DNA from: an uncultured Eubacterium sp.
GTDB lineage: Bacteria > Bacillota > Clostridia > Lachnospirales > Lachnospiraceae
Assembly: GCA_947089855.1 (NCBI GenBank)
Contig: CAMUML010000033.1
Coordinates: forward strand, 1-49,575
DNA length: 49,575 nucleotides
Reading direction: 5' to 3'
Part shown: positions 1-49,575 of the stretch, piece after piece
Numbering within the stretch: position 1 is the first letter of the stretch
How the letters are laid out: each line of letters begins with the position of its first letter
Notes under the pieces: generated by a model
Seen by the model: only the letters and a program-made list of their open reading frames with translations
What the model was told of the DNA's origin: nothing
Databases searched by the model: none
Program-made: the position numbers and the translations under genes

Positions 1-248
1 CCGCTGATGACTGTGCCGCCCTCGTCCGGCAGCACCGGGACGGCGGACACCTGGGGTTGGCCCTCTATGTACTTCTCGGCAATGTCGTTGACATCGCAAT
101 CCTTGTATTCTTCCAGGCAGGACTTCATAATCCGCGCCAGGATTGCCTTTTCAGACAGAACACGCTTGCAAGCGGCATCATAGCCCGCGCTGTCATCCGT
201 GACGTGCAGTCCCTGGGCGATTGTTGTTTCCCCGTCCACCGTCCTCAC
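1..248 (-). CDS. Rpn-type PD-(D/E)XK nuclease/putative transposase, N-terminal part cut by window edge
   Basis: Reverse-strand reading frame running off the left edge. Its predicted N-terminus (VRTVDGETTIAQGLHVTDDS, then AACKRVLSEKAILARIMKSC) matches my recollection of the start of Rpn-family recombination-promoting nucleases, where the KRVLSEKAILA stretch leads into the nuclease core. That core lies outside the window, so no catalytic residue can be checked. The start is taken as GTG at 248; a second in-frame GTG at 239 has a better spaced AAGGTG ribosome binding site and is equally plausible. It faces away from the mobile-element remnants to its right. Family call from remembered similarity only. 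Confidence 0.55.
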   Translation of the reverse strand, partial: MRTVDGETTIAQGLHVTDDSAGYDAACKRVLSEKAILARIMKSCLEEYKDCDVNDIAEKYIEGQPQVSAVPVLPDEGGTVIS

Positions 249-346
249 CTTCTTTCACTTCATTCTACCACAGGTTTGCCGGAGCGTCCACAACTTTTTT
301 CAGATCGTAGATTTCATATGTGCCGTTTGAAGACAATGGCAACTTA

Positions 347-775
347 CTATTCTTCTATGCTGACGCTGAAGTAGGTACGATATTGCTCCATAATTTTTGA
401 AAAGAATGCAATATCATCAGCAGATGCCTCGGCTATATACATCTCTGTGCCATAATGAGCGCTACTAAAATTCCGCCGTCCATTTGTCGTATTGATTGTG
501 AAATACTTTGTCATTTTATTGTATATGCTTCTATCTGCTGGTTCATCCGTTAGCAACTCCAAAAGCAAGTTGGTGGTGACTGTTCCTTTGATTAAAACTT
601 CGTACTTATCATCCGACGGTTTTCCGTATAAAGATGCCTGTTGGATTTCCGCAGTTTCTTCCTTCCAACAACGAATTTCTAATTTATCACCTATTCTGAT
701 AAAATATTGAACAAGTTTTTTCCACCAGTCAGATGAAACAGAATTATCTATCATTTGTACTTGAATTCGCCTCAT
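347..775 (-). CDS. Hypothetical protein, 142 aa
   Basis: A reverse-strand ORF with a good ribosome binding site (AGAGGAAG, 7 bases before the ATG at 775), which makes it likely to be a real gene. The protein is soluble, has no signal peptide or membrane segment, and is mixed alpha/beta in character with a tryptophan pair near residue 17. I do not recognise a family. It is less GC-rich than the flanking element genes and sits between the nuclease fragment and a small membrane protein, so it is probably accessory cargo acquired separately. No function is proposed. Confidence 0.6.
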   Translation of the reverse strand: MRRIQVQMIDNSVSSDWWKKLVQYFIRIGDKLEIRCWKEETAEIQQASLYGKPSDDKYEVLIKGTVTTNLLLELLTDEPADRSIYNKMTKYFTINTTNGRRNFSSAHYGTEMYIAEASADDIAFFSKIMEQYRTYFSVSIEE

Positions 776-827
776 TAAAACACTTCCTCTATGCCAAAAT
801 TTGTAGCATCCACATAATTTATTGACA

Positions 828-1118
828 TTAGTCCTTCAAGCAGAAGCGCAGAAACATGGCGGAGCCAATGATCCCCATACCAGCACCAATGTAGAGATGT
901 GCTTTGTCCTTATATTTTTCATACTTGTAAAGTAATTCTGCTGCGCCGCCGGAAAAAAGCAATGAAAGGCCAGCTTTCCATGCTGGATTTTTCTTGAGAA
1001 GGCACGCGACTGTAAAAACCTGTATTCCTGCTTTCACAAATTCCAGAGCATGATGGTCTGCGCTTATATCAATCTGCCTGTCCCTTTCATCCTTGAAGGG
1101 ATGCTCTTTCATTTCCAT
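828..1118 (-). CDS. Small hydrophobic membrane protein, 96 aa
   Basis: A 96-residue protein with a charged N-terminus (MEMKEHPFKDERDRQID) followed by two or three hydrophobic segments (around residues 28-42, 48-62 and 74-90). The layout resembles small Firmicutes membrane proteins of the DUF6442 kind, but this is only a loose resemblance. No convincing ribosome binding site precedes the ATG at 1118, and the start lies right where a relaxase tail begins on the other strand. The 5' region may therefore have been replaced at a recombination junction. Expression is uncertain. Confidence 0.45.
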   Translation of the reverse strand: MEMKEHPFKDERDRQIDISADHHALEFVKAGIQVFTVACLLKKNPAWKAGLSLLFSGGAAELLYKYEKYKDKAHLYIGAGMGIIGSAMFLRFCLKD

Positions 1119-1181
1119 GCCGATGTTGCCATACGCCAGCAGGAGCAGACCCGGCAGAAACGGCGGGAGGTGGAACGGTGA
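1119..1181 (+). pseudogene. C-terminal tail of a mobilisation relaxase (fragment)
   Basis: Reading + in the frame that ends at the TGA of 1179-1181 gives a short basic tail (ADVAIRQQEQTRQKRREVER, stop). It overlaps the GTG of the Cys-rich VLP gene by a few bases, the arrangement I recall for relaxase and Cys-rich VLP genes in Lachnospiraceae mobile elements. Upstream of about 1119 the frame runs into the reverse-strand membrane gene, so the body of the relaxase is missing. This is inferred from a short stretch only. Confidence 0.45.
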
Positions 1182-1624
1182 AGGACATACCCCGGCTGAC
1201 CTACCAGCAGTACCGGGCCGTCCGGCGGCTGGTACATGACTGCTGCAATTATGACGGCGGCAACTGCCTTGCTCTTGATAACGGCTGGGAGCCTTGTGTC
1301 TGCGTCCAGAGTATCACCTATTCCCTGGTCTGTAAATGGTTCCGCGCCGCCGTCCTGCCAACAGACAAGGGGCTGTGTGCCGCCTTGCTCCACCGAGGAC
1401 GGGCGCGGCCCTGTGCCGAGTGCGGGACGATGTTCGTGCCGCGCTCCAATCGGGGGAAGTATTGTGACGAGTGCGCTGCCATTGTACGTCGGGAGAAAAA
1501 AGCCGCCAGCGAACGGGAACGCCGCAGGCGTGGACATTTAGAGGCTGAAAAGCCTTGCAATCAGGGGGCTTGCGGACAGTCCTCAAAGGGGGCTGATACG
1601 TTCCCTTCCCCCGCTCCAACGTAG
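1178..1624 (+). CDS. Cys-rich VLP domain protein of a conjugative element
   Basis: A 148-residue cysteine-rich protein starting at GTG 1178 behind GGGAGGTGG. It has the features of the Cys_rich_VLP family: LTYQQYRAVRRLVHDCCNYD near the N-terminus, paired cysteines, and a zinc-ribbon-like C-terminal set (CAEC near residue 80, CDEC near residue 100). Family members sit next to the relaxase gene in Tn4451/CTn-like elements; the function is unknown and probably metal- or nucleic-acid-binding. Here it follows a relaxase tail and precedes a TnpW-like remnant, so synteny supports the call. The tail after about residue 115 is low complexity. Confidence 0.75.
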   Translation: MKDIPRLTYQQYRAVRRLVHDCCNYDGGNCLALDNGWEPCVCVQSITYSLVCKWFRAAVLPTDKGLCAALLHRGRARPCAECGTMFVPRSNRGKYCDECAAIVRREKKAASERERRRRGHLEAEKPCNQGACGQSSKGADTFPSPAPT

Positions 1625-1681
1625 ACGACAAAATGGCGCTCACGTTGGATTATCTTTTGATGAACGATGAAAGGAGAGCCT

Positions 1682-1952
1682 ATGACCAACGACCCCAGCA
1701 TGACGATCACCAGCACCGCCCCGCCCCGGAAGGGAGCGACCGCACCAGCAGAGAGGGCAAGACCATCCCCGGCCCATGATGGAGGGCGGCAACGCCTCAC
1801 CCGCCCCGGACACGCCGCCGCCCGATATGGTAAAGACTATTGGCGGCACGACGTTTGATATTTACTTCCATTTCAGCCAAACCAGCCGGGAAACCTTCAC
1901 CGACAAGGTGCTGCGCCTTATTCAATCCGATATTGTAACCTCGGAAAAATAA
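1682..1952 (+). pseudogene. TnpW-like transposon-encoded protein, frameshifted
   Basis: A strong ribosome binding site (AAGGAGAG) precedes ATG 1682, but that frame runs into unrelated sequence and stops at about 1858. The conserved TnpW-like domain (MVKTIGGTTFDIYFHFSQTS, then ETFTDKVLRLI) is in another frame, open from ATG 1776/1779 to TAA 1952, and that ATG has no good ribosome binding site. The simplest reading is one gene with a frameshift around 1700-1775. TnpW-type proteins are small, of unknown function, and encoded near the mobilisation genes of Tn4451-like elements. An independent start at 1776 (58 aa) is the alternative. Confidence 0.6.
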
Positions 1953-1974
1953 TTGACTTTTTTCTCTATCCTTA

Positions 1975-2166
1975 TTGACAAGACCCGAAGGGAGGGATGA
2001 GGTGTGTAAAGTGGTTGGGGATATGCGGAAAAAGGAACGCATAGAAATTGCTAAAAATATGTTGTACAGCACAATTCAAGGCAAAGAATCTGACAAAATG
2101 TGCTATAAACAGGTGACGATGCGCTTATCTTGGTTTGACGATTATATAGATAACATTTTATACTAA
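1975..2166 (+). pseudogene. C-terminal remnant of an Rpn-like nuclease/transposase
   Basis: An open frame reading EGRDEVCKVVGDMRKKERIE followed by IAKNMLYS, which resembles the C-terminal helical tail of Rpn-family nucleases. Directly upstream, another frame reads LIDKTRREG and then stops, so a one-base change appears to have split the region. No separate start with a ribosome binding site is visible. I read it as a decayed gene end. It could belong with the N-terminal nuclease piece at the left edge, but the strands differ, so a single original gene would require an inversion. Confidence 0.35.
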
Positions 2167-2632
2167 TTTGTTGCTCATAAGTATTCTATATCAATTTTTT
2201 TATTTTTGCAATAACAAAGATAAATTTGTCTAAATTTCCAGTTTTTAACTCTTTTATGGACGTTTCCGTTTGCATTTCTGTATATTTTGCACAAAGTTTT
2301 ATGCACTATAATATGTATATTGTAATTTGATAGAATAAAGGCGGGTGGAAAAATGCGAAAGCAAAGGGCAGCCAACTTTTTTGCGTGAATAAGCTGTAGC
2401 CGGTATAAATCAAAGGTTTCCAAATTTTTTTGAATGTAAATTTAATACAACAGTTTAGTATAAAATGTTATGCATGATAGAGCGTAGTCTAATGGCGTAT
2501 GGCCAGTATTTGCTTTTAACAGTGCAATATGGCGCTGACAGTATTGAGGCTGCAAAAGGGTATCAATCGTGCAGGGGAAGCCAGATTGGAAGGCAATCAT
2601 AGCCTATTGGGATATGGAAATAAAAAGGCAGG
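2167..2632. other. AT-rich intergenic region before the polysaccharide locus
   Basis: No gene can be supported. The stretch is clearly more AT-rich than the element remnant to its left. It has promoter-like patches, such as TATAAT at about 2317 without a well-placed -35 box. A 42-codon open frame from about 2475 reads through to 2605 but has no ribosome binding site or recognisable sequence. The promoter of the polysaccharide locus probably lies here. Confidence 0.4.
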
Positions 2633-2641
2633 GTGAAAAAG

Positions 2642-3034
2642 ATGAGGGAGCTGGATTATAGCAAAATTGGGATGCGGATACGCCAGGTTCGTAAGGCCAA
2701 AGGCTGGTCACAGGGGATACTTGCCCAAAAATGTGGTATTAGTATGTCTTTTTTAGGCCATATCGAGCGTGGGACACGTGTGATGAGCATGGAGACGTTT
2801 GTGGTTATTTGTAACGTACTGGATACGGGGGCGGATGAACTGCTGTGGGGCATCGTGCAGCCTTCTGGTTCTATGCTGGGTATGTGGGGGCAGATGGATG
2901 GGCCGGATATGGGAGGCAACCAGGGCATTAAGGATGGCAAGGTGAAGCCGGATGACAAAATGGCTGACAGTTATGCGTTATATATCAGGATTATGAAGTC
3001 CGTTGCAGAAATTATAAATGAAGGGTCATGCTGA
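2642..3034 (+). CDS. XRE-family transcriptional regulator at the head of the polysaccharide locus
   Basis: A 130-residue DNA-binding protein with an N-terminal HTH of the XRE/Cro type: IGMRIRQVRKAKGWSQ, then LAQKCGISMSFLGHIERG, about residues 8-65. The C-terminal half is glycine- and methionine-rich and ends in a short helix; it resembles no ligand domain I know. ATG 2642 is preferred because GGCAGGG lies 8 bases upstream; GTG 2633 is an in-frame alternative. It reads in the same direction as the Wzz-like gene and lies 120 bases before it, so it probably controls the locus. That role is inferred from position. Confidence 0.75.
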   Translation: MRELDYSKIGMRIRQVRKAKGWSQGILAQKCGISMSFLGHIERGTRVMSMETFVVICNVLDTGADELLWGIVQPSGSMLGMWGQMDGPDMGGNQGIKDGKVKPDDKMADSYALYIRIMKSVAEIINEGSC

Positions 3035-3157
3035 TGGCAATTATACTGCAGGCCGCCAGAATGCACAGCAATGTATACTGGTGTGCAGTATAGCTAGCAG
3101 TTTTGCAGCCGTCCTGGTGTGGAAGGTACGGATACAAAAGGAAAAGGATATGGGGAT

Positions 3158-4567
3158 ATGAAAATGGACAAGGATTTTTCATGGAAGAAAACGCAAGAGG
3201 TGGAGATAGATTTGACGGATTGGATAAAAAGCCTTTTGCTGCATTGGAAAGGGATGGTTATTTGTGCATTAGCTGCGGCTGTTTTGTTAGGTGGATACAG
3301 TTATATAAAAAGTAAAAGTATAAAAGAAGCTGCCGGCAGGGAATCAGCAGAAGAGATAGAACTGAAAGAAGAAGAACAGCAAAGCGTAGCGGAAGCTGTA
3401 CAGCTGGCAAAGGAAATTGCGGATCTGGAAAATTATATGGAGCAGTCGGTTTTGATGCAGATAGACCCTTATCAAAAAAATAGGATTGTTTTGTTGTATA
3501 GTATTGGACAAACTTCAAAACAGGAATTGCAAAAAATTTCAGAAAGTTATTTGAGCTTTTTGTCTTACGGCGGGGCTGTAGGGGCAGTTGCACAAGCGGA
3601 CAGTGAATGGGATGGGATAGGGGACAGCTATCTGGCAGAATTGGTTTCTGCATGGCAAAGGGCGGACAGTACCTATCGGATTATATCAGAAAATGATGTG
3701 GGCAGTATACCGGCAGAAACATTGCTATATGTGGAAGTTACCGGTGTGGATGCAAAAATGGCAGAAAAGCTTGCAGCGGACATACAAAAGGCATTAAAGG
3801 ATTATGAGGATGAGGTTCAAAAAGTATGTGGGAGCCATAAGCTGTCGCTTTTAAAGGGTGAAAAAAGCGTTGTGTTTGATAGCAGCCTGCTGGCACAGCA
3901 GAGGGAAAAAAAAGAAAGCTTAAAATCAAGCCGTGGGAATTTGAAAAGTATGACGGAAGTATTCAGCCATAAGCAAAAGGCTGTTTATCAAGAAGAGACA
4001 GGTTTAGATTTCAATGAAGGTGGGCAAGGAACAAATGCCGAACGGGCAGGTGTTAGTTTCCGGTATATCCTGCTAGGGGTTTTTGCCGGTGTTTTTGGGT
4101 ATTGCGGGCTGTTCGCGTGCAGGTATCTGATGCATGACGCTATCAGAAGTGAAAAGGAATTTAAGGCACATTATACAATTCCGTTTTACGGTTGTATTCC
4201 GGTAGGGAAAAGGCAAAAGGAAGCGGAGCGGATTTGGGGCCGTATCCGTTTTATGTGCAGGCAGCAGAAGGTTGCAAAGTTTTGTTTGGCTGCGGATTCG
4301 GCTTTGAGTGTCCAGGAAAAAGAATGTATGGAACAAATGAAGGGGAAGTTTGAGAAATGGGGTATTCAGCCGGATGTTGTGGAAGATTTAGAGGGAAATA
4401 TTTCAGCATGGGATCAGCTTGCAGATACAGGTGCTGTCTTGCTTTTGTGCAGGCTGGGGCACACCTCCTATGCCACGGTTGATGAACAGATGGGGTTTTA
4501 TTTGGAAAATGGCATCCGTGTGCTTGGAACAGTGGCATTGGATCAAAGGGCAGATAACTGGCTATGA
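3158..4567 (+). CDS. Wzz/CapA-like polysaccharide chain-length or export regulator
   Basis: About 469 residues with the layout of polysaccharide co-polymerases: a short cytoplasmic N-terminus, a first membrane segment near residues 31-50 (VICALAAAVLLGGYSY), a long extracytoplasmic region rich in coiled-coil residues, and a second membrane segment near 305-328 (ILLGVFAGVFGYCGLFACRY). The C-terminal cytoplasmic domain of about 140 residues shows no Walker A or tyrosine cluster, so it is not an active BY-kinase, although its shape suggests a degenerate kinase-like fold. No separate kinase gene follows. The ATG at 3158 is preferred over an upstream start at 3119. It overlaps the next gene by 4 bases (ATGA), so the two are translationally coupled. 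Confidence 0.7.
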   Translation: MKMDKDFSWKKTQEVEIDLTDWIKSLLLHWKGMVICALAAAVLLGGYSYIKSKSIKEAAGRESAEEIELKEEEQQSVAEAVQLAKEIADLENYMEQSVLMQIDPYQKNRIVLLYSIGQTSKQELQKISESYLSFLSYGGAVGAVAQADSEWDGIGDSYLAELVSAWQRADSTYRIISENDVGSIPAETLLYVEVTGVDAKMAEKLAADIQKALKDYEDEVQKVCGSHKLSLLKGEKSVVFDSSLLAQQREKKESLKSSRGNLKSMTEVFSHKQKAVYQEETGLDFNEGGQGTNAERAGVSFRYILLGVFAGVFGYCGLFACRYLMHDAIRSEKEFKAHYTIPFYGCIPVGKRQKEAERIWGRIRFMCRQQKVAKFCLAADSALSVQEKECMEQMKGKFEKWGIQPDVVEDLEGNISAWDQLADTGAVLLLCRLGHTSYATVDEQMGFYLENGIRVLGTVALDQRADNWL

Positions 4568-5787
4568 AACAGAAGAAAAAAGGGCAGGCAAAACATCTGC
4601 TGATTGTTTCCCAGTATTTTTATCCAGAACCATTCCGTATCAACGATATGGCAGCAGAATGGGCAGCACGCGGCTATAAGGTTACGGTACTTACCGGAAT
4701 ACCAAATTATCCGGAAGGCAGGTTTTATCAAGGATATGGTTATGTTAGGCGCAGGCGGGAAATATGGAAAGGTGTGGAAATCATCCGGATACCGCTGCTT
4801 GCAAGGGGGAGCAGTGCTCTGCGGCTGGCAGCAAATTATGTTTCGTTTGTTGTGTCAGGCTTTATCTGGAATATGATAACGGATCTTGCAGCAGATTATG
4901 TGTTTACTTTTGAAGTTTCTCCGATGACACAGGCGTTAGTTGGCGTATGGTATGCGAATCGGCACAGCGTACCACATTACTTGTATGTACAGGATTTATG
5001 GCCGGAAAATATTAGGATGGTGGCGGGTATCCGCAATCCTGCTGTGATTGGGCCAATAGAGCGGATGGTGGATTATATTTACCGCAATTCAGATGAAATA
5101 TTTACTACGTCGCCAAGCTTTGCGCGGGCAGTCTGTAACCGCAAAGTACGTGTGCCCCAAAAGAAAGTCCATTACTGGCCGCAGTATGCAGAAAACTGTT
5201 ATCAGCCCCAAAAATGCAGGACTGCAAGGGCGGCAGAAACTGGCATATTTAAGATTGTATTTGCCGGAAATATTGGTTACGCACAGGGCTTGGATATTCT
5301 TCCAAAAGCTGCGCGGCGCTTAACAAAAGAAAATGTAAAATTTATTATAGTAGGCGATGGGCGTGGCAAACAGGAACTGTGCAGGGAAATTGAAAAGCAG
5401 AAAGTAAAAGAGAAGTTTATATTGCTTCCACGCCGGATTCCTGAAAAAATACCAGAAATTTTGGCTGTGTGTGATGTGGCATTTTTGTCATTGATGGATA
5501 CCCGGCTGCTGGAAATGACGATCCCCGCAAAGCTGCAGGCATATATGGCATGCGGAATGCCTATCCTCGCTGCGGCATCCGGAGAGGCAAAAAGGATTAT
5601 TGAGAAGGCAGGATGCGGAATTTGTACTGGAATCGGTGATAGTGCGGCATTGGCGGCAGGCATCCGTAAGATGATGCAGGCGGACCGGGCAGTTATGGGA
5701 ATGCGGGCCAGGCAATATTACAAAGCACATTTTGACAGAAAAAAATTGCTGGACTGGTTTGAACAGCATTTTCTGGACACAGATTAG
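4564..5787 (+). CDS. WbuB-like family 4 glycosyltransferase
   Basis: A 407-residue GT-B retaining glycosyltransferase. The N-terminal acceptor domain opens with LLIVSQYFYPEPFRINDMAA and has the VTVLTGIPNYPEGRF motif of the WbuB/WcaI group. VQDLWPENI lies in the middle. The C-terminal donor domain carries FKIVFAGNIGYAQGL and a region with LLEMTIPAKLQAYMACGMPI, where the nucleotide sugar is bound. WbuB transfers N-acetyl-L-fucosamine in E. coli O26, which fits CapE and CapF in this locus; the donor here is inferred, not shown. It starts inside the stop codon of the Wzz-like gene. Confidence 0.82.
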   Translation: MKQKKKGQAKHLLIVSQYFYPEPFRINDMAAEWAARGYKVTVLTGIPNYPEGRFYQGYGYVRRRREIWKGVEIIRIPLLARGSSALRLAANYVSFVVSGFIWNMITDLAADYVFTFEVSPMTQALVGVWYANRHSVPHYLYVQDLWPENIRMVAGIRNPAVIGPIERMVDYIYRNSDEIFTTSPSFARAVCNRKVRVPQKKVHYWPQYAENCYQPQKCRTARAAETGIFKIVFAGNIGYAQGLDILPKAARRLTKENVKFIIVGDGRGKQELCREIEKQKVKEKFILLPRRIPEKIPEILAVCDVAFLSLMDTRLLEMTIPAKLQAYMACGMPILAAASGEAKRIIEKAGCGICTGIGDSAALAAGIRKMMQADRAVMGMRARQYYKAHFDRKKLLDWFEQHFLDTD

Positions 5788-5851
5788 TGCTGTATAGCGG
5801 GATGGAATGGACCGTTATATTGCTTGAATATGAGGTTTGGAGGGAGAAACT

Positions 5852-7021
5852 GTGGTAAGAAGGATTATGCCAAGAGGGGTAAAAGATAATCATAGGCATT
5901 ATCAGATATGTACGAATTGTGTGATGGATACCTCTGATTCTAGAATTGTATTTGACCGGAATGGGGTCTGTGATTTTTGCAATGATTATTATAAAAATAT
6001 TCTTCCGGGCTGGAAGCAGGGGGCAGCAGGCAGGGATGAATTAAAGCGTACCGCAAAAGAGATACGTAGGGCAGGAAAGGGGAAAAAGTACGACTGCATT
6101 ATCGGTATGAGTGGGGGCGTGGACAGTTCTTATCTGTGCTGGATTGCGAAAAAAGCAATGCACTTGCGCCCACTGGTATACTGTGTGGATACTGGATGGA
6201 ACTTAGATCTTGCAGTTGAAAATATTGAGCGTGTCGTAAAGGCATTGGAACTTGACATGTATACTCAAGTGGTGGACTGGCAGGAAATGCGGGATTTGCA
6301 GCTTGCCTTTTTCCAGGCGCAGGTTCCTTATCAGGACCTTCCGCAAGACCATGCCATTTTTGCCAGCCTGTATCAGTATGCGGTAGGCCACGGGATCCGG
6401 TATGTGTTGACCGGGGCGAATAATGCAACGGAATGTATCCGGCCCCCAGTGGAATGGGTTTACCAGAATGACCTTACATTGATAAAGGATATACATAAAC
6501 GTTTCGGCAAGGTGCCGCTGAAAACGTTTCCTATGTGCAGTATGGCCAAATACAGGGGGTATTATACGTACCTGCGTGGGATGAAACGTGTAGCCCCGTT
6601 AAACCTGGTAACATACGACAAGGAGAAGGCAAAGAAGTTCCTGCAAAAAAAATTCGGCTGGCAGCCATATGAAAACAAACATTATGAAAACATATTTACG
6701 CGCTGGTATGAAGGATATTATCTGCCGCACAAGTTTGGTTATGATAAGCGGCGTGTTTATTTATCCAATGAAATCCTTGCAGGCTCGCTGACACGGGAGG
6801 AAGCATTAAAGGAACTGGGGAAAGAACCTTATCCGCGCAGTCAGATGCAGGAAGATAAGGAGTATATTGCAAAAAAACTTGGGATTTGCACGGAGGAGTT
6901 TGACCGTATGATAGAAGGCCCGAACCGGACATTTGAAGATTATAAGAATTCTTGGACAGCGATACGGATGGGGACAACCGTACTCCGCAGGCTCGGGGTT
7001 GAGAAGAAGAAGTTCCGGTAA
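5852..7021 (+). CDS. N-acetyl sugar amidotransferase (WbpG/PseA family)
   Basis: About 389 residues. Two CxxC pairs at Cys20/Cys23 and Cys40/Cys43 (CTNCVMDT, CDFC) form a likely metal site, followed by the PP-loop ATP-binding motif SGGVDS at 87-92. These are hallmarks of the WbpG/PseA family, which converts an N-acetyl group on a sugar to an acetamidino group. PseA does this on pseudaminic acid at C-7, a good match to the Pse genes downstream. WbpG works with HisH/HisF-like ammonia donors; none is in the window. GTG 5852 with GGAGGGAG 5 bases upstream is preferred over TTG 5837. Confidence 0.82.
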   Translation: MVRRIMPRGVKDNHRHYQICTNCVMDTSDSRIVFDRNGVCDFCNDYYKNILPGWKQGAAGRDELKRTAKEIRRAGKGKKYDCIIGMSGGVDSSYLCWIAKKAMHLRPLVYCVDTGWNLDLAVENIERVVKALELDMYTQVVDWQEMRDLQLAFFQAQVPYQDLPQDHAIFASLYQYAVGHGIRYVLTGANNATECIRPPVEWVYQNDLTLIKDIHKRFGKVPLKTFPMCSMAKYRGYYTYLRGMKRVAPLNLVTYDKEKAKKFLQKKFGWQPYENKHYENIFTRWYEGYYLPHKFGYDKRRVYLSNEILAGSLTREEALKELGKEPYPRSQMQEDKEYIAKKLGICTEEFDRMIEGPNRTFEDYKNSWTAIRMGTTVLRRLGVEKKKFR

Positions 7022-7056
7022 CCCACAGCGGGTTATTTGTTGCTATTCACGGGCCA

Positions 7057-7081
7057 GGAATGCGCATAAGCTGCGCATTCC
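7057..7081 (+). repeat. Perfect 10-bp inverted repeat between glycan genes
   Basis: Arms GGAATGCGCA and TGCGCATTCC are separated by five bases (TAAGC). The hairpin is strong but has no T-run after it, so it is at best a weak or factor-dependent terminator. It lies in the 170 bases after the amidotransferase stop, just before the glycosyltransferase fragment, at a place where genes have been lost. Confidence 0.6.
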
Positions 7082-7150
7082 TTGAGAACATGATTCAGGT
7101 TATTTTGCAGTAGAGGGCAGGCATCGGGAATTGAGTTTCAGCAAGCGATA

Positions 7151-7634
7151 GATAACAGTTCAATGGATTGGGGAAGGGAAAGAGTCTGGTTTTATGAAGC
7201 AAAAAATTACAGGGATCCGTAAACACATTTTAGCAAAAAGAAAAAACTATATGGTTTTGGGCCGGATTTATGACCAGAAGCTTTTGGGGGCGCTGTATGC
7301 GCTGGGTGATGCCTTTGTTATTTGCAGTGCATGGGAAAATTTCCCTACTACATGTATAGAAGCACAATGCTGCGGGACGCCAGTTTGTGGTTTTGACCGG
7401 TGCGGGACAAAAGAAACGGCTTTGAATGAAGCGGTTTTCAAAGAATGCGGGTTAAAAGATACGTTTGCTGTATATGGTGATACAAAAGCATTGGAGGGGA
7501 TTGTACAGACGCTGTTGTCAGGCGTAATTGATAAAAAGAAATTGTCCAGGGCAGCCAAGGGAAGGTATGCAAAGCAGAAGATGTACAAGGCTTATTTGGG
7601 GATATATAAAGAAATTATGAAGGGCCAGCAGTGA
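7151..7634 (+). pseudogene. C-terminal donor-domain fragment of a family 4 glycosyltransferase
   Basis: An ATG at 7194 opens 146 codons, but the recognisable sequence starts further upstream in the same frame (VQWIGEGKESGFMKQKI, from about 7151, after a TAG). This is only the C-terminal half of a GT4 enzyme: it has VLGRIYDQKLLGALYALGDA, then SAWENFPTTCIEAQCCGTPV and the end of the donor domain, with no acceptor domain. Product activity is unlikely. The motif style is that of WcaL-like transferases, the same type as the truncated N-terminal half that follows. Confidence 0.75.
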
Positions 7635-7680
7635 AATCGAAAAGCTGGTGTGGAAAAAGGGGTACTTGAAGGATTGTGTG

Positions 7681-8523
7681 ATGCGGATACTTTTCATTGA
7701 TGTAAACTGCAAATACAGCAGTACAGGTAAAATTGTATATGATTTATATAGGAATTTAAGAAAAGCAGGGCATAAAGCCGCCATATGTTATGGGAGGGGG
7801 GAACTGGTAAAGGAACCAGGGATTTATAAATTCGGGCTGGACTGGGAAACATGCCTTCATGCTGCACTTTCACGGATCACTGGTTATAACGGGTGTTTTT
7901 CCTATTTTTCTACCAGGCGGCTGTTACGGTATATTGATTATTTTAAACCGGATATCATCCATATCCATGAACTTCATGCGTATTTTGTCAATCTGGCGCC
8001 GCTGATCAACTATATCAAGCGCAGAAAAATAAAAGTAGTCTGGACCTTCCACTGCGAATATATGTATACAGGAAAGTGCGGACATGCATATGAATGCGAA
8101 AAATGGAAGACAGAGTGTGGGGGATGCCCTTACCTGCGGGATTACCCCAAAGCATTGTTCCTGGATAAAACAAAGCAGATGTTCCGGCGTAAAAAGGAGC
8201 TGATGCGGGATCTGGATGTTACGGTGGTTACACCTTCCAAGTGGCTGGCTGGCAGGGTAAAGCAGTCGTTTTTGAAAGATAAGGAAGTAAGGGTGGTCCA
8301 CAACGGGATAGATACTTCTGTTTTTAAACCGGTTGATGCGTCCCGGCTAAAGCGGGAGCTTGGGATACCAGATAAGAATAAAGTAGTCCTGTCTGTTGCA
8401 CCGGATATTATGAGTAAGCGTAAAGGCGGAAAATGGATCCTTGCACTGGCAAGGAAAATGGAAACACAAAAAGTGAAAGATGTTACTTTTGTCCTTGTGG
8501 GGGGGGGGGATCAGGGAAAATAA
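7681..8523 (+). pseudogene. N-terminal part of a WcaL-like family 4 glycosyltransferase, truncated at a poly-G tract
   Basis: About 280 residues from ATG 7681 (AAGGA 7 bases upstream). The acceptor domain is intact: RILFIDVNCKYSSTGKIVYD, HIHELHAYFVN, TFHCEYMYTGKCG with the cysteine cluster CGGCPYL, and VHNGIDTSVFKP. The donor domain breaks off after its first strand, VTFVLVGGGDQGK, at a run of 11 G. Shifting the frame by one or two bases at the run yields only short extensions, so a simple slip does not restore the enzyme. The missing half resembles the fragment encoded just upstream. An in-frame GTG at 7648 is possible but less likely. Confidence 0.72.
8499..8509 (+). repeat. Homopolymeric tract of 11 G inside a glycosyltransferase gene
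   Basis: Eleven consecutive G bases in the coding strand at the point where the glycosyltransferase breaks off. Such tracts are slippage-prone and serve as phase-variation switches in surface-glycan genes of other bacteria; they are also common sequencing-error sites. Confidence 0.85.
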
Positions 8524-8605
8524 AAACGGCTGTTGGCCGAAGGTAAAATAAAAATTTGGATTTGTATTTCAGTAGATACGGAAACGGGATAGAGGGGTGA
8601 AGTTC

Positions 8606-9628
8606 ATGTTTGCAGGAAAAACACTGCTGGTTACGGGAGGGACAGGGTCTTTTGGAAATGCGGTCCTGGAACGGTTCCTGGATTCGGATATAGGTGAAAT
8701 CCGTATATTTTCCCGTGATGAGAAAAAACAGGATGATATGCGCCATCATTATAACAGTGATAAGGTGAAATATTATATTGGTGACGTAAGGGACCTGCGT
8801 TCAGTCGAAGATGCGGTAGATGGGGCTGATTATGTGTTCCAGGCGGCAGCGTTAAAGCAGGTGCCAAGCTGTGAGTTTTTCCCAATGGAAGCAGTAAAAA
8901 CTAATATTATTGGTACGGACAATGTGCTTGACGCATGTATTTCACGCAGGGTAAAGAAAGTGGTGTGCCTGTCAACGGACAAAGCGGCATATCCCATCAA
9001 TGCGATGGGGGTATCGAAGGCAATGATGGAAAAGGTGTTTGTGGCGAAGGCAAGGACTGCGAGAAGGCGTGGAACGGTTATCTGTGGAACACGATATGGC
9101 AATGTGATGTGTTCACGGGGTTCTGTGATCCCGCTGTTTATAGAACAGATAAAGGCAGGGAAGCCTTTGACTGTGACTGACCCGGATATGACAAGGTTTA
9201 TCATGAGCCTGGAAGAGGCAGTCGAGCTGGTTATATTTGCCTTCCGCCATGCGCAGGCAGGAGATATTATGGTACAAAAGGCGCCTGCCTGTACGATCGG
9301 GACACTGGTACAGGCGGTAAAAGAATTATTCCATGCAGATAATGAAGTGCGGGCCATTGGGATACGGCATGGTGAAAAGAGGTATGAGACGCTGCTGACC
9401 AATGAGGAATGTTCGCATGCTATCGATATGGGTGGATTTTACCGTATCCCTGCAGATGAAAGGGATCTAAATTACGACAAATACTTTATACAGGGCAGGG
9501 AAGGGCACAGTATGCTTACGGAGTTTAATTCTAACAATACACAGTTATTGGATACCTGCCAGGTTAAAGAAAAACTGTGTAAGCTGGAATATGTGCAAAA
9601 GGAACTGGCGGCATGGAAGGCGCGCTAA
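8606..9628 (+). CDS. capE: UDP-GlcNAc inverting 4,6-dehydratase/5-epimerase, CapE type
   Basis: 340 residues, an extended short-chain dehydrogenase. The nucleotide-binding motif TGGTGSFG lies at residues 10-17. The active-site region STDKAAYPINAMGVSK has Lys126, Met134 and Lys138: Met replaces the usual Tyr, as known for CapE of S. aureus and unlike PseB/FlaA1, which keep Tyr. CapE turns UDP-GlcNAc into the 2-acetamido-2,6-dideoxy-L-arabino-4-hexulose, the shared precursor of L-FucNAc/L-PneNAc and of pseudaminic acid. ATG 8606 with GAGGGG 9 bases upstream is preferred over GTG 8597. The gene is followed by capF. Confidence 0.9.
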   Translation: MFAGKTLLVTGGTGSFGNAVLERFLDSDIGEIRIFSRDEKKQDDMRHHYNSDKVKYYIGDVRDLRSVEDAVDGADYVFQAAALKQVPSCEFFPMEAVKTNIIGTDNVLDACISRRVKKVVCLSTDKAAYPINAMGVSKAMMEKVFVAKARTARRRGTVICGTRYGNVMCSRGSVIPLFIEQIKAGKPLTVTDPDMTRFIMSLEEAVELVIFAFRHAQAGDIMVQKAPACTIGTLVQAVKELFHADNEVRAIGIRHGEKRYETLLTNEECSHAIDMGGFYRIPADERDLNYDKYFIQGREGHSMLTEFNSNNTQLLDTCQVKEKLCKLEYVQKELAAWKAR

Positions 9629-9679
9629 AATGCTCGTTAGGAAAACAGCGGTACAAAAGCAGCATGGGAGGAGTTTGGG

Positions 9680-10807
9680 ATGAAAGTATTGGTGACGGGC
9701 GCTGGCGGATTTGTTGGCAAAAACCTTACCACACAGCTACGCAGCCGCACTGGCATAGAAGTCTGTGCATATGAGGCTGGTATGGATGCAGCCAAGCTGG
9801 ATGCGTATTGCTCTGCCTGCGGGTTTGTATTTCATCTTGCAGGGGTAAACCGCCCAGAACATCCGGATGAATTCTGGAAGGGGAACTACGGGTTTACAAA
9901 ACACCTGCTTGCTACACTAAGAAAATACCAGAACCGCTGCCCAGTGATGATGGCATCTTCCATCCAGGCGGCGCTGGATAACCCATATGGAAGAAGTAAA
10001 AAAGAAGCGGAAGGGCTTTTCTTCCTCCACGCAAAGGAAACAGGGGCAAAAATATTTGTATACCGTTTCCCAAATATATTCGGGAAATGGTGCAGGCCAG
10101 GCTGCCACAGCGTAATCGCGACTTTTTGCCATAATCTAGCACGTGGCCTGCCAATCCGTGTGGATAACAAGGATACGGTACTGCAGCTGGTATATATTGA
10201 TGATGTTGTGGATGAAATGATTCAGTCATTGGAAGGGCACACGCCTTGTAGCAATGGTGGCAGGTACGGTACGGTCCAGCCTGTATATACGGCTACCCTT
10301 GGTGAAATTGTGGATAGGCTCGTATTTTTTTCAGAATGCAGGAATACCAGGCAGGTGCCGGATATGACGCCAGGCAGCTTTTCGCAAAAGTTATATAGTA
10401 CGTATCTAAGCTACCTTCCACAAGGCCAGTTCGCTTATCCATTAGAAGTACATGCAGATGATAGGGGCAGCTTTACGGAACTGCTGCGTACTCCAGACAG
10501 GGGCCAGTTTTCTGTCAATATAGCAAAACCCGGGATTGAAAAAGGGAATCATTGGCACCAGTCCAAAAATGAGAAATTTATAGTCGTAAGCGGCAAGGCG
10601 CTGATACGGTTTCGTAAAGTTGGATGCAAGGAAATCATTGATTATCATGTTAGCGGGGATAAACTGGAAGTGGTAGAAGTCCCAGCTGGGTATGCGCATT
10701 GTATTATGAACGAAGGGGATACAGATTTAATTACCTTTATGTGGTGCAATGAATGCTATGATCAAAGCCAGCCAGATACTTATGATTTAAAGGTCAGCGG
10801 GGAATGA
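9680..10807 (+). CDS. capF: CapF: bifunctional UDP-sugar epimerase/reductase of the L-FucNAc pathway
   Basis: 375 residues with two domains. Residues 1 to about 245 are a short-chain reductase (TGAGGFVG near the start; YGRSK gives Tyr103 and Lys107). Residues about 250-370 are a cupin with the metal-binding set His291, His293, Glu298 and His340 (GNHWHQSKNEKF, GYAHC). In CapF the cupin epimerises C-3 of the CapE product and the SDR domain reduces C-4 with NADPH, giving UDP-L-6-deoxy-talosamine (L-PneNAc). CapG then makes L-FucNAc, but no CapG-like 2-epimerase is seen here. Confidence 0.92.
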   Translation: MKVLVTGAGGFVGKNLTTQLRSRTGIEVCAYEAGMDAAKLDAYCSACGFVFHLAGVNRPEHPDEFWKGNYGFTKHLLATLRKYQNRCPVMMASSIQAALDNPYGRSKKEAEGLFFLHAKETGAKIFVYRFPNIFGKWCRPGCHSVIATFCHNLARGLPIRVDNKDTVLQLVYIDDVVDEMIQSLEGHTPCSNGGRYGTVQPVYTATLGEIVDRLVFFSECRNTRQVPDMTPGSFSQKLYSTYLSYLPQGQFAYPLEVHADDRGSFTELLRTPDRGQFSVNIAKPGIEKGNHWHQSKNEKFIVVSGKALIRFRKVGCKEIIDYHVSGDKLEVVEVPAGYAHCIMNEGDTDLITFMWCNECYDQSQPDTYDLKVSGE

Positions 10808-10832
10808 TTTCCTGTTTCGTAAGGAGGGGAAA

Positions 10833-12119
10833 ATGTTAGGCTTCCTGTTTTTTGTGCTGCTTTCACTTATTTGCTATTTTTCGGTTTATCTGCGGAAAAA
10901 AGATGTCTTGCACCCGTTAGGGGTCCTGCCTGCTGTCTGGTTTCTAATGGCAGGGGTGGCGTGCCTGCAGATTGGGGATTTTCAAAAGCAGTGGTGCCTT
11001 GAAACCACTATCATAATCGTGATAAGCGGGATGGCCTGTTATTTTTTTGCTGTTCCAGGAAAAGGTAGGACATCTTGTGAAGGCCAGGTTAGCAGTATGT
11101 TTTCTATTGTAACAAGGATTGTATTTTTTTGCTGTTTAGCCGTAATCCTTTATAACCTGTACCGTAATTCTTTTTTTACCAATGGCCTTGTGCTAGAAGC
11201 GGCGGATAAAAAAACAGCGAATATGCAGTATACGCAAATGAACGGCAGGCTTGCAAGCTATGCAGCGTCCTATATGCCGTATTGTGCTTTAAATTCTGTA
11301 TTTGAATTAACATATCCGCCGAAAGAAGGAAGGAAGTGGGCTTATCATTTATTTGTGATCGTGTTTGCCGTTTGGTTTGCCTGGAGTGTCAGCTATTCCA
11401 GAGGGACATTGTTGGTTATGATTTTAGGTACCCTTTATATTTATCATGCCAGATACCATATCCGGCTGGTTCCTTTAATCTTGGCTGGCGGTGCGCTGCT
11501 CTTGCTGCTTGGTGCACTGATGATGCTAAGGATAGGGGAAGGTTCGCTTGTATTTGGCGGGGCGACACAAAATGCATTGATTAATTCTGTATATAATTAT
11601 ATCGCATACTGTTTTCAAAATTTAGACGCGATTGTACGGGATGGCAGCCAACATGGAGGGTTTTTGTATGTCTGGCAGTCCATCTATAAATTACTTGGCC
11701 AGTTTGATGAATCCCGGCTTAGCCATTATCAGACATTGTTTTATAATGCGGAAACTTTTTTGGCGCCTTTTTATCAGGATCTTGGCATCGTAGGGGTTAT
11801 TGTATATCCAAGCCTAGTTGCAATGGCCTTATCGTGGTTTTATCAGCGGTCAAAACAAAATATTTATGCAGTCTTGCTGCTGGCCAACTTGCAGAAAGCA
11901 ATTTTTACAGCATTTTTTGGGAATTATTTTATCACGGCGCTTAGTGTAATGTTCCCCTATTTGGTTACAGCGGGAATTTGCTTAGTATCTTATAAATGTA
12001 AGGATATTGCGGTACACGGCCTATTTGTTAAAAAGGCCCATAAGGTGTGTGTGTTAAGGATAGGGGGTGGAAAGAGGTTTGGAAAATCTGTCCAGCAGGG
12101 AAATCATCCTTGTATATGA
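10833..12119 (+). CDS. wzy: Oligosaccharide repeat-unit (O-antigen) polymerase, Wzy-like
   Basis: 428 residues with about ten hydrophobic membrane segments spread over the length (first: MLGFLFFVLLSLICYFSVYL). A larger loop in the second half (about residues 240-315) includes YCFQNLDAIVRDG, typical of Wzy-like proteins that join polysaccharide repeat units on the outer face of the membrane. Sequence conservation in this family is low, so the call rests on topology, length and the neighbouring flippase and chain-length gene. Its 3' end overlaps the next gene by 53 bases. Confidence 0.75.
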   Translation: MLGFLFFVLLSLICYFSVYLRKKDVLHPLGVLPAVWFLMAGVACLQIGDFQKQWCLETTIIIVISGMACYFFAVPGKGRTSCEGQVSSMFSIVTRIVFFCCLAVILYNLYRNSFFTNGLVLEAADKKTANMQYTQMNGRLASYAASYMPYCALNSVFELTYPPKEGRKWAYHLFVIVFAVWFAWSVSYSRGTLLVMILGTLYIYHARYHIRLVPLILAGGALLLLLGALMMLRIGEGSLVFGGATQNALINSVYNYIAYCFQNLDAIVRDGSQHGGFLYVWQSIYKLLGQFDESRLSHYQTLFYNAETFLAPFYQDLGIVGVIVYPSLVAMALSWFYQRSKQNIYAVLLLANLQKAIFTAFFGNYFITALSVMFPYLVTAGICLVSYKCKDIAVHGLFVKKAHKVCVLRIGGGKRFGKSVQQGNHPCI

Positions 12120-13422
12120 GAATATTGTCCGTGAATATGACAATGCGCTGCTGTTAAAAGCCGAGTTTGAACGCCGCGGATACCAGGTAAGGCTTGTGCA
12201 TAAAGTTTATGATATTTTATGGAAGCACAGGGCTGCAATCGTGATAGTACCAAACTGCTATCATACGCTAGATTTTAAGTCGTATACGTATTTTTTGAAC
12301 TGTAATGGAAGTATTTATTTTGACCTGCGTTATGAACAGGTGATGTCAAAGCGGGTTCAGAAGATCGGATACCATAACCCGAAAGGAAAGGCAAAAAATA
12401 TCCATCATTTTTGCTGGGGGCAGAAAGGATATGAGCACCTGCTGCAAGCGGGGGTGCCAAGAAAGCACTTAACGGTCAGCGGTGCATTGCAGCTGGATTT
12501 TCTGAGGCCGGAATTTCAAAGTTTTTACTTGGACAGGCATAAGATAGCGCAAAACTATCAGCTAAAAGAAGATAAGAAGTGGCTGCTTTATATTTCAAGC
12601 TTTACCTTTGTGGAAAATGCGGCCGTTACAAAATATACGGCAGGCGAATTTAAAGATGATGCGTTTATACAAAAATTTTCCCAGATTTCTGCTGCATCCC
12701 AAAAGGCAACATTGGAGTGGTTTGAGAAATTAGTAGCAGAACGGGAGGATGTAATTATTATTTACAGGAAACATCCGGTAGAAGCAGGCAGCACGCGCCT
12801 AAAGCAGCTGACCGAAAAATATCCATATCAAATACGGGATATTAGTGGGCTAAGTGTAAAACAGTGGATTAAGGTATGTGATATAACGACAACCTGGTTT
12901 AGTACCTCTGCCGCAGAAGTATATTTATCCCAAAAACCGTTGTTTTTAATCCGGCCATATGCCATAGATGAGGAATTTGATATTCCTTTTTATTATCATG
13001 CAGATTGTGTGGATAGTTATGAAAAATTACGGAGCATGGTCTGTAACTGTGATCTAGGCCAGGCGTTTCCGGTTCCAAAAGCAATAGTACAGCAATACTA
13101 TGACACTGGCGGAAAACCCGCTTATGTAACCATTGTTGATACCGTGGCAAAGATTGCCGCTGCTAGTCCGCAAGGGATTGCGGAAAAGGGTTTTCAAAGG
13201 AAGCGGTGGAAGTTTTTGATTGGGCAGCATATTATCTTGAAATATGGTATCAAAAAAATATACCAGGCGGCGTATGCGTGCCTGCGGTTCCGGTTAAAGG
13301 ACGGGGCGCTTCGAAAAAATTTTGCAGTAACAGGATGGGAAGAAGATATAGATAACAGAAAGAACCATTTAAATAAAATCAAGTTCCAGAAAATAAAACA
13401 GATTGTGGGCCAAAGAGAGTGA
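12067..13422 (+). CDS. Surface carbohydrate biosynthesis protein (CDP-glycerol transferase-like fold)
   Basis: 451 residues, soluble, without signal peptide. It looks like the surface carbohydrate biosynthesis protein family, with GT-B features shared with CDP-glycerol glycerophosphotransferases: HHFCWGQKGYEHLL and LTVSGALQLDFLRPE in the first half, VIIIYRKHPVE, then DITTTWFSTSAAEVYLSQKP in the donor half. It probably transfers a charged or sugar group onto the repeat unit; with the Pse genes nearby it might be the nonulosonic-acid transferase, which is a guess. GTG 12067 is used; TTG 12079 is possible. It overlaps wzy and the next gene (GTGA). Confidence 0.65.
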   Translation: MERGLENLSSREIILVYENIVREYDNALLLKAEFERRGYQVRLVHKVYDILWKHRAAIVIVPNCYHTLDFKSYTYFLNCNGSIYFDLRYEQVMSKRVQKIGYHNPKGKAKNIHHFCWGQKGYEHLLQAGVPRKHLTVSGALQLDFLRPEFQSFYLDRHKIAQNYQLKEDKKWLLYISSFTFVENAAVTKYTAGEFKDDAFIQKFSQISAASQKATLEWFEKLVAEREDVIIIYRKHPVEAGSTRLKQLTEKYPYQIRDISGLSVKQWIKVCDITTTWFSTSAAEVYLSQKPLFLIRPYAIDEEFDIPFYYHADCVDSYEKLRSMVCNCDLGQAFPVPKAIVQQYYDTGGKPAYVTIVDTVAKIAAASPQGIAEKGFQRKRWKFLIGQHIILKYGIKKIYQAAYACLRFRLKDGALRKNFAVTGWEEDIDNRKNHLNKIKFQKIKQIVGQRE

Positions 13423-14921
13423 CTTCTAAAAATTTGAAAAAGAATTTTCTTATTAGTACCGCCAGTATGGCCATCCAGTTTTTACAGTCTTTATGGGTGA
13501 CTTCCTATATTCAAAGGGTGATGGGTGTTGCGGCATATGGGTATATTGCTGTGATTGTGAACCTGGTAAATATGGCCGGGATTGTTACAGTGGCGCTTAC
13601 CTCGGTATGTTCCAGATTTATTGTGATTGAGCTGGAAGGGAAAGATTGTGGAAGGATTAACCAGTCGTTTAATACGGTTTTTTATGCTTTGGCAGCGGTA
13701 GCTGCAGCCTGTGTGCCCGCATTCTTAATTTTGGCATTCCATATTACAGAAATAATGAATGTTTCGGAAGGGTTTGCTGGGCAGGTATCAGTACTTATGC
13801 TGGTTGTAGGTTTTGATTTTATTGTGCAATTGCTGCAAGTTCCATTTTTGTCAGTTTTCTATTACGAAGAACGGATGTATTATAATTACCTTGTGGTGAT
13901 ACTGTCCAACTTTGCAAAAATGGCGGTGGTCCTTGTTCTCTTTACGGTATGGCAGCCGGTGGTATGGGGCGCTTATATTGGGGCGCTTTTTATAAACATA
14001 GCAGCATTATGGGCCTATTACAAATATGTCAGACGGCATTATCCGCAAATCAAGGCCAATATCGTTTTTTTTCAGATACAAAAATTAAAAGAAATATTAC
14101 GTATGGGTATATGGGTTTCTTTCTCAAAGCTGGCAGCCGTATTATTATCTTCCTCCAGCACGTACCTGGCAAATATATGGCTAGGTGTTTATTTGGCAGG
14201 GATCTATGGGTCTGTCGCACAAATCCAGTCTATACTCAGTTTTATTACGGTTTCGGTTGTAAATATTTTTTTGCCCCAAATGTACAAGCTGTATGCTTCT
14301 GGCCAAAAAGCAGGGCTGGCAGAATATACCACAGATGGGTTAAAAATACTGTCCATGATTTTGGGCATTGTAGTCGGTGGGCTTATGGTGTTTGGCGATA
14401 TTTTTATGGGCTTATGGATTTCAAAAACCTATCTTGCTTATCGGGCGCTGTTGGTGGTTTGTGTCTGTTATCTGGCAAATGCCTATGCTGCAGAGATTTT
14501 AAACCAGCTCTTTGTTACCATTGGAAAGACAAAAACGCCAGCGCTGGTATCCGTACTGGCTGGGGTTGTTAATGTGGTTTTAGCCGCAGTTTTTATAAAG
14601 CGGTTTGATATGGGGGTCTATGGCCTTGCATTGGCGCAGCTGGCGGTATTTTGCGTCCGTTCTGGGATCTGGATGCCGGTATATGCTGCGCGCTGCCTGA
14701 ATTACCAATGGAATTTTTTTATCAAAAAGCAGCTTGCCTGTGTGCTGTCAATGGTGGTTACCGGCTTAACAGGATGGGTGTTCCGGTACCTATTTGCGGT
14801 AAATTCCTGGGGAATGCTGGTTTTGGGCGGTGTATTCACCGGAAGTTTGTCGGCTGGGGCAATATGTATATTGGATCAGGATATTAGAAAATTTGCCGTG
14901 GGTATGTTAAAGAGGCGGTAA
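13419..14921 (+). CDS. wzx: Polysaccharide flippase, Wzx-like (MOP superfamily)
   Basis: 500 residues with about 12-14 hydrophobic segments and the usual start of oligosaccharide flippases (FLISTASMAIQFLQSLWVTS, then RVMGVAAYGYIAVIV). Wzx proteins move lipid-linked repeat units across the membrane before Wzy joins them. It starts at GTG 13419 inside the stop of the preceding gene, so the two are coupled. With Wzy and the Wzz-like protein it completes a Wzx/Wzy-type assembly set, although the initiating phospho-sugar transferase is not in the window. Confidence 0.85.
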   Translation: MTSKNLKKNFLISTASMAIQFLQSLWVTSYIQRVMGVAAYGYIAVIVNLVNMAGIVTVALTSVCSRFIVIELEGKDCGRINQSFNTVFYALAAVAAACVPAFLILAFHITEIMNVSEGFAGQVSVLMLVVGFDFIVQLLQVPFLSVFYYEERMYYNYLVVILSNFAKMAVVLVLFTVWQPVVWGAYIGALFINIAALWAYYKYVRRHYPQIKANIVFFQIQKLKEILRMGIWVSFSKLAAVLLSSSSTYLANIWLGVYLAGIYGSVAQIQSILSFITVSVVNIFLPQMYKLYASGQKAGLAEYTTDGLKILSMILGIVVGGLMVFGDIFMGLWISKTYLAYRALLVVCVCYLANAYAAEILNQLFVTIGKTKTPALVSVLAGVVNVVLAAVFIKRFDMGVYGLALAQLAVFCVRSGIWMPVYAARCLNYQWNFFIKKQLACVLSMVVTGLTGWVFRYLFAVNSWGMLVLGGVFTGSLSAGAICILDQDIRKFAVGMLKRR

Positions 14922-15001
14922 TCAGTAAGGGGTTGGTGCTGCTGTATGGAATGGGCAGTATGTTATTGGATTTGTTATTAGGATAGAAAGAGAGTGTAGC
15001 T

Positions 15002-16195
15002 ATGTTATTGGCGATTCAAGGTGGTGAACCGGTAAGAAAAGAAAAAATATATTATGGGAAGCAGTGGATAGATAACGATGATATAGAAAAAGTAGCGCAA
15101 ATACTAAGGAGCAATTATATAACATGTGGCCCCAAAGTGGCTGAAATGGAAAAAGCATTACAGCGTTATACAAATGCAAATTACGCTGTGATGGTATCAA
15201 GCGGAACAGCCGCCCTTCATTGTGCCTGCATTGCAGCTGGCATTTCACCGGGAGATGAAGTAATCACAACACCATTAACGTTTGCAGCAAGCGCAAATTG
15301 TGCTTTATACTGCGGGGCGGTACCCGTTTTTGCTGATATAGACCCTGGCACCTATAATATAGATCCAAAAAGTATAGAAGCACGGATTACAAGCAGGACA
15401 AAGGCTGTGGTTGCAGTTGATTTTACTGGGCAGGCAGCAAATATAGGTGAAATCAGGGATTTATGCACCAGGTATTGCTTGACTTTTATTGAAGATGCTG
15501 CCCATGCAATCGGTACAAAATATAATGGAAAACCAATAGGGTCGCTTGCTGATATGACATGTTTTTCTTTCCATCCAGTAAAGACAGTTACTTCCGGCGA
15601 GGGCGGGGCAATTACTACAGACGATGAACAATTATATCGGAAACTTGTGCTAGCCCATACGCATGGGATAGAGCGTGATGAAAAATTTATGGAAGAAGCT
15701 CCACATGAAGGTATTTGGTATTATGAGCAGGTGAGCTTGGGCTATAATTACCGGATGACGGATTTTCAGGCTGCGTTATTGCTGAACCAGCTGAACAAAA
15801 TAGAAAATTTTAAGAAAAGAAGGCAGGAAATTGTAAACCGCTATAATAAAGCATTTGAAAGGATTCCAGAAATTATATTACAAAAAGAAATAAAAGAATC
15901 TGATACCTGTAGGCATTTATACATTCTCCGGTTAGATTTGGATAAATTGTCATGTACCAGGCGCCAGTTTTTTGATGCCATGAGTGCAGAAAATATCCAG
16001 TGCCAAGTCCATTATGTGCCCGTGTACTGGTTTCCTTATTATCAACGGCTGGGATATAAAAAAGGGCTTTGTCCAAATGCAGAACAAGTATATCGTAGTA
16101 TTTTAAGTATACCGTTGTATCCACAGATGACAGACCAGGATGTGGAAGATGTGATTTGTGCGGTAAAAAAAATTATAGAAGGATATAAAAAGTAA
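15002..16195 (+). CDS. pseC: PseC: UDP-4-amino-4,6-dideoxy-L-AltNAc transaminase
   Basis: 397 residues of the DegT/DnrJ/EryC1/StrS PLP aminotransferase family. The PLP lysine is Lys194 in SFHPVKTVTSGEGG; the cofactor aspartate is in TFIEDAAHAIG (Asp165). The N-terminal ITCGPKVAEMEKAL and SSGTAALHCACIAAG match PseC rather than the legionaminic (LegC) or perosamine enzymes, by my recognition. PseC aminates C-4 of the L-arabino-4-hexulose, which CapE can supply. The ribosome binding site is weak (GAGAGTGTAGCT) but the start fits the family. Next gene begins one base after the stop. Confidence 0.88.
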   Translation: MLLAIQGGEPVRKEKIYYGKQWIDNDDIEKVAQILRSNYITCGPKVAEMEKALQRYTNANYAVMVSSGTAALHCACIAAGISPGDEVITTPLTFAASANCALYCGAVPVFADIDPGTYNIDPKSIEARITSRTKAVVAVDFTGQAANIGEIRDLCTRYCLTFIEDAAHAIGTKYNGKPIGSLADMTCFSFHPVKTVTSGEGGAITTDDEQLYRKLVLAHTHGIERDEKFMEEAPHEGIWYYEQVSLGYNYRMTDFQAALLLNQLNKIENFKKRRQEIVNRYNKAFERIPEIILQKEIKESDTCRHLYILRLDLDKLSCTRRQFFDAMSAENIQCQVHYVPVYWFPYYQRLGYKKGLCPNAEQVYRSILSIPLYPQMTDQDVEDVICAVKKIIEGYKK

Positions 16196-16196
16196 T

Positions 16197-16916
16197 ATGG
16201 CAACAGTAGCTATTATAACAGCAAGAGGTGGAAGCAAAAGGATTCCAAATAAAAACAGGAAACCGTTCTGTGGAAAACCAATCATTGCGTATAGTATTGA
16301 AGCTGCCCTAAAATCTGGGTGTTTTGATGAAGTTATGGTGTCTACGGACAGTGAAGCAATTGCAGCGGTTGCAAGAAGCTATGGAGCTGACGTTCCATTT
16401 ATGAGAAGTGCAAGTGCCAGTAGCGACGTTGCTACAACAGCAGATGCAATACGGGATGTATTGCAGGCATATGCAGACAACTGTAACAAGGTGTTTGAGG
16501 TTTTTTGCTGTATTTACCCTACAGCACCTTTTGTGACAGCGGAGAAAATAAGAAAGGGAATGAATCTTTTGCTCGAATGTAATGCAGACTCTATTGTTCC
16601 GGTTGTACAGTTTGATTATCCTCCACAAAGGGGGTTTGTTATTAGCGATAAAAAGCTAAGGTTCCAGTTTCCGGAATATAAAACTTCCAGAAGCCAGGAT
16701 TTAGCACCCATCTATCATGATTGCGGCCAATTCTATGTTTGCAGGACAGAGCCGTTCCTACGGACAGGGGAGATTGTTACAGATGATTGCCTGCCGATGG
16801 TTATGCCAGGTGAGGAAGTTCAGGATATAGATTATCCATCGGACTGGGAAACAGCGGAGATAAAGTACTGTAAGTTTATTAGAAAAGAGGAATCACAAAT
16901 TGTTCCGTTTGTTTGA
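16197..16916 (+). CDS. pseF: PseF: CMP-pseudaminic acid synthetase (cytidylyltransferase)
   Basis: 239 residues, the usual size for PseF. The nucleotide-binding P-loop IITARGGSKRIPNKN lies at residues 6-20, followed by MVSTDSEAIAAVARSYGADV and CIYPTAPFVTAEKI, all typical of CMP-nonulosonic-acid synthetases; QDLAPIYHDCGQFYV and EVQDIDYPSDW are PseF-like. It activates pseudaminic acid with CTP for transfer. It is tightly packed between pseC and pseI, and its 3' end overlaps pseI by 17 bases. Confidence 0.9.
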   Translation: MATVAIITARGGSKRIPNKNRKPFCGKPIIAYSIEAALKSGCFDEVMVSTDSEAIAAVARSYGADVPFMRSASASSDVATTADAIRDVLQAYADNCNKVFEVFCCIYPTAPFVTAEKIRKGMNLLLECNADSIVPVVQFDYPPQRGFVISDKKLRFQFPEYKTSRSQDLAPIYHDCGQFYVCRTEPFLRTGEIVTDDCLPMVMPGEEVQDIDYPSDWETAEIKYCKFIRKEESQIVPFV

Positions 16917-17940
16917 AAATATAAAAAAAGGCCGAACTTATATCATTGCGGAAATGAGTGCAAATCATGACGGAAATCTTGAACATGCGTTGGAAATTGT
17001 CCGGGAAGCCGCACAGGCAGGGGCAGATTGCCTGAAAATCCAAACATACACAGCAGATAGCCTGACCATAGATTGTGATAATGAATATTTTAAAATCAAA
17101 GGCGGCTTATGGGATGGCAGAAGGCTTTATGAACTTTATGAAGAAGCAGGAATGCCGTATGGGTGGCAAAAAGACATCAAACAGGCATGCGAAAAGTACG
17201 GATTAGATTTCCTTTCTACACCGTTTGACAACCTGGCGGCTGATTTTTTAGAAGGCCTTGGTGTGGAAGGTTATAAGATCGCCAGTTTTGAATTAGTGGA
17301 TATACCATTGATCGAATATGTGGCGTCGAAAGGGAAGCCGATGATTATCTCGACAGGAATGGGCAGTGTGGAAGAAATACAAGATGCAATAGATGCTTGT
17401 AAAAAGGTAGGGAACAGCCAGGTCGTCTTGTTAAAATGCTGCAGCGAATACCCATCTTTTGGAGCAGACATGCATTTGGGAAATATTCCAGATATGAAAA
17501 AGCGGTTTCACCTTCCGGTTGGGCTTTCTGACCATAGTATTGGCAGCCTTGGTGCAGTTGTTGGGGTTGCACTAGGTGCATGTGTAGTTGAGAAACATGT
17601 GATGCTTGAAGGGGGCGTTAGTGTAGACAGCAAATTCAGCATGACGATGCACGAGTTTGCGCAGATGGTAGCAGATGTCAGAAATGCAGAAATGATGGCG
17701 CAAGGGCCAGATTATACACTGACCAAAGGGGAAAAAGAGCAAACGGCCTTCCGAAGAAGTATCTTTGCCGTTAAGAAAATAAAATGCGGTGAGCAATTTA
17801 CAAACAGTAATGTCCGCGTAATCCGTCCGGGGCATGGCATAGCGCCGAAGTACTTAGGTGCATTGTTTGGAAAGAAAAGTACACGGGATATAGAGGCTGG
17901 CACACCAATTTTTATGCAGGATATACAAGGGGGTATCTAA
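16900..17940 (+). CDS. pseI: PseI: pseudaminic acid synthase
   Basis: 346 residues with the NeuB TIM-barrel (residues about 10-280: YIIAEMSANHDGNLEHALEI, LDFLSTPFD, STGMGSVEEI, LSDHSIG, EKHVMLEGGVSVDSKFS) and a C-terminal antifreeze-like SAF domain (about 285-345). NeuB/PseI enzymes condense a 6-deoxy-diacetamido hexose with phosphoenolpyruvate. YIIAEMSANH and the alignment style point to PseI rather than LegI or NeuB. The start is TTG 16900, 9 bases after AGAGG; no in-frame ATG closer to the family start is available. The next gene follows directly. Confidence 0.9.
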   Translation: MFRLFENIKKGRTYIIAEMSANHDGNLEHALEIVREAAQAGADCLKIQTYTADSLTIDCDNEYFKIKGGLWDGRRLYELYEEAGMPYGWQKDIKQACEKYGLDFLSTPFDNLAADFLEGLGVEGYKIASFELVDIPLIEYVASKGKPMIISTGMGSVEEIQDAIDACKKVGNSQVVLLKCCSEYPSFGADMHLGNIPDMKKRFHLPVGLSDHSIGSLGAVVGVALGACVVEKHVMLEGGVSVDSKFSMTMHEFAQMVADVRNAEMMAQGPDYTLTKGEKEQTAFRRSIFAVKKIKCGEQFTNSNVRVIRPGHGIAPKYLGALFGKKSTRDIEAGTPIFMQDIQGGI

Positions 17941-18948
17941 ATGACAGTTGGGGATAAAGCACAATTTAGCAAAACGGTTTCGGAAGCAGATATTTATACG
18001 TATGCTGGACTGACGGGTGACTTTAATGCAATCCATGTCAATGAAAAGGCTGCAAAAGAGGGGATCTTTGGGGAAAGGGTTGCTCATGGTATGCTTTCTG
18101 CTGGTTTTATTTCAGCAGTAATTGGGATGCAGCTTCCAGGAAATGGCGCTGTTTGTATCAGTCAAACGCTCGATTTCAAACATCCGGTTAAAATTGGCGA
18201 TACAGTAACTGCTACCTGTGAAGTGACCGAGGCCATAAACGAAGAAAAAGGCATTTTCCGGCTGCATACGTTCTGTGAAAATCAGTTGGGAATATGCGTA
18301 ATTGATGGCAAAGCAGTTATAAAAGATACATCACAAAATCACAATAACAGGCTATCAGAAGAAAAAAAGCAAGCAAAAGGGACTTTCTTTCGGGAAGATG
18401 AGCTGCCCCTGCTTGGTTTGAAAAAGTATGGGAGGAATGTCCTAATCAGCCGCAATGCATGCATTTATCACCCGGATCAGCTGGAAATAGGTAACAATGT
18501 AAGAATTGACGATTATGTTACAATATCAGGTAAAGTAGTTTTGGGTGATTATATACATATTGCGCAATTCTGTAGTTTGTATGGGGGTACAAAGGGGATA
18601 TACATGGATGATTTTTCAGGGTTATCCTCCAAAGTAACGGTTTACGCTACATCAAATGATTATTCCGGCCATTCTTTAACAAATCCAACCGTCCCTCTAA
18701 AGTATAAAAGTTCAGATACAAATGAAAGTGTCCATCTTTGCAAACATGTAGTGGTCGGTGCCATGTCTGTGATTTTGCCAGGAGTGGTAGTTGGGGAAGG
18801 AAGTTCCATAGGGTCAATGAGTTTGTGTTTAAAAAGCCTTGAACCGTGGGGCATCTATGCGGGGATTCCTGCAGAACGCAAAAAGGAAAGGAGCCGGGAT
18901 CTGTTGGAGCTGGAAAAGCAGCTTAGACAGATAAAGTCATATTTTTGA
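17941..18948 (+). CDS. MaoC-like (R)-enoyl-CoA hydratase fused to hexapeptide acyltransferase
   Basis: 335 residues with two domains. Residues 1 to about 130 are a MaoC/PhaJ hot-dog hydratase: TGDFNAIH supplies the catalytic pair Asp27 and His32, then VAHGMLSAGFIS. Residues about 150-330 are a left-handed beta-helix acyltransferase (LEIGNNVRIDDYVTISGKVV, VVVGAMSVILPGVVVGEGSS, IYAGIPAERKKERS). Known MaoC hydratases form (R)-3-hydroxyacyl-CoA; known LbH enzymes N- or O-acylate sugars. A fusion at the end of the Pse operon suggests one protein that both makes and transfers a 3-hydroxyacyl (such as 3-hydroxybutyryl) group, possibly in place of PseH. Domain calls are firm; the role is inference. 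Confidence 0.85.
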   Translation: MTVGDKAQFSKTVSEADIYTYAGLTGDFNAIHVNEKAAKEGIFGERVAHGMLSAGFISAVIGMQLPGNGAVCISQTLDFKHPVKIGDTVTATCEVTEAINEEKGIFRLHTFCENQLGICVIDGKAVIKDTSQNHNNRLSEEKKQAKGTFFREDELPLLGLKKYGRNVLISRNACIYHPDQLEIGNNVRIDDYVTISGKVVLGDYIHIAQFCSLYGGTKGIYMDDFSGLSSKVTVYATSNDYSGHSLTNPTVPLKYKSSDTNESVHLCKHVVVGAMSVILPGVVVGEGSSIGSMSLCLKSLEPWGIYAGIPAERKKERSRDLLELEKQLRQIKSYF

Positions 18949-18964
18949 CAGCCATATTTTAGGA

Positions 18965-18993
18965 TTGACAAATCCAGCCATTCATGCTATAGT
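18965..18993 (+). promoter_or_regulatory. Consensus sigma-A promoter for the Lsa-type gene
   Basis: TTGACA at 18965-18970 and TATAGT at 18988-18993, separated by 17 bases, a near-perfect housekeeping promoter. Transcription would begin near 19000, about 10 bases before the attenuator stem and over 400 bases upstream of the ABC-F start codon. Confidence 0.85.
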
Positions 18994-19009
18994 ACAGCTA
19001 ATTCTTAAC

Positions 19010-19143
19010 AAGAGGGGTGAAAAAATGCGGATATAATTTACTTTTGAAAACATGGAGTGGTTAAGTCCAGTATTGCCAGAGCGTGCAGTACTGTTTTCTC
19101 ATGTTGCCAGAAGTAGGATGTGTCCGTACAACCCCTCTTTTTT
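19010..19143 (+). promoter_or_regulatory. Ribosome-mediated transcription attenuator in the lsa leader
   Basis: AAGAGGGGT (19010-19018) is exactly complementary to ACCCCTCTT (19131-19139), which runs into six T (19138-19143), so the pair can form an intrinsic terminator. The 5' arm is also the ribosome binding site of a three-codon ORF (19025-19036). A ribosome stalled there by an antibiotic would hold the 5' arm, prevent the terminator and let transcription reach the ABC-F gene. This is the known logic of leaders before ABC-F and erm genes; its operation here is inferred. A local stem around CAGTACTG near 19087 may take part. Confidence 0.65.
19025..19036 (+). CDS. Leader micro-ORF encoding Met-Arg-Ile
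   Basis: ATG CGG ATA TAA, preceded by a strong ribosome binding site (AGAGGGGTG, 19011-19019) and placed about 25 bases after the predicted transcription start. It is too short for a functional protein; its translation is the probable sensor of the attenuator. Confidence 0.55.
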   Translation: MRI

Positions 19144-19184
19144 GTGTACAAAAATATAGAGGCGCCAGCCAAAATCATCTGCAC

Positions 19185-19242
19185 ATGTTTGCGGCATGCC
19201 AAACATACGATGCCCAAAACAGCAGCTTTCCTATTTGCTGTT
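19185..19242 (+). other. Two hairpins in the lsa leader
   Basis: ATGTTTG (19185-19191) pairs with CAAACAT (19200-19206), and AACAGCA (19218-19224) pairs with TGCTGTT (19236-19242); both are perfect 7-bp stems without T-runs. They extend the structured leader beyond the attenuator; their role is unknown. No gene is seen between the attenuator and 19417. Confidence 0.5.
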
Positions 19243-19416
19243 GCCGGGATTTCGGCCGCCTTTGTGCATTGATTTATTTTCAAACACGCCCCAGGAGAAG
19301 GTTTACCGTGCATTGCCTTTTGGCAGCAGTTGGCTTTTGCAAAGATGTGGCCAGCATGGCAAAGGCTGCAGCATGCCTGCCCATTGCAAAAAGCCAGATA
19401 GGTACAGGAGGATTCT

Positions 19417-21060
19417 ATGGCACAGATAAACGTAAACCATCTGACATTTTATTATGAAGGAAGTTCTGACAATATTTTTGAAGACGTCTCTTTTTCGATA
19501 GATACCTGCTGGAAATTAGGATTTATTGGCAGGAATGGAAAAGGGAAAACAACATTTTTAAACTTGCTGCTTGGCAAATATGAATACCAGGGGACCATAC
19601 AGGCACCGGCAGTTTTTGATTATTTTCCATACCAGTTAAACCGGCGGTATTTGCAGGCGTGTGCAGCGGAGTTTTATGACCAGCTCAAACCGGGAAGCGA
19701 ATTATGGCAGGTGGCCTGTGAACTGGATAAATTGGAAGTGGATGCTGAGGCCCTTTACCGTCCATTTGCAACACTTAGCCAGGGGGAACGTACCAAAGTC
19801 CTGCTTGCGCTGCTGTTTTCCGGCGACAATGACTTTTTGTTGATCGACGAGCCGACGAACCATCTGGATTTGGAAGCTAGGGAAAGTGTGAAAAAGTATC
19901 TGGCCAAAAAGAAAGGGTTCCTGTTGGTATCCCATGACCGGGACCTGCTGGATGCCTGTATTGACCATGTGCTGGTGTTAAACCGCTGTTCCATTGAGGT
20001 CCAGGCCGGAAACTTTTCAAGCTGGCAGGAAAATAAAGCACGTGCAGATGCATTTTCATTGGCGGAAAATGAAAAACATCGAAAAGAAATCAATAAGCTT
20101 GCGCAGGCAGCCAAAAGGGCGGCACAGTGGGCGGATAAAAGCGAACGGTCCAAAATAGGGTTTGACCCTATAAAAGATCCAGGCCACGGAGGGAAACGGG
20201 CATATATCGGCGCAAAAACGAAAAAAATGGAAAGCCGCGTCAAGCAGATGGAAAAGCGCATTGGAAAGGAGATCAAGGAAAAAGAGGGGCTGCTGCAGGA
20301 TATAGAATTATCCGTAGATTTAAAGGTATCCCCGCTTGCCCATCCAAAAAACGTTCTGGTTACTGCAAAAGATTATGGACTAAAATATGCAGGAGCAAAG
20401 GGCAGTGTTATGCAGCATGTGGATTTTGAACTTTGCCAGGGTGACCGGATGTTTGTATGCGGAAAAAATGGATGCGGCAAATCCAGCCTAATCCAATCCA
20501 TCCTGCGGCATATCCGCAGGCAGCAAACAGATCTTGGCCAAACATCCTATCCACAATCAGCAATGGCCTGTACAGCACATCCGGAATTGGAAAACAGCAT
20601 AATCATCCAAGCGGATCAAGTTTTGGAAACAGGGCTAATTAAGGCTGCATCTAGCCTGCAGGTTTCTTATGTGGACCAGGATACCTCTTATCTGGCAGGC
20701 ACGGTTTCTGAATTTTGTGCAGGCCGTAATTTAGAGGAGAGCCTGTTTTGTGCTGTGCTGTCCCAATTAGGGATAGAAAGGGTGCAGTTTTCCAAAAAAC
20801 TAGAAGAATTTTCCGAAGGGCAGAAAAAGAAAGCCCTGTTGGCTGCCAGCCTGCTGACGCCTGCCCATCTGTATATCTGGGATGAGCCGTTAAATTATAT
20901 TGATTTGTTTTCCAGGATACAGCTGGAAAGATTGATCAAAAAATACCAGCCGACGATGCTGGTTGTTGAGCACGATGCCAGGTTCCAGGAAGAGATTGCG
21001 ACAAAGCGGCTATTTTTAGATGCAAGGCAGGGTAAGGATGGAATATCATGCAGTAATTGA
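19417..21060 (+). CDS. lsa: Lsa-type ABC-F ribosome protection protein
   Basis: 547 residues: two ABC ATPase domains without membrane segments, joined by a charged helical linker (about residues 205-315) that reaches into the ribosome. Domain 1: Walker A GRNGKGKTT, signature LSQGERTK, Walker B LLIDEPTNHLD. Domain 2: GKNGCGKSS, FSEGQKKK, IWDEPLNYID. The opening (INVNHLTFYYEG, then DNIFEDVSFSID) is that of Lsa proteins, which dislodge lincosamides, streptogramin A and pleuromutilins from the ribosome. Resistance spectrum here is inferred. AGGAGG lies 5 bases before the ATG. Its promoter and attenuator support drug-induced expression. Confidence 0.88.
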   Translation: MAQINVNHLTFYYEGSSDNIFEDVSFSIDTCWKLGFIGRNGKGKTTFLNLLLGKYEYQGTIQAPAVFDYFPYQLNRRYLQACAAEFYDQLKPGSELWQVACELDKLEVDAEALYRPFATLSQGERTKVLLALLFSGDNDFLLIDEPTNHLDLEARESVKKYLAKKKGFLLVSHDRDLLDACIDHVLVLNRCSIEVQAGNFSSWQENKARADAFSLAENEKHRKEINKLAQAAKRAAQWADKSERSKIGFDPIKDPGHGGKRAYIGAKTKKMESRVKQMEKRIGKEIKEKEGLLQDIELSVDLKVSPLAHPKNVLVTAKDYGLKYAGAKGSVMQHVDFELCQGDRMFVCGKNGCGKSSLIQSILRHIRRQQTDLGQTSYPQSAMACTAHPELENSIIIQADQVLETGLIKAASSLQVSYVDQDTSYLAGTVSEFCAGRNLEESLFCAVLSQLGIERVQFSKKLEEFSEGQKKKALLAASLLTPAHLYIWDEPLNYIDLFSRIQLERLIKKYQPTMLVVEHDARFQEEIATKRLFLDARQGKDGISCSN

Positions 21061-21146
21061 GGCAATGTGCGGTAATTTTGTGGCTGGGAGGACGCTGGAG
21101 GATGTGCGGTTACATTACGTAGATTCAAGAGGAGAGGGCCAAAACA

Positions 21147-21836
21147 ATGTATAAGGAATTAATTTATATAGTAGAAGATGACGCCAACATCCGCGAAATC
21201 ATGCAATATGCATTAAAAAACAGCGGATACCAGGCAGACGGATTTGAAAACGGCCGGGATTTTTTGGCCCGTATCAGGCAAGATACCATACTACCTTCTT
21301 TAATCCTGCTAGACATTATGCTGCCTGGGGAAGATGGTTTAGAAATTCTCAGCCAGATCCGCAAAACCCCAAAGACTGCAGATATACCGGTTATTATGGT
21401 AACAGCAAAAAATAGCGAGCTGGATAAAGTCAAGGGGCTGGATACCGGTGCAGATGATTACGTGACAAAGCCGTTTGGAGTGATGGAACTGGTTTCCAGG
21501 GTACGTGCGCTGCTGCGCCGTACAAAGCAGACAGAGGGGCCAAGGCAGCTGTCCTATAGCGGGATTTTGCTGGATGACGAAAAGCATGCTGTTTATATAG
21601 GGCCAGATAAGATTCCAATTGAACTGACGTATAAAGAGTTTGAATTGCTAAAATATCTGATGAACAACAGGGGATATGTATTGTCCCGGGATAAGATTAT
21701 GGACAGGGTGTGGGGGCTTTCTTATGAGGGCGGAAGCCGCACGGTAGACATGCATATCAAAACACTGCGCAAAAAGCTAGGGGATGCAGGGGCATGTATC
21801 CAAACAGTACGCAATGTAGGCTACCGGTTCGAATAA
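21147..21836 (+). CDS. OmpR/PhoB-family response regulator
   Basis: 229 residues. The receiver domain (1 to about 120) has the acidic pair Asp11/Asp12, phospho-acceptor Asp56 (LILLDIMLPGEDG), Thr86 and Lys108 (DYVTKPF). The C-terminal winged helix (about 130-228) includes ELTYKEFELLKYLMNNRGYV and the family ending RTVDMHIKTLRKKLG, then VRNVGYRFE. It is a transcription factor activated by the kinase encoded 60 bases downstream. The ribosome binding site GAGGAGAGGG is strong. The ABC-F gene lies just upstream on the same strand, so the regulator may respond to the same stress; this is only positional. Confidence 0.92.
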   Translation: MYKELIYIVEDDANIREIMQYALKNSGYQADGFENGRDFLARIRQDTILPSLILLDIMLPGEDGLEILSQIRKTPKTADIPVIMVTAKNSELDKVKGLDTGADDYVTKPFGVMELVSRVRALLRRTKQTEGPRQLSYSGILLDDEKHAVYIGPDKIPIELTYKEFELLKYLMNNRGYVLSRDKIMDRVWGLSYEGGSRTVDMHIKTLRKKLGDAGACIQTVRNVGYRFE

Positions 21837-21897
21837 TCCGGTAGCCCTATTCCACTATACAAAGCAGCAAAGGGGCAATCAATAGGCAGATAGGGCA

Positions 21898-23220
21898 ATG
21901 GACTGTATGAAAAAAGAATTACATAGAAAATTAATAATCCTTGCCGCAGCCGGAATTTTTGCAACGGCCGTTTGCGCTGCCTTGCTTTTTTACCGGATTT
22001 TGACAGCGCAGATTTTTGACGACCTAAAAGCAGCTTCCCGTGCTGTTGCCATGCTGGATATGGAAACGCTGCGCCCTGAAACATATCGGAAGTTTCAGCA
22101 GGATGGGCTGAGGGTTACCTGGATCGACGAAGACGGCCAGGTGATTTTTGACAGCATGGCAGACAAAGGGATTATGGAAAACCACAGGAAACGGCCGGAA
22201 TTTAAACAGGCATTTGCAAACGGGGAAGGCCGCGCGGTACGCAAGTCTGCCACATCTGCCGTCCATACATTTTATTATGCGGCCCTCCTTCCAAACGGGA
22301 CAGCCCTGCGGATCGGAAAAGCAAGCAGCAGCGTTTCGCATCTAATTTGGACAATGGCGGCGCTAATCCTATGCATTGGCGTCGGCGTATTTTTAGCCTG
22401 CGCTATCCTTGCAAGGCATATGGCAAGCCGGATTGTAGAACCCATAGAGAAGATGGCGCAAAACCTTTTGACCGTTGAAGAAGCAGATATTTACGAAGAA
22501 ATGCGCCCATTTCTATCGGTTATTAAACGTCAGCATATAGGCCTTTTGGACTATGCAAGGGCAAGGCAGGAATTTACAGCAAATGTATCCCATGAACTAA
22601 AAACACCGTTGACTGCCATTTCCGGCTATGCGGAACTGATTACAGGCGGCATGGCGGATGGGGCAGATGCCAGGCATTTCGCAGGCGAAATTTACCGCAG
22701 CGCCGAGCGCCTCCAGGCCCTGATCAATGACATTATCAAGCTGTCACAATTAGACGACAGTAGCCTTCAGCTTGCATTTGAGCAGCTGGATTTATATGGT
22801 TTGGCCCAAAATTGTATTGACACAATGCAGATGCAGGCAACAAAACAGGGGGTACGGTTGTGCCTGGAAGGCACACCGGTATGCATCAATGGAAATAAAG
22901 TCTTGATCGAAGAGCTGCTTACCAATTTATGCAGTAATGGGATACGGTATAATAAACGCGGGGGTGTTGTTGCCATTGCATGTACTTTGGAACATGGGAA
23001 ACCCGTTCTTTCTGTACGCGATACCGGAATTGGTATTCCGCAAAACCAGCAGGAACATATATTTGAACGTTTTTACCGGGTAGATAAAAGCCGTTCAAAA
23101 GCAACCGGCGGCACAGGGCTTGGCCTTGCCATTGTAAAACATATCGTTGCCCAGCATGGCGCACAGATTGCACTTGCCAGCGAGGAAGGGAAGGGGACGG
23201 AAATAAAAATATATTTCTAA
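21898..23220 (+). CDS. PhoR-like membrane sensor histidine kinase
   Basis: 440 residues. Membrane segments near residues 12-34 and 149-171 flank an extracytoplasmic sensor of about 115 residues containing TWIDEDGQVIFDSMADKG, the PhoR/WalK-like fold. Then come a HAMP-like stretch, the dimerisation domain with phospho-acceptor His232 (NVSHELKTPLTA), and an ATPase domain with the N box (NLCSNGIRYN), G1 (VRDTGIGIP) and G2 (GGTGLGLAI). It partners the response regulator just upstream. ATG 21898 is used; ATG 21907 is possible. GCCCTAT (21844) can pair with ATAGGGC (21890-21896), which covers the ribosome binding site. Confidence 0.9.
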   Translation: MDCMKKELHRKLIILAAAGIFATAVCAALLFYRILTAQIFDDLKAASRAVAMLDMETLRPETYRKFQQDGLRVTWIDEDGQVIFDSMADKGIMENHRKRPEFKQAFANGEGRAVRKSATSAVHTFYYAALLPNGTALRIGKASSSVSHLIWTMAALILCIGVGVFLACAILARHMASRIVEPIEKMAQNLLTVEEADIYEEMRPFLSVIKRQHIGLLDYARARQEFTANVSHELKTPLTAISGYAELITGGMADGADARHFAGEIYRSAERLQALINDIIKLSQLDDSSLQLAFEQLDLYGLAQNCIDTMQMQATKQGVRLCLEGTPVCINGNKVLIEELLTNLCSNGIRYNKRGGVVAIACTLEHGKPVLSVRDTGIGIPQNQQEHIFERFYRVDKSRSKATGGTGLGLAIVKHIVAQHGAQIALASEEGKGTEIKIYF

Positions 23221-23285
23221 AATGGAATATTATTTTAAATCCATTCATTTATAGTAAGTAACCATCTTTTATCAAGGCAGGATAT

Positions 23286-24971
23286 ATGGCAGAATATACA
23301 AATCCAAAACGTGAAAACTTATTGAACCTTGCATTGGACGCAACATCCAAAGAATTGGAAAAATCGCCAGACCTTCAGATTGGATATGACCAATCCGGAC
23401 AAACATGGGAATTGATCGTCCGGTATTCTACAGGGTTAGAACAGCTTAAGCAAGAATTCCCGCAGATTACCATAGTGGAACTGCTCAACGGCTATGCCAT
23501 TGTGACGCTGCCGCAACACTTGATGCAGGCGTTTACCAACCGGGTGGAAATTGAATATATTGAAAAACCAAAGAGGCTCTTTTTCGCTGTTGACCAGGGA
23601 ATTAGGGCCTCTTGTATTCCAGCAGTGCGCTGGCTGGACGATGGCCTAACTGGCAGGGGGGTTTTATGCGGCCTTGCGGACAGCGGCATTGACTGGCGCC
23701 ACCCTGATTTTTGCAACCCTGACGGGACAACACGGATCGTGGCAATCTGGGACCAGACGCTGGTACCGGATGCATCCCGTGGCCTGAACCCGCCGGCTGG
23801 GTATGCGAGGGGCGTAGAGTTTACAAGGGAACAGATAAACGCAGCATTACAAGAGCCTTCCGGCGTCGTGGTACTTCAAACGGATCGTGGGCCGGAATCG
23901 GGATCTTTTGTAAGGCTGACCGGGGACAGCAGCGGCCACGGGACGCATGTAGCAGGGATCATGGCGGGCAATGGCAGGGCCTCTGGCGGCCGGTACCGCG
24001 GCGTGGCATATGAAAGCGGGCTGATCGCCGTAAAGCTTGGAACGCCAATTGAAGGAGGATTTCCAAGTACAGTGGAGCTTATGATGGCAGTGGATTATAT
24101 GGTGTCCAAATCAAGGGATATGAATATGCCGCTTGCACTGAATATGAGTTTTGGCAATAATTACGGCTCCCACAGCGGCACATCATTACTGGAAACATAT
24201 CTGGACAGTTTAAGCGGTTATTGGAAACATGCGATCGTGGTAGGGACAGGAAACGAAGGGGCCGCAGGAGTCCATACTTCCGGGAAAGTGTACTGGCAGG
24301 ATGGGTATGCCTATGGCAATAATGTGCAGATTGCAGTTAGTGCATATGAAACATCTTTAAGCCTCCAGATATGGAAATCTTATTCAGACGATATAAACAT
24401 CCAGCTCGTACATCCATCTGGGCTTACCGTAGGCCCTATCCAGCCGGTTTTAGGCCCACAGCGTTTCCGGTTGCGCCAGACAGAGGTGTTGCTTTACTAC
24501 GGGGAACCAAGCCCCTACAGCCCTTATCAGGAAATTTATATAGAATTCCTCCCGGTAGGCAGCTACTTGGATAGTGGTATCTGGGAAATCCGTCTGGTTC
24601 CGGAAAAAATCGTAGATGGGGGTTATGACATGTGGCTTCCAGGCGGCGGGATCTTAAACCGTGGTACCGGTTTTTTATACCCAACAGAAGATACCACTCT
24701 TACCATTCCATCAACAGCGCAAAAAGTTATTTCAGTGGCAGCCTATAACTCAAGGACAAATCAGGCTGCAGATTTTTCCGGCAGGGGCTACACAAGGGCC
24801 ACAAACCAGGTAAAACCAGATTTGGCAGCCCCAGGGGTAGAGATCGTATCAACCGTGCCCGGTGGAGGTTATGGGGTGAAAAGCGGTACGTCTATGGCGG
24901 CGCCATTTGTGTCAGGAAGTGCAGCGCTTTTGATGCAGTGGGGGGAGTGTGTTATTATATTGCCAAGTTAG
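23286..24971 (+). pseudogene. CspB-like subtilisin-family protease, C-terminus replaced at an element boundary
   Basis: 561 residues of an S8 peptidase of the clostridial Csp/germination-protease type, without a signal peptide. All three catalytic residues are present: Asp132 (GLADSGIDWRHPDF), His218 (SGHGTHVAG) and Ser536 (SGTSMAAPFVSG). The large insert between His and Ser is typical of Csp proteins. After LLMQWG (residue 553) the family normally continues for some tens of residues; here it becomes ECVIILPS and stops, and the DNA turns to mobile-element sequence. The missing end probably lies beyond the element outside the window. The catalytic core might still fold, but the loss of the last helix argues against activity. 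Confidence 0.8.
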
Positions 24972-24974
24972 CAA

Positions 24975-25054
24975 GAACCTAGTAAATATAAGGGGTTCCG
25001 CTGATTTAGTCCTACAAAAAAATGCCGTTTGGCATAAAGATTTTGAGGTAGGAC
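24975..25054. repeat. Nested inverted repeats next to the element's left border
   Basis: GAACC (24975-24979) pairs with GGTTC (24994-24998). GTCCTAC (25009-25015) pairs with GTAGGAC (25048-25054) and encloses a second stem, ATGCC (25022-25026) with GGCAT (25031-25035). They lie 30-110 bases inside the border and could be recombinase or accessory-protein sites. The rest of 24972-25283 shows no gene. Confidence 0.5.
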
Positions 25055-25283
25055 AGGCCTGTTTTATTAAAAAATCAATCTGAAAACAGTCACTTGCATT
25101 AATGTAACACAAGGCGGGTTGATGTGAGTAATGTCTGTTTTTGGTGAAAAATACTATATATTGGGACTGAATTGGCTTTGATTTTATCAAAAAGATACAT
25201 GCTGGCTGATGCAGTCCTATTTTTTTGCCCGGAAAACAGGAGCAGGCGGCAGCTAATAGCCAATGAAACCTATATACAGTTTA

Positions 25284-25304
25284 GACGTTCAGGGAGGGAA
25301 CGTC
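25284..25304 (+). promoter_or_regulatory. Hairpin with ribosome binding site in its loop, before small leader ORFs
   Basis: GACGTTC (25284-25290) and GAACGTC (25298-25304) form a perfect 7-bp stem whose loop AGGGAGG is a strong Shine-Dalgarno sequence. ATG 25306 follows and opens 12 codons (MIRLSNEKCKGR, stop at 25344). The tiny ORF may be a leader rather than a gene product; control by the hairpin is inference. Confidence 0.4.
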
Positions 25305-25350
25305 AATGATACGCCTTAGTAATGAGAAATGTAAAGGAAGGTGAGGAAAA

Positions 25351-25461
25351 TTGAAACAAATACAGCGACAGGTGCAGGAACTAAGATTACTCGCACAATT
25401 GTTTTCAGGTTATGCCTGCTGTTCAAAAAAGTCAGAATCCTATATCAAGCATTGCTTTTAA
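25351..25461 (+). CDS. Small hypothetical protein, 36 aa
   Basis: TTG start at 25351 behind GGAAGGTGAGG, a strong ribosome binding site, followed by 36 codons (MKQIQRQVQELRLLAQLFSG at the start, two adjacent cysteines in the second half). It lies between a leader hairpin and the DUF3970-like gene, all reading toward parA, which suggests a polycistronic head of the plasmid-maintenance operon. I do not recognise a family. Confidence 0.5.
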   Translation: MKQIQRQVQELRLLAQLFSGYACCSKKSESYIKHCF

Positions 25462-25479
25462 GAAGTTAGGAGGACATAT

Positions 25480-25644
25480 ATGTTAAAAATCAGAATGCAG
25501 GGTACAAGACGGGATATCCGATGGTTTAAAAAACTGATGGAGCAGCATAAAGAAGTGGAGGTGCTGCGGACATCTGAGTTGTTTGCAAATAAAGGAACAA
25601 GCAGGTATTTTCGTATTTATTCAGAGATTGAAAAAAGAATATAA
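25480..25644 (+). CDS. DUF3970-like small protein of conjugative elements, 54 aa
   Basis: ATG 25480 with TTAGGAGGA 5-6 bases upstream, an excellent ribosome binding site. The 54-residue product begins MLKIRMQGTRRDIRWFKKLM and continues with VEVLRTSELFANKGTSRYFR, the pattern I know from DUF3970, small proteins of unknown function found near replication genes of Firmicutes mobile elements. It is 52 bases upstream of parA and probably co-transcribed with it. Confidence 0.65.
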   Translation: MLKIRMQGTRRDIRWFKKLMEQHKEVEVLRTSELFANKGTSRYFRIYSEIEKRI

Positions 25645-25696
25645 AAAGAAGATGTTATAACATCTGACTCAAATAAGGAAAGGCAGATATAAATAT

Positions 25697-26482
25697 ATGT
25701 GCAAAGTAATCGCTATTGCAAATCAAAAAGGTGGCGTGGGCAAGACAACGACTTGTGTAAATTTAGGAATTGGCCTGGCAAGGGCCGGGAAAAAGGTGCT
25801 TCTTGTGGAGGCGGATGCGCAGGGCAGCATGACGGTAAGCCTGGGGATTCAGGAGCCAGACGAGCTGGATGCAACGCTTGTGAACGTTTTGGAAAAAGTG
25901 ATCAATGATGAAGACCTGGTGCCGGGGGAAGGGATCATACACCATGGGGAAGGCATTGATTTTATCCCTGCAAATATTGAACTTGCAGGTCTGGAAACGG
26001 CGCTTGTGAACGTTATGAGCAGGGAGACAGTGATCCGGCAGTATTTAAACAGTCTAAAACAGCAGTATGAGTATATCTTGATAGATTGTATGCCTTCCCT
26101 GGGAATGATTACGATCAATGCTCTTGTGGCGGCTGATTTTGTCCTTATACCCGTAGAAGCAGCCTACCTTCCGGTCAAAGGGCTCCAGCAGCTGATCAAG
26201 ACGATCGGACGGGTACACAGGAAACTGAACGCAGGGCTTTCCATTATGGGGATACTGCTTACAAAAGTTGACCGCAGGACAAACTTTGCAAGGGATATTT
26301 CGGCGCAGATCAGGGAGGCTTATGGGGAAAAGATACATATTTTTGAAAACTGCATCCCGCTTTCTATAAGGGCTGCAGAGACTGCGGCGGAAGGAAAGAG
26401 TATCTATCTCCATGACCCGAAAGGGGTTGTGGCGGAAGGGTACCGCTGTCTGACAGGGGAGGTGCTGGATGATGAAAGGTAA
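25697..26482 (+). CDS. parA: ParA-family partition ATPase
   Basis: 261 residues, a Walker-type ParA/Soj ATPase without an N-terminal DNA-binding domain. Deviant Walker A KGGVGKTT lies near residue 12, Walker A' in VLLVEADAQGS near residue 36, and Walker B in YILIDCMPSLGM near residue 120. ParA moves ParB-bound DNA so that each daughter cell inherits a copy; here it would stabilise the excised or plasmid form of the element. parB overlaps its last 14 bases. No centromere is obvious next to it; the palindromes at 29542 and 46991-47283 are candidates. Confidence 0.93.
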   Translation: MCKVIAIANQKGGVGKTTTCVNLGIGLARAGKKVLLVEADAQGSMTVSLGIQEPDELDATLVNVLEKVINDEDLVPGEGIIHHGEGIDFIPANIELAGLETALVNVMSRETVIRQYLNSLKQQYEYILIDCMPSLGMITINALVAADFVLIPVEAAYLPVKGLQQLIKTIGRVHRKLNAGLSIMGILLTKVDRRTNFARDISAQIREAYGEKIHIFENCIPLSIRAAETAAEGKSIYLHDPKGVVAEGYRCLTGEVLDDER

Positions 26483-27362
26483 CAGTGCGGGGAAGATAAA
26501 GCTGGCTTCTTTTGATGACCTGTTTGGGACAAGTGCGCAGGAGTCCGGCGAAGTGGTCACTGCACTTCCGGTTAGCCAGTTCCATGCGTTTAAAGGTCAT
26601 CCGTTCCGGGTGTCTGATGATGAAAAGATGCAGGAAACGGTAGAAAGCGTAAAGAAGAACGGGGTGCTGGTGCCGGGGATAGTGCGTCCGCGTCCGGAAG
26701 GCGGCTATGAGGTCATAGCGGGGCATCGGAGATGGAGGGCGTGTGTGCTGGCAGGGCTTGAGGAAATGCCTGTGATCATACGCGAATTGGATGATGACGA
26801 TGCGACCGTGATCATGGTCGATACGAACCTTTACCGCGAGGATATACTGCCGAGTGAAAAAGCGCGCGCTTATAAAATGAAATATGACGCCCTGAAACAC
26901 CAGGGGAGCAGGGGTGTGAATACGGCAGAACTGGTAGGTGAGGCAGCCGGCGAGAGCGGAAGGACTGTACAGCGGTATATCCGTCTGGCAGAACTTGTGC
27001 AAGGGCTTCTGGATTATGTGGATGAAGGGAAAATACCGATGGCAGCCGGGGAAAGGCTGTCATTTATTGATATGGAAGGACAGGCATGGATAGTGGATGC
27101 GGTTGCAAACTGCAGCATATTCCCGTCAAAGGTGCAGGCCGGGGAGCTGAAAGGGCTTTATGAAGCCGGGGAGCTGACGGAAGCGAAAGTATATGCTGTG
27201 CTTTCAAAAAAGGAAAGCAGCGGTACAGGCGTTTCCATCCCTGCAAAGAGGATACGGGAATATTTCCCGCCGGGATACACGAAGGAGCAGATGGAGAAGG
27301 TAATTTACAGGTTGTTAGACCAGTGGAAGGAGAAGGCTGCAGATGAAAAAGATGGAGTTTGA
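26469..27362 (+). CDS. parB: ParB-family partition DNA-binding protein
   Basis: 297 residues. The N-terminal ParB/sulfiredoxin-like nuclease fold (about residues 30-130) has VPGIVRPRPEGGYEVIAGHR, then VIIRELDDDDATVIMVDTN, the CTP-binding region of ParB proteins. A helix-turn-helix region follows (AGESGRTVQRYIRLAELVQG, about residues 155-200). ParB binds parS-like palindromes and stimulates ParA. It starts inside parA and its end overlaps the rep start, so parA-parB-rep form one operon. Confidence 0.92.
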   Translation: MMKGNSAGKIKLASFDDLFGTSAQESGEVVTALPVSQFHAFKGHPFRVSDDEKMQETVESVKKNGVLVPGIVRPRPEGGYEVIAGHRRWRACVLAGLEEMPVIIRELDDDDATVIMVDTNLYREDILPSEKARAYKMKYDALKHQGSRGVNTAELVGEAAGESGRTVQRYIRLAELVQGLLDYVDEGKIPMAAGERLSFIDMEGQAWIVDAVANCSIFPSKVQAGELKGLYEAGELTEAKVYAVLSKKESSGTGVSIPAKRIREYFPPGYTKEQMEKVIYRLLDQWKEKAADEKDGV

Positions 27363-29121
27363 ATATTTTAACGGGATGGAAGCGGAACAGTACAGCTTTT
27401 ACAGGATTCCTAAAATGCTTTTCACGGAGGGCTGCTTTAAGCAGCTTTCCTGTGAAGCAAAGGTGCTGTACGGCCTTTTGTTAGACCGCATGGGGCTGAG
27501 CGTTAAAAACCGTTGGATAGATGAAAAAAACAGGGTTTACATCATGTTTACTGTTGAGGATATCATGGAGCTTTTAAACTGCGGGAAGCAGAAAGCGGTT
27601 AGGAGCCTGGCAGAGCTGGACAGCGAAAAAGGGATAGGGCTAGTCGAAAAGAAACGGCTTGGGCTTGGCAGGCCAAATGTGCTCTATGTGAAAAATTTTA
27701 TGCAGAAAGGCAGCGCGGATCAGAAGCCTAGGCACAATTTGGAGGATGAAAACGGTCAGGAGCCGGTGTATATGATGGGGAATGAAAGTGGCTTTGAGCC
27801 AGAACGCGGCATGGACAGTGAATGCAGCATGGATTTAGAGGAAAACCCGAAGAATGGGTATGGCCAGAAAATATGGAATGATATTGGATATGGAGAAGGT
27901 AGAAAGCCAGGGCATGACAGTGAGAGTAAAGGAAGTGGGGTGACAGGACAGTGGTGCAGCGGCGAACATCAACAGAAATGTGAAGGTCAAAATTTTATTG
28001 GGATTGGGGCAGAAGTCCAGGAAGTTATAAAGACGGACTTGCAAAAGCATGAAGATCAAATTTTTGGAATCATGGAATCAGAAATTCGGGAATCTTCGGA
28101 AACGGGACAAGAGTGCGAAGAACAGAATTGGTGGGAAATGGACTGTGCACATCAGGAGAACATAAATCCTGGTCTTTCAGGAGATGGAAACCAGGATTCA
28201 GAAAAAATGGCAGGCATATCCCTGGAGATGATGGAGCTGTTTGGAAACGGACAGGATTTAGGCGGAGATATTTTAGAAGAGCGGGAGCCGGATTTCCAGA
28301 AGTATGAAAATCATACTTCAAGAAGTTCCAAAATCATACTTCAAGAAGTTCCAGAATCATACTCCAAGAAGTTCCAAAACCATACTCTTGGGGATATGGA
28401 TGCAGAAAAAGCGGCTGATCCTGCGCAAAATTCACAGAAGTATGAAAATCATACTTCAAGAAGTTCCAAAATCATACTTCAAGAAGTTCCGGAATCATAC
28501 TTCAAGGAGTGTGAAAATCATACTTCTGGAAGTTCCGAAATCATACTTCAAGAAGTTCCAAAATCATACCCTAATGATACTGATAATAGTGATACTGAAT
28601 ATAACGATATTGAGAATAACAAGACTGAGGAAAGTGATACTGAATTGAGCGATACTTACACAGGTTTGTATGATCCTATCCAATCCTATCAATCTAATCA
28701 ATCTTATCCATCCAAGCCAGCAGACAGGAATGACGGTTTAATGGATGCAGGGGATAAGATGGATGGATACCGTAGCCTTATCCGGGATAATATCGCCTAC
28801 CACTGTTTTGAAGTTGACAAGTATTACAGCATTGAGGATGTGGACGAGTTCGTGGAGCTGATGGTGGAAGTCATGGCGATGCCGGATGGCAGCAGCTTAC
28901 GGGTGGCAGGCATGGAAAGGCCGGTCTCGATCGTCAAGAGCCGGTTCATGAAAATAAACAAAGGGCATATTGAGTACGTCATGGGATGCCTACAGAATAA
29001 CACGACAAAGATAGGCAATATAAAAGCCTACCTGTTGACGGCGCTGTATAATGCCACGCTGACGATCAGCAGCTATTACCGGGCAGAGGTGAACCATGAT
29101 CTGTACGGGGGAGGATGCTAA
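27343..29121 (+). CDS. RepA_N-family replication initiator with internal origin iterons
   Basis: 592 residues. Residues about 10-115 are the RepA_N initiator domain (FYRIPKMLFTEGCFKQLSCE, then AKVLYGLLLDRMGLSVKN, a winged-helix fold). The C-terminal 120 residues match the DUF6017 domain of these initiators (IRDNIAYHCFEVDKYYSIED, VDEFVELMVEVMAM). Between them is a long acidic low-complexity segment; residues about 323-413 are encoded by a 23-bp DNA repeat. RepA_N proteins start theta replication, and their origin is known to lie inside the rep gene in several plasmids. A GGAGAAGG lies 6 bases before ATG 27343. Confidence 0.88.
   Translation: MKKMEFEYFNGMEAEQYSFYRIPKMLFTEGCFKQLSCEAKVLYGLLLDRMGLSVKNRWIDEKNRVYIMFTVEDIMELLNCGKQKAVRSLAELDSEKGIGLVEKKRLGLGRPNVLYVKNFMQKGSADQKPRHNLEDENGQEPVYMMGNESGFEPERGMDSECSMDLEENPKNGYGQKIWNDIGYGEGRKPGHDSESKGSGVTGQWCSGEHQQKCEGQNFIGIGAEVQEVIKTDLQKHEDQIFGIMESEIRESSETGQECEEQNWWEMDCAHQENINPGLSGDGNQDSEKMAGISLEMMELFGNGQDLGGDILEEREPDFQKYENHTSRSSKIILQEVPESYSKKFQNHTLGDMDAEKAADPAQNSQKYENHTSRSSKIILQEVPESYFKECENHTSGSSEIILQEVPKSYPNDTDNSDTEYNDIENNKTEESDTELSDTYTGLYDPIQSYQSNQSYPSKPADRNDGLMDAGDKMDGYRSLIRDNIAYHCFEVDKYYSIEDVDEFVELMVEVMAMPDGSSLRVAGMERPVSIVKSRFMKINKGHIEYVMGCLQNNTTKIGNIKAYLLTALYNATLTISSYYRAEVNHDLYGGGC
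28309..28584 (+). repeat. 23-bp iteron arrays inside rep (probable replication origin)
   Basis: Two arrays with an exact 23-base period: starts at 28309, 28332, 28355 and 28378 (last degenerate), and 28447, 28470, 28493, 28516, 28539 and 28562 (some degenerate). The core is ATCATACTTCAAGAAGTTCC, containing the dyad ACTTC-AA-GAAGT. Since 23 is not a multiple of three, successive copies are read in different frames (NHTSRSS, IILQEVP, SYFKKFQ-like), showing that DNA, not protein, is conserved. AT-rich GATACTGA repeats follow at 28573-28650 and could be a melting region. Confidence 0.85.
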
Positions 29122-29383
29122 TTTTTTCTGTGGAAAACAGGGCATGTAACTGGCGGAGTCTGTGGATAATTGATAGGATTTCATTTTGGACTGCCGGAAT
29201 GTGCCTGTGTGATTCCATGAAAGATTGATATTGTCAGCACAGACAGGGCAGTGTCTATGGGGCTGCCAGCCGGTGGGATCACAGGCATTTTCGTAACAGC
29301 ATCAAAGATGGATGTGAGCGCAGTTTGTATTTTAAAAATACTTTTTTAGGGCTTTTTAATACAGTTTGTATGATAGCGGCTAT

Positions 29384-29482
29384 ATGAAAGATCTGGCTGA
29401 AACAGGCCGGGCGGTCAAAGGGCTGCTTGAAAAGCCGGGGCAGGGATATTGGAAGCATGAAGAAAAGAATATTTTGCAGTGA
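29384..29482 (+). CDS. Possible small protein, 32 aa
   Basis: ATG 29384 opens 32 codons (MKDLAETGRAVKGLLEKPGQ at the start) ending just before a strong terminator. No good ribosome binding site precedes it, so support is weak: codon choice looks coding-like and the placement before a terminator is suggestive. The rest of 29122-29480 shows no gene; it contains an AT palindrome (GTATTTTAAAAATAC, near 29327). Confidence 0.3.
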   Translation: MKDLAETGRAVKGLLEKPGQGYWKHEEKNILQ

Positions 29483-29487
29483 CCAGT

Positions 29488-29523
29488 AAGGCAGCCAGAT
29501 ATTATCATTTGGCTGCCTTTTTT
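29488..29523 (+). terminator. Intrinsic terminator after the parA-parB-rep operon
   Basis: AAGGCAGCCA (29488-29497) pairs perfectly with TGGCTGCCTT (29510-29519), followed by six T ending at 29523. The 10-bp stem with a 12-base loop should stop transcription before the XRE regulator gene. Confidence 0.85.
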
Positions 29524-29541
29524 AACTTTTTTGAGGAATAA

Positions 29542-29566
29542 ACTTTGCGACATGGTGTCGCAAAGT
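29542..29566. promoter_or_regulatory. Palindromic site upstream of the XRE gene (copy of the 47-kb family)
   Basis: ACTTTGCGACA and TGTCGCAAAGT form perfect 11-base arms around TGG. Twenty-four bases are identical to the copy at 47260-47283. It lies about 110 bases before the XRE gene start, just after a terminator, where an operator or a partition site would be expected. Confidence 0.75.
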
Positions 29567-29673
29567 GTGCAGGGTGATCTATACGGGCTGGGTCATATGC
29601 ATGGCGTGGATTGAAAAAACACAGACAGGCTTCCAAAAATACAGGACAAAACAGCAGGCTGGGAGGAGAGGTT

Positions 29674-30030
29674 TTGAGGAATCGTGCAGGATCGCAGAAT
29701 CTAATCGATATTGGGAACTGTATCAGGGAACAGAGGCAGAAGGCCGGCATGTCACAGGAAAGCCTTGCGGAACTGGCAGGAATAAGCGTCAATACAGTAA
29801 GCCGGATCGAGGGAGGGCAGACGGCAATGTCCGTGGAAGTGTTCAAAAAACTGGTCTGCATACTGGGCATGGATGCAAACCTGCTGCTTGGAAGCCCGGA
29901 AATGCCACTGGAGGGCAGCAGGCGGATCTGTGAGATGTTCCGGCGCATGGAGCATCTGAAAAAGCAGGAACAGAAAATAGTCATACAGACCATGGATGCC
30001 CTGATAGACGGACTGGAGGGGCACAAGTAG
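29674..30030 (+). CDS. XRE-family transcriptional regulator
   Basis: 118 residues from TTG 29674, chosen because GGGAGGAG lies 5 bases upstream; an upstream TTG at 29611 lacks a comparable site. The HTH spans about residues 12-65: IGNCIREQRQKAGMSQESLA, then LAGISVNTVSRIEGGQTAMS. The C-terminus is a short charged helix that could mediate dimerisation. It resembles the small repressor-type regulators of mobile elements. The perfect palindrome at 29542 upstream is a natural candidate operator, and the same palindrome recurs near 47 kb. Confidence 0.8.
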   Translation: MRNRAGSQNLIDIGNCIREQRQKAGMSQESLAELAGISVNTVSRIEGGQTAMSVEVFKKLVCILGMDANLLLGSPEMPLEGSRRICEMFRRMEHLKKQEQKIVIQTMDALIDGLEGHK

Positions 30031-30238
30031 GAAAATTCATCATATATGGTGGGCAGACGGCTGAATTTCACCATATCTGCCAGGGTAAATCTGTGCAGAC
30101 GCTGTTAAAATGAAACTATGAAATGTGGAGGCATCAGGAAGAAAGGAGAGTGCCAAAGCTGCAGTAGATAGGTCTGTAGCCGGCATATAACAGCATACTA
30201 GCTGCAATGCGTACAGGCAGTGAAAGGGGTTCCAGGCT

Positions 30239-30256
30239 CCCGTTAAAAAAAACGGG
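30239..30256 (+). repeat. Short hairpin upstream of the sigma-like genes
   Basis: CCCGTT (30239-30244) and AACGGG (30251-30256) form a 6-bp stem around six A; no T-run follows. It sits about 75 bases before the sigma-like gene in a stretch (30031-30330) without other recognisable features. Confidence 0.4.
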
Positions 30257-30330
30257 CGGGCCGGGGGCTGTTTTTTACTGCCTTTGCCTGTGACGCCGCA
30301 TTTCTGGCCGCCCGCAGGAAGGTGGCATTT

Positions 30331-30942
30331 ATGATGACATTGCAGGAATTAAAGCAGTCTGTGGAGATCGCAGCGCCGGGGCGGAAGATCCCGACGGCGA
30401 AAAGCATCCGGGAATCCGGCGTGGTGGTCGCGAAAGAAAAGCTGGACAGTGATACGGAGATCACAGCTTACCGGAACGGCTATGCCCTTTATTCCGTCTG
30501 CAGCGCAGCTACCGTATTCCCGATCCATCCATGTGGAGGGTATATGTACAGCGGAAGGCAGGATGTGTGCAGTATTGGGGAGGATATGTTTGACAGGGAG
30601 GCGTGGTACCTGCGCCTGGCGCTGGAGGGGGAAGACCGCCTGGCGCATAACAGGGAGATGAAAGAGAGAAAAAAGTCAGTTTCCTACAGCGCCTCAGCGG
30701 AGGAACTGGAAGATGTGGAATATACGGATGATGTGATGCTTGATCAGATGGTGCTGAAAGAAACAGTTGCAGAGGTGCTTTCCATCCTGACCGGAAGGCA
30801 GCGCAAGGCCATTATCCAGTTTTACCTGTGCCAGAAAACACAGGGCCAGATTGCGGAAGAACTGGATGTCACAGCCCCGGCTGTTTCACAGCTTATTTCA
30901 CGCGCTGTCCGCAGGATGCGCAGAGGGGAGGCGCGTGTATGA
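30331..30942 (+). CDS. Sigma-70-like regulator of the mobile element
   Basis: About 203 residues. The C-terminal third is a sigma region-4 HTH: MVLKETVAEVLSILTGRQRK, AIIQFYLCQKTQGQIAEELD, then VTAPAVSQLISRAVRRMRRG. The N-terminal part is conserved in these element-borne proteins but is not a standard region 2, so it may act as a non-canonical sigma factor or an activator. ATG 30331 with GGAAGG 8 bases upstream is preferred over GTG 30322. It overlaps the next gene by 4 bases (ATGA), so two sigma-like proteins are coupled. Confidence 0.75.
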   Translation: MMTLQELKQSVEIAAPGRKIPTAKSIRESGVVVAKEKLDSDTEITAYRNGYALYSVCSAATVFPIHPCGGYMYSGRQDVCSIGEDMFDREAWYLRLALEGEDRLAHNREMKERKKSVSYSASAEELEDVEYTDDVMLDQMVLKETVAEVLSILTGRQRKAIIQFYLCQKTQGQIAEELDVTAPAVSQLISRAVRRMRRGEARV

Positions 30943-31394
30943 GCGGAAAAAAGCCGAAGGAGCGGGAAAGTTATGTGCTGCGTATGGGTGACGGTTCACT
31001 TGTAGAAGTGACACGGGAAGTTTATCTGGAATGGTATCAGTCTAAGCGCCGGGAAAGGTATCAGACAGAAAAAGAATGGAAATATGGAGTGTGCAGCCTG
31101 GACAGGCTGAAAGAAACAGGAAAGGCCGAAAAAGCTATTGGTTATGTGAGTAGTGGGCTGGAAGATAATATTATAAAGGAGTTGTACGTGAAAAAATTGC
31201 ATGAAGGGCTGGGTAGTATAGGGGAACAGGATGCTTTTTTGATTCGTCTTTTGTTTTTTGAAGAAGTTTCTGTTAAGGATGCGGCTAGGATATGTGGGTG
31301 TAGCCGCCGGACGATCCAGAACCGCCGGAAAAGGATTCTGGGAGAACTGCAAAGTGTTATGCAAGGGATAGGCATTATAGGTGGAGATTTCTAA
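30939..31394 (+). CDS. Second sigma-like/HTH regulator, coupled to the first
   Basis: 151 residues from ATG 30939, which overlaps the upstream stop. The N-terminus (VLRMGDGSLVEVTREVYLEW, then YQSKRRERYQTEKEWKYG) is typical of sigma-like proteins of Lachnospiraceae conjugative elements. A C-terminal HTH (VSVKDAARICGCSRRTIQNR, about residues 118-137) is the region-4-like DNA-binding motif. The pair probably controls transfer or cargo genes. Base composition becomes more AT-rich toward its 3' end, close to the AT-rich NACHT island. Confidence 0.75.
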   Translation: MSGKKPKERESYVLRMGDGSLVEVTREVYLEWYQSKRRERYQTEKEWKYGVCSLDRLKETGKAEKAIGYVSSGLEDNIIKELYVKKLHEGLGSIGEQDAFLIRLLFFEEVSVKDAARICGCSRRTIQNRRKRILGELQSVMQGIGIIGGDF

Positions 31395-31484
31395 AAGCTT
31401 GTTTGGGATGCTCATATAGCTATGGTAGTATTATATCTTAAATAAGTATCCATTTGCCGATTTTATATTTGGATTTGTTGAGTA

Positions 31485-31518
31485 GATAAGAGATTTACTC
31501 CCCTTATGTACTCAACAA
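31485..31518. repeat. Perfect 10-bp inverted repeat at the edge of the AT-rich island
   Basis: TTGTTGAGTA (31485-31494) and TACTCAACAA (31509-31518) around a 14-base loop. It lies between the sigma-like gene and the convergent NACHT gene, where it could work as a bidirectional terminator; no long T-run is present. It could also mark the end of the inserted island. Confidence 0.6.
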
Positions 31519-31606
31519 TTATAATTTTATTAACTAGATAGTCAAACAGTTCAATGGAAATTTGCAAATAACTTACTTAAACACATTATCTTACGCATTC
31601 TATAGT

Positions 31607-34471
31607 CTACATATCTGAAATATATGCATATTCAGCAAACAGTTGCTTTCTATATATTTTTCTTTTTTCACTGTTATTAGATTCAATTACAATAAATTTA
31701 AAAACAGCATTTATTAATTTAGGCAATATCTTTTGTATATCTTGTACTGTCCATATTGAGTCATTTATATTTATTTCATATAGATTTGCGTCACTTAAAT
31801 CTGCATTTATTAAATTAGCTCCATTCAGACTTGCTCTATATAAATTAGCTTTTTGCAAATTAGCCCCATTCAAATTAGCTGCTATTAAATCCATTTTACT
31901 CAAATTAGCATTCTTTAGAATTGCATTACATAGTTTTGATTCGCTTAAATCTGCTCCTTCCAGATTGGCATCACTCAAATTTATACCATTTAAATCAGCA
32001 AAACATATACTAGCTTTTTGCAAATTTTTTCCTACTAAATTGTTTTTAGACAAGTTTACGTTATCTAAATTTACCATTTGTAAATTAATATTTTGTGAAC
32101 TTAATGCGTTTCCTAATACTGCATCATGCAAGTTGGCAGATTCTAGGTTTGCGCCTGTTAAATTTGCATATACTAAATTTACATTTTCCAAATTAGCTCC
32201 TTTTAAATTAGCTCCCCTTAAATCTGCATATTGTAAATTAGCTCCCCTTAAATCTGCATATTGTAAATTAGCTTCACTTAAATTTGTATATTGTAAATCT
32301 GCCTCTCTTAAATCAACATATTGAAGATCTATTAATTTCAAATTCAAGTAGCTGAGATTAACTTTTACACAGTTTATTATACCATATTTAATATAGCTTT
32401 TAACACTTTGACTATTAGCATTTTCTATAATATATTTATTATCTCTTATATGTGATAGAAAACGCAAAATATCTAACATATTAAAAAAACAATTTACTTC
32501 TTCAGATATAATATTTTTAAAATCTTTAATATTTCTATTAGTAAAAAAGAACATACCATATTGCAACATCATAACAATTGTATTTTCCCACCATATATAA
32601 TATCTGTTTTTCTTTTCATGGTTCATTTTATAATAAAGCTTTATAAGTTTAGAATATAAAAATTCACCTATTGTATAAGTAATTTTCCCTTTCTTTAAAT
32701 AAAATGCAATATTTCCGGCAAGCTCTTCTTGACTATTTTCTGATAATTTCATTATAGCATTTTCTATGGAACTAAAAATAGTTTCAGCCACAAAATATTC
32801 ATAAATAGAACGATGTACAAAATATAGTTCTTCCGTTTCTAATCCTTCACAATGTTTCACAGATTTGAAATAATTTCCTATTTTAAAATCTATATCTATT
32901 ACTTCGCTTTTCATTTTGTTTTCTTGCATATTACATATATTTATATATTCTTTTTGTGAAATACATGCTCCATCAGGATTATTTTCAAATATCCACATTG
33001 CAATTTCTCTGGATACTTGATGTATCTGATTCTTAATTTTTCCAATTCTATGAGCATTTGCAAAACTCCTATTCTCTATGCATCTATCATATATTCCACC
33101 TTCTAAAGAAAAAATCCTGTCATACACGTCTACAACAGAACCTTCTTTCTCAACAAAAACATTTAGAGCTAAAACCATATATAGAATTAAAGGAATACCT
33201 AAAATTTCTTTATTATTTATTATGTTTGAAATTGTATCTTTAGAAATATTACTACCAGTTTTATCTTGATAAAGTTTGCAAAAACTTTTAACTTGTTTTT
33301 CATCCCACGCTTGTAAAGTAATATAGTCAAATTGGATTCTATGTAAATTCTGAATATAGTTTTCTCTGCATGTAATGATTATGGAAAAGTTGGAGAATGA
33401 TTTCTCTTTTATGAATTGCCAAAACAATTTATTTAAAATTTCTTCTCTGTTTCTCACACTTAATTCATCAAAACCATCAAGGATTAATGCTTTTCCATTT
33501 AAATCAATATCAGACAATCCAAATTTCATTAATATCTCTTCGGCAAGATTATATTTCTCACTTGTATTATTCCAATCTATAGTATTTAAATCAGATGCAA
33601 ATTGATATACTAAAATATCATCTGTAAGATTTTTAAGATTAGCTGTAATCCATGTAATTAATGAACTCTTTCCTATTCCAGGTTGTCCTAAAATGAGCAA
33701 CATTTTATTATCTTTTTGTTCATTTATGTATTCAGACAATAATAAATTTTTCAAATCTGTCCATATTTTATCATTATTATCTTTCCATATGTAATGAGGT
33801 AAATGAGCCTCTATATAAACATCTTTCAATTTTATATTCTTACCATTATTTTTATCTCTCTTATTAAAATTATTCAGGAACATATTTTCATTCCATTTAT
33901 TAGCATATTCCTGTGTTTTGTTTTTTACTTTTTTATGAATAGTATAATTTTGAGAAATTTTTTTATTTGTTTCGTTTTCTTTTATTTCAGTAACAATTTG
34001 CTTTACTTCATCCATGCCATATTTTATTGAATTGATGCCATCAATCTGCTGGTCTTGTTTTAGTAAACTCACTTCTTTATATAATTCATCACTTGTGCAT
34101 AGTTCTTGATATAATAATATTTTAAATTCTTCACAACTTTCACTATAAACAGTTTCACCGAAAACAGCTAAACCAGCTTTTACAGCTTCTATAATATCAC
34201 CTTTGTTATTTTTTAATCCTTTTAATAAATTTTCTGTCGCATCATAAATAATATCTTGATTTTCTTGATATTTACCATACGTTATTTCATTAAAAGCATT
34301 TACTATAACTTGATAAATTTGGGATTGCATATTTTCATTTTTAGTGATTTTGCTCTCAATTACCTTCTTAATTGAAGTTTTAGAAACATCTACACTATCA
34401 TTAATAATTTTTGATATAAAACCACCAATTACTCCACTAATTACTGTTCCCTCTGGTATCATAATTGCCAT
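31607..34471 (-). CDS. NACHT NTPase with C-terminal pentapeptide repeats (candidate defence protein)
   Basis: About 954 residues on the reverse strand, strongly AT-rich compared with its neighbours. Residues 1 to about 235 are helical without a recognised effector fold. The NACHT module follows: Walker A GQPGIGKSS (262-270), Walker B ALILDGFDELS (328-338) with the NACHT-type acidic DGFDE, sensor-like IIITCRENY, and FVHRSIYEYFVAE near 551-563. Residues about 703-901 are roughly 40 pentapeptide repeats of A(D/N)LXX type, a quadrilateral beta-helix. Bacterial NACHT proteins are known anti-phage ATPases; this domain pairing makes the same role plausible, but the effector is unknown. ATG 34471 is chosen because the upstream TTG overlaps the promoter; 34462 is possible. 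Confidence 0.85.
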   Translation of the reverse strand: MAIMIPEGTVISGVIGGFISKIINDSVDVSKTSIKKVIESKITKNENMQSQIYQVIVNAFNEITYGKYQENQDIIYDATENLLKGLKNNKGDIIEAVKAGLAVFGETVYSESCEEFKILLYQELCTSDELYKEVSLLKQDQQIDGINSIKYGMDEVKQIVTEIKENETNKKISQNYTIHKKVKNKTQEYANKWNENMFLNNFNKRDKNNGKNIKLKDVYIEAHLPHYIWKDNNDKIWTDLKNLLLSEYINEQKDNKMLLILGQPGIGKSSLITWITANLKNLTDDILVYQFASDLNTIDWNNTSEKYNLAEEILMKFGLSDIDLNGKALILDGFDELSVRNREEILNKLFWQFIKEKSFSNFSIIITCRENYIQNLHRIQFDYITLQAWDEKQVKSFCKLYQDKTGSNISKDTISNIINNKEILGIPLILYMVLALNVFVEKEGSVVDVYDRIFSLEGGIYDRCIENRSFANAHRIGKIKNQIHQVSREIAMWIFENNPDGACISQKEYINICNMQENKMKSEVIDIDFKIGNYFKSVKHCEGLETEELYFVHRSIYEYFVAETIFSSIENAIMKLSENSQEELAGNIAFYLKKGKITYTIGEFLYSKLIKLYYKMNHEKKNRYYIWWENTIVMMLQYGMFFFTNRNIKDFKNIISEEVNCFFNMLDILRFLSHIRDNKYIIENANSQSVKSYIKYGIINCVKVNLSYLNLKLIDLQYVDLREADLQYTNLSEANLQYADLRGANLQYADLRGANLKGANLENVNLVYANLTGANLESANLHDAVLGNALSSQNINLQMVNLDNVNLSKNNLVGKNLQKASICFADLNGINLSDANLEGADLSESKLCNAILKNANLSKMDLIAANLNGANLQKANLYRASLNGANLINADLSDANLYEININDSIWTVQDIQKILPKLINAVFKFIVIESNNSEKRKIYRKQLFAEYAYISDM

Positions 34472-34497
34472 GACCTTCCTATGTATAATAAATAACA

Positions 34498-34526
34498 ATT
34501 ATAGTGTAAAAGTATAACCATTTCAA
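34498..34526 (-). promoter_or_regulatory. Promoter of the NACHT gene
   Basis: On the reverse strand TTGAAA (34526-34521) and TATAAT (34503-34498) are separated by exactly 17 bases. Transcription would start near 34491, leaving a leader of about 20 bases with AGGAAGG. The gene therefore has its own promoter. Confidence 0.8.
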
Positions 34527-34938
34527 CCCTACAAGTGCAATTCTTTTCTAAAAGGATTAGATTCATTAATCATAAGTTTGGGAGAAGACGTTATAGCTTG
34601 CTATGTCTCCGGTTTTTGTTGGGTACTCTTGAATTAAATGCATAGATTATGCTTTATAATGGAAGTTGTCTTCGGCATCAATGCTGAGGGATATTTATTT
34701 TTTGATTTTATTAATCAGGTCAAATAATCAGTTTTTGATATAGTAAAGATATAAAAAATTGCGACAGGTTCTATGTTCAGGATAGAATATTAAATGGAAT
34801 TAAGAGAAGCACCCGCTGGTATGGATCTTGCAGGCAGCGGGGCTTTCAGACGTTGATAGGTGAAATCGTGTGCAAACTGGAATAATTTTGGTTCTGAAGT
34901 ATCCGGGTTATAAATATGGGCCTGCACTGGAAGTTTAT
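34527..34938. other. AT-rich intergenic region between NACHT gene and flavodoxin remnant
   Basis: No gene is supported. TTGCGACAGG at 34759-34768 resembles one arm of the palindromic sites at 29542 and 47 kb but lacks the second arm. The border of the AT-rich island probably lies here. Confidence 0.35.
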
Positions 34939-35392
34939 CTATATATGGGGTTCCAGTGGCAGTTTTTTTATAAAAGCCACTGCCTTTTCCAGTTCCTTGG
35001 ATGACGGGTGATTTTTTGCTATGCCGCCAACGAGTTTGAAAGCCCGAACGTGTCAAAGCCCCTACAGTAAAATTCCACGCAGACAGTGCCGCCTTTTCCT
35101 GCAATGATCTTTTTATATGCTTTGCATGGTCGCGATATCTCATTCCGCACGTATAGACTAGAAATACTTTTTTCCCTTCTAGGCTGATCGATTTTATAGC
35201 TGACCGGATGGATTTGTGGAAGTCTCCAGCATAGATCCCAGAAGCAAATCCGATGATGTCATAATCCATAAAATTAATTTTTTTACAGTCAGACGCTTTT
35301 ACAAGGTCAAATTTCTTTATTTTCCGCATGGCTTTCAATACTTTCTTTGTATTCCCATGGTGGACGGATGCGTAAATGACAGCTGCTTTTAT
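34939..35392 (-). pseudogene. Flavodoxin-domain protein, degenerate
   Basis: Reverse strand. The N-terminus is clearly flavodoxin-like (KAAVIYASVHHGNTKKVLKA, with the FMN phosphate loop, then DYDIIGFASGIYAGDFHKSI and KKVFLVYTCGM). The codon where Met is expected reads ATA (35392-35390), with no ATG, GTG or TTG upstream before a stop. In the C-terminal half the family sequence jumps frames at least twice, ending in a frame reading GIAKNHPSSKELEKAVAFIK and stopping at 34939. The 182-codon open frame beginning at 35338 is partly out of frame. I call it a decayed gene. Confidence 0.75.
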
Positions 35393-35874
35393 AGGCTGTA
35401 CTTCTAAATTAAATAATTATTTTCTATACTGCAGTGTAATTATACTTCTTAACTGCCCATATGTCTATCCTGTTTTCTTAAAAAACGGGGATGTTTTCCA
35501 TGTTTATCAGGCAGATTCTTTTTTCTGAAAAAATTTTCAAAAATAGTTAATTTCTATTTTTCCCAGTGTGTGATGAGTAGAGGGGCAGTTACCAGGGGCT
35601 TTTCCGGCCCGGTCATATATCCCTTCATGTGGACCTTGACAATTTTATAGCCTGCCTGGATAGATACCCAGCAATGAGCGCGCATTCTGCGCACCGTGCC
35701 GGAGAAAACGCCGCGGAATGAGAGCCGGGGCTGGAACGGGTTCAGGGGGAAAACAGGCAGAACGCTCAAAATAAACAGCCTATTAGTTGGGCTGTTATAG
35801 ATATTTTAAGAAAAACGGCCTGGGACAGCAGGCCGGATAATAACAGCAGATACTATGCAGGGAAGGCATCTTAT
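35393..35874. other. Intergenic region upstream of the giant adhesin
   Basis: No firmly supported gene. A reverse ORF at 35554-35769 (71 codons) has no recognisable family or good ribosome binding site. A + strand frame is open from about 35717 to 36006 without a standard start before ATG 35875. The adhesin promoter probably lies here, but no clear -35/-10 pair is seen. Confidence 0.35.
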
Positions 35875-36006
35875 ATGGATGGGCTTCCCTGTATCCATGT
35901 GCTGTTACCAGGGATGAAGGCAGCGCAAAAAAGCGGAAAGGGGGAGTTGGAATGTCGGGAAGATAAGTATGCAGAATGGTTACGGTATTTTGAATTAGAA
36001 AAGTAA
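35875..36006 (+). CDS. Possible small protein, 43 aa, before the adhesin gene
   Basis: ATG 35875 opens 43 codons (MDGLPCIHVLLPGMKAAQKS, then a charged tail YAEWLRYFELEK) and ends 16 bases before the adhesin start. The same frame is open further upstream (ISWAVIDILRKTAWDSRPDN), so this could be the end of a longer, degraded gene. No good ribosome binding site is seen at the ATG. Family unknown. Confidence 0.35.
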   Translation: MDGLPCIHVLLPGMKAAQKSGKGELECREDKYAEWLRYFELEK

Positions 36007-36022
36007 AAAGAAAGGAAATTTT

Positions 36023-39000
36023 ATGAAAGGAAAAGTAAAGAGGATCGTTTCAGGAGTTCTTTCTGCCATGACGCTGCTGTCCTCTGCTGTCCAGCCCGCG
36101 ATTGTTTCTGCATCGGAAACGGCAGGGTATGAAGCGGAATATCCTGCTTTTGAACAGGTGAAAGACCGTCTGGATGCGGATGAGGTTGTCTCAGCAGAAG
36201 ATCATTTGACCGAAGCCGGAGGCGGCTTTGATGTGGAAAACGATCTTTCCGGGATCAGGTTTGATCCCAGGAAAGTAAAAGTGAAATTCCATGAAGCGGC
36301 AGATAAGGCCGGCAGCGCGTTTGACGGAAACCGTGCGGGAACTTACCGTGTAGTTTATCTTGTGAAGCCGTCCAGCGGGCATCCGTCCTACCATGTATGC
36401 CGGAATATCATAGTGAAAAAGCCCTCCGTGGAAAAGCAGGAAGAGAAGACCGCATCAGGGTCAGGCAGATCCGGCGGGCAGGAAGATTCCGGGAGCGGGG
36501 ATGATGAAGATGGTTCAGATACAGCAGGAGAACCCGGATCTGGGCAGGATGGCAGCCATGATGGTTCAGAGGAAGAAAGGGAAGAAAACCCGGATATAAT
36601 GGAAGATACAGGACAGACGGCAGATACAGAAACCGGGCTGACTGTGGACGGGGCCATGGCGCAGGCGGAAGGGCAGGGGATCGACCTGCTGGCGATGGAA
36701 GAGGGCGAAAGCGTTGTCTTTTATGCGGCATCAGGGGAGAAAGCCGAAGAAAAGGTGACCGTCACAAGGGGCGACTGTTTCCGTTATGCAGATTTCGGGC
36801 TTGGAACCTATTTGACATACAAGTACACGGTACACTTCGGGGATGTGTCGGCGACCGCCTACTGCGTCCAGCCGTCCAAGGATTCGCCGGACAGCGGCAC
36901 ATTTGGCATCACAAAGCTGAAAGATAAAAAAGGTCTTTCCAAAGTCTGCTATTACGGCACAAAGGCGAGCGGGGATGAAGGTTTCTTTGCGGAAAAACAC
37001 CCGGATTTCCCTTATGCGGAACAATTTATCCTCGTACATATGGCGGCAAGCCACGCAAACGGGAGTGAGGACGCTTTTTCCGGCGCAAGCAGCACGGGCA
37101 GGGAGCTTGCCCTGGAACTGTATGAATACTGCATGGCGCAGCCGGAGATTCCGGATGTTGACATGTCTTTTTCCAGTGACAGCGTGAACGCTTATGTGGA
37201 CGGGGACATCCAGCGGACGAAAGAGATCGTCTTTAAGGCGGATGAACTGCAGTCCATAACCATGAAGCTGCCGGAAGGCGTGAAGTTCCATAACGTGGAT
37301 ACCGGGAAAACAAGTAAAGCCGGGGCGGATGTGGAAGTCACCGGGGGCACGAGGTTCTACCTGTCCGCACCGCTGACACAGGCAGAAGATGTGTCAGCTG
37401 AATGGTCTGCAAGGATGAAAGGGAGCGTCACAAAGGATTATTCCGCGTATAAGATCTCGACAGGCAGCGGAAGCCAGGACCTTGCCCTTGTATTCGGGGA
37501 AGGCGTGGCGGATGAAAAATATGTGGAGTTTTCCGTCAGCTGGGTCGAGCCTGCAAAAATCCGCATAATAAAAGTGGATTCTGAAAATAAGGATGCAAGG
37601 CTGTCCGGCGCTGTGTTCGGCGTTTATGAGGACAAGGGATGCACAAAGCTCATTACAGAGATGCCCGCCACAAACAGCAATGGCGCGGCTGCCGTGGAAC
37701 TGATTAAGACACATGATACGGTCTATGTAAAAGAAATCAAGGCTCCAAAGGGATACAGCCTGAATGAGTCTGCATATAAGGTGAAACTGGATGCGGGCGG
37801 CACGGTCACTGAAACGGTGCCTGATAAGGAACTGCTCGGCGGGCTGTCTGTCTGCAAAGAAGGGCAGGCGCTCACCGGGGTGGATACGAACAGCAACGGC
37901 ACAGTGTTCCGCTATGAAAAGCGTCGCCTCCAGGGAGCTGTTTTTAACGTGTATGCAGGGGCGGACATTGTTACCGCTTACGGCACAAAAGTATTCAGAC
38001 GGGGAGACCTGGTAAAAGCCGGCCTGGTCACGGGCGCGGACGGCACGGCATCCGTGGAGGGCCTCCATGCCGGGACATATACTGTAAGGGAAATGAAAGC
38101 GCCGGTAAATTTTTATAACGCCGGTGAGGAAAAGACGGTAGAGGTTTCTGCGGCAGGGCAGGATGCGGAAGCGGTTTTTTCAGAAGCGTCCTTTACAAAT
38201 GAGCGCCAGAAGGCTGCTGTATCCATCTTAAAAAAGGACAGGGATACAGGCTCCGCGATGGGCGGGGTTGTTTTCGGACTGTATGCGGCGGAAAATATCC
38301 GGAATGCAGACGGCACAGGGATAGCTGCGAAAGGCACACTGATCGAAAAAGCCACGACAGCCGCAGACGGTACGGCGGCATTTTCCGCTGACCTGCCAGC
38401 CGGGTTTTCATACAGCGTGAAAGAGGAGCAGGCGCCGGAAGGCTATGTGCTGAATACGGAAGATGTGTATGTTTTCCGCTTTGCCTATACAAATGACAGG
38501 GAAGCGACCGTGCCTTTTGCGCATACATTCACAGATAAACGTGTCACCGCAAAGGTCACGCTCCATAAAAAGGATGCGGAAACAGGGAAAGCGTCGCCGC
38601 AGGGGGACGCAAGCCTGGAACATGCGGTCTACGGGCTTTATGCGCGTGAGGACATCATGCGCCCGGACGGTTCAGGGGCGGCTTATAAAGCAGGGTCACA
38701 GGTTGCAGTCCTGACTACCGGCAGGGACGGGGAAGCATATGCGGATAACCTTTACCTTGGGAAGTATTATGTGAAAGAGACCACTCCCCCAGTCGGCTAC
38801 CTGGCGGATGCAAAGGAATACGACCTTGTGTGCAGCTATGAAGGGGGCATGACGGCGGAAGTGGAGCGGGAATGCACTTCGCTGGAGCAGGTGAAGAAAC
38901 AGCCGTTCCAGATCATCAAGGCCGGGTATAACGGAAGCACGGATGTGGGGCTTCTGGCGGGCGCAGGGTTTACGGCTTACCTGGAGTCCTCGCTGACAAA

Positions 39001-42000
39001 AAAAGCAGATGGGAATTACGATTTCAATTCTGCAGACCCGGTTGTGACCGGCAGACACGGGGAGACGGAGATCTTCACGGATGAAAAAGGCTATGCCTGC
39101 AGCGCAGCGCTGCCATATGGCACGTATATCGTCCGTGAGACGACAACGCCGCATAACTATAAGCCGGTAAAGGATTTTACAGTCAGGATCACGGAAAACA
39201 GCCCGGACACGCCGCAGATGTGGAGGGTGCTGTTTGACGATGAATTTACGGCAAAGCTCAAGATCATCAAACAGGATGGTGCGACAAAGAGGCCGGTGCT
39301 GGTGAAAGGTGCGGAATTTAAGGTCTATGACATTGACCATGGCAGGTATGTGGAGCAGGTGACAACCTATCCGGCGACGGTAAAGCATGAGTCTTATTTT
39401 ACGGATGAAAACGGATACCTGATCCTGCCGCAGAACCTGGGCGCGGGGCGCTACCGGATTGAGGAAGTGAATGCGCCTTATGGGTATACGCTTAACCGGA
39501 ACTTTATTGAAGTGTCAGTCGATTCTGACGCTGCCTATCAGATGGATGGGATTTCCGGGGACGTCATTATTGAAGCTGTTTATGAAGACCATCAGGTGAA
39601 AGGGCAGATCCACATCGTAAAGTGCGGTGAAGCACTGAACAGTTTTGGGGATGGTTTCTCTTATAGAGAGGAAAAACTTGCGGGGGCCGTCTTTGCGGTA
39701 TATGCCGCAGAGGATATTTATCCGGCGGACTGCCAGAAGGACGCGGATGGGAACCGCATCCTGGAATATGCGTCCGGCCAGCTGGTGGGAACCGTAACAA
39801 CGGATGGAAACGGGGAAGCGGCGCTTTCAAACCTTCCACTTGGGACTTACCGCATTGTGGAGACGGAAGCGCCGGATGGCTTTGTGCTGGACGGACAGGA
39901 GCAGACGGTAACGCTTTCCTATGAAGGGCAGGACACGCCTGTTGTGGAGCAGACGGCAGAAATGAAAAATAAGCGGCAGAAAGTGGAGGTTTCCGTCACA
40001 AAGAAGGATTCTGACACGGAAAAGCCTTTATCCGGCGCAGAGTTCGGGCTTTATGCAAAGACAGATATCCTGGCGCACGGGGATGTGGTCGCAGAAAAAG
40101 GCACACTGCTTGCAAAAGCGGTCTCTGGCAGGGATGGAAAAGCGGAGTTTAAGGCAGACCTCCCTTTTGGAGATTATTATATACGGGAGCTTTCAGCGCC
40201 TGCCGGGTATGCATCGTCTGGTGAAACGCTTGAAGTAACGGCGGCTTACCAGGGCCAGGATGTGGAAACGGTGCAGATCCCTTCCATTTTTAATAACAGG
40301 CCGACAAGAGTTTCTGTGAAAAAGAAAGACCTTGCAACCGGCGTGACGGTTTCTGGGGCTGCGCTTTCCATCATTGATAAGGATGGGAATGTGGTAGAAA
40401 GATGGCAGTCCGAAAAAGGCGCGGGGAATGTGGTCGAACGGCTCACTGCAGGGGAGGCTTATACGCTGCGTGAAGAGATGGCCCCATACGGCTACCTGCT
40501 GGCAGAGGAAGCTACATTTACTGTGGAAGATACAGAAGAAACACAGGAAGTGGAATTAAAGGACGATGTGCCGACGGCAAGGCTGATCATCAATAAGGAA
40601 GGCGAGTTCCTGGAAGATGTTTCAGCTTTGGAATCCGTGAGCGGCTGGATCGACCACTTTTTTGAGTATATCACCGGCTCTTTGAAAGATGTAACCTTTG
40701 AAGTATATGCCTTAGAAGATATCAAGGCGGCTGACGGGGAGAGCGGGGATTATTATAAGAAAGACGATTTGATCGGCACAATTACTACGGACAGCACGGG
40801 GATTGCAGAACTTTCCGGCCTGCCGCTCGGCAGATATTACGTCAAAGAAAAAGCGACCGCCGAAGGGTATGTCCTGGATGACAAAGCCAGGGAGATCGAC
40901 CTGACCTACCGCGACCAGTACACTGCGGAAGTCACTTATTCCTCTGACTGGCTGAATGACCGCCAGAAGGCAGGGGTGCGTGTGCTGAAAAAGGAGAAAG
41001 GCTCTGACCGTGTGCTGGAAGGCGCCGTGTTTGCGCTCTGCGCGAAGGAAGATATTGCCAGTGCGGACGGCAGGGTAATCATGGAAGCGGATACGGTGAT
41101 TGAGGAAAAGGCCACGGATGCGGACGGGACGCTTGTTTTTACTGCAGACCTTCCGATCGGATATTCTTATTACATTAAGGAGACATTCCCGGCGCCCGGT
41201 TTTGCAACGGCACAGGAAGCGCAGGAGTTTACATTCACATATGGGGATGCAGCGGAAGAAAGCGTTTACTATGATTTTACGTTTGAGGACGAGCCTGTGG
41301 TCTTTGAGTTCCTGAAACTGTCGTTAAAGGACGGCAGCAGGGTGGAAGGCGCAGCGCTGCAGCTGTCGGATGCGGATGGGAACGTTGTGGAATCATGGAT
41401 TTCCGGCACAGAGCCGCATACCATCCGGGAGCTTGTTGTGGGAAAGAAATATACATTGACAGAAACACGGCCTGCAGACGGATATGTGACGGCAGGGGAC
41501 ATTGTGTTTACAGTAGAAGACACTGGGGAAATCCAGGAAATTGCAATGGAAGATGATGTAACAAAAGTGGAAATCTCCAAACAGGATTTTGGCGGGAAGG
41601 AACTGCCCGGCGCATCGCTTTCGATCTTAGACCAGGATGGGAATATTGTGGAAAGCTGGGTATCCGGGGAAGAGCCGCATTATATGGAAATGCTGCCGAT
41701 CGGGGAATATGTGCTGCATGAAGAAAAGGCGCCGGACGGTTATGTGACAGCGGAAGACGTGCCGTTTACGGTGGACGATACCGGTGGGATCCAAAAAGTT
41801 ACAATGAAAGATGATGTGACAAAAGTGGAAATCTCCAAGCAGGATATTGGCGGGAAAGAACTGCCGGGCGCAAAACTTGCCATCCTTGATAAAGACGGGA
41901 AAACGGTGGAAAGCTGGGTATCCGGGGAAGAGCCGCATTACATGGAGATGCTGCCGATCGAGGAATATGTGCTGCGTGAGGAAAAAACCCCGGACGGCTA

Positions 42001-44041
42001 TGTGACGGCAGAAGATGTGAGATTTACGGTAAAAGATACGGGAGAGATCCAGAAAGTCACTATGAAAGACGATGTGACAAAAGTGGAGATCTCGAAACAG
42101 GACTTCGGCGGGAAGGAACTGCCGGGGGCAGAGCTTGCCATTCTTGATAAAGGCGGGAAAACCGTGGAAAGCTGGACATCGACGGAAAAGCCGCATTATA
42201 TGGAAATGCTTCCAGTCGGCCAGTATATCCTGCGGGAGAAAGCAGCGCCGGACGGTTATGTGACGGCAGAAGATATCCTGTTTATAGTAGAAGACACTGG
42301 AGAGATCCAGAAAGTCACGATGAAAGATGATGTGACGAAAGTGGAAATCTCGAAACAGGATCTTGGCGGGAAGGAACTGCCTGGGGCAAAGCTGTATATT
42401 TTTGACCAGGCAGGGAAGATAGTGGAAAACTGGACTTCCGCTGAAAAACCGCATTATATCGAAATGCTGCCTGTTGGCAGGTATGTACTGCATGAAGAAA
42501 CAGCGCCGGATGGATATGCGACTGCGGAAGATATTTCTTTTACCGTGGAAGATACGGGAAAGATCCAGAAAGTCACGATGAAAGATGACGTGACAAAAGT
42601 GGAGATCTCCAAGCAGGATATCGGCGGGAAAGAACTGCCTGGCGCAAAACTTACCATCCTTGACAAAGATGGGAAAACTGTGGACAGCTGGGTATCAACC
42701 GAAAAAGCACATTATGTTGAAAAGCTGCCTGTTGGAGAATATGTGCTCCGCGAGGAGGCAGCGCCGGACGGCTATGTATCCGCAGAGGATGTGAGATTTA
42801 CGGTCAAAAATACGGGAGAGATCCAGAAAGTCACGATGAAGGATGACGTGACAAAAGTGGAGATTTCCAAACAGGATCTTGGCGGGAAGGAACTGCCAGG
42901 AGCCAGACTTGTTATCCTTGATAAAGACGGGGAAACCGTGGACAGCTGGGTATCGACCGAAAAATCGCATTATGTTGAAAAACTTCCTGTTGGGGATTAT
43001 GTGCTCCATGAGGAGACAGCACCGGACGGTTATGTAACTGCAGAGGATGTGAAATTTACAGTCAAAGATACGGGAGAGATCCAGAAAGTCACGATGAAAG
43101 ATGACGTGACAAAAGCAGAGATTTCCAAGCAGGATATCGGCGGGAAAGAACTGCCGGGAGCAAAACTTACCATCCTTGATAAGGACGGGAAAACCGTGGA
43201 CAGCTGGGTATCAACCGAAAAAGCGCATTATATTGAAAAACTGCCTGTTGGGGACTATGTGCTCCACGAGGAGGCAGCGCCGGACGGTTATGTAACCGCA
43301 GAGGATGTGAAATTTACGGTGGACGATACGGGAGAGATCCAGAAAGTCACGATGAAAGATGGTGTGACAAAAGTGGAGATTTCCAAGCAGGATATTGGCG
43401 GAAAAGAACTGCCTGGGGCAAAACTTACCATCCTTGATAAAGACGGAAAAACCGTGGACAGCTGGGTATCAACCGAAAAATCGCATTATGTTGAAAAACT
43501 GCCTGTTGGGGACTATGTGCTCCACGAGGAGACAGCGCCGGACGGTTATGTAACCGCAGAAGATATTCCTTTTACGGTAAAAGATACGGGAAAAATCCAG
43601 AAAGTCAAGATGAAGGACGATGTGACAAAAGTGGAGATCTCCAAGCAGGATATCGGCGGGAAAGAGCTGCCTGGCGCATCGCTTTCCATTTTAGACCAGG
43701 ATGGGAATACTGTAGAAAGCTGGGTGTCCGGGGACAAGCCGCATCATATCGAAATGCTTCCGGCAGGCGGTTATACGCTGCATGAGGAAAAGGCGCCGGA
43801 AGGATACCTGGAAGCGGAAGATGTGCCATTTACCGTGGAAGATACAGGCGAGATCCAGAAAGTTGTGATGGTGGATGAAACAAGCCCATCCGATACACCG
43901 GACACGCCGCCGTCCAGGACTCCAAAAACAGGCGACGACAGGAACTGGATCTTATGGATCGCGCTTGCGCTGCTTGCAGCCTGCGGCATTGCAGGTTCCA
44001 TTGCGCTGCTCTGCAGGGAGAGGAGGGATAAGCAAAAATAA
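36023..44041 (+). CDS. Giant cell-wall adhesin: thioester domain, many SpaA/Cna-B domains, LPxTG-like anchor
   Basis: 2672 residues. A signal peptide (about 1-31, ending VSA) leads to an acidic low-complexity spacer (about 135-215), then a thioester-type domain (about 245-375) with a Cys near 280 (TAYCVQPSK) and Gln near 334 (YAEQFILVH), the pair known to form a reactive thioester in Gram-positive adhesins. About a dozen SpaA/Cna-B domains follow (recurrent GAxFxVY and YxxxExxAPxGY), which form Lys-Asn isopeptide bonds. Nine near-identical 86-residue repeats precede the sorting signal: TPKTGDD, a membrane segment and RRDKQK. It probably promotes cell contact or mating-pair formation; no sortase is in the window. 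Confidence 0.9.
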   Translation: MKGKVKRIVSGVLSAMTLLSSAVQPAIVSASETAGYEAEYPAFEQVKDRLDADEVVSAEDHLTEAGGGFDVENDLSGIRFDPRKVKVKFHEAADKAGSAFDGNRAGTYRVVYLVKPSSGHPSYHVCRNIIVKKPSVEKQEEKTASGSGRSGGQEDSGSGDDEDGSDTAGEPGSGQDGSHDGSEEEREENPDIMEDTGQTADTETGLTVDGAMAQAEGQGIDLLAMEEGESVVFYAASGEKAEEKVTVTRGDCFRYADFGLGTYLTYKYTVHFGDVSATAYCVQPSKDSPDSGTFGITKLKDKKGLSKVCYYGTKASGDEGFFAEKHPDFPYAEQFILVHMAASHANGSEDAFSGASSTGRELALELYEYCMAQPEIPDVDMSFSSDSVNAYVDGDIQRTKEIVFKADELQSITMKLPEGVKFHNVDTGKTSKAGADVEVTGGTRFYLSAPLTQAEDVSAEWSARMKGSVTKDYSAYKISTGSGSQDLALVFGEGVADEKYVEFSVSWVEPAKIRIIKVDSENKDARLSGAVFGVYEDKGCTKLITEMPATNSNGAAAVELIKTHDTVYVKEIKAPKGYSLNESAYKVKLDAGGTVTETVPDKELLGGLSVCKEGQALTGVDTNSNGTVFRYEKRRLQGAVFNVYAGADIVTAYGTKVFRRGDLVKAGLVTGADGTASVEGLHAGTYTVREMKAPVNFYNAGEEKTVEVSAAGQDAEAVFSEASFTNERQKAAVSILKKDRDTGSAMGGVVFGLYAAENIRNADGTGIAAKGTLIEKATTAADGTAAFSADLPAGFSYSVKEEQAPEGYVLNTEDVYVFRFAYTNDREATVPFAHTFTDKRVTAKVTLHKKDAETGKASPQGDASLEHAVYGLYAREDIMRPDGSGAAYKAGSQVAVLTTGRDGEAYADNLYLGKYYVKETTPPVGYLADAKEYDLVCSYEGGMTAEVERECTSLEQVKKQPFQIIKAGYNGSTDVGLLAGAGFTAYLESSLTKKADGNYDFNSADPVVTGRHGETEIFTDEKGYACSAALPYGTYIVRETTTPHNYKPVKDFTVRITENSPDTPQMWRVLFDDEFTAKLKIIKQDGATKRPVLVKGAEFKVYDIDHGRYVEQVTTYPATVKHESYFTDENGYLILPQNLGAGRYRIEEVNAPYGYTLNRNFIEVSVDSDAAYQMDGISGDVIIEAVYEDHQVKGQIHIVKCGEALNSFGDGFSYREEKLAGAVFAVYAAEDIYPADCQKDADGNRILEYASGQLVGTVTTDGNGEAALSNLPLGTYRIVETEAPDGFVLDGQEQTVTLSYEGQDTPVVEQTAEMKNKRQKVEVSVTKKDSDTEKPLSGAEFGLYAKTDILAHGDVVAEKGTLLAKAVSGRDGKAEFKADLPFGDYYIRELSAPAGYASSGETLEVTAAYQGQDVETVQIPSIFNNRPTRVSVKKKDLATGVTVSGAALSIIDKDGNVVERWQSEKGAGNVVERLTAGEAYTLREEMAPYGYLLAEEATFTVEDTEETQEVELKDDVPTARLIINKEGEFLEDVSALESVSGWIDHFFEYITGSLKDVTFEVYALEDIKAADGESGDYYKKDDLIGTITTDSTGIAELSGLPLGRYYVKEKATAEGYVLDDKAREIDLTYRDQYTAEVTYSSDWLNDRQKAGVRVLKKEKGSDRVLEGAVFALCAKEDIASADGRVIMEADTVIEEKATDADGTLVFTADLPIGYSYYIKETFPAPGFATAQEAQEFTFTYGDAAEESVYYDFTFEDEPVVFEFLKLSLKDGSRVEGAALQLSDADGNVVESWISGTEPHTIRELVVGKKYTLTETRPADGYVTAGDIVFTVEDTGEIQEIAMEDDVTKVEISKQDFGGKELPGASLSILDQDGNIVESWVSGEEPHYMEMLPIGEYVLHEEKAPDGYVTAEDVPFTVDDTGGIQKVTMKDDVTKVEISKQDIGGKELPGAKLAILDKDGKTVESWVSGEEPHYMEMLPIEEYVLREEKTPDGYVTAEDVRFTVKDTGEIQKVTMKDDVTKVEISKQDFGGKELPGAELAILDKGGKTVESWTSTEKPHYMEMLPVGQYILREKAAPDGYVTAEDILFIVEDTGEIQKVTMKDDVTKVEISKQDLGGKELPGAKLYIFDQAGKIVENWTSAEKPHYIEMLPVGRYVLHEETAPDGYATAEDISFTVEDTGKIQKVTMKDDVTKVEISKQDIGGKELPGAKLTILDKDGKTVDSWVSTEKAHYVEKLPVGEYVLREEAAPDGYVSAEDVRFTVKNTGEIQKVTMKDDVTKVEISKQDLGGKELPGARLVILDKDGETVDSWVSTEKSHYVEKLPVGDYVLHEETAPDGYVTAEDVKFTVKDTGEIQKVTMKDDVTKAEISKQDIGGKELPGAKLTILDKDGKTVDSWVSTEKAHYIEKLPVGDYVLHEEAAPDGYVTAEDVKFTVDDTGEIQKVTMKDGVTKVEISKQDIGGKELPGAKLTILDKDGKTVDSWVSTEKSHYVEKLPVGDYVLHEETAPDGYVTAEDIPFTVKDTGKIQKVKMKDDVTKVEISKQDIGGKELPGASLSILDQDGNTVESWVSGDKPHHIEMLPAGGYTLHEEKAPEGYLEAEDVPFTVEDTGEIQKVVMVDETSPSDTPDTPPSRTPKTGDDRNWILWIALALLAACGIAGSIALLCRERRDKQK
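41552..43873 (+). repeat. Nine tandem 258-bp repeats encoding 86-residue Cna-B-like domains
   Basis: Each unit begins DDVTKVEISKQDIGGKELPG (copies vary at a few positions) and ends TGEIQKVTMK. Nine units fill 41552-43873 exactly. Units 5-8 are the most alike, including at the DNA level, which indicates recent duplication or gene conversion. The last unit resembles the first more than its neighbours. Confidence 0.92.
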
Positions 44042-44089
44042 ATAAATAAGACATGGAACAGTGACAGGATAAAAATAAAATGATCATGG

Positions 44090-44126
44090 GGCGTTTATGG
44101 ATAAGTGTCTGTAAACGCCTTTTTTT
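44090..44126 (+). terminator. Intrinsic terminator after the adhesin gene
   Basis: GGCGTTTA (44090-44097) pairs with TAAACGCC (44112-44119), followed by seven T (44120-44126). It separates the adhesin from the transfer genes. Confidence 0.85.
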
Positions 44127-44152
44127 ATGGAAAGGAGGAGCATAAAAAATGC

Positions 44153-44479
44153 ATGGGAGAAGGAAACCGGGAACCAGGCACAAGCCGCAGATATGCGTCG
44201 GATAAGCCGCGGGAATGCAGCTATTGTTATTTTTGGGACGGGAGGAGAAAAAGGTGTGGGCAGAAGGAGTGCTGGTACCTGCTCACGCCGGATCAGACAG
44301 AAACTGGAAAGGGGCGTGGATATCACGGAAGCCATGACACGGGAAAGGAAAACTGCAGGGGATGCCCGTATGGCCGGCATTCCCCGTGCATCGGCTACTG
44401 CATGAAAAGCCTCATGGAAGGAATGAGGCTGAAAAAACAGGAGGGTTTCAGAAAGGGGGATGGCAGGGATGCAGGATGA
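44153..44479 (+). CDS. Cys-rich small protein of the transfer region
   Basis: About 108 residues from ATG 44153 (GGAGGAG lies 12 bases upstream, a little far; an in-frame GTG at 44105 overlaps the terminator). It carries ECSYCYFWDGRRKRCGQKEC, then CRGCPYGRHSPCIGYC, suggesting one or two zinc-binding sites. I have seen such CYFW-containing proteins beside PcfB genes in Lachnospiraceae elements; the function is unknown. It overlaps pcfB by 11 bases, supporting co-translation. Confidence 0.6.
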   Translation: MGEGNREPGTSRRYASDKPRECSYCYFWDGRRKRCGQKECWYLLTPDQTETGKGRGYHGSHDTGKENCRGCPYGRHSPCIGYCMKSLMEGMRLKKQEGFRKGDGRDAG

Positions 44480-44984
44480 GGTAAATGAAAAGACAGTTTC
44501 ACTGTGCGTGAACGGCGGAAAGGTCACTGCACGAATATTTAAAGCCGCCCTTGTAAAAATGCTGGCGAAGATGGAACAGGGGAAAAAGGACGGGCAGCGG
44601 AAGGAGATGAAAAAAACAGGGAAGGGGGAGGCTGTCAGCCATGGGAAGCAGAGTATGGAAAAACTGATGCGCCAGGGCTGCCAGCTTTCCAATATCGAAG
44701 TGACGGACGGCAATATCCGTTCCTTTGAAAAATATGCGAGGAAGTACAGCATAGATTTCAGCCTGAAAAAAGACACATCCGTGGAGCCGCCGCGTTATTT
44801 TGTGTTCTTCAAGGCGAAAGACGTGGATGTGATGACGGCGGCGTTCCGGGAATACACAGGCAAGTCACTGGGGAAGGGCCGGAAACCGTCCATCCGCAGG
44901 AAACTAGAGATTGCAAAGGAGCGCACGGCAAAACACAGGGAGCTGGAAAAGACAAAGCAGAAGGAACGGGGGCCGGAGCATTGA
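44469..44984 (+). CDS. pcfB: PcfB-family conjugation protein (DUF3801)
   Basis: 171 residues from ATG 44469 (ATG 44460 is also possible). The sequence has the DUF3801/PcfB pattern: basic and helical at both ends, with the central RQGCQLSNIEVTDGNIRSFE, then YARKYSIDFSLKKD and VFFKAKDVDVMTAAFREYTG. In pCF10, PcfB is an accessory protein acting with the coupling protein PcfC during conjugation. It is followed by, and overlaps by 4 bases (TTGA), the VirD4-type gene, as in other conjugative elements. Confidence 0.85.
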   Translation: MQDEVNEKTVSLCVNGGKVTARIFKAALVKMLAKMEQGKKDGQRKEMKKTGKGEAVSHGKQSMEKLMRQGCQLSNIEVTDGNIRSFEKYARKYSIDFSLKKDTSVEPPRYFVFFKAKDVDVMTAAFREYTGKSLGKGRKPSIRRKLEIAKERTAKHRELEKTKQKERGPEH

Positions 44985-46924
44985 GCGGGAAAAAGAAAAA
45001 AACAAAAGCGCATGGGCCGTTAAAGCTGGGCTGGAAGATCAGAGGCATGTTAAGGGAAAGGTTCCCTATGATGGACGGAAGGCGGCTGCTCATGCTGAAC
45101 ATCCCTTATATCATCATATTTTATATGGCGGATAAAGCCGCATGGCTGTTCCGGCACTGCACGGGGGATTCTTTGACTGAGAAGGCGGGCGTCCTGTTTT
45201 TAAATTTCCAGATGGCGTTTGACAGCCCGCTCCCAAGCATCCATGAGCATGACCTGCTGGCAGGCGCCGCGGGGGCTGCCGCCGTAAAGCTGGCTGTATA
45301 TATGAAAGGGAAGAATGCGAAAAAATACCGGCAGGGAGAAGAATACGGTTCCGCACGATGGGGGACGCCGAAAGACATTGCGCCGTTTATCGACCCGGTA
45401 TTTGAGAACAACATCCTTTTGACGCAGACGGAGCGGCTGACCATGGACAGCAGGCCGAAACAGCCCAAATATGCAAGGAATAAGAACGTCATCGTGATCG
45501 GCGGTTCCGGCTCAGGCAAGACGCGGTTTTATGTAAAGCCGCAGCTGATGCAGATGACGCCGAATGTCAGCTACGTGGTCACTGACCCGAAAGGGACGAT
45601 CTTAGTCGAGTGCGGGGAGATGCTGAAACGCGGCACGCCAAAGATAAAAGATGGGAAAGCGGTACGGGATAAGAATGGGAAGACAGTTTATGAGCCATAC
45701 AAGATAAAGGTCCTGAATACCATCAATTTCAAGAAAAGTATGCATTATAACCCTTTTATGTATATCCGCTCCGAAAAGGATATCCTAAAGCTGGTCAATA
45801 CGATCATTGCAAACACGAAGGGGGAAGGCGAGAAATCTTCCGAGGATTTCTGGGTGAAGGCTGAACGGCTTTTATACTGTGCGCTGATCGGGTACATCTA
45901 TTATGAAGCCCCGGAAGAGGAACAGAACTTTTCCACACTGCTTGAATTTATCAATGCGTCCGAAGCAAGGGAGGAGGATGAAGAATTTAAAAATGCCGTG
46001 GACGAACTGTTCGAGGAACTGGAGAAGGAAAGGCCGGAACACTTTGCGGTAAGGCAGTATAAAAAATACAAACTTGCCGCTGGAAAGACAGCCAAGAGCA
46101 TACTTATCAGCTGCGGCGCAAGGCTCGCGCCGTTTGACATCGCAGAGCTGCGGGAGCTGACAAGCTATGATGAAATGGAACTGGATATGCTCGGAGACCA
46201 GCGGACGGCGATGTTTGTCATTATCTCTGACACGGATGACACGTTCAATTTTATCGTGGCTATCATGTACAGCCAGCTGTTCAACCTCCTGTGCGACCGC
46301 GCGGATGACGTGCATGGCGGCAGGCTCCCTTACCATGTCAGGCTGCTTTTGGACGAGTTCAGCAATATCGGCCAGATCCCGAAGTTTGACAAGCTGATCG
46401 CAACGATAAGGAGCAGGGAGATTTCAGCGTCGATCATCTTGCAGTCACAGAGCCAGTTAAAAACCATTTATAAGGATGCGTCTGAAACGATACTTGGGAA
46501 CTGCGATACCATGCTGTTCCTTGGGGGCAAGGAAGGCTCCACTTTAAAAGAGATTTCCGAAAATTTAGGGAAGGAGACGATAGATTTATATAATACGTCT
46601 GACACGCGCGGGCAGAGCCGCTCCTACGGGCTGAATTATCAGAAAACGGGGAAGGATTTGATGTCAAGGGATGAGCTAGCTGTAATGGATGGGAATAAAT
46701 GCATCCTGCAGCTGCGGGGTGTGCGCCCGTTTCTAAGCGATAAATTCGACATTACCAGACACAAACGGTATAAGGATCTGTCAGACTATGATAAAAAGAA
46801 TGCCTTTGACGTAGAGGCTTATATGAAACGCCAGTTACGGATCAGGATGAAGGAGGAATTTGAGCTTTTTGAAGTGGACGCAGGTATGCAGGATGATGAA
46901 GGGACTGGGAATGCAGATGGGTAA
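44981..46924 (+). CDS. VirD4/TraG-type coupling protein (PcfC-like)
   Basis: 647 residues. One or two N-terminal membrane segments (about 38-50, 90-106) precede the ATPase: EEYGSARWGTPKDI, Walker A GGSGSGKT (174-181), VVTDPKGTILVECG, and Walker B VRLLLDEFSNIGQIP near 455-470, followed by LQSQSQLKTIYKD. VirD4 ATPases carry the relaxase-DNA complex to the type IV secretion channel. The start is TTG 44981, inside the pcfB stop. The C-terminal tail is acidic. It shows that the element, with its off-window partners, belongs to a conjugative system. Confidence 0.92.
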   Translation: MSGKKKKTKAHGPLKLGWKIRGMLRERFPMMDGRRLLMLNIPYIIIFYMADKAAWLFRHCTGDSLTEKAGVLFLNFQMAFDSPLPSIHEHDLLAGAAGAAAVKLAVYMKGKNAKKYRQGEEYGSARWGTPKDIAPFIDPVFENNILLTQTERLTMDSRPKQPKYARNKNVIVIGGSGSGKTRFYVKPQLMQMTPNVSYVVTDPKGTILVECGEMLKRGTPKIKDGKAVRDKNGKTVYEPYKIKVLNTINFKKSMHYNPFMYIRSEKDILKLVNTIIANTKGEGEKSSEDFWVKAERLLYCALIGYIYYEAPEEEQNFSTLLEFINASEAREEDEEFKNAVDELFEELEKERPEHFAVRQYKKYKLAAGKTAKSILISCGARLAPFDIAELRELTSYDEMELDMLGDQRTAMFVIISDTDDTFNFIVAIMYSQLFNLLCDRADDVHGGRLPYHVRLLLDEFSNIGQIPKFDKLIATIRSREISASIILQSQSQLKTIYKDASETILGNCDTMLFLGGKEGSTLKEISENLGKETIDLYNTSDTRGQSRSYGLNYQKTGKDLMSRDELAVMDGNKCILQLRGVRPFLSDKFDITRHKRYKDLSDYDKKNAFDVEAYMKRQLRIRMKEEFELFEVDAGMQDDEGTGNADG

Positions 46925-46990
46925 GGGAACATGGAGCGGAGGGCATGGCTGATGTATGGATGTCCTTTTTTGATGCGCTGTAGCCTGGAA

Positions 46991-47283
46991 CCTTGCGACA
47001 CGGTGTCGTGAAGTTATCCAGATTGAAACTGCAATAATGCAGGACTTGGGATAGGAACTTTGCGACACTGTGTCGTAAAGCGTGGCGCTCTGGAACCATG
47101 ATACTGCAGAAAGATATGAATATCTGAACTTTGCGGCATGGTGCCATGAAGTTCACGTTTTAATAAACACAATATAAGAATCAGCTGTTTATACCTTGCG
47201 ACACAGTGTCGTGAAGTTTTACAGAATGAGATCACAGTTTTATATGACCGTGGGCCGGAACTTTGCGACATGGTGTCGCAAAG
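46991..47283. repeat. Array of five spaced palindromes before the PAPS-reductase-like gene
   Basis: Five copies centred at 47002, 47069, 47140, 47205 and 47272 (intervals 67, 71, 65, 67). Consensus TTTGCGACAYNGTGTCGYRA; the last copy is identical over 24 bases to the site at 29542. Copy three has both arms changed (GGCAT/GTGCC), keeping pairing, a sign of selection for symmetry. They fill a 430-base region without genes. Possible roles: operators of the XRE protein, or a ParB centromere. Confidence 0.85.
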
Positions 47284-47301
47284 CAGGCAGTAAAAATCCA
47301 T

Positions 47302-47339
47302 TGGCAGGATGACAGCGGGACATCTTCCACATCCTGCCA
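47302..47339 (+). promoter_or_regulatory. 10-bp hairpin in the leader of the PAPS-reductase-like gene
   Basis: TGGCAGGATG (47302-47311) pairs perfectly with CATCCTGCCA (47330-47339), 18-base loop, ending 18 bases before the ATG at 47358. There is no T-run, so it is more likely an RNA stability or translational element than a terminator. Confidence 0.6.
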
Positions 47340-47357
47340 TAAACAGACAGGAGGCAC

Positions 47358-48653
47358 ATGAACAGACATACGATAGGAGACCTGTACCAGATGCAGTCGC
47401 TGCCATTGTCTGAAAAAATAAAAATGACAGGGCGCCGGATACGCGAATGGCTGGACTATTACGGCAGTGACGGCGTATACATTGGGTTTAGCGGGGGCAA
47501 GGACAGTTCCGTTTTACTGGATATGGCAAGGAAGATATGCCCGGAAATCCCTGCCGTATACGTGGACACCGGGCTTGAATATCCGGAGGTCAGAGAGTTT
47601 GTGAAGCGGCATGAAAATGTAGAGATACTCAGGCCGAAGATGAATTTCCGGCAGGTCATTGAAAAATACGGCTATCCATTTATTGGGAAGGAAGTTGCGG
47701 GCTGTGTATACGGCGCGCGCAGATACATGAAAAAACTGATCAGCAGAGAAACGGGGCAAGGAGGCAGCGGCATTATCCCCAACCACAGCTACATGGCAGA
47801 CCTGGCGGGGATTGACCGGAGACAGGATAAGGGAAATGAGCTCTATCAGCACCTGATTCGCGGTGAGATACCAAGCACGGACATAAAAGCGCCAGTCCGC
47901 TACCTGATCATGCACGGCAGGTATCCCCATAAGGAAAAAGGGGCGGAAACATCAGAATATTCCCAAATGTACAATAAGGAAAGATACAAATTTTTTTTGG
48001 AAGCGCCCTTTGAAATATCTGACAACTGTTGTAACGTCATGAAAAAGGCACCCATGCACAGCTATTCCAAAAAGACGGGGCGGATGCCCATGACAGCGCA
48101 GATGGCAAGCGAGAGCCGTCTGCGGACGACCATATGGCTGAAAAACGGGTGCAACGGGTTCCATATGAAAAGCCCCATCAGCAACCCGATGTCTTTCTGG
48201 ACGGAGCAGGATGTGCTTGAATATATTTACCTTTACCGGATACCGCTTGCGGATGTGTATGGGGAAGTCCTGGCGGAAAATAAGAAAAACGGGAAAAGGC
48301 AGGCAGGGGAAAGCACGGCGGAGCTTGGGATCTTTGATGAAGGGAAGCCTTTCTACAGGACAACTGGATGCAGCAGGACGGGGTGCGTTTACTGCGGCTT
48401 TGGGAGCCACAGGGAAAAATCTCCGAACCGGTGGGAGACCGCAGAGGTGCTCTCAAACCCAGCGCTTGTCGATTATATGCTGCGGGGAGGGGGTTTTGAT
48501 GAAAGCGGCGTCTGGAAACCGGACAGCAGGGGGCTTGGGTTCTGGTTTGTCATAGAATGGATCAACACCCATGGGAGTCTGCATATCATCATGCCGCGCC
48601 GGGAGGAATACCTTGGGCAGTATATGACTGCGGAAACGGAGGCATATCTGTAA
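47358..48653 (+). CDS. PAPS-reductase-family PP-loop protein
   Basis: 431 residues. The adenylylation PP-loop is at 45-50 (GFSGGKDSSVLLD), followed by VYVDTGLEYPEVREFVKR as in PAPS/APS reductases and DndC. Further on, NPMSFWTEQDVLEYI and a cysteine cluster TGCSRTGCVYCGFGS (about residues 345-358) suggest an Fe-S or zinc site. This longer form is common on phages and conjugative elements, where the true reaction is mostly unknown; sulfur transfer to nucleic acid is possible. It has CAGGAGG 5 bases before the ATG and lies behind the palindrome array. Confidence 0.78.
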   Translation: MNRHTIGDLYQMQSLPLSEKIKMTGRRIREWLDYYGSDGVYIGFSGGKDSSVLLDMARKICPEIPAVYVDTGLEYPEVREFVKRHENVEILRPKMNFRQVIEKYGYPFIGKEVAGCVYGARRYMKKLISRETGQGGSGIIPNHSYMADLAGIDRRQDKGNELYQHLIRGEIPSTDIKAPVRYLIMHGRYPHKEKGAETSEYSQMYNKERYKFFLEAPFEISDNCCNVMKKAPMHSYSKKTGRMPMTAQMASESRLRTTIWLKNGCNGFHMKSPISNPMSFWTEQDVLEYIYLYRIPLADVYGEVLAENKKNGKRQAGESTAELGIFDEGKPFYRTTGCSRTGCVYCGFGSHREKSPNRWETAEVLSNPALVDYMLRGGGFDESGVWKPDSRGLGFWFVIEWINTHGSLHIIMPRREEYLGQYMTAETEAYL

Positions 48654-48778
48654 GCGCATGAAGGCCGGACAGATAAAAAGCGCCTGGAAAATAAAGCGGC
48701 AGGACTGCTATGGCACAGAAGGGATGGAAATTACCAGTTCTGGCCGTAAAGAGGAAAGATTCTATTGGAGGCAGAGGC

Positions 48779-49144
48779 ATGGAAAAACAGCGTAAAGGAA
48801 AGCAAAAAAATAACCAGTACATAATAACTTTTACAGTGGCAGAGTGCGGGGAGTTCCACAGTATGGGAGAGCGCCACGAAAATATCGGCACCCTGGATGA
48901 AGCCGCCAGGATTTACCGGAAGATCCCGCCAGAACGCATGAACGGCATCCCTTCCATCGGCATCAGGCTCCACATGCCGGGGACAAAAGCAGTGGAAGAT
49001 GTGCAGGCGGATATCCTGTCAGGCGGTGAGATTGACACAGGGATCGTAAGGCTTATTCCGGAGCTTTGTGATAACGCTGAGGTACAGGAGATCATAGATG
49101 AGATGATCCGGATGTTTCCGGATAAAGAAGTGATTGATATATAG
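48779..49144 (+). CDS. Small protein resembling a polyvalent-protein-associated domain of mobile elements
   Basis: 121 residues from ATG 48779 (GGAGG 7 bases upstream); ATG 48710 is an in-frame alternative. The stretch IGTLDEAARIYRKIPPERMN, then GIPSIGIRLHMPGT and ILSGGEIDTGIVRLIPE, recalls domains joined to large polyvalent proteins (YodL/LPD type) in Firmicutes conjugative elements. No enzyme motif is seen. It follows the PAPS-reductase-like gene by 125 bases and is closed by a terminator, so the two may form a transcription unit. Confidence 0.6.
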   Translation: MEKQRKGKQKNNQYIITFTVAECGEFHSMGERHENIGTLDEAARIYRKIPPERMNGIPSIGIRLHMPGTKAVEDVQADILSGGEIDTGIVRLIPELCDNAEVQEIIDEMIRMFPDKEVIDI

Positions 49145-49148
49145 GCAG

Positions 49149-49178
49149 CCGTATTTTCATTTGAAGGTACGGTTTTTT
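49149..49178 (+). terminator. Terminator after the small polyvalent-domain gene
   Basis: CCGTA (49149-49153) and TACGG (49168-49172) with a T6 run (49173-49178). The stem is short but starts only 4 bases after the stop codon. It closes the PAPS-reductase-like unit. Confidence 0.55.
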
Positions 49179-49319
49179 ATTTTTTAAGAAGGGGGATGCA
49201 GAAACATAAGATACAGGATACGCCTGCCGACTTCCAGGCAGCAGGCACTGCAGGGACGCGCAATTTAAAATAAAAAATATAATAAGGGAAGGAGAAAAGG
49301 CTGGATTTCTCATTTTTGG

Positions 49320-49353
49320 GCTGCTGTTGCGTTAGGAAAACAGCAGCTTTTTT
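49320..49353 (+). terminator. Strong intrinsic terminator upstream of the Maff2 gene
   Basis: GCTGCTGTT (49320-49328) pairs perfectly with AACAGCAGC (49339-49347), followed by six T (49348-49353). It follows 49179-49319, where no gene is visible. If it works in the transfer operon leader it could act as an attenuator. Confidence 0.8.
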
Positions 49354-49418
49354 GTATAGGTTCCTGCAGGAAAAGACAGATTAAAAACAGTGTCAGAAAT
49401 TCAGCCTTAACATAATAT

Positions 49419-49559
49419 ATGGCATTTTTTGCATCAGCTATCAGCATTTTACAGACCCTCGTAGTGGCTATCGGAGCCGGGCTTGCAGTATGGGGCGTGA
49501 TCAACCTTCTGGAAGGATACGGAAACGACAACCCTGGGGCAAATGCTCATGTACGGTAA
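49419..49559 (+). CDS. Maff2-family small membrane protein, possibly truncated
   Basis: 46 residues: MAFFASAISILQTLVVAIGA, then GLAVWGVINLLEGYGNDNPG, matching the start of Maff2/TrbC-like membrane proteins of Firmicutes conjugative systems. One hydrophobic segment spans about residues 8-31. Homologues, as I recall them, continue after NPGA with another membrane segment; here the frame ends after NAHVR. No ribosome binding site is visible before the ATG. It is either a short or frameshifted copy; the remaining 16 bases do not settle this. Confidence 0.6.
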   Translation: MAFFASAISILQTLVVAIGAGLAVWGVINLLEGYGNDNPGANAHVR

Positions 49560-49575
49560 AGAAGCAAGCAACCGA

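Follow-up and report, generated by a model that had tools for sequence, protein, structure and literature searches.

On the IncP plasmid RK2, the ParB-family protein KorB is described as acting at palindromic OB sites in both partition and gene control (PMC11790492), and the account of the IncP-9 plasmid NAH7 places six parSNAH inverted repeats across its backbone, one of them before a transfer gene, with ParB binding parSNAH and activating transfer genes (PMC12421886). For ParB and Noc, specificity for parS and NBS is reported to be set by a few DNA-contact residues, and R204 of Caulobacter ParB is reported to contact parS (PMC7383237). The mobile element SGI1 is described as hijacking the parABS system of IncC, i.e., as using another element's ParB (PMC10954446). 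Here, we analysed a 49,575-bp window that is an entire contig (C33) of a 101-contig genome, and whose right half is occupied, based on profile matches, by a conjugative element that is thus truncated. This element carries six copies of a 27-bp palindrome which, with a probability that we put at about 0.75, are parS-type binding sites of its own ParB (26469–27362). No paper describing these sites was found in the open-licence literature.

The likeness to RK2 KorB and OB lies in a ParB-family protein, here the proposed binder, and in palindromic sites spread across a conjugative backbone, several of which lie beside replication, transfer, or control units. However, OB is given as 16 bp in that report (PMC11790492), whereas the window site spans 27 bp, has an odd centre, and belongs to RepA_N/ParAB elements. 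The window shares with NAH7 the presence of six dispersed inverted repeats, but the NAH7 site is described as an 18-bp even palindrome of proteobacterial plasmids, whereas the sites considered here have lineage-specific cores and several lie in parB. Chromosomal ParB and Noc proteins resemble the window ParB in their ParB_N domain and HTH, and Spo0J is its best solved relative (1vz0, E = 2.3e-24), yet the window site is another, longer sequence, and the R173/R204 pair of Caulobacter ParB corresponds to G173/E204 in the window protein (numbering transferred by alignment).

As in ParABS systems, ParA and ParB are encoded together on the element: parA, the presumed partner ATPase (25697–26482, + strand; AAA_31, 3e-56), precedes parB (26469–27362, +; TIGR00180 parB_part, 96.4 bits for a cut-off of 58.45). 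The motif GHRRWRA of this ParB aligns with GERR(Y/W/F)RA of solved ParBs, placing it among ParB-family proteins with a CTP-binding motif and a predicted use of CTP. Downstream lie repA (27343–29121, +; RepA_N and DUF6017 by profile match), an intrinsic-terminator-like hairpin also common in relatives (29488–29519, +), and the gene of an XRE regulator, the rival candidate binder (29674–30030, +; HTH_3, 1.1e-13), whose start codon is likely TTG judging from conservation in relatives. The virD4 coupling protein gene (44981–46924, +; T4SS-DNA_transf, 1e-53) and a PAPS_reduct-domain gene (47358–48653, +; PF01507, 3.6e-18) lie further along, the place of the latter being occupied by other genes in relatives, and the element also includes a DUF3801 gene and two sigma-like genes. 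Within the repA coding sequence, 23-bp direct repeats (~28269–28598) are possibly replication-origin iterons; they are a different sequence from the palindromes, which we rejected as iterons on this basis. The transfer region also encodes a 2,672-aa surface protein (36023–44041) in which a thioester domain is accompanied by 21 SpaA-type matches (258-bp repeat units). An AT-rich-looking NACHT and pentapeptide-repeat gene (31607–34498, −), perhaps an inserted defence-type gene, sits roughly at the place that, in some relatives, follows the sigma-like genes and bears a second palindrome. A plasmid collection contained nothing DNA-similar to positions 46900–48700.

Allowing up to three mismatches, TTTGCGACAYNGTGTCGYRA has 11 strand-matches in the window, located at six positions; 100 shuffles averaged 0.06, which argues against a chance origin. 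We also derived a symmetric weight matrix of 27 bp from 46 sites, including five from the window itself. It likewise recovers six window sites, with the next best place in the window at −0.5 bits and the best score among 20 mononucleotide shuffles at 9.4 bits. These scans confirm the palindrome reported in a first-pass annotation of this DNA, but the full palindrome (AACTTTRCGACAYNRTGTCGYAAAGTT) extends over 27 bp rather than the 24 bp originally proposed; its dyad symmetry is as expected of a parS-type site. One copy (29541–29567, 43.8 bits) lies between the terminator-like hairpin that follows repA and the XRE gene, and the other five, assigned like the first to neither strand, form a cluster between virD4 and the PAPS-like gene, at 46989–47015 (35.7 bits), 47056–47082 (38.8 bits), 47127–47153 (18.6 bits, still above the best of the 20 shuffles), 47192–47218 (32.6 bits), and 47259–47285 (40.4 bits). 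This number and placement, the spacings within the array (67, 71, 65, and 67 bp), and the 17,448 bp between the XRE-side copy and the first array copy are all as annotated (65–71 bp and ~17 kb), while the outer copies (29541 and 47259), said to be identical over 24 bases, agree over 25. Compensating changes had also been claimed for one copy: the degenerate site at 47127 does have one A-T pair replaced by G-C, but another of its pairs is broken and two are G-T. Across the whole genome, at up to three mismatches, five places are mismatch-free, all on C33; apart from the weak copy at 47127, the only other matches are on contigs C5 and C86, each with three mismatches, and look like chance.

The regular ~67-bp spacing had been taken to fit cooperative binding or looping, but neighbouring sites in relatives are ~36–75 bp apart and the number of copies after virD4 varies, so that a fixed-phase looping array was rejected. 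The window array also contains a pair of blocks that share 75% identity across 92 bp (repeat D18), and part of its regularity may therefore stem from duplication.

Sites with the same core recur in related elements. Among 397 genomes sampled from this family, 19 (own genome counted) matched the core motif at up to one mismatch, and six matched the reversed-pattern control (manual count); several of the single matches are probably chance. Relatives carry the site just 5′ of the XRE gene and, in some cases, also past the second sigma-like gene, and their sites after virD4 range from none found to three copies. In seven relative genomes, a site lies upstream of a recombinase gene, which was judged from sequence to be serine-like in six (L057, L058, L061, L065, L069, and L073) and to be a tyrosine-like integrase, accompanied by a small excisionase-like gene, in L047. 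In two genomes (G025 and G319), the scan at one mismatch recovered no sites other than the XRE-side and recombinase-side ones. At positions 3030–7676 of L055, the virD4 matches fall into two parts separated by ORFs that look reverse-transcriptase-like from their sequence, perhaps a group II intron. A scan of IMG/VR with the GCG core returned 15 stretches, which is not clearly above chance by rough estimate, and these were left aside.

More broadly, related RepA_N/ParAB conjugative elements share a common frame, AACTT-N4-ACA-N3-TGT-N4-AAGTT, in which the core is the same, to within one base, at the sites of an element and differs from one element to another. This general pattern matched 88 of the 397 genomes at up to one mismatch (part of the matched places being listed), and its reversed control matched 29 (manual count), so that part of the matches must be chance; poorly palindromic matches, and DnaA-box-like matches beside dnaA/rpmH-like genes (L171, L181, and L194; judged from sequence), were set aside. 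For comparison, shuffled sequence yields ~0.03 frame palindromes per 20 kb. The cores encountered include CGGG/TGGG (nine sites in L244 and L245 together), CTGG/TTGG (L253, L303, L304, and L306), GTGG (L305), and CTGG with a TCA half (L301), and palindromes with the same outer frame and a different core occur in L125 and L128. Across elements, sites are found repeatedly after repA, before DUF3801, after virD4, and before the recombinase.

In several other lineages, a site lies within parB itself, spelled by synonymous codons for T-S-x-Q-V-x-x-K-L or T-[YC]-G-H-D-V-H-[KR] ahead of the HTH. The internal site was found in 11 parB genes, always at the same codon position, although not all of these genes are independent (L195 and L309 have the same segment, and L119 and L128, as well as L208 and L248, are alike). 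These sites form 10–12 pairs, compared to means of 4.4–7.7 in 20,000 synonymous shuffles with each gene's own codon usage (p ≤ 0.0006 in ten genes and p = 0.016 in L178): conservation of the protein accounts for some of the frame, whereas it leaves the complementarity unexplained. Eight of the 11 genes were found via pattern or palindrome scans, and three (L309, L311, and L312) by ParB similarity alone. ParB similarity was used to pick five annotated loci (L309–L313); four have an in-parB palindrome, L309 and L310 being one element judging from their site and its position; the fifth, the plasmid L313, encodes ParA and ParB and has no palindrome worth the name.

When the distribution of sites is compared with that of the two candidate binders, sites tend to go with ParB rather than with XRE. 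A ParB search matched 144 of the 397 genomes at E ≤ 1e-40, and 10 of the 30 loci returned (~3.9 kb each) contained a frame palindrome, with 0.007 expected per locus; one of these ten (L272) had been identified before as L252. The 13 loci with a window-type ParB (L259–L271) all lack a site within ~1.5 kb of parB, and in the window itself the site nearest to parB lies past repA. In wider stretches around seven site-less ParB loci, four had sites, all with the CTGG/TTGG core expected from their DNA-binding domains (an expectation not noted beforehand), and the other three had no site in reach. L296 encodes a ParB that is 69% identical, and has no site in 15 of the 22.4 kb of its contig nor any match in the core-motif scan of its genome, and L129 and L130 have a ParB and no frame palindrome. 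In L239–L242, CGGG/GTGG-type palindromes are present (L239, 8761 and 12392; L241, 7671 and 13209; L242, 8489 and 10950) without a ParB match, and the Pfam annotation of nine L241 ORFs includes RepA_N, Mob_Pre, and HTH_3 (XRE) and no ParB. These sites possibly use a helper's ParB or another binder; the former would be comparable to the described use of another element's ParB by SGI1.

The core of the site also co-varies with ParB. We performed Mantel tests on 39 element groups, of which 36 had both frame-filtered sites and a ParB (L068, L112, and L122 being dropped) and 30 of these also a ParA; these 30 elements were chosen by us, and any ParB element in which no site had been detected was left out. 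The core correlated with the ParB DNA-binding domain (r = 0.51) and equally well with the ParB C-terminal part (r = 0.54), followed by ParA (r = 0.36) and the ParB N-domain (r = 0.25; permutation p = 0.0005 for each). In partial tests, the DNA-binding domain retained a correlation of 0.38 given ParA, and ParA one of 0.02 given the DNA-binding domain. At the position aligned with the DNA-contacting R204, all 16 elements with a TRYG core have E, and all 18 non-TRYG elements with a residue there have V or I, based on core labels assigned by hand and a numbering transferred through the Spo0J alignment; L125 has a gap at this position, and L296 and L129 have E and V, respectively, without a site. 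In L060, the ParB N-domain shares 81% identity with its counterpart in L212 (CCCG/CTCG sites), while the DNA-binding domain is nearer to that of the window (58%) than to that of L212 (47%), and the L060 sites are TRCG. Because the elements are related and were selected, the co-variation partly reflects shared descent. Site and ParB appear to co-evolve, within the limits set by element kinship and by L296.

Both XRE and ParB had been proposed as binders in the first-pass annotation, and the comparison disfavours the former. As the operator of the adjacent XRE protein, the palindrome would mediate autoregulation, as is usual for XRE proteins, and element-wide repression of transfer genes and the recombinase. 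Its placement agrees with this role: in a scan of genomes by XRE alignment (80 loci), all 28 loci from L091 to L118 (XRE 52–61% identical) have a site 48–174 nt upstream of the XRE match, 16 of them with a further site 1.8–2.3 kb downstream (not all loci extend that far), and the 397 family genomes yielded 15 XRE loci, 11 of which have the site beside this gene. However, sites are neither present wherever XRE is nor restricted to elements that encode it. L252, L298, and L300 carry a ParB and TGCG/TGTG-core sites in stretches in which no XRE was found (E 1e-8), with frame and site positions unchanged. Among L119–L131, only L122 and L126 have a site upstream of XRE, ten loci have none (including L119–L121, L123, L124, and L127–L130), and L131 has no upstream sequence; the distant XRE loci L132–L170 all lack a site upstream of XRE. 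L121, L123, and L124 have XRE and RepA, with no site and no ParA/ParB match within 10 kb upstream (tblastn, 1e-6), and amount to two independent cases, L121 and L123 being near copies with near-identical XRE. Moreover, XRE recognition helices are much alike in TGCG, CCCG, and TTGG elements, i.e., near-identical despite different cores, and the copies within parB also argue against an XRE operator. XRE as the sole binder was rejected based on the XRE-less sites, the site-less XRE loci, and the similarity of these helices, which leaves an XRE operator an improbable reading.

Alternatively, the palindromes could be transcribed hairpins, positioned between a terminator and a ribosome-binding site and functioning in attenuation, translation, or processing. 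Indeed, of 21 distinct regions upstream of XRE, 19 have a terminator-like hairpin no more than 80 nt before the site (8.3% in random stretches), the site ends close to the apparent ribosome-binding site of the next gene in several elements, and a similar order of terminator, palindrome, and start is seen before DUF3801 in L253, L304, and L306. The same order fits a junction between transcription units; sigma-70-like promoters were not detected at the cluster, and two weak candidates lie near the XRE gene. Mismatches within the sites speak against RNA, since A-C types (20) outnumber G-U types (13) across 24 distinct XRE-upstream sites read in transcript orientation, as for independent DNA half-sites, and copies also lie within parB. 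Selection thus acts on two half-sites of double-stranded DNA, and the RNA hairpin, rejected on these mismatches, is very unlikely; the earlier suggestion of selected symmetry was a good guess. Just as remote is the prospect of another element protein, e.g., a relaxase or oriT accessory protein, a recombinase, or sigma-like proteins: sites do lie near virD4 and upstream of recombinases, but they are dispersed over tens of kb, and their core is constant whether the recombinase looks tyrosine-like (L047) or serine-like (L057, L061, and L073).

Most simply, every element's ParB would recognise the variant of the site found on that element. For the window, this reading draws on the sites and their repeated positions, double-strand symmetry, occurrence without XRE, and co-variation with ParB, all features of sequence, and binding of the palindromes by the element's ParB is highly probable. 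A ParB dimer would recognise two 12-bp half-sites (AACTTTRCGACA), then probably load and slide like other CTP-clamp ParBs. As a centromere, the sites would support ParA-driven partition of the excised, RepA-replicated circle, a role that we consider somewhat favoured; as regulatory sites, they would control transcription of the XRE, transfer, and recombinase units, for which the chances are about even. The first-pass annotation had left the choice between regulon and centromere open, which was a good guess, and the dispersal of sites over replication, regulator, and transfer junctions (and recombinase junctions in relatives) now suggests a KorB-like double role. From what is described for NAH7 ParB and RK2 KorB, such dual partition and transfer-control sites are possible (PMC12421886, PMC11790492).

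More tentatively, and with the odds against it, these sites may represent an element-specific parS barcode in RepA_N/ParAB conjugative elements of Lachnospiraceae and relatives. Under this hypothesis, a small number of ParB residues would read a core that varies within a constant 27-bp frame, and copies of the site would have reached the places where replication, transfer, and recombinase modules meet and, in certain lineages, parB itself by way of synonymous codons. ParB would couple partition to the control of transfer and excision and separate co-resident elements, and mobilizable elements without ParB would carry matching sites to exploit a helper's ParB. A large family of gut conjugative elements would then fall under one readable code, with ParB allowing prediction of the core of the site, and with regulons and partition compatibility of integrative elements open to mapping from sequence. 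It would also provide a series of naturally occurring ParB-site pairs with which to follow the evolution of DNA specificity, and would broaden ParB-linked control of conjugation, as described for RK2 and NAH7, to include integrative elements of Firmicutes.

The ParB account does not explain L296, the sites of L239–L242, or a set of AACTTGCAGACA...TGTCTGCAAGTT palindromes (L204, 310 and 1588; L214, 4007 and 5169; L217, 9691 and 10853; L203, 440), which are paired ~1.2–1.3 kb apart in three viral contigs (L204, L214, and L217) and around which the available stretches gave no ParB match. Separately, a small contig (L247) carries four identical CTGG/TTGG palindromes at an exact 216-bp spacing (5247–5921), and in the same genome the DNA-binding domain of ParB (L280) belongs to the CTGG/TTGG type.
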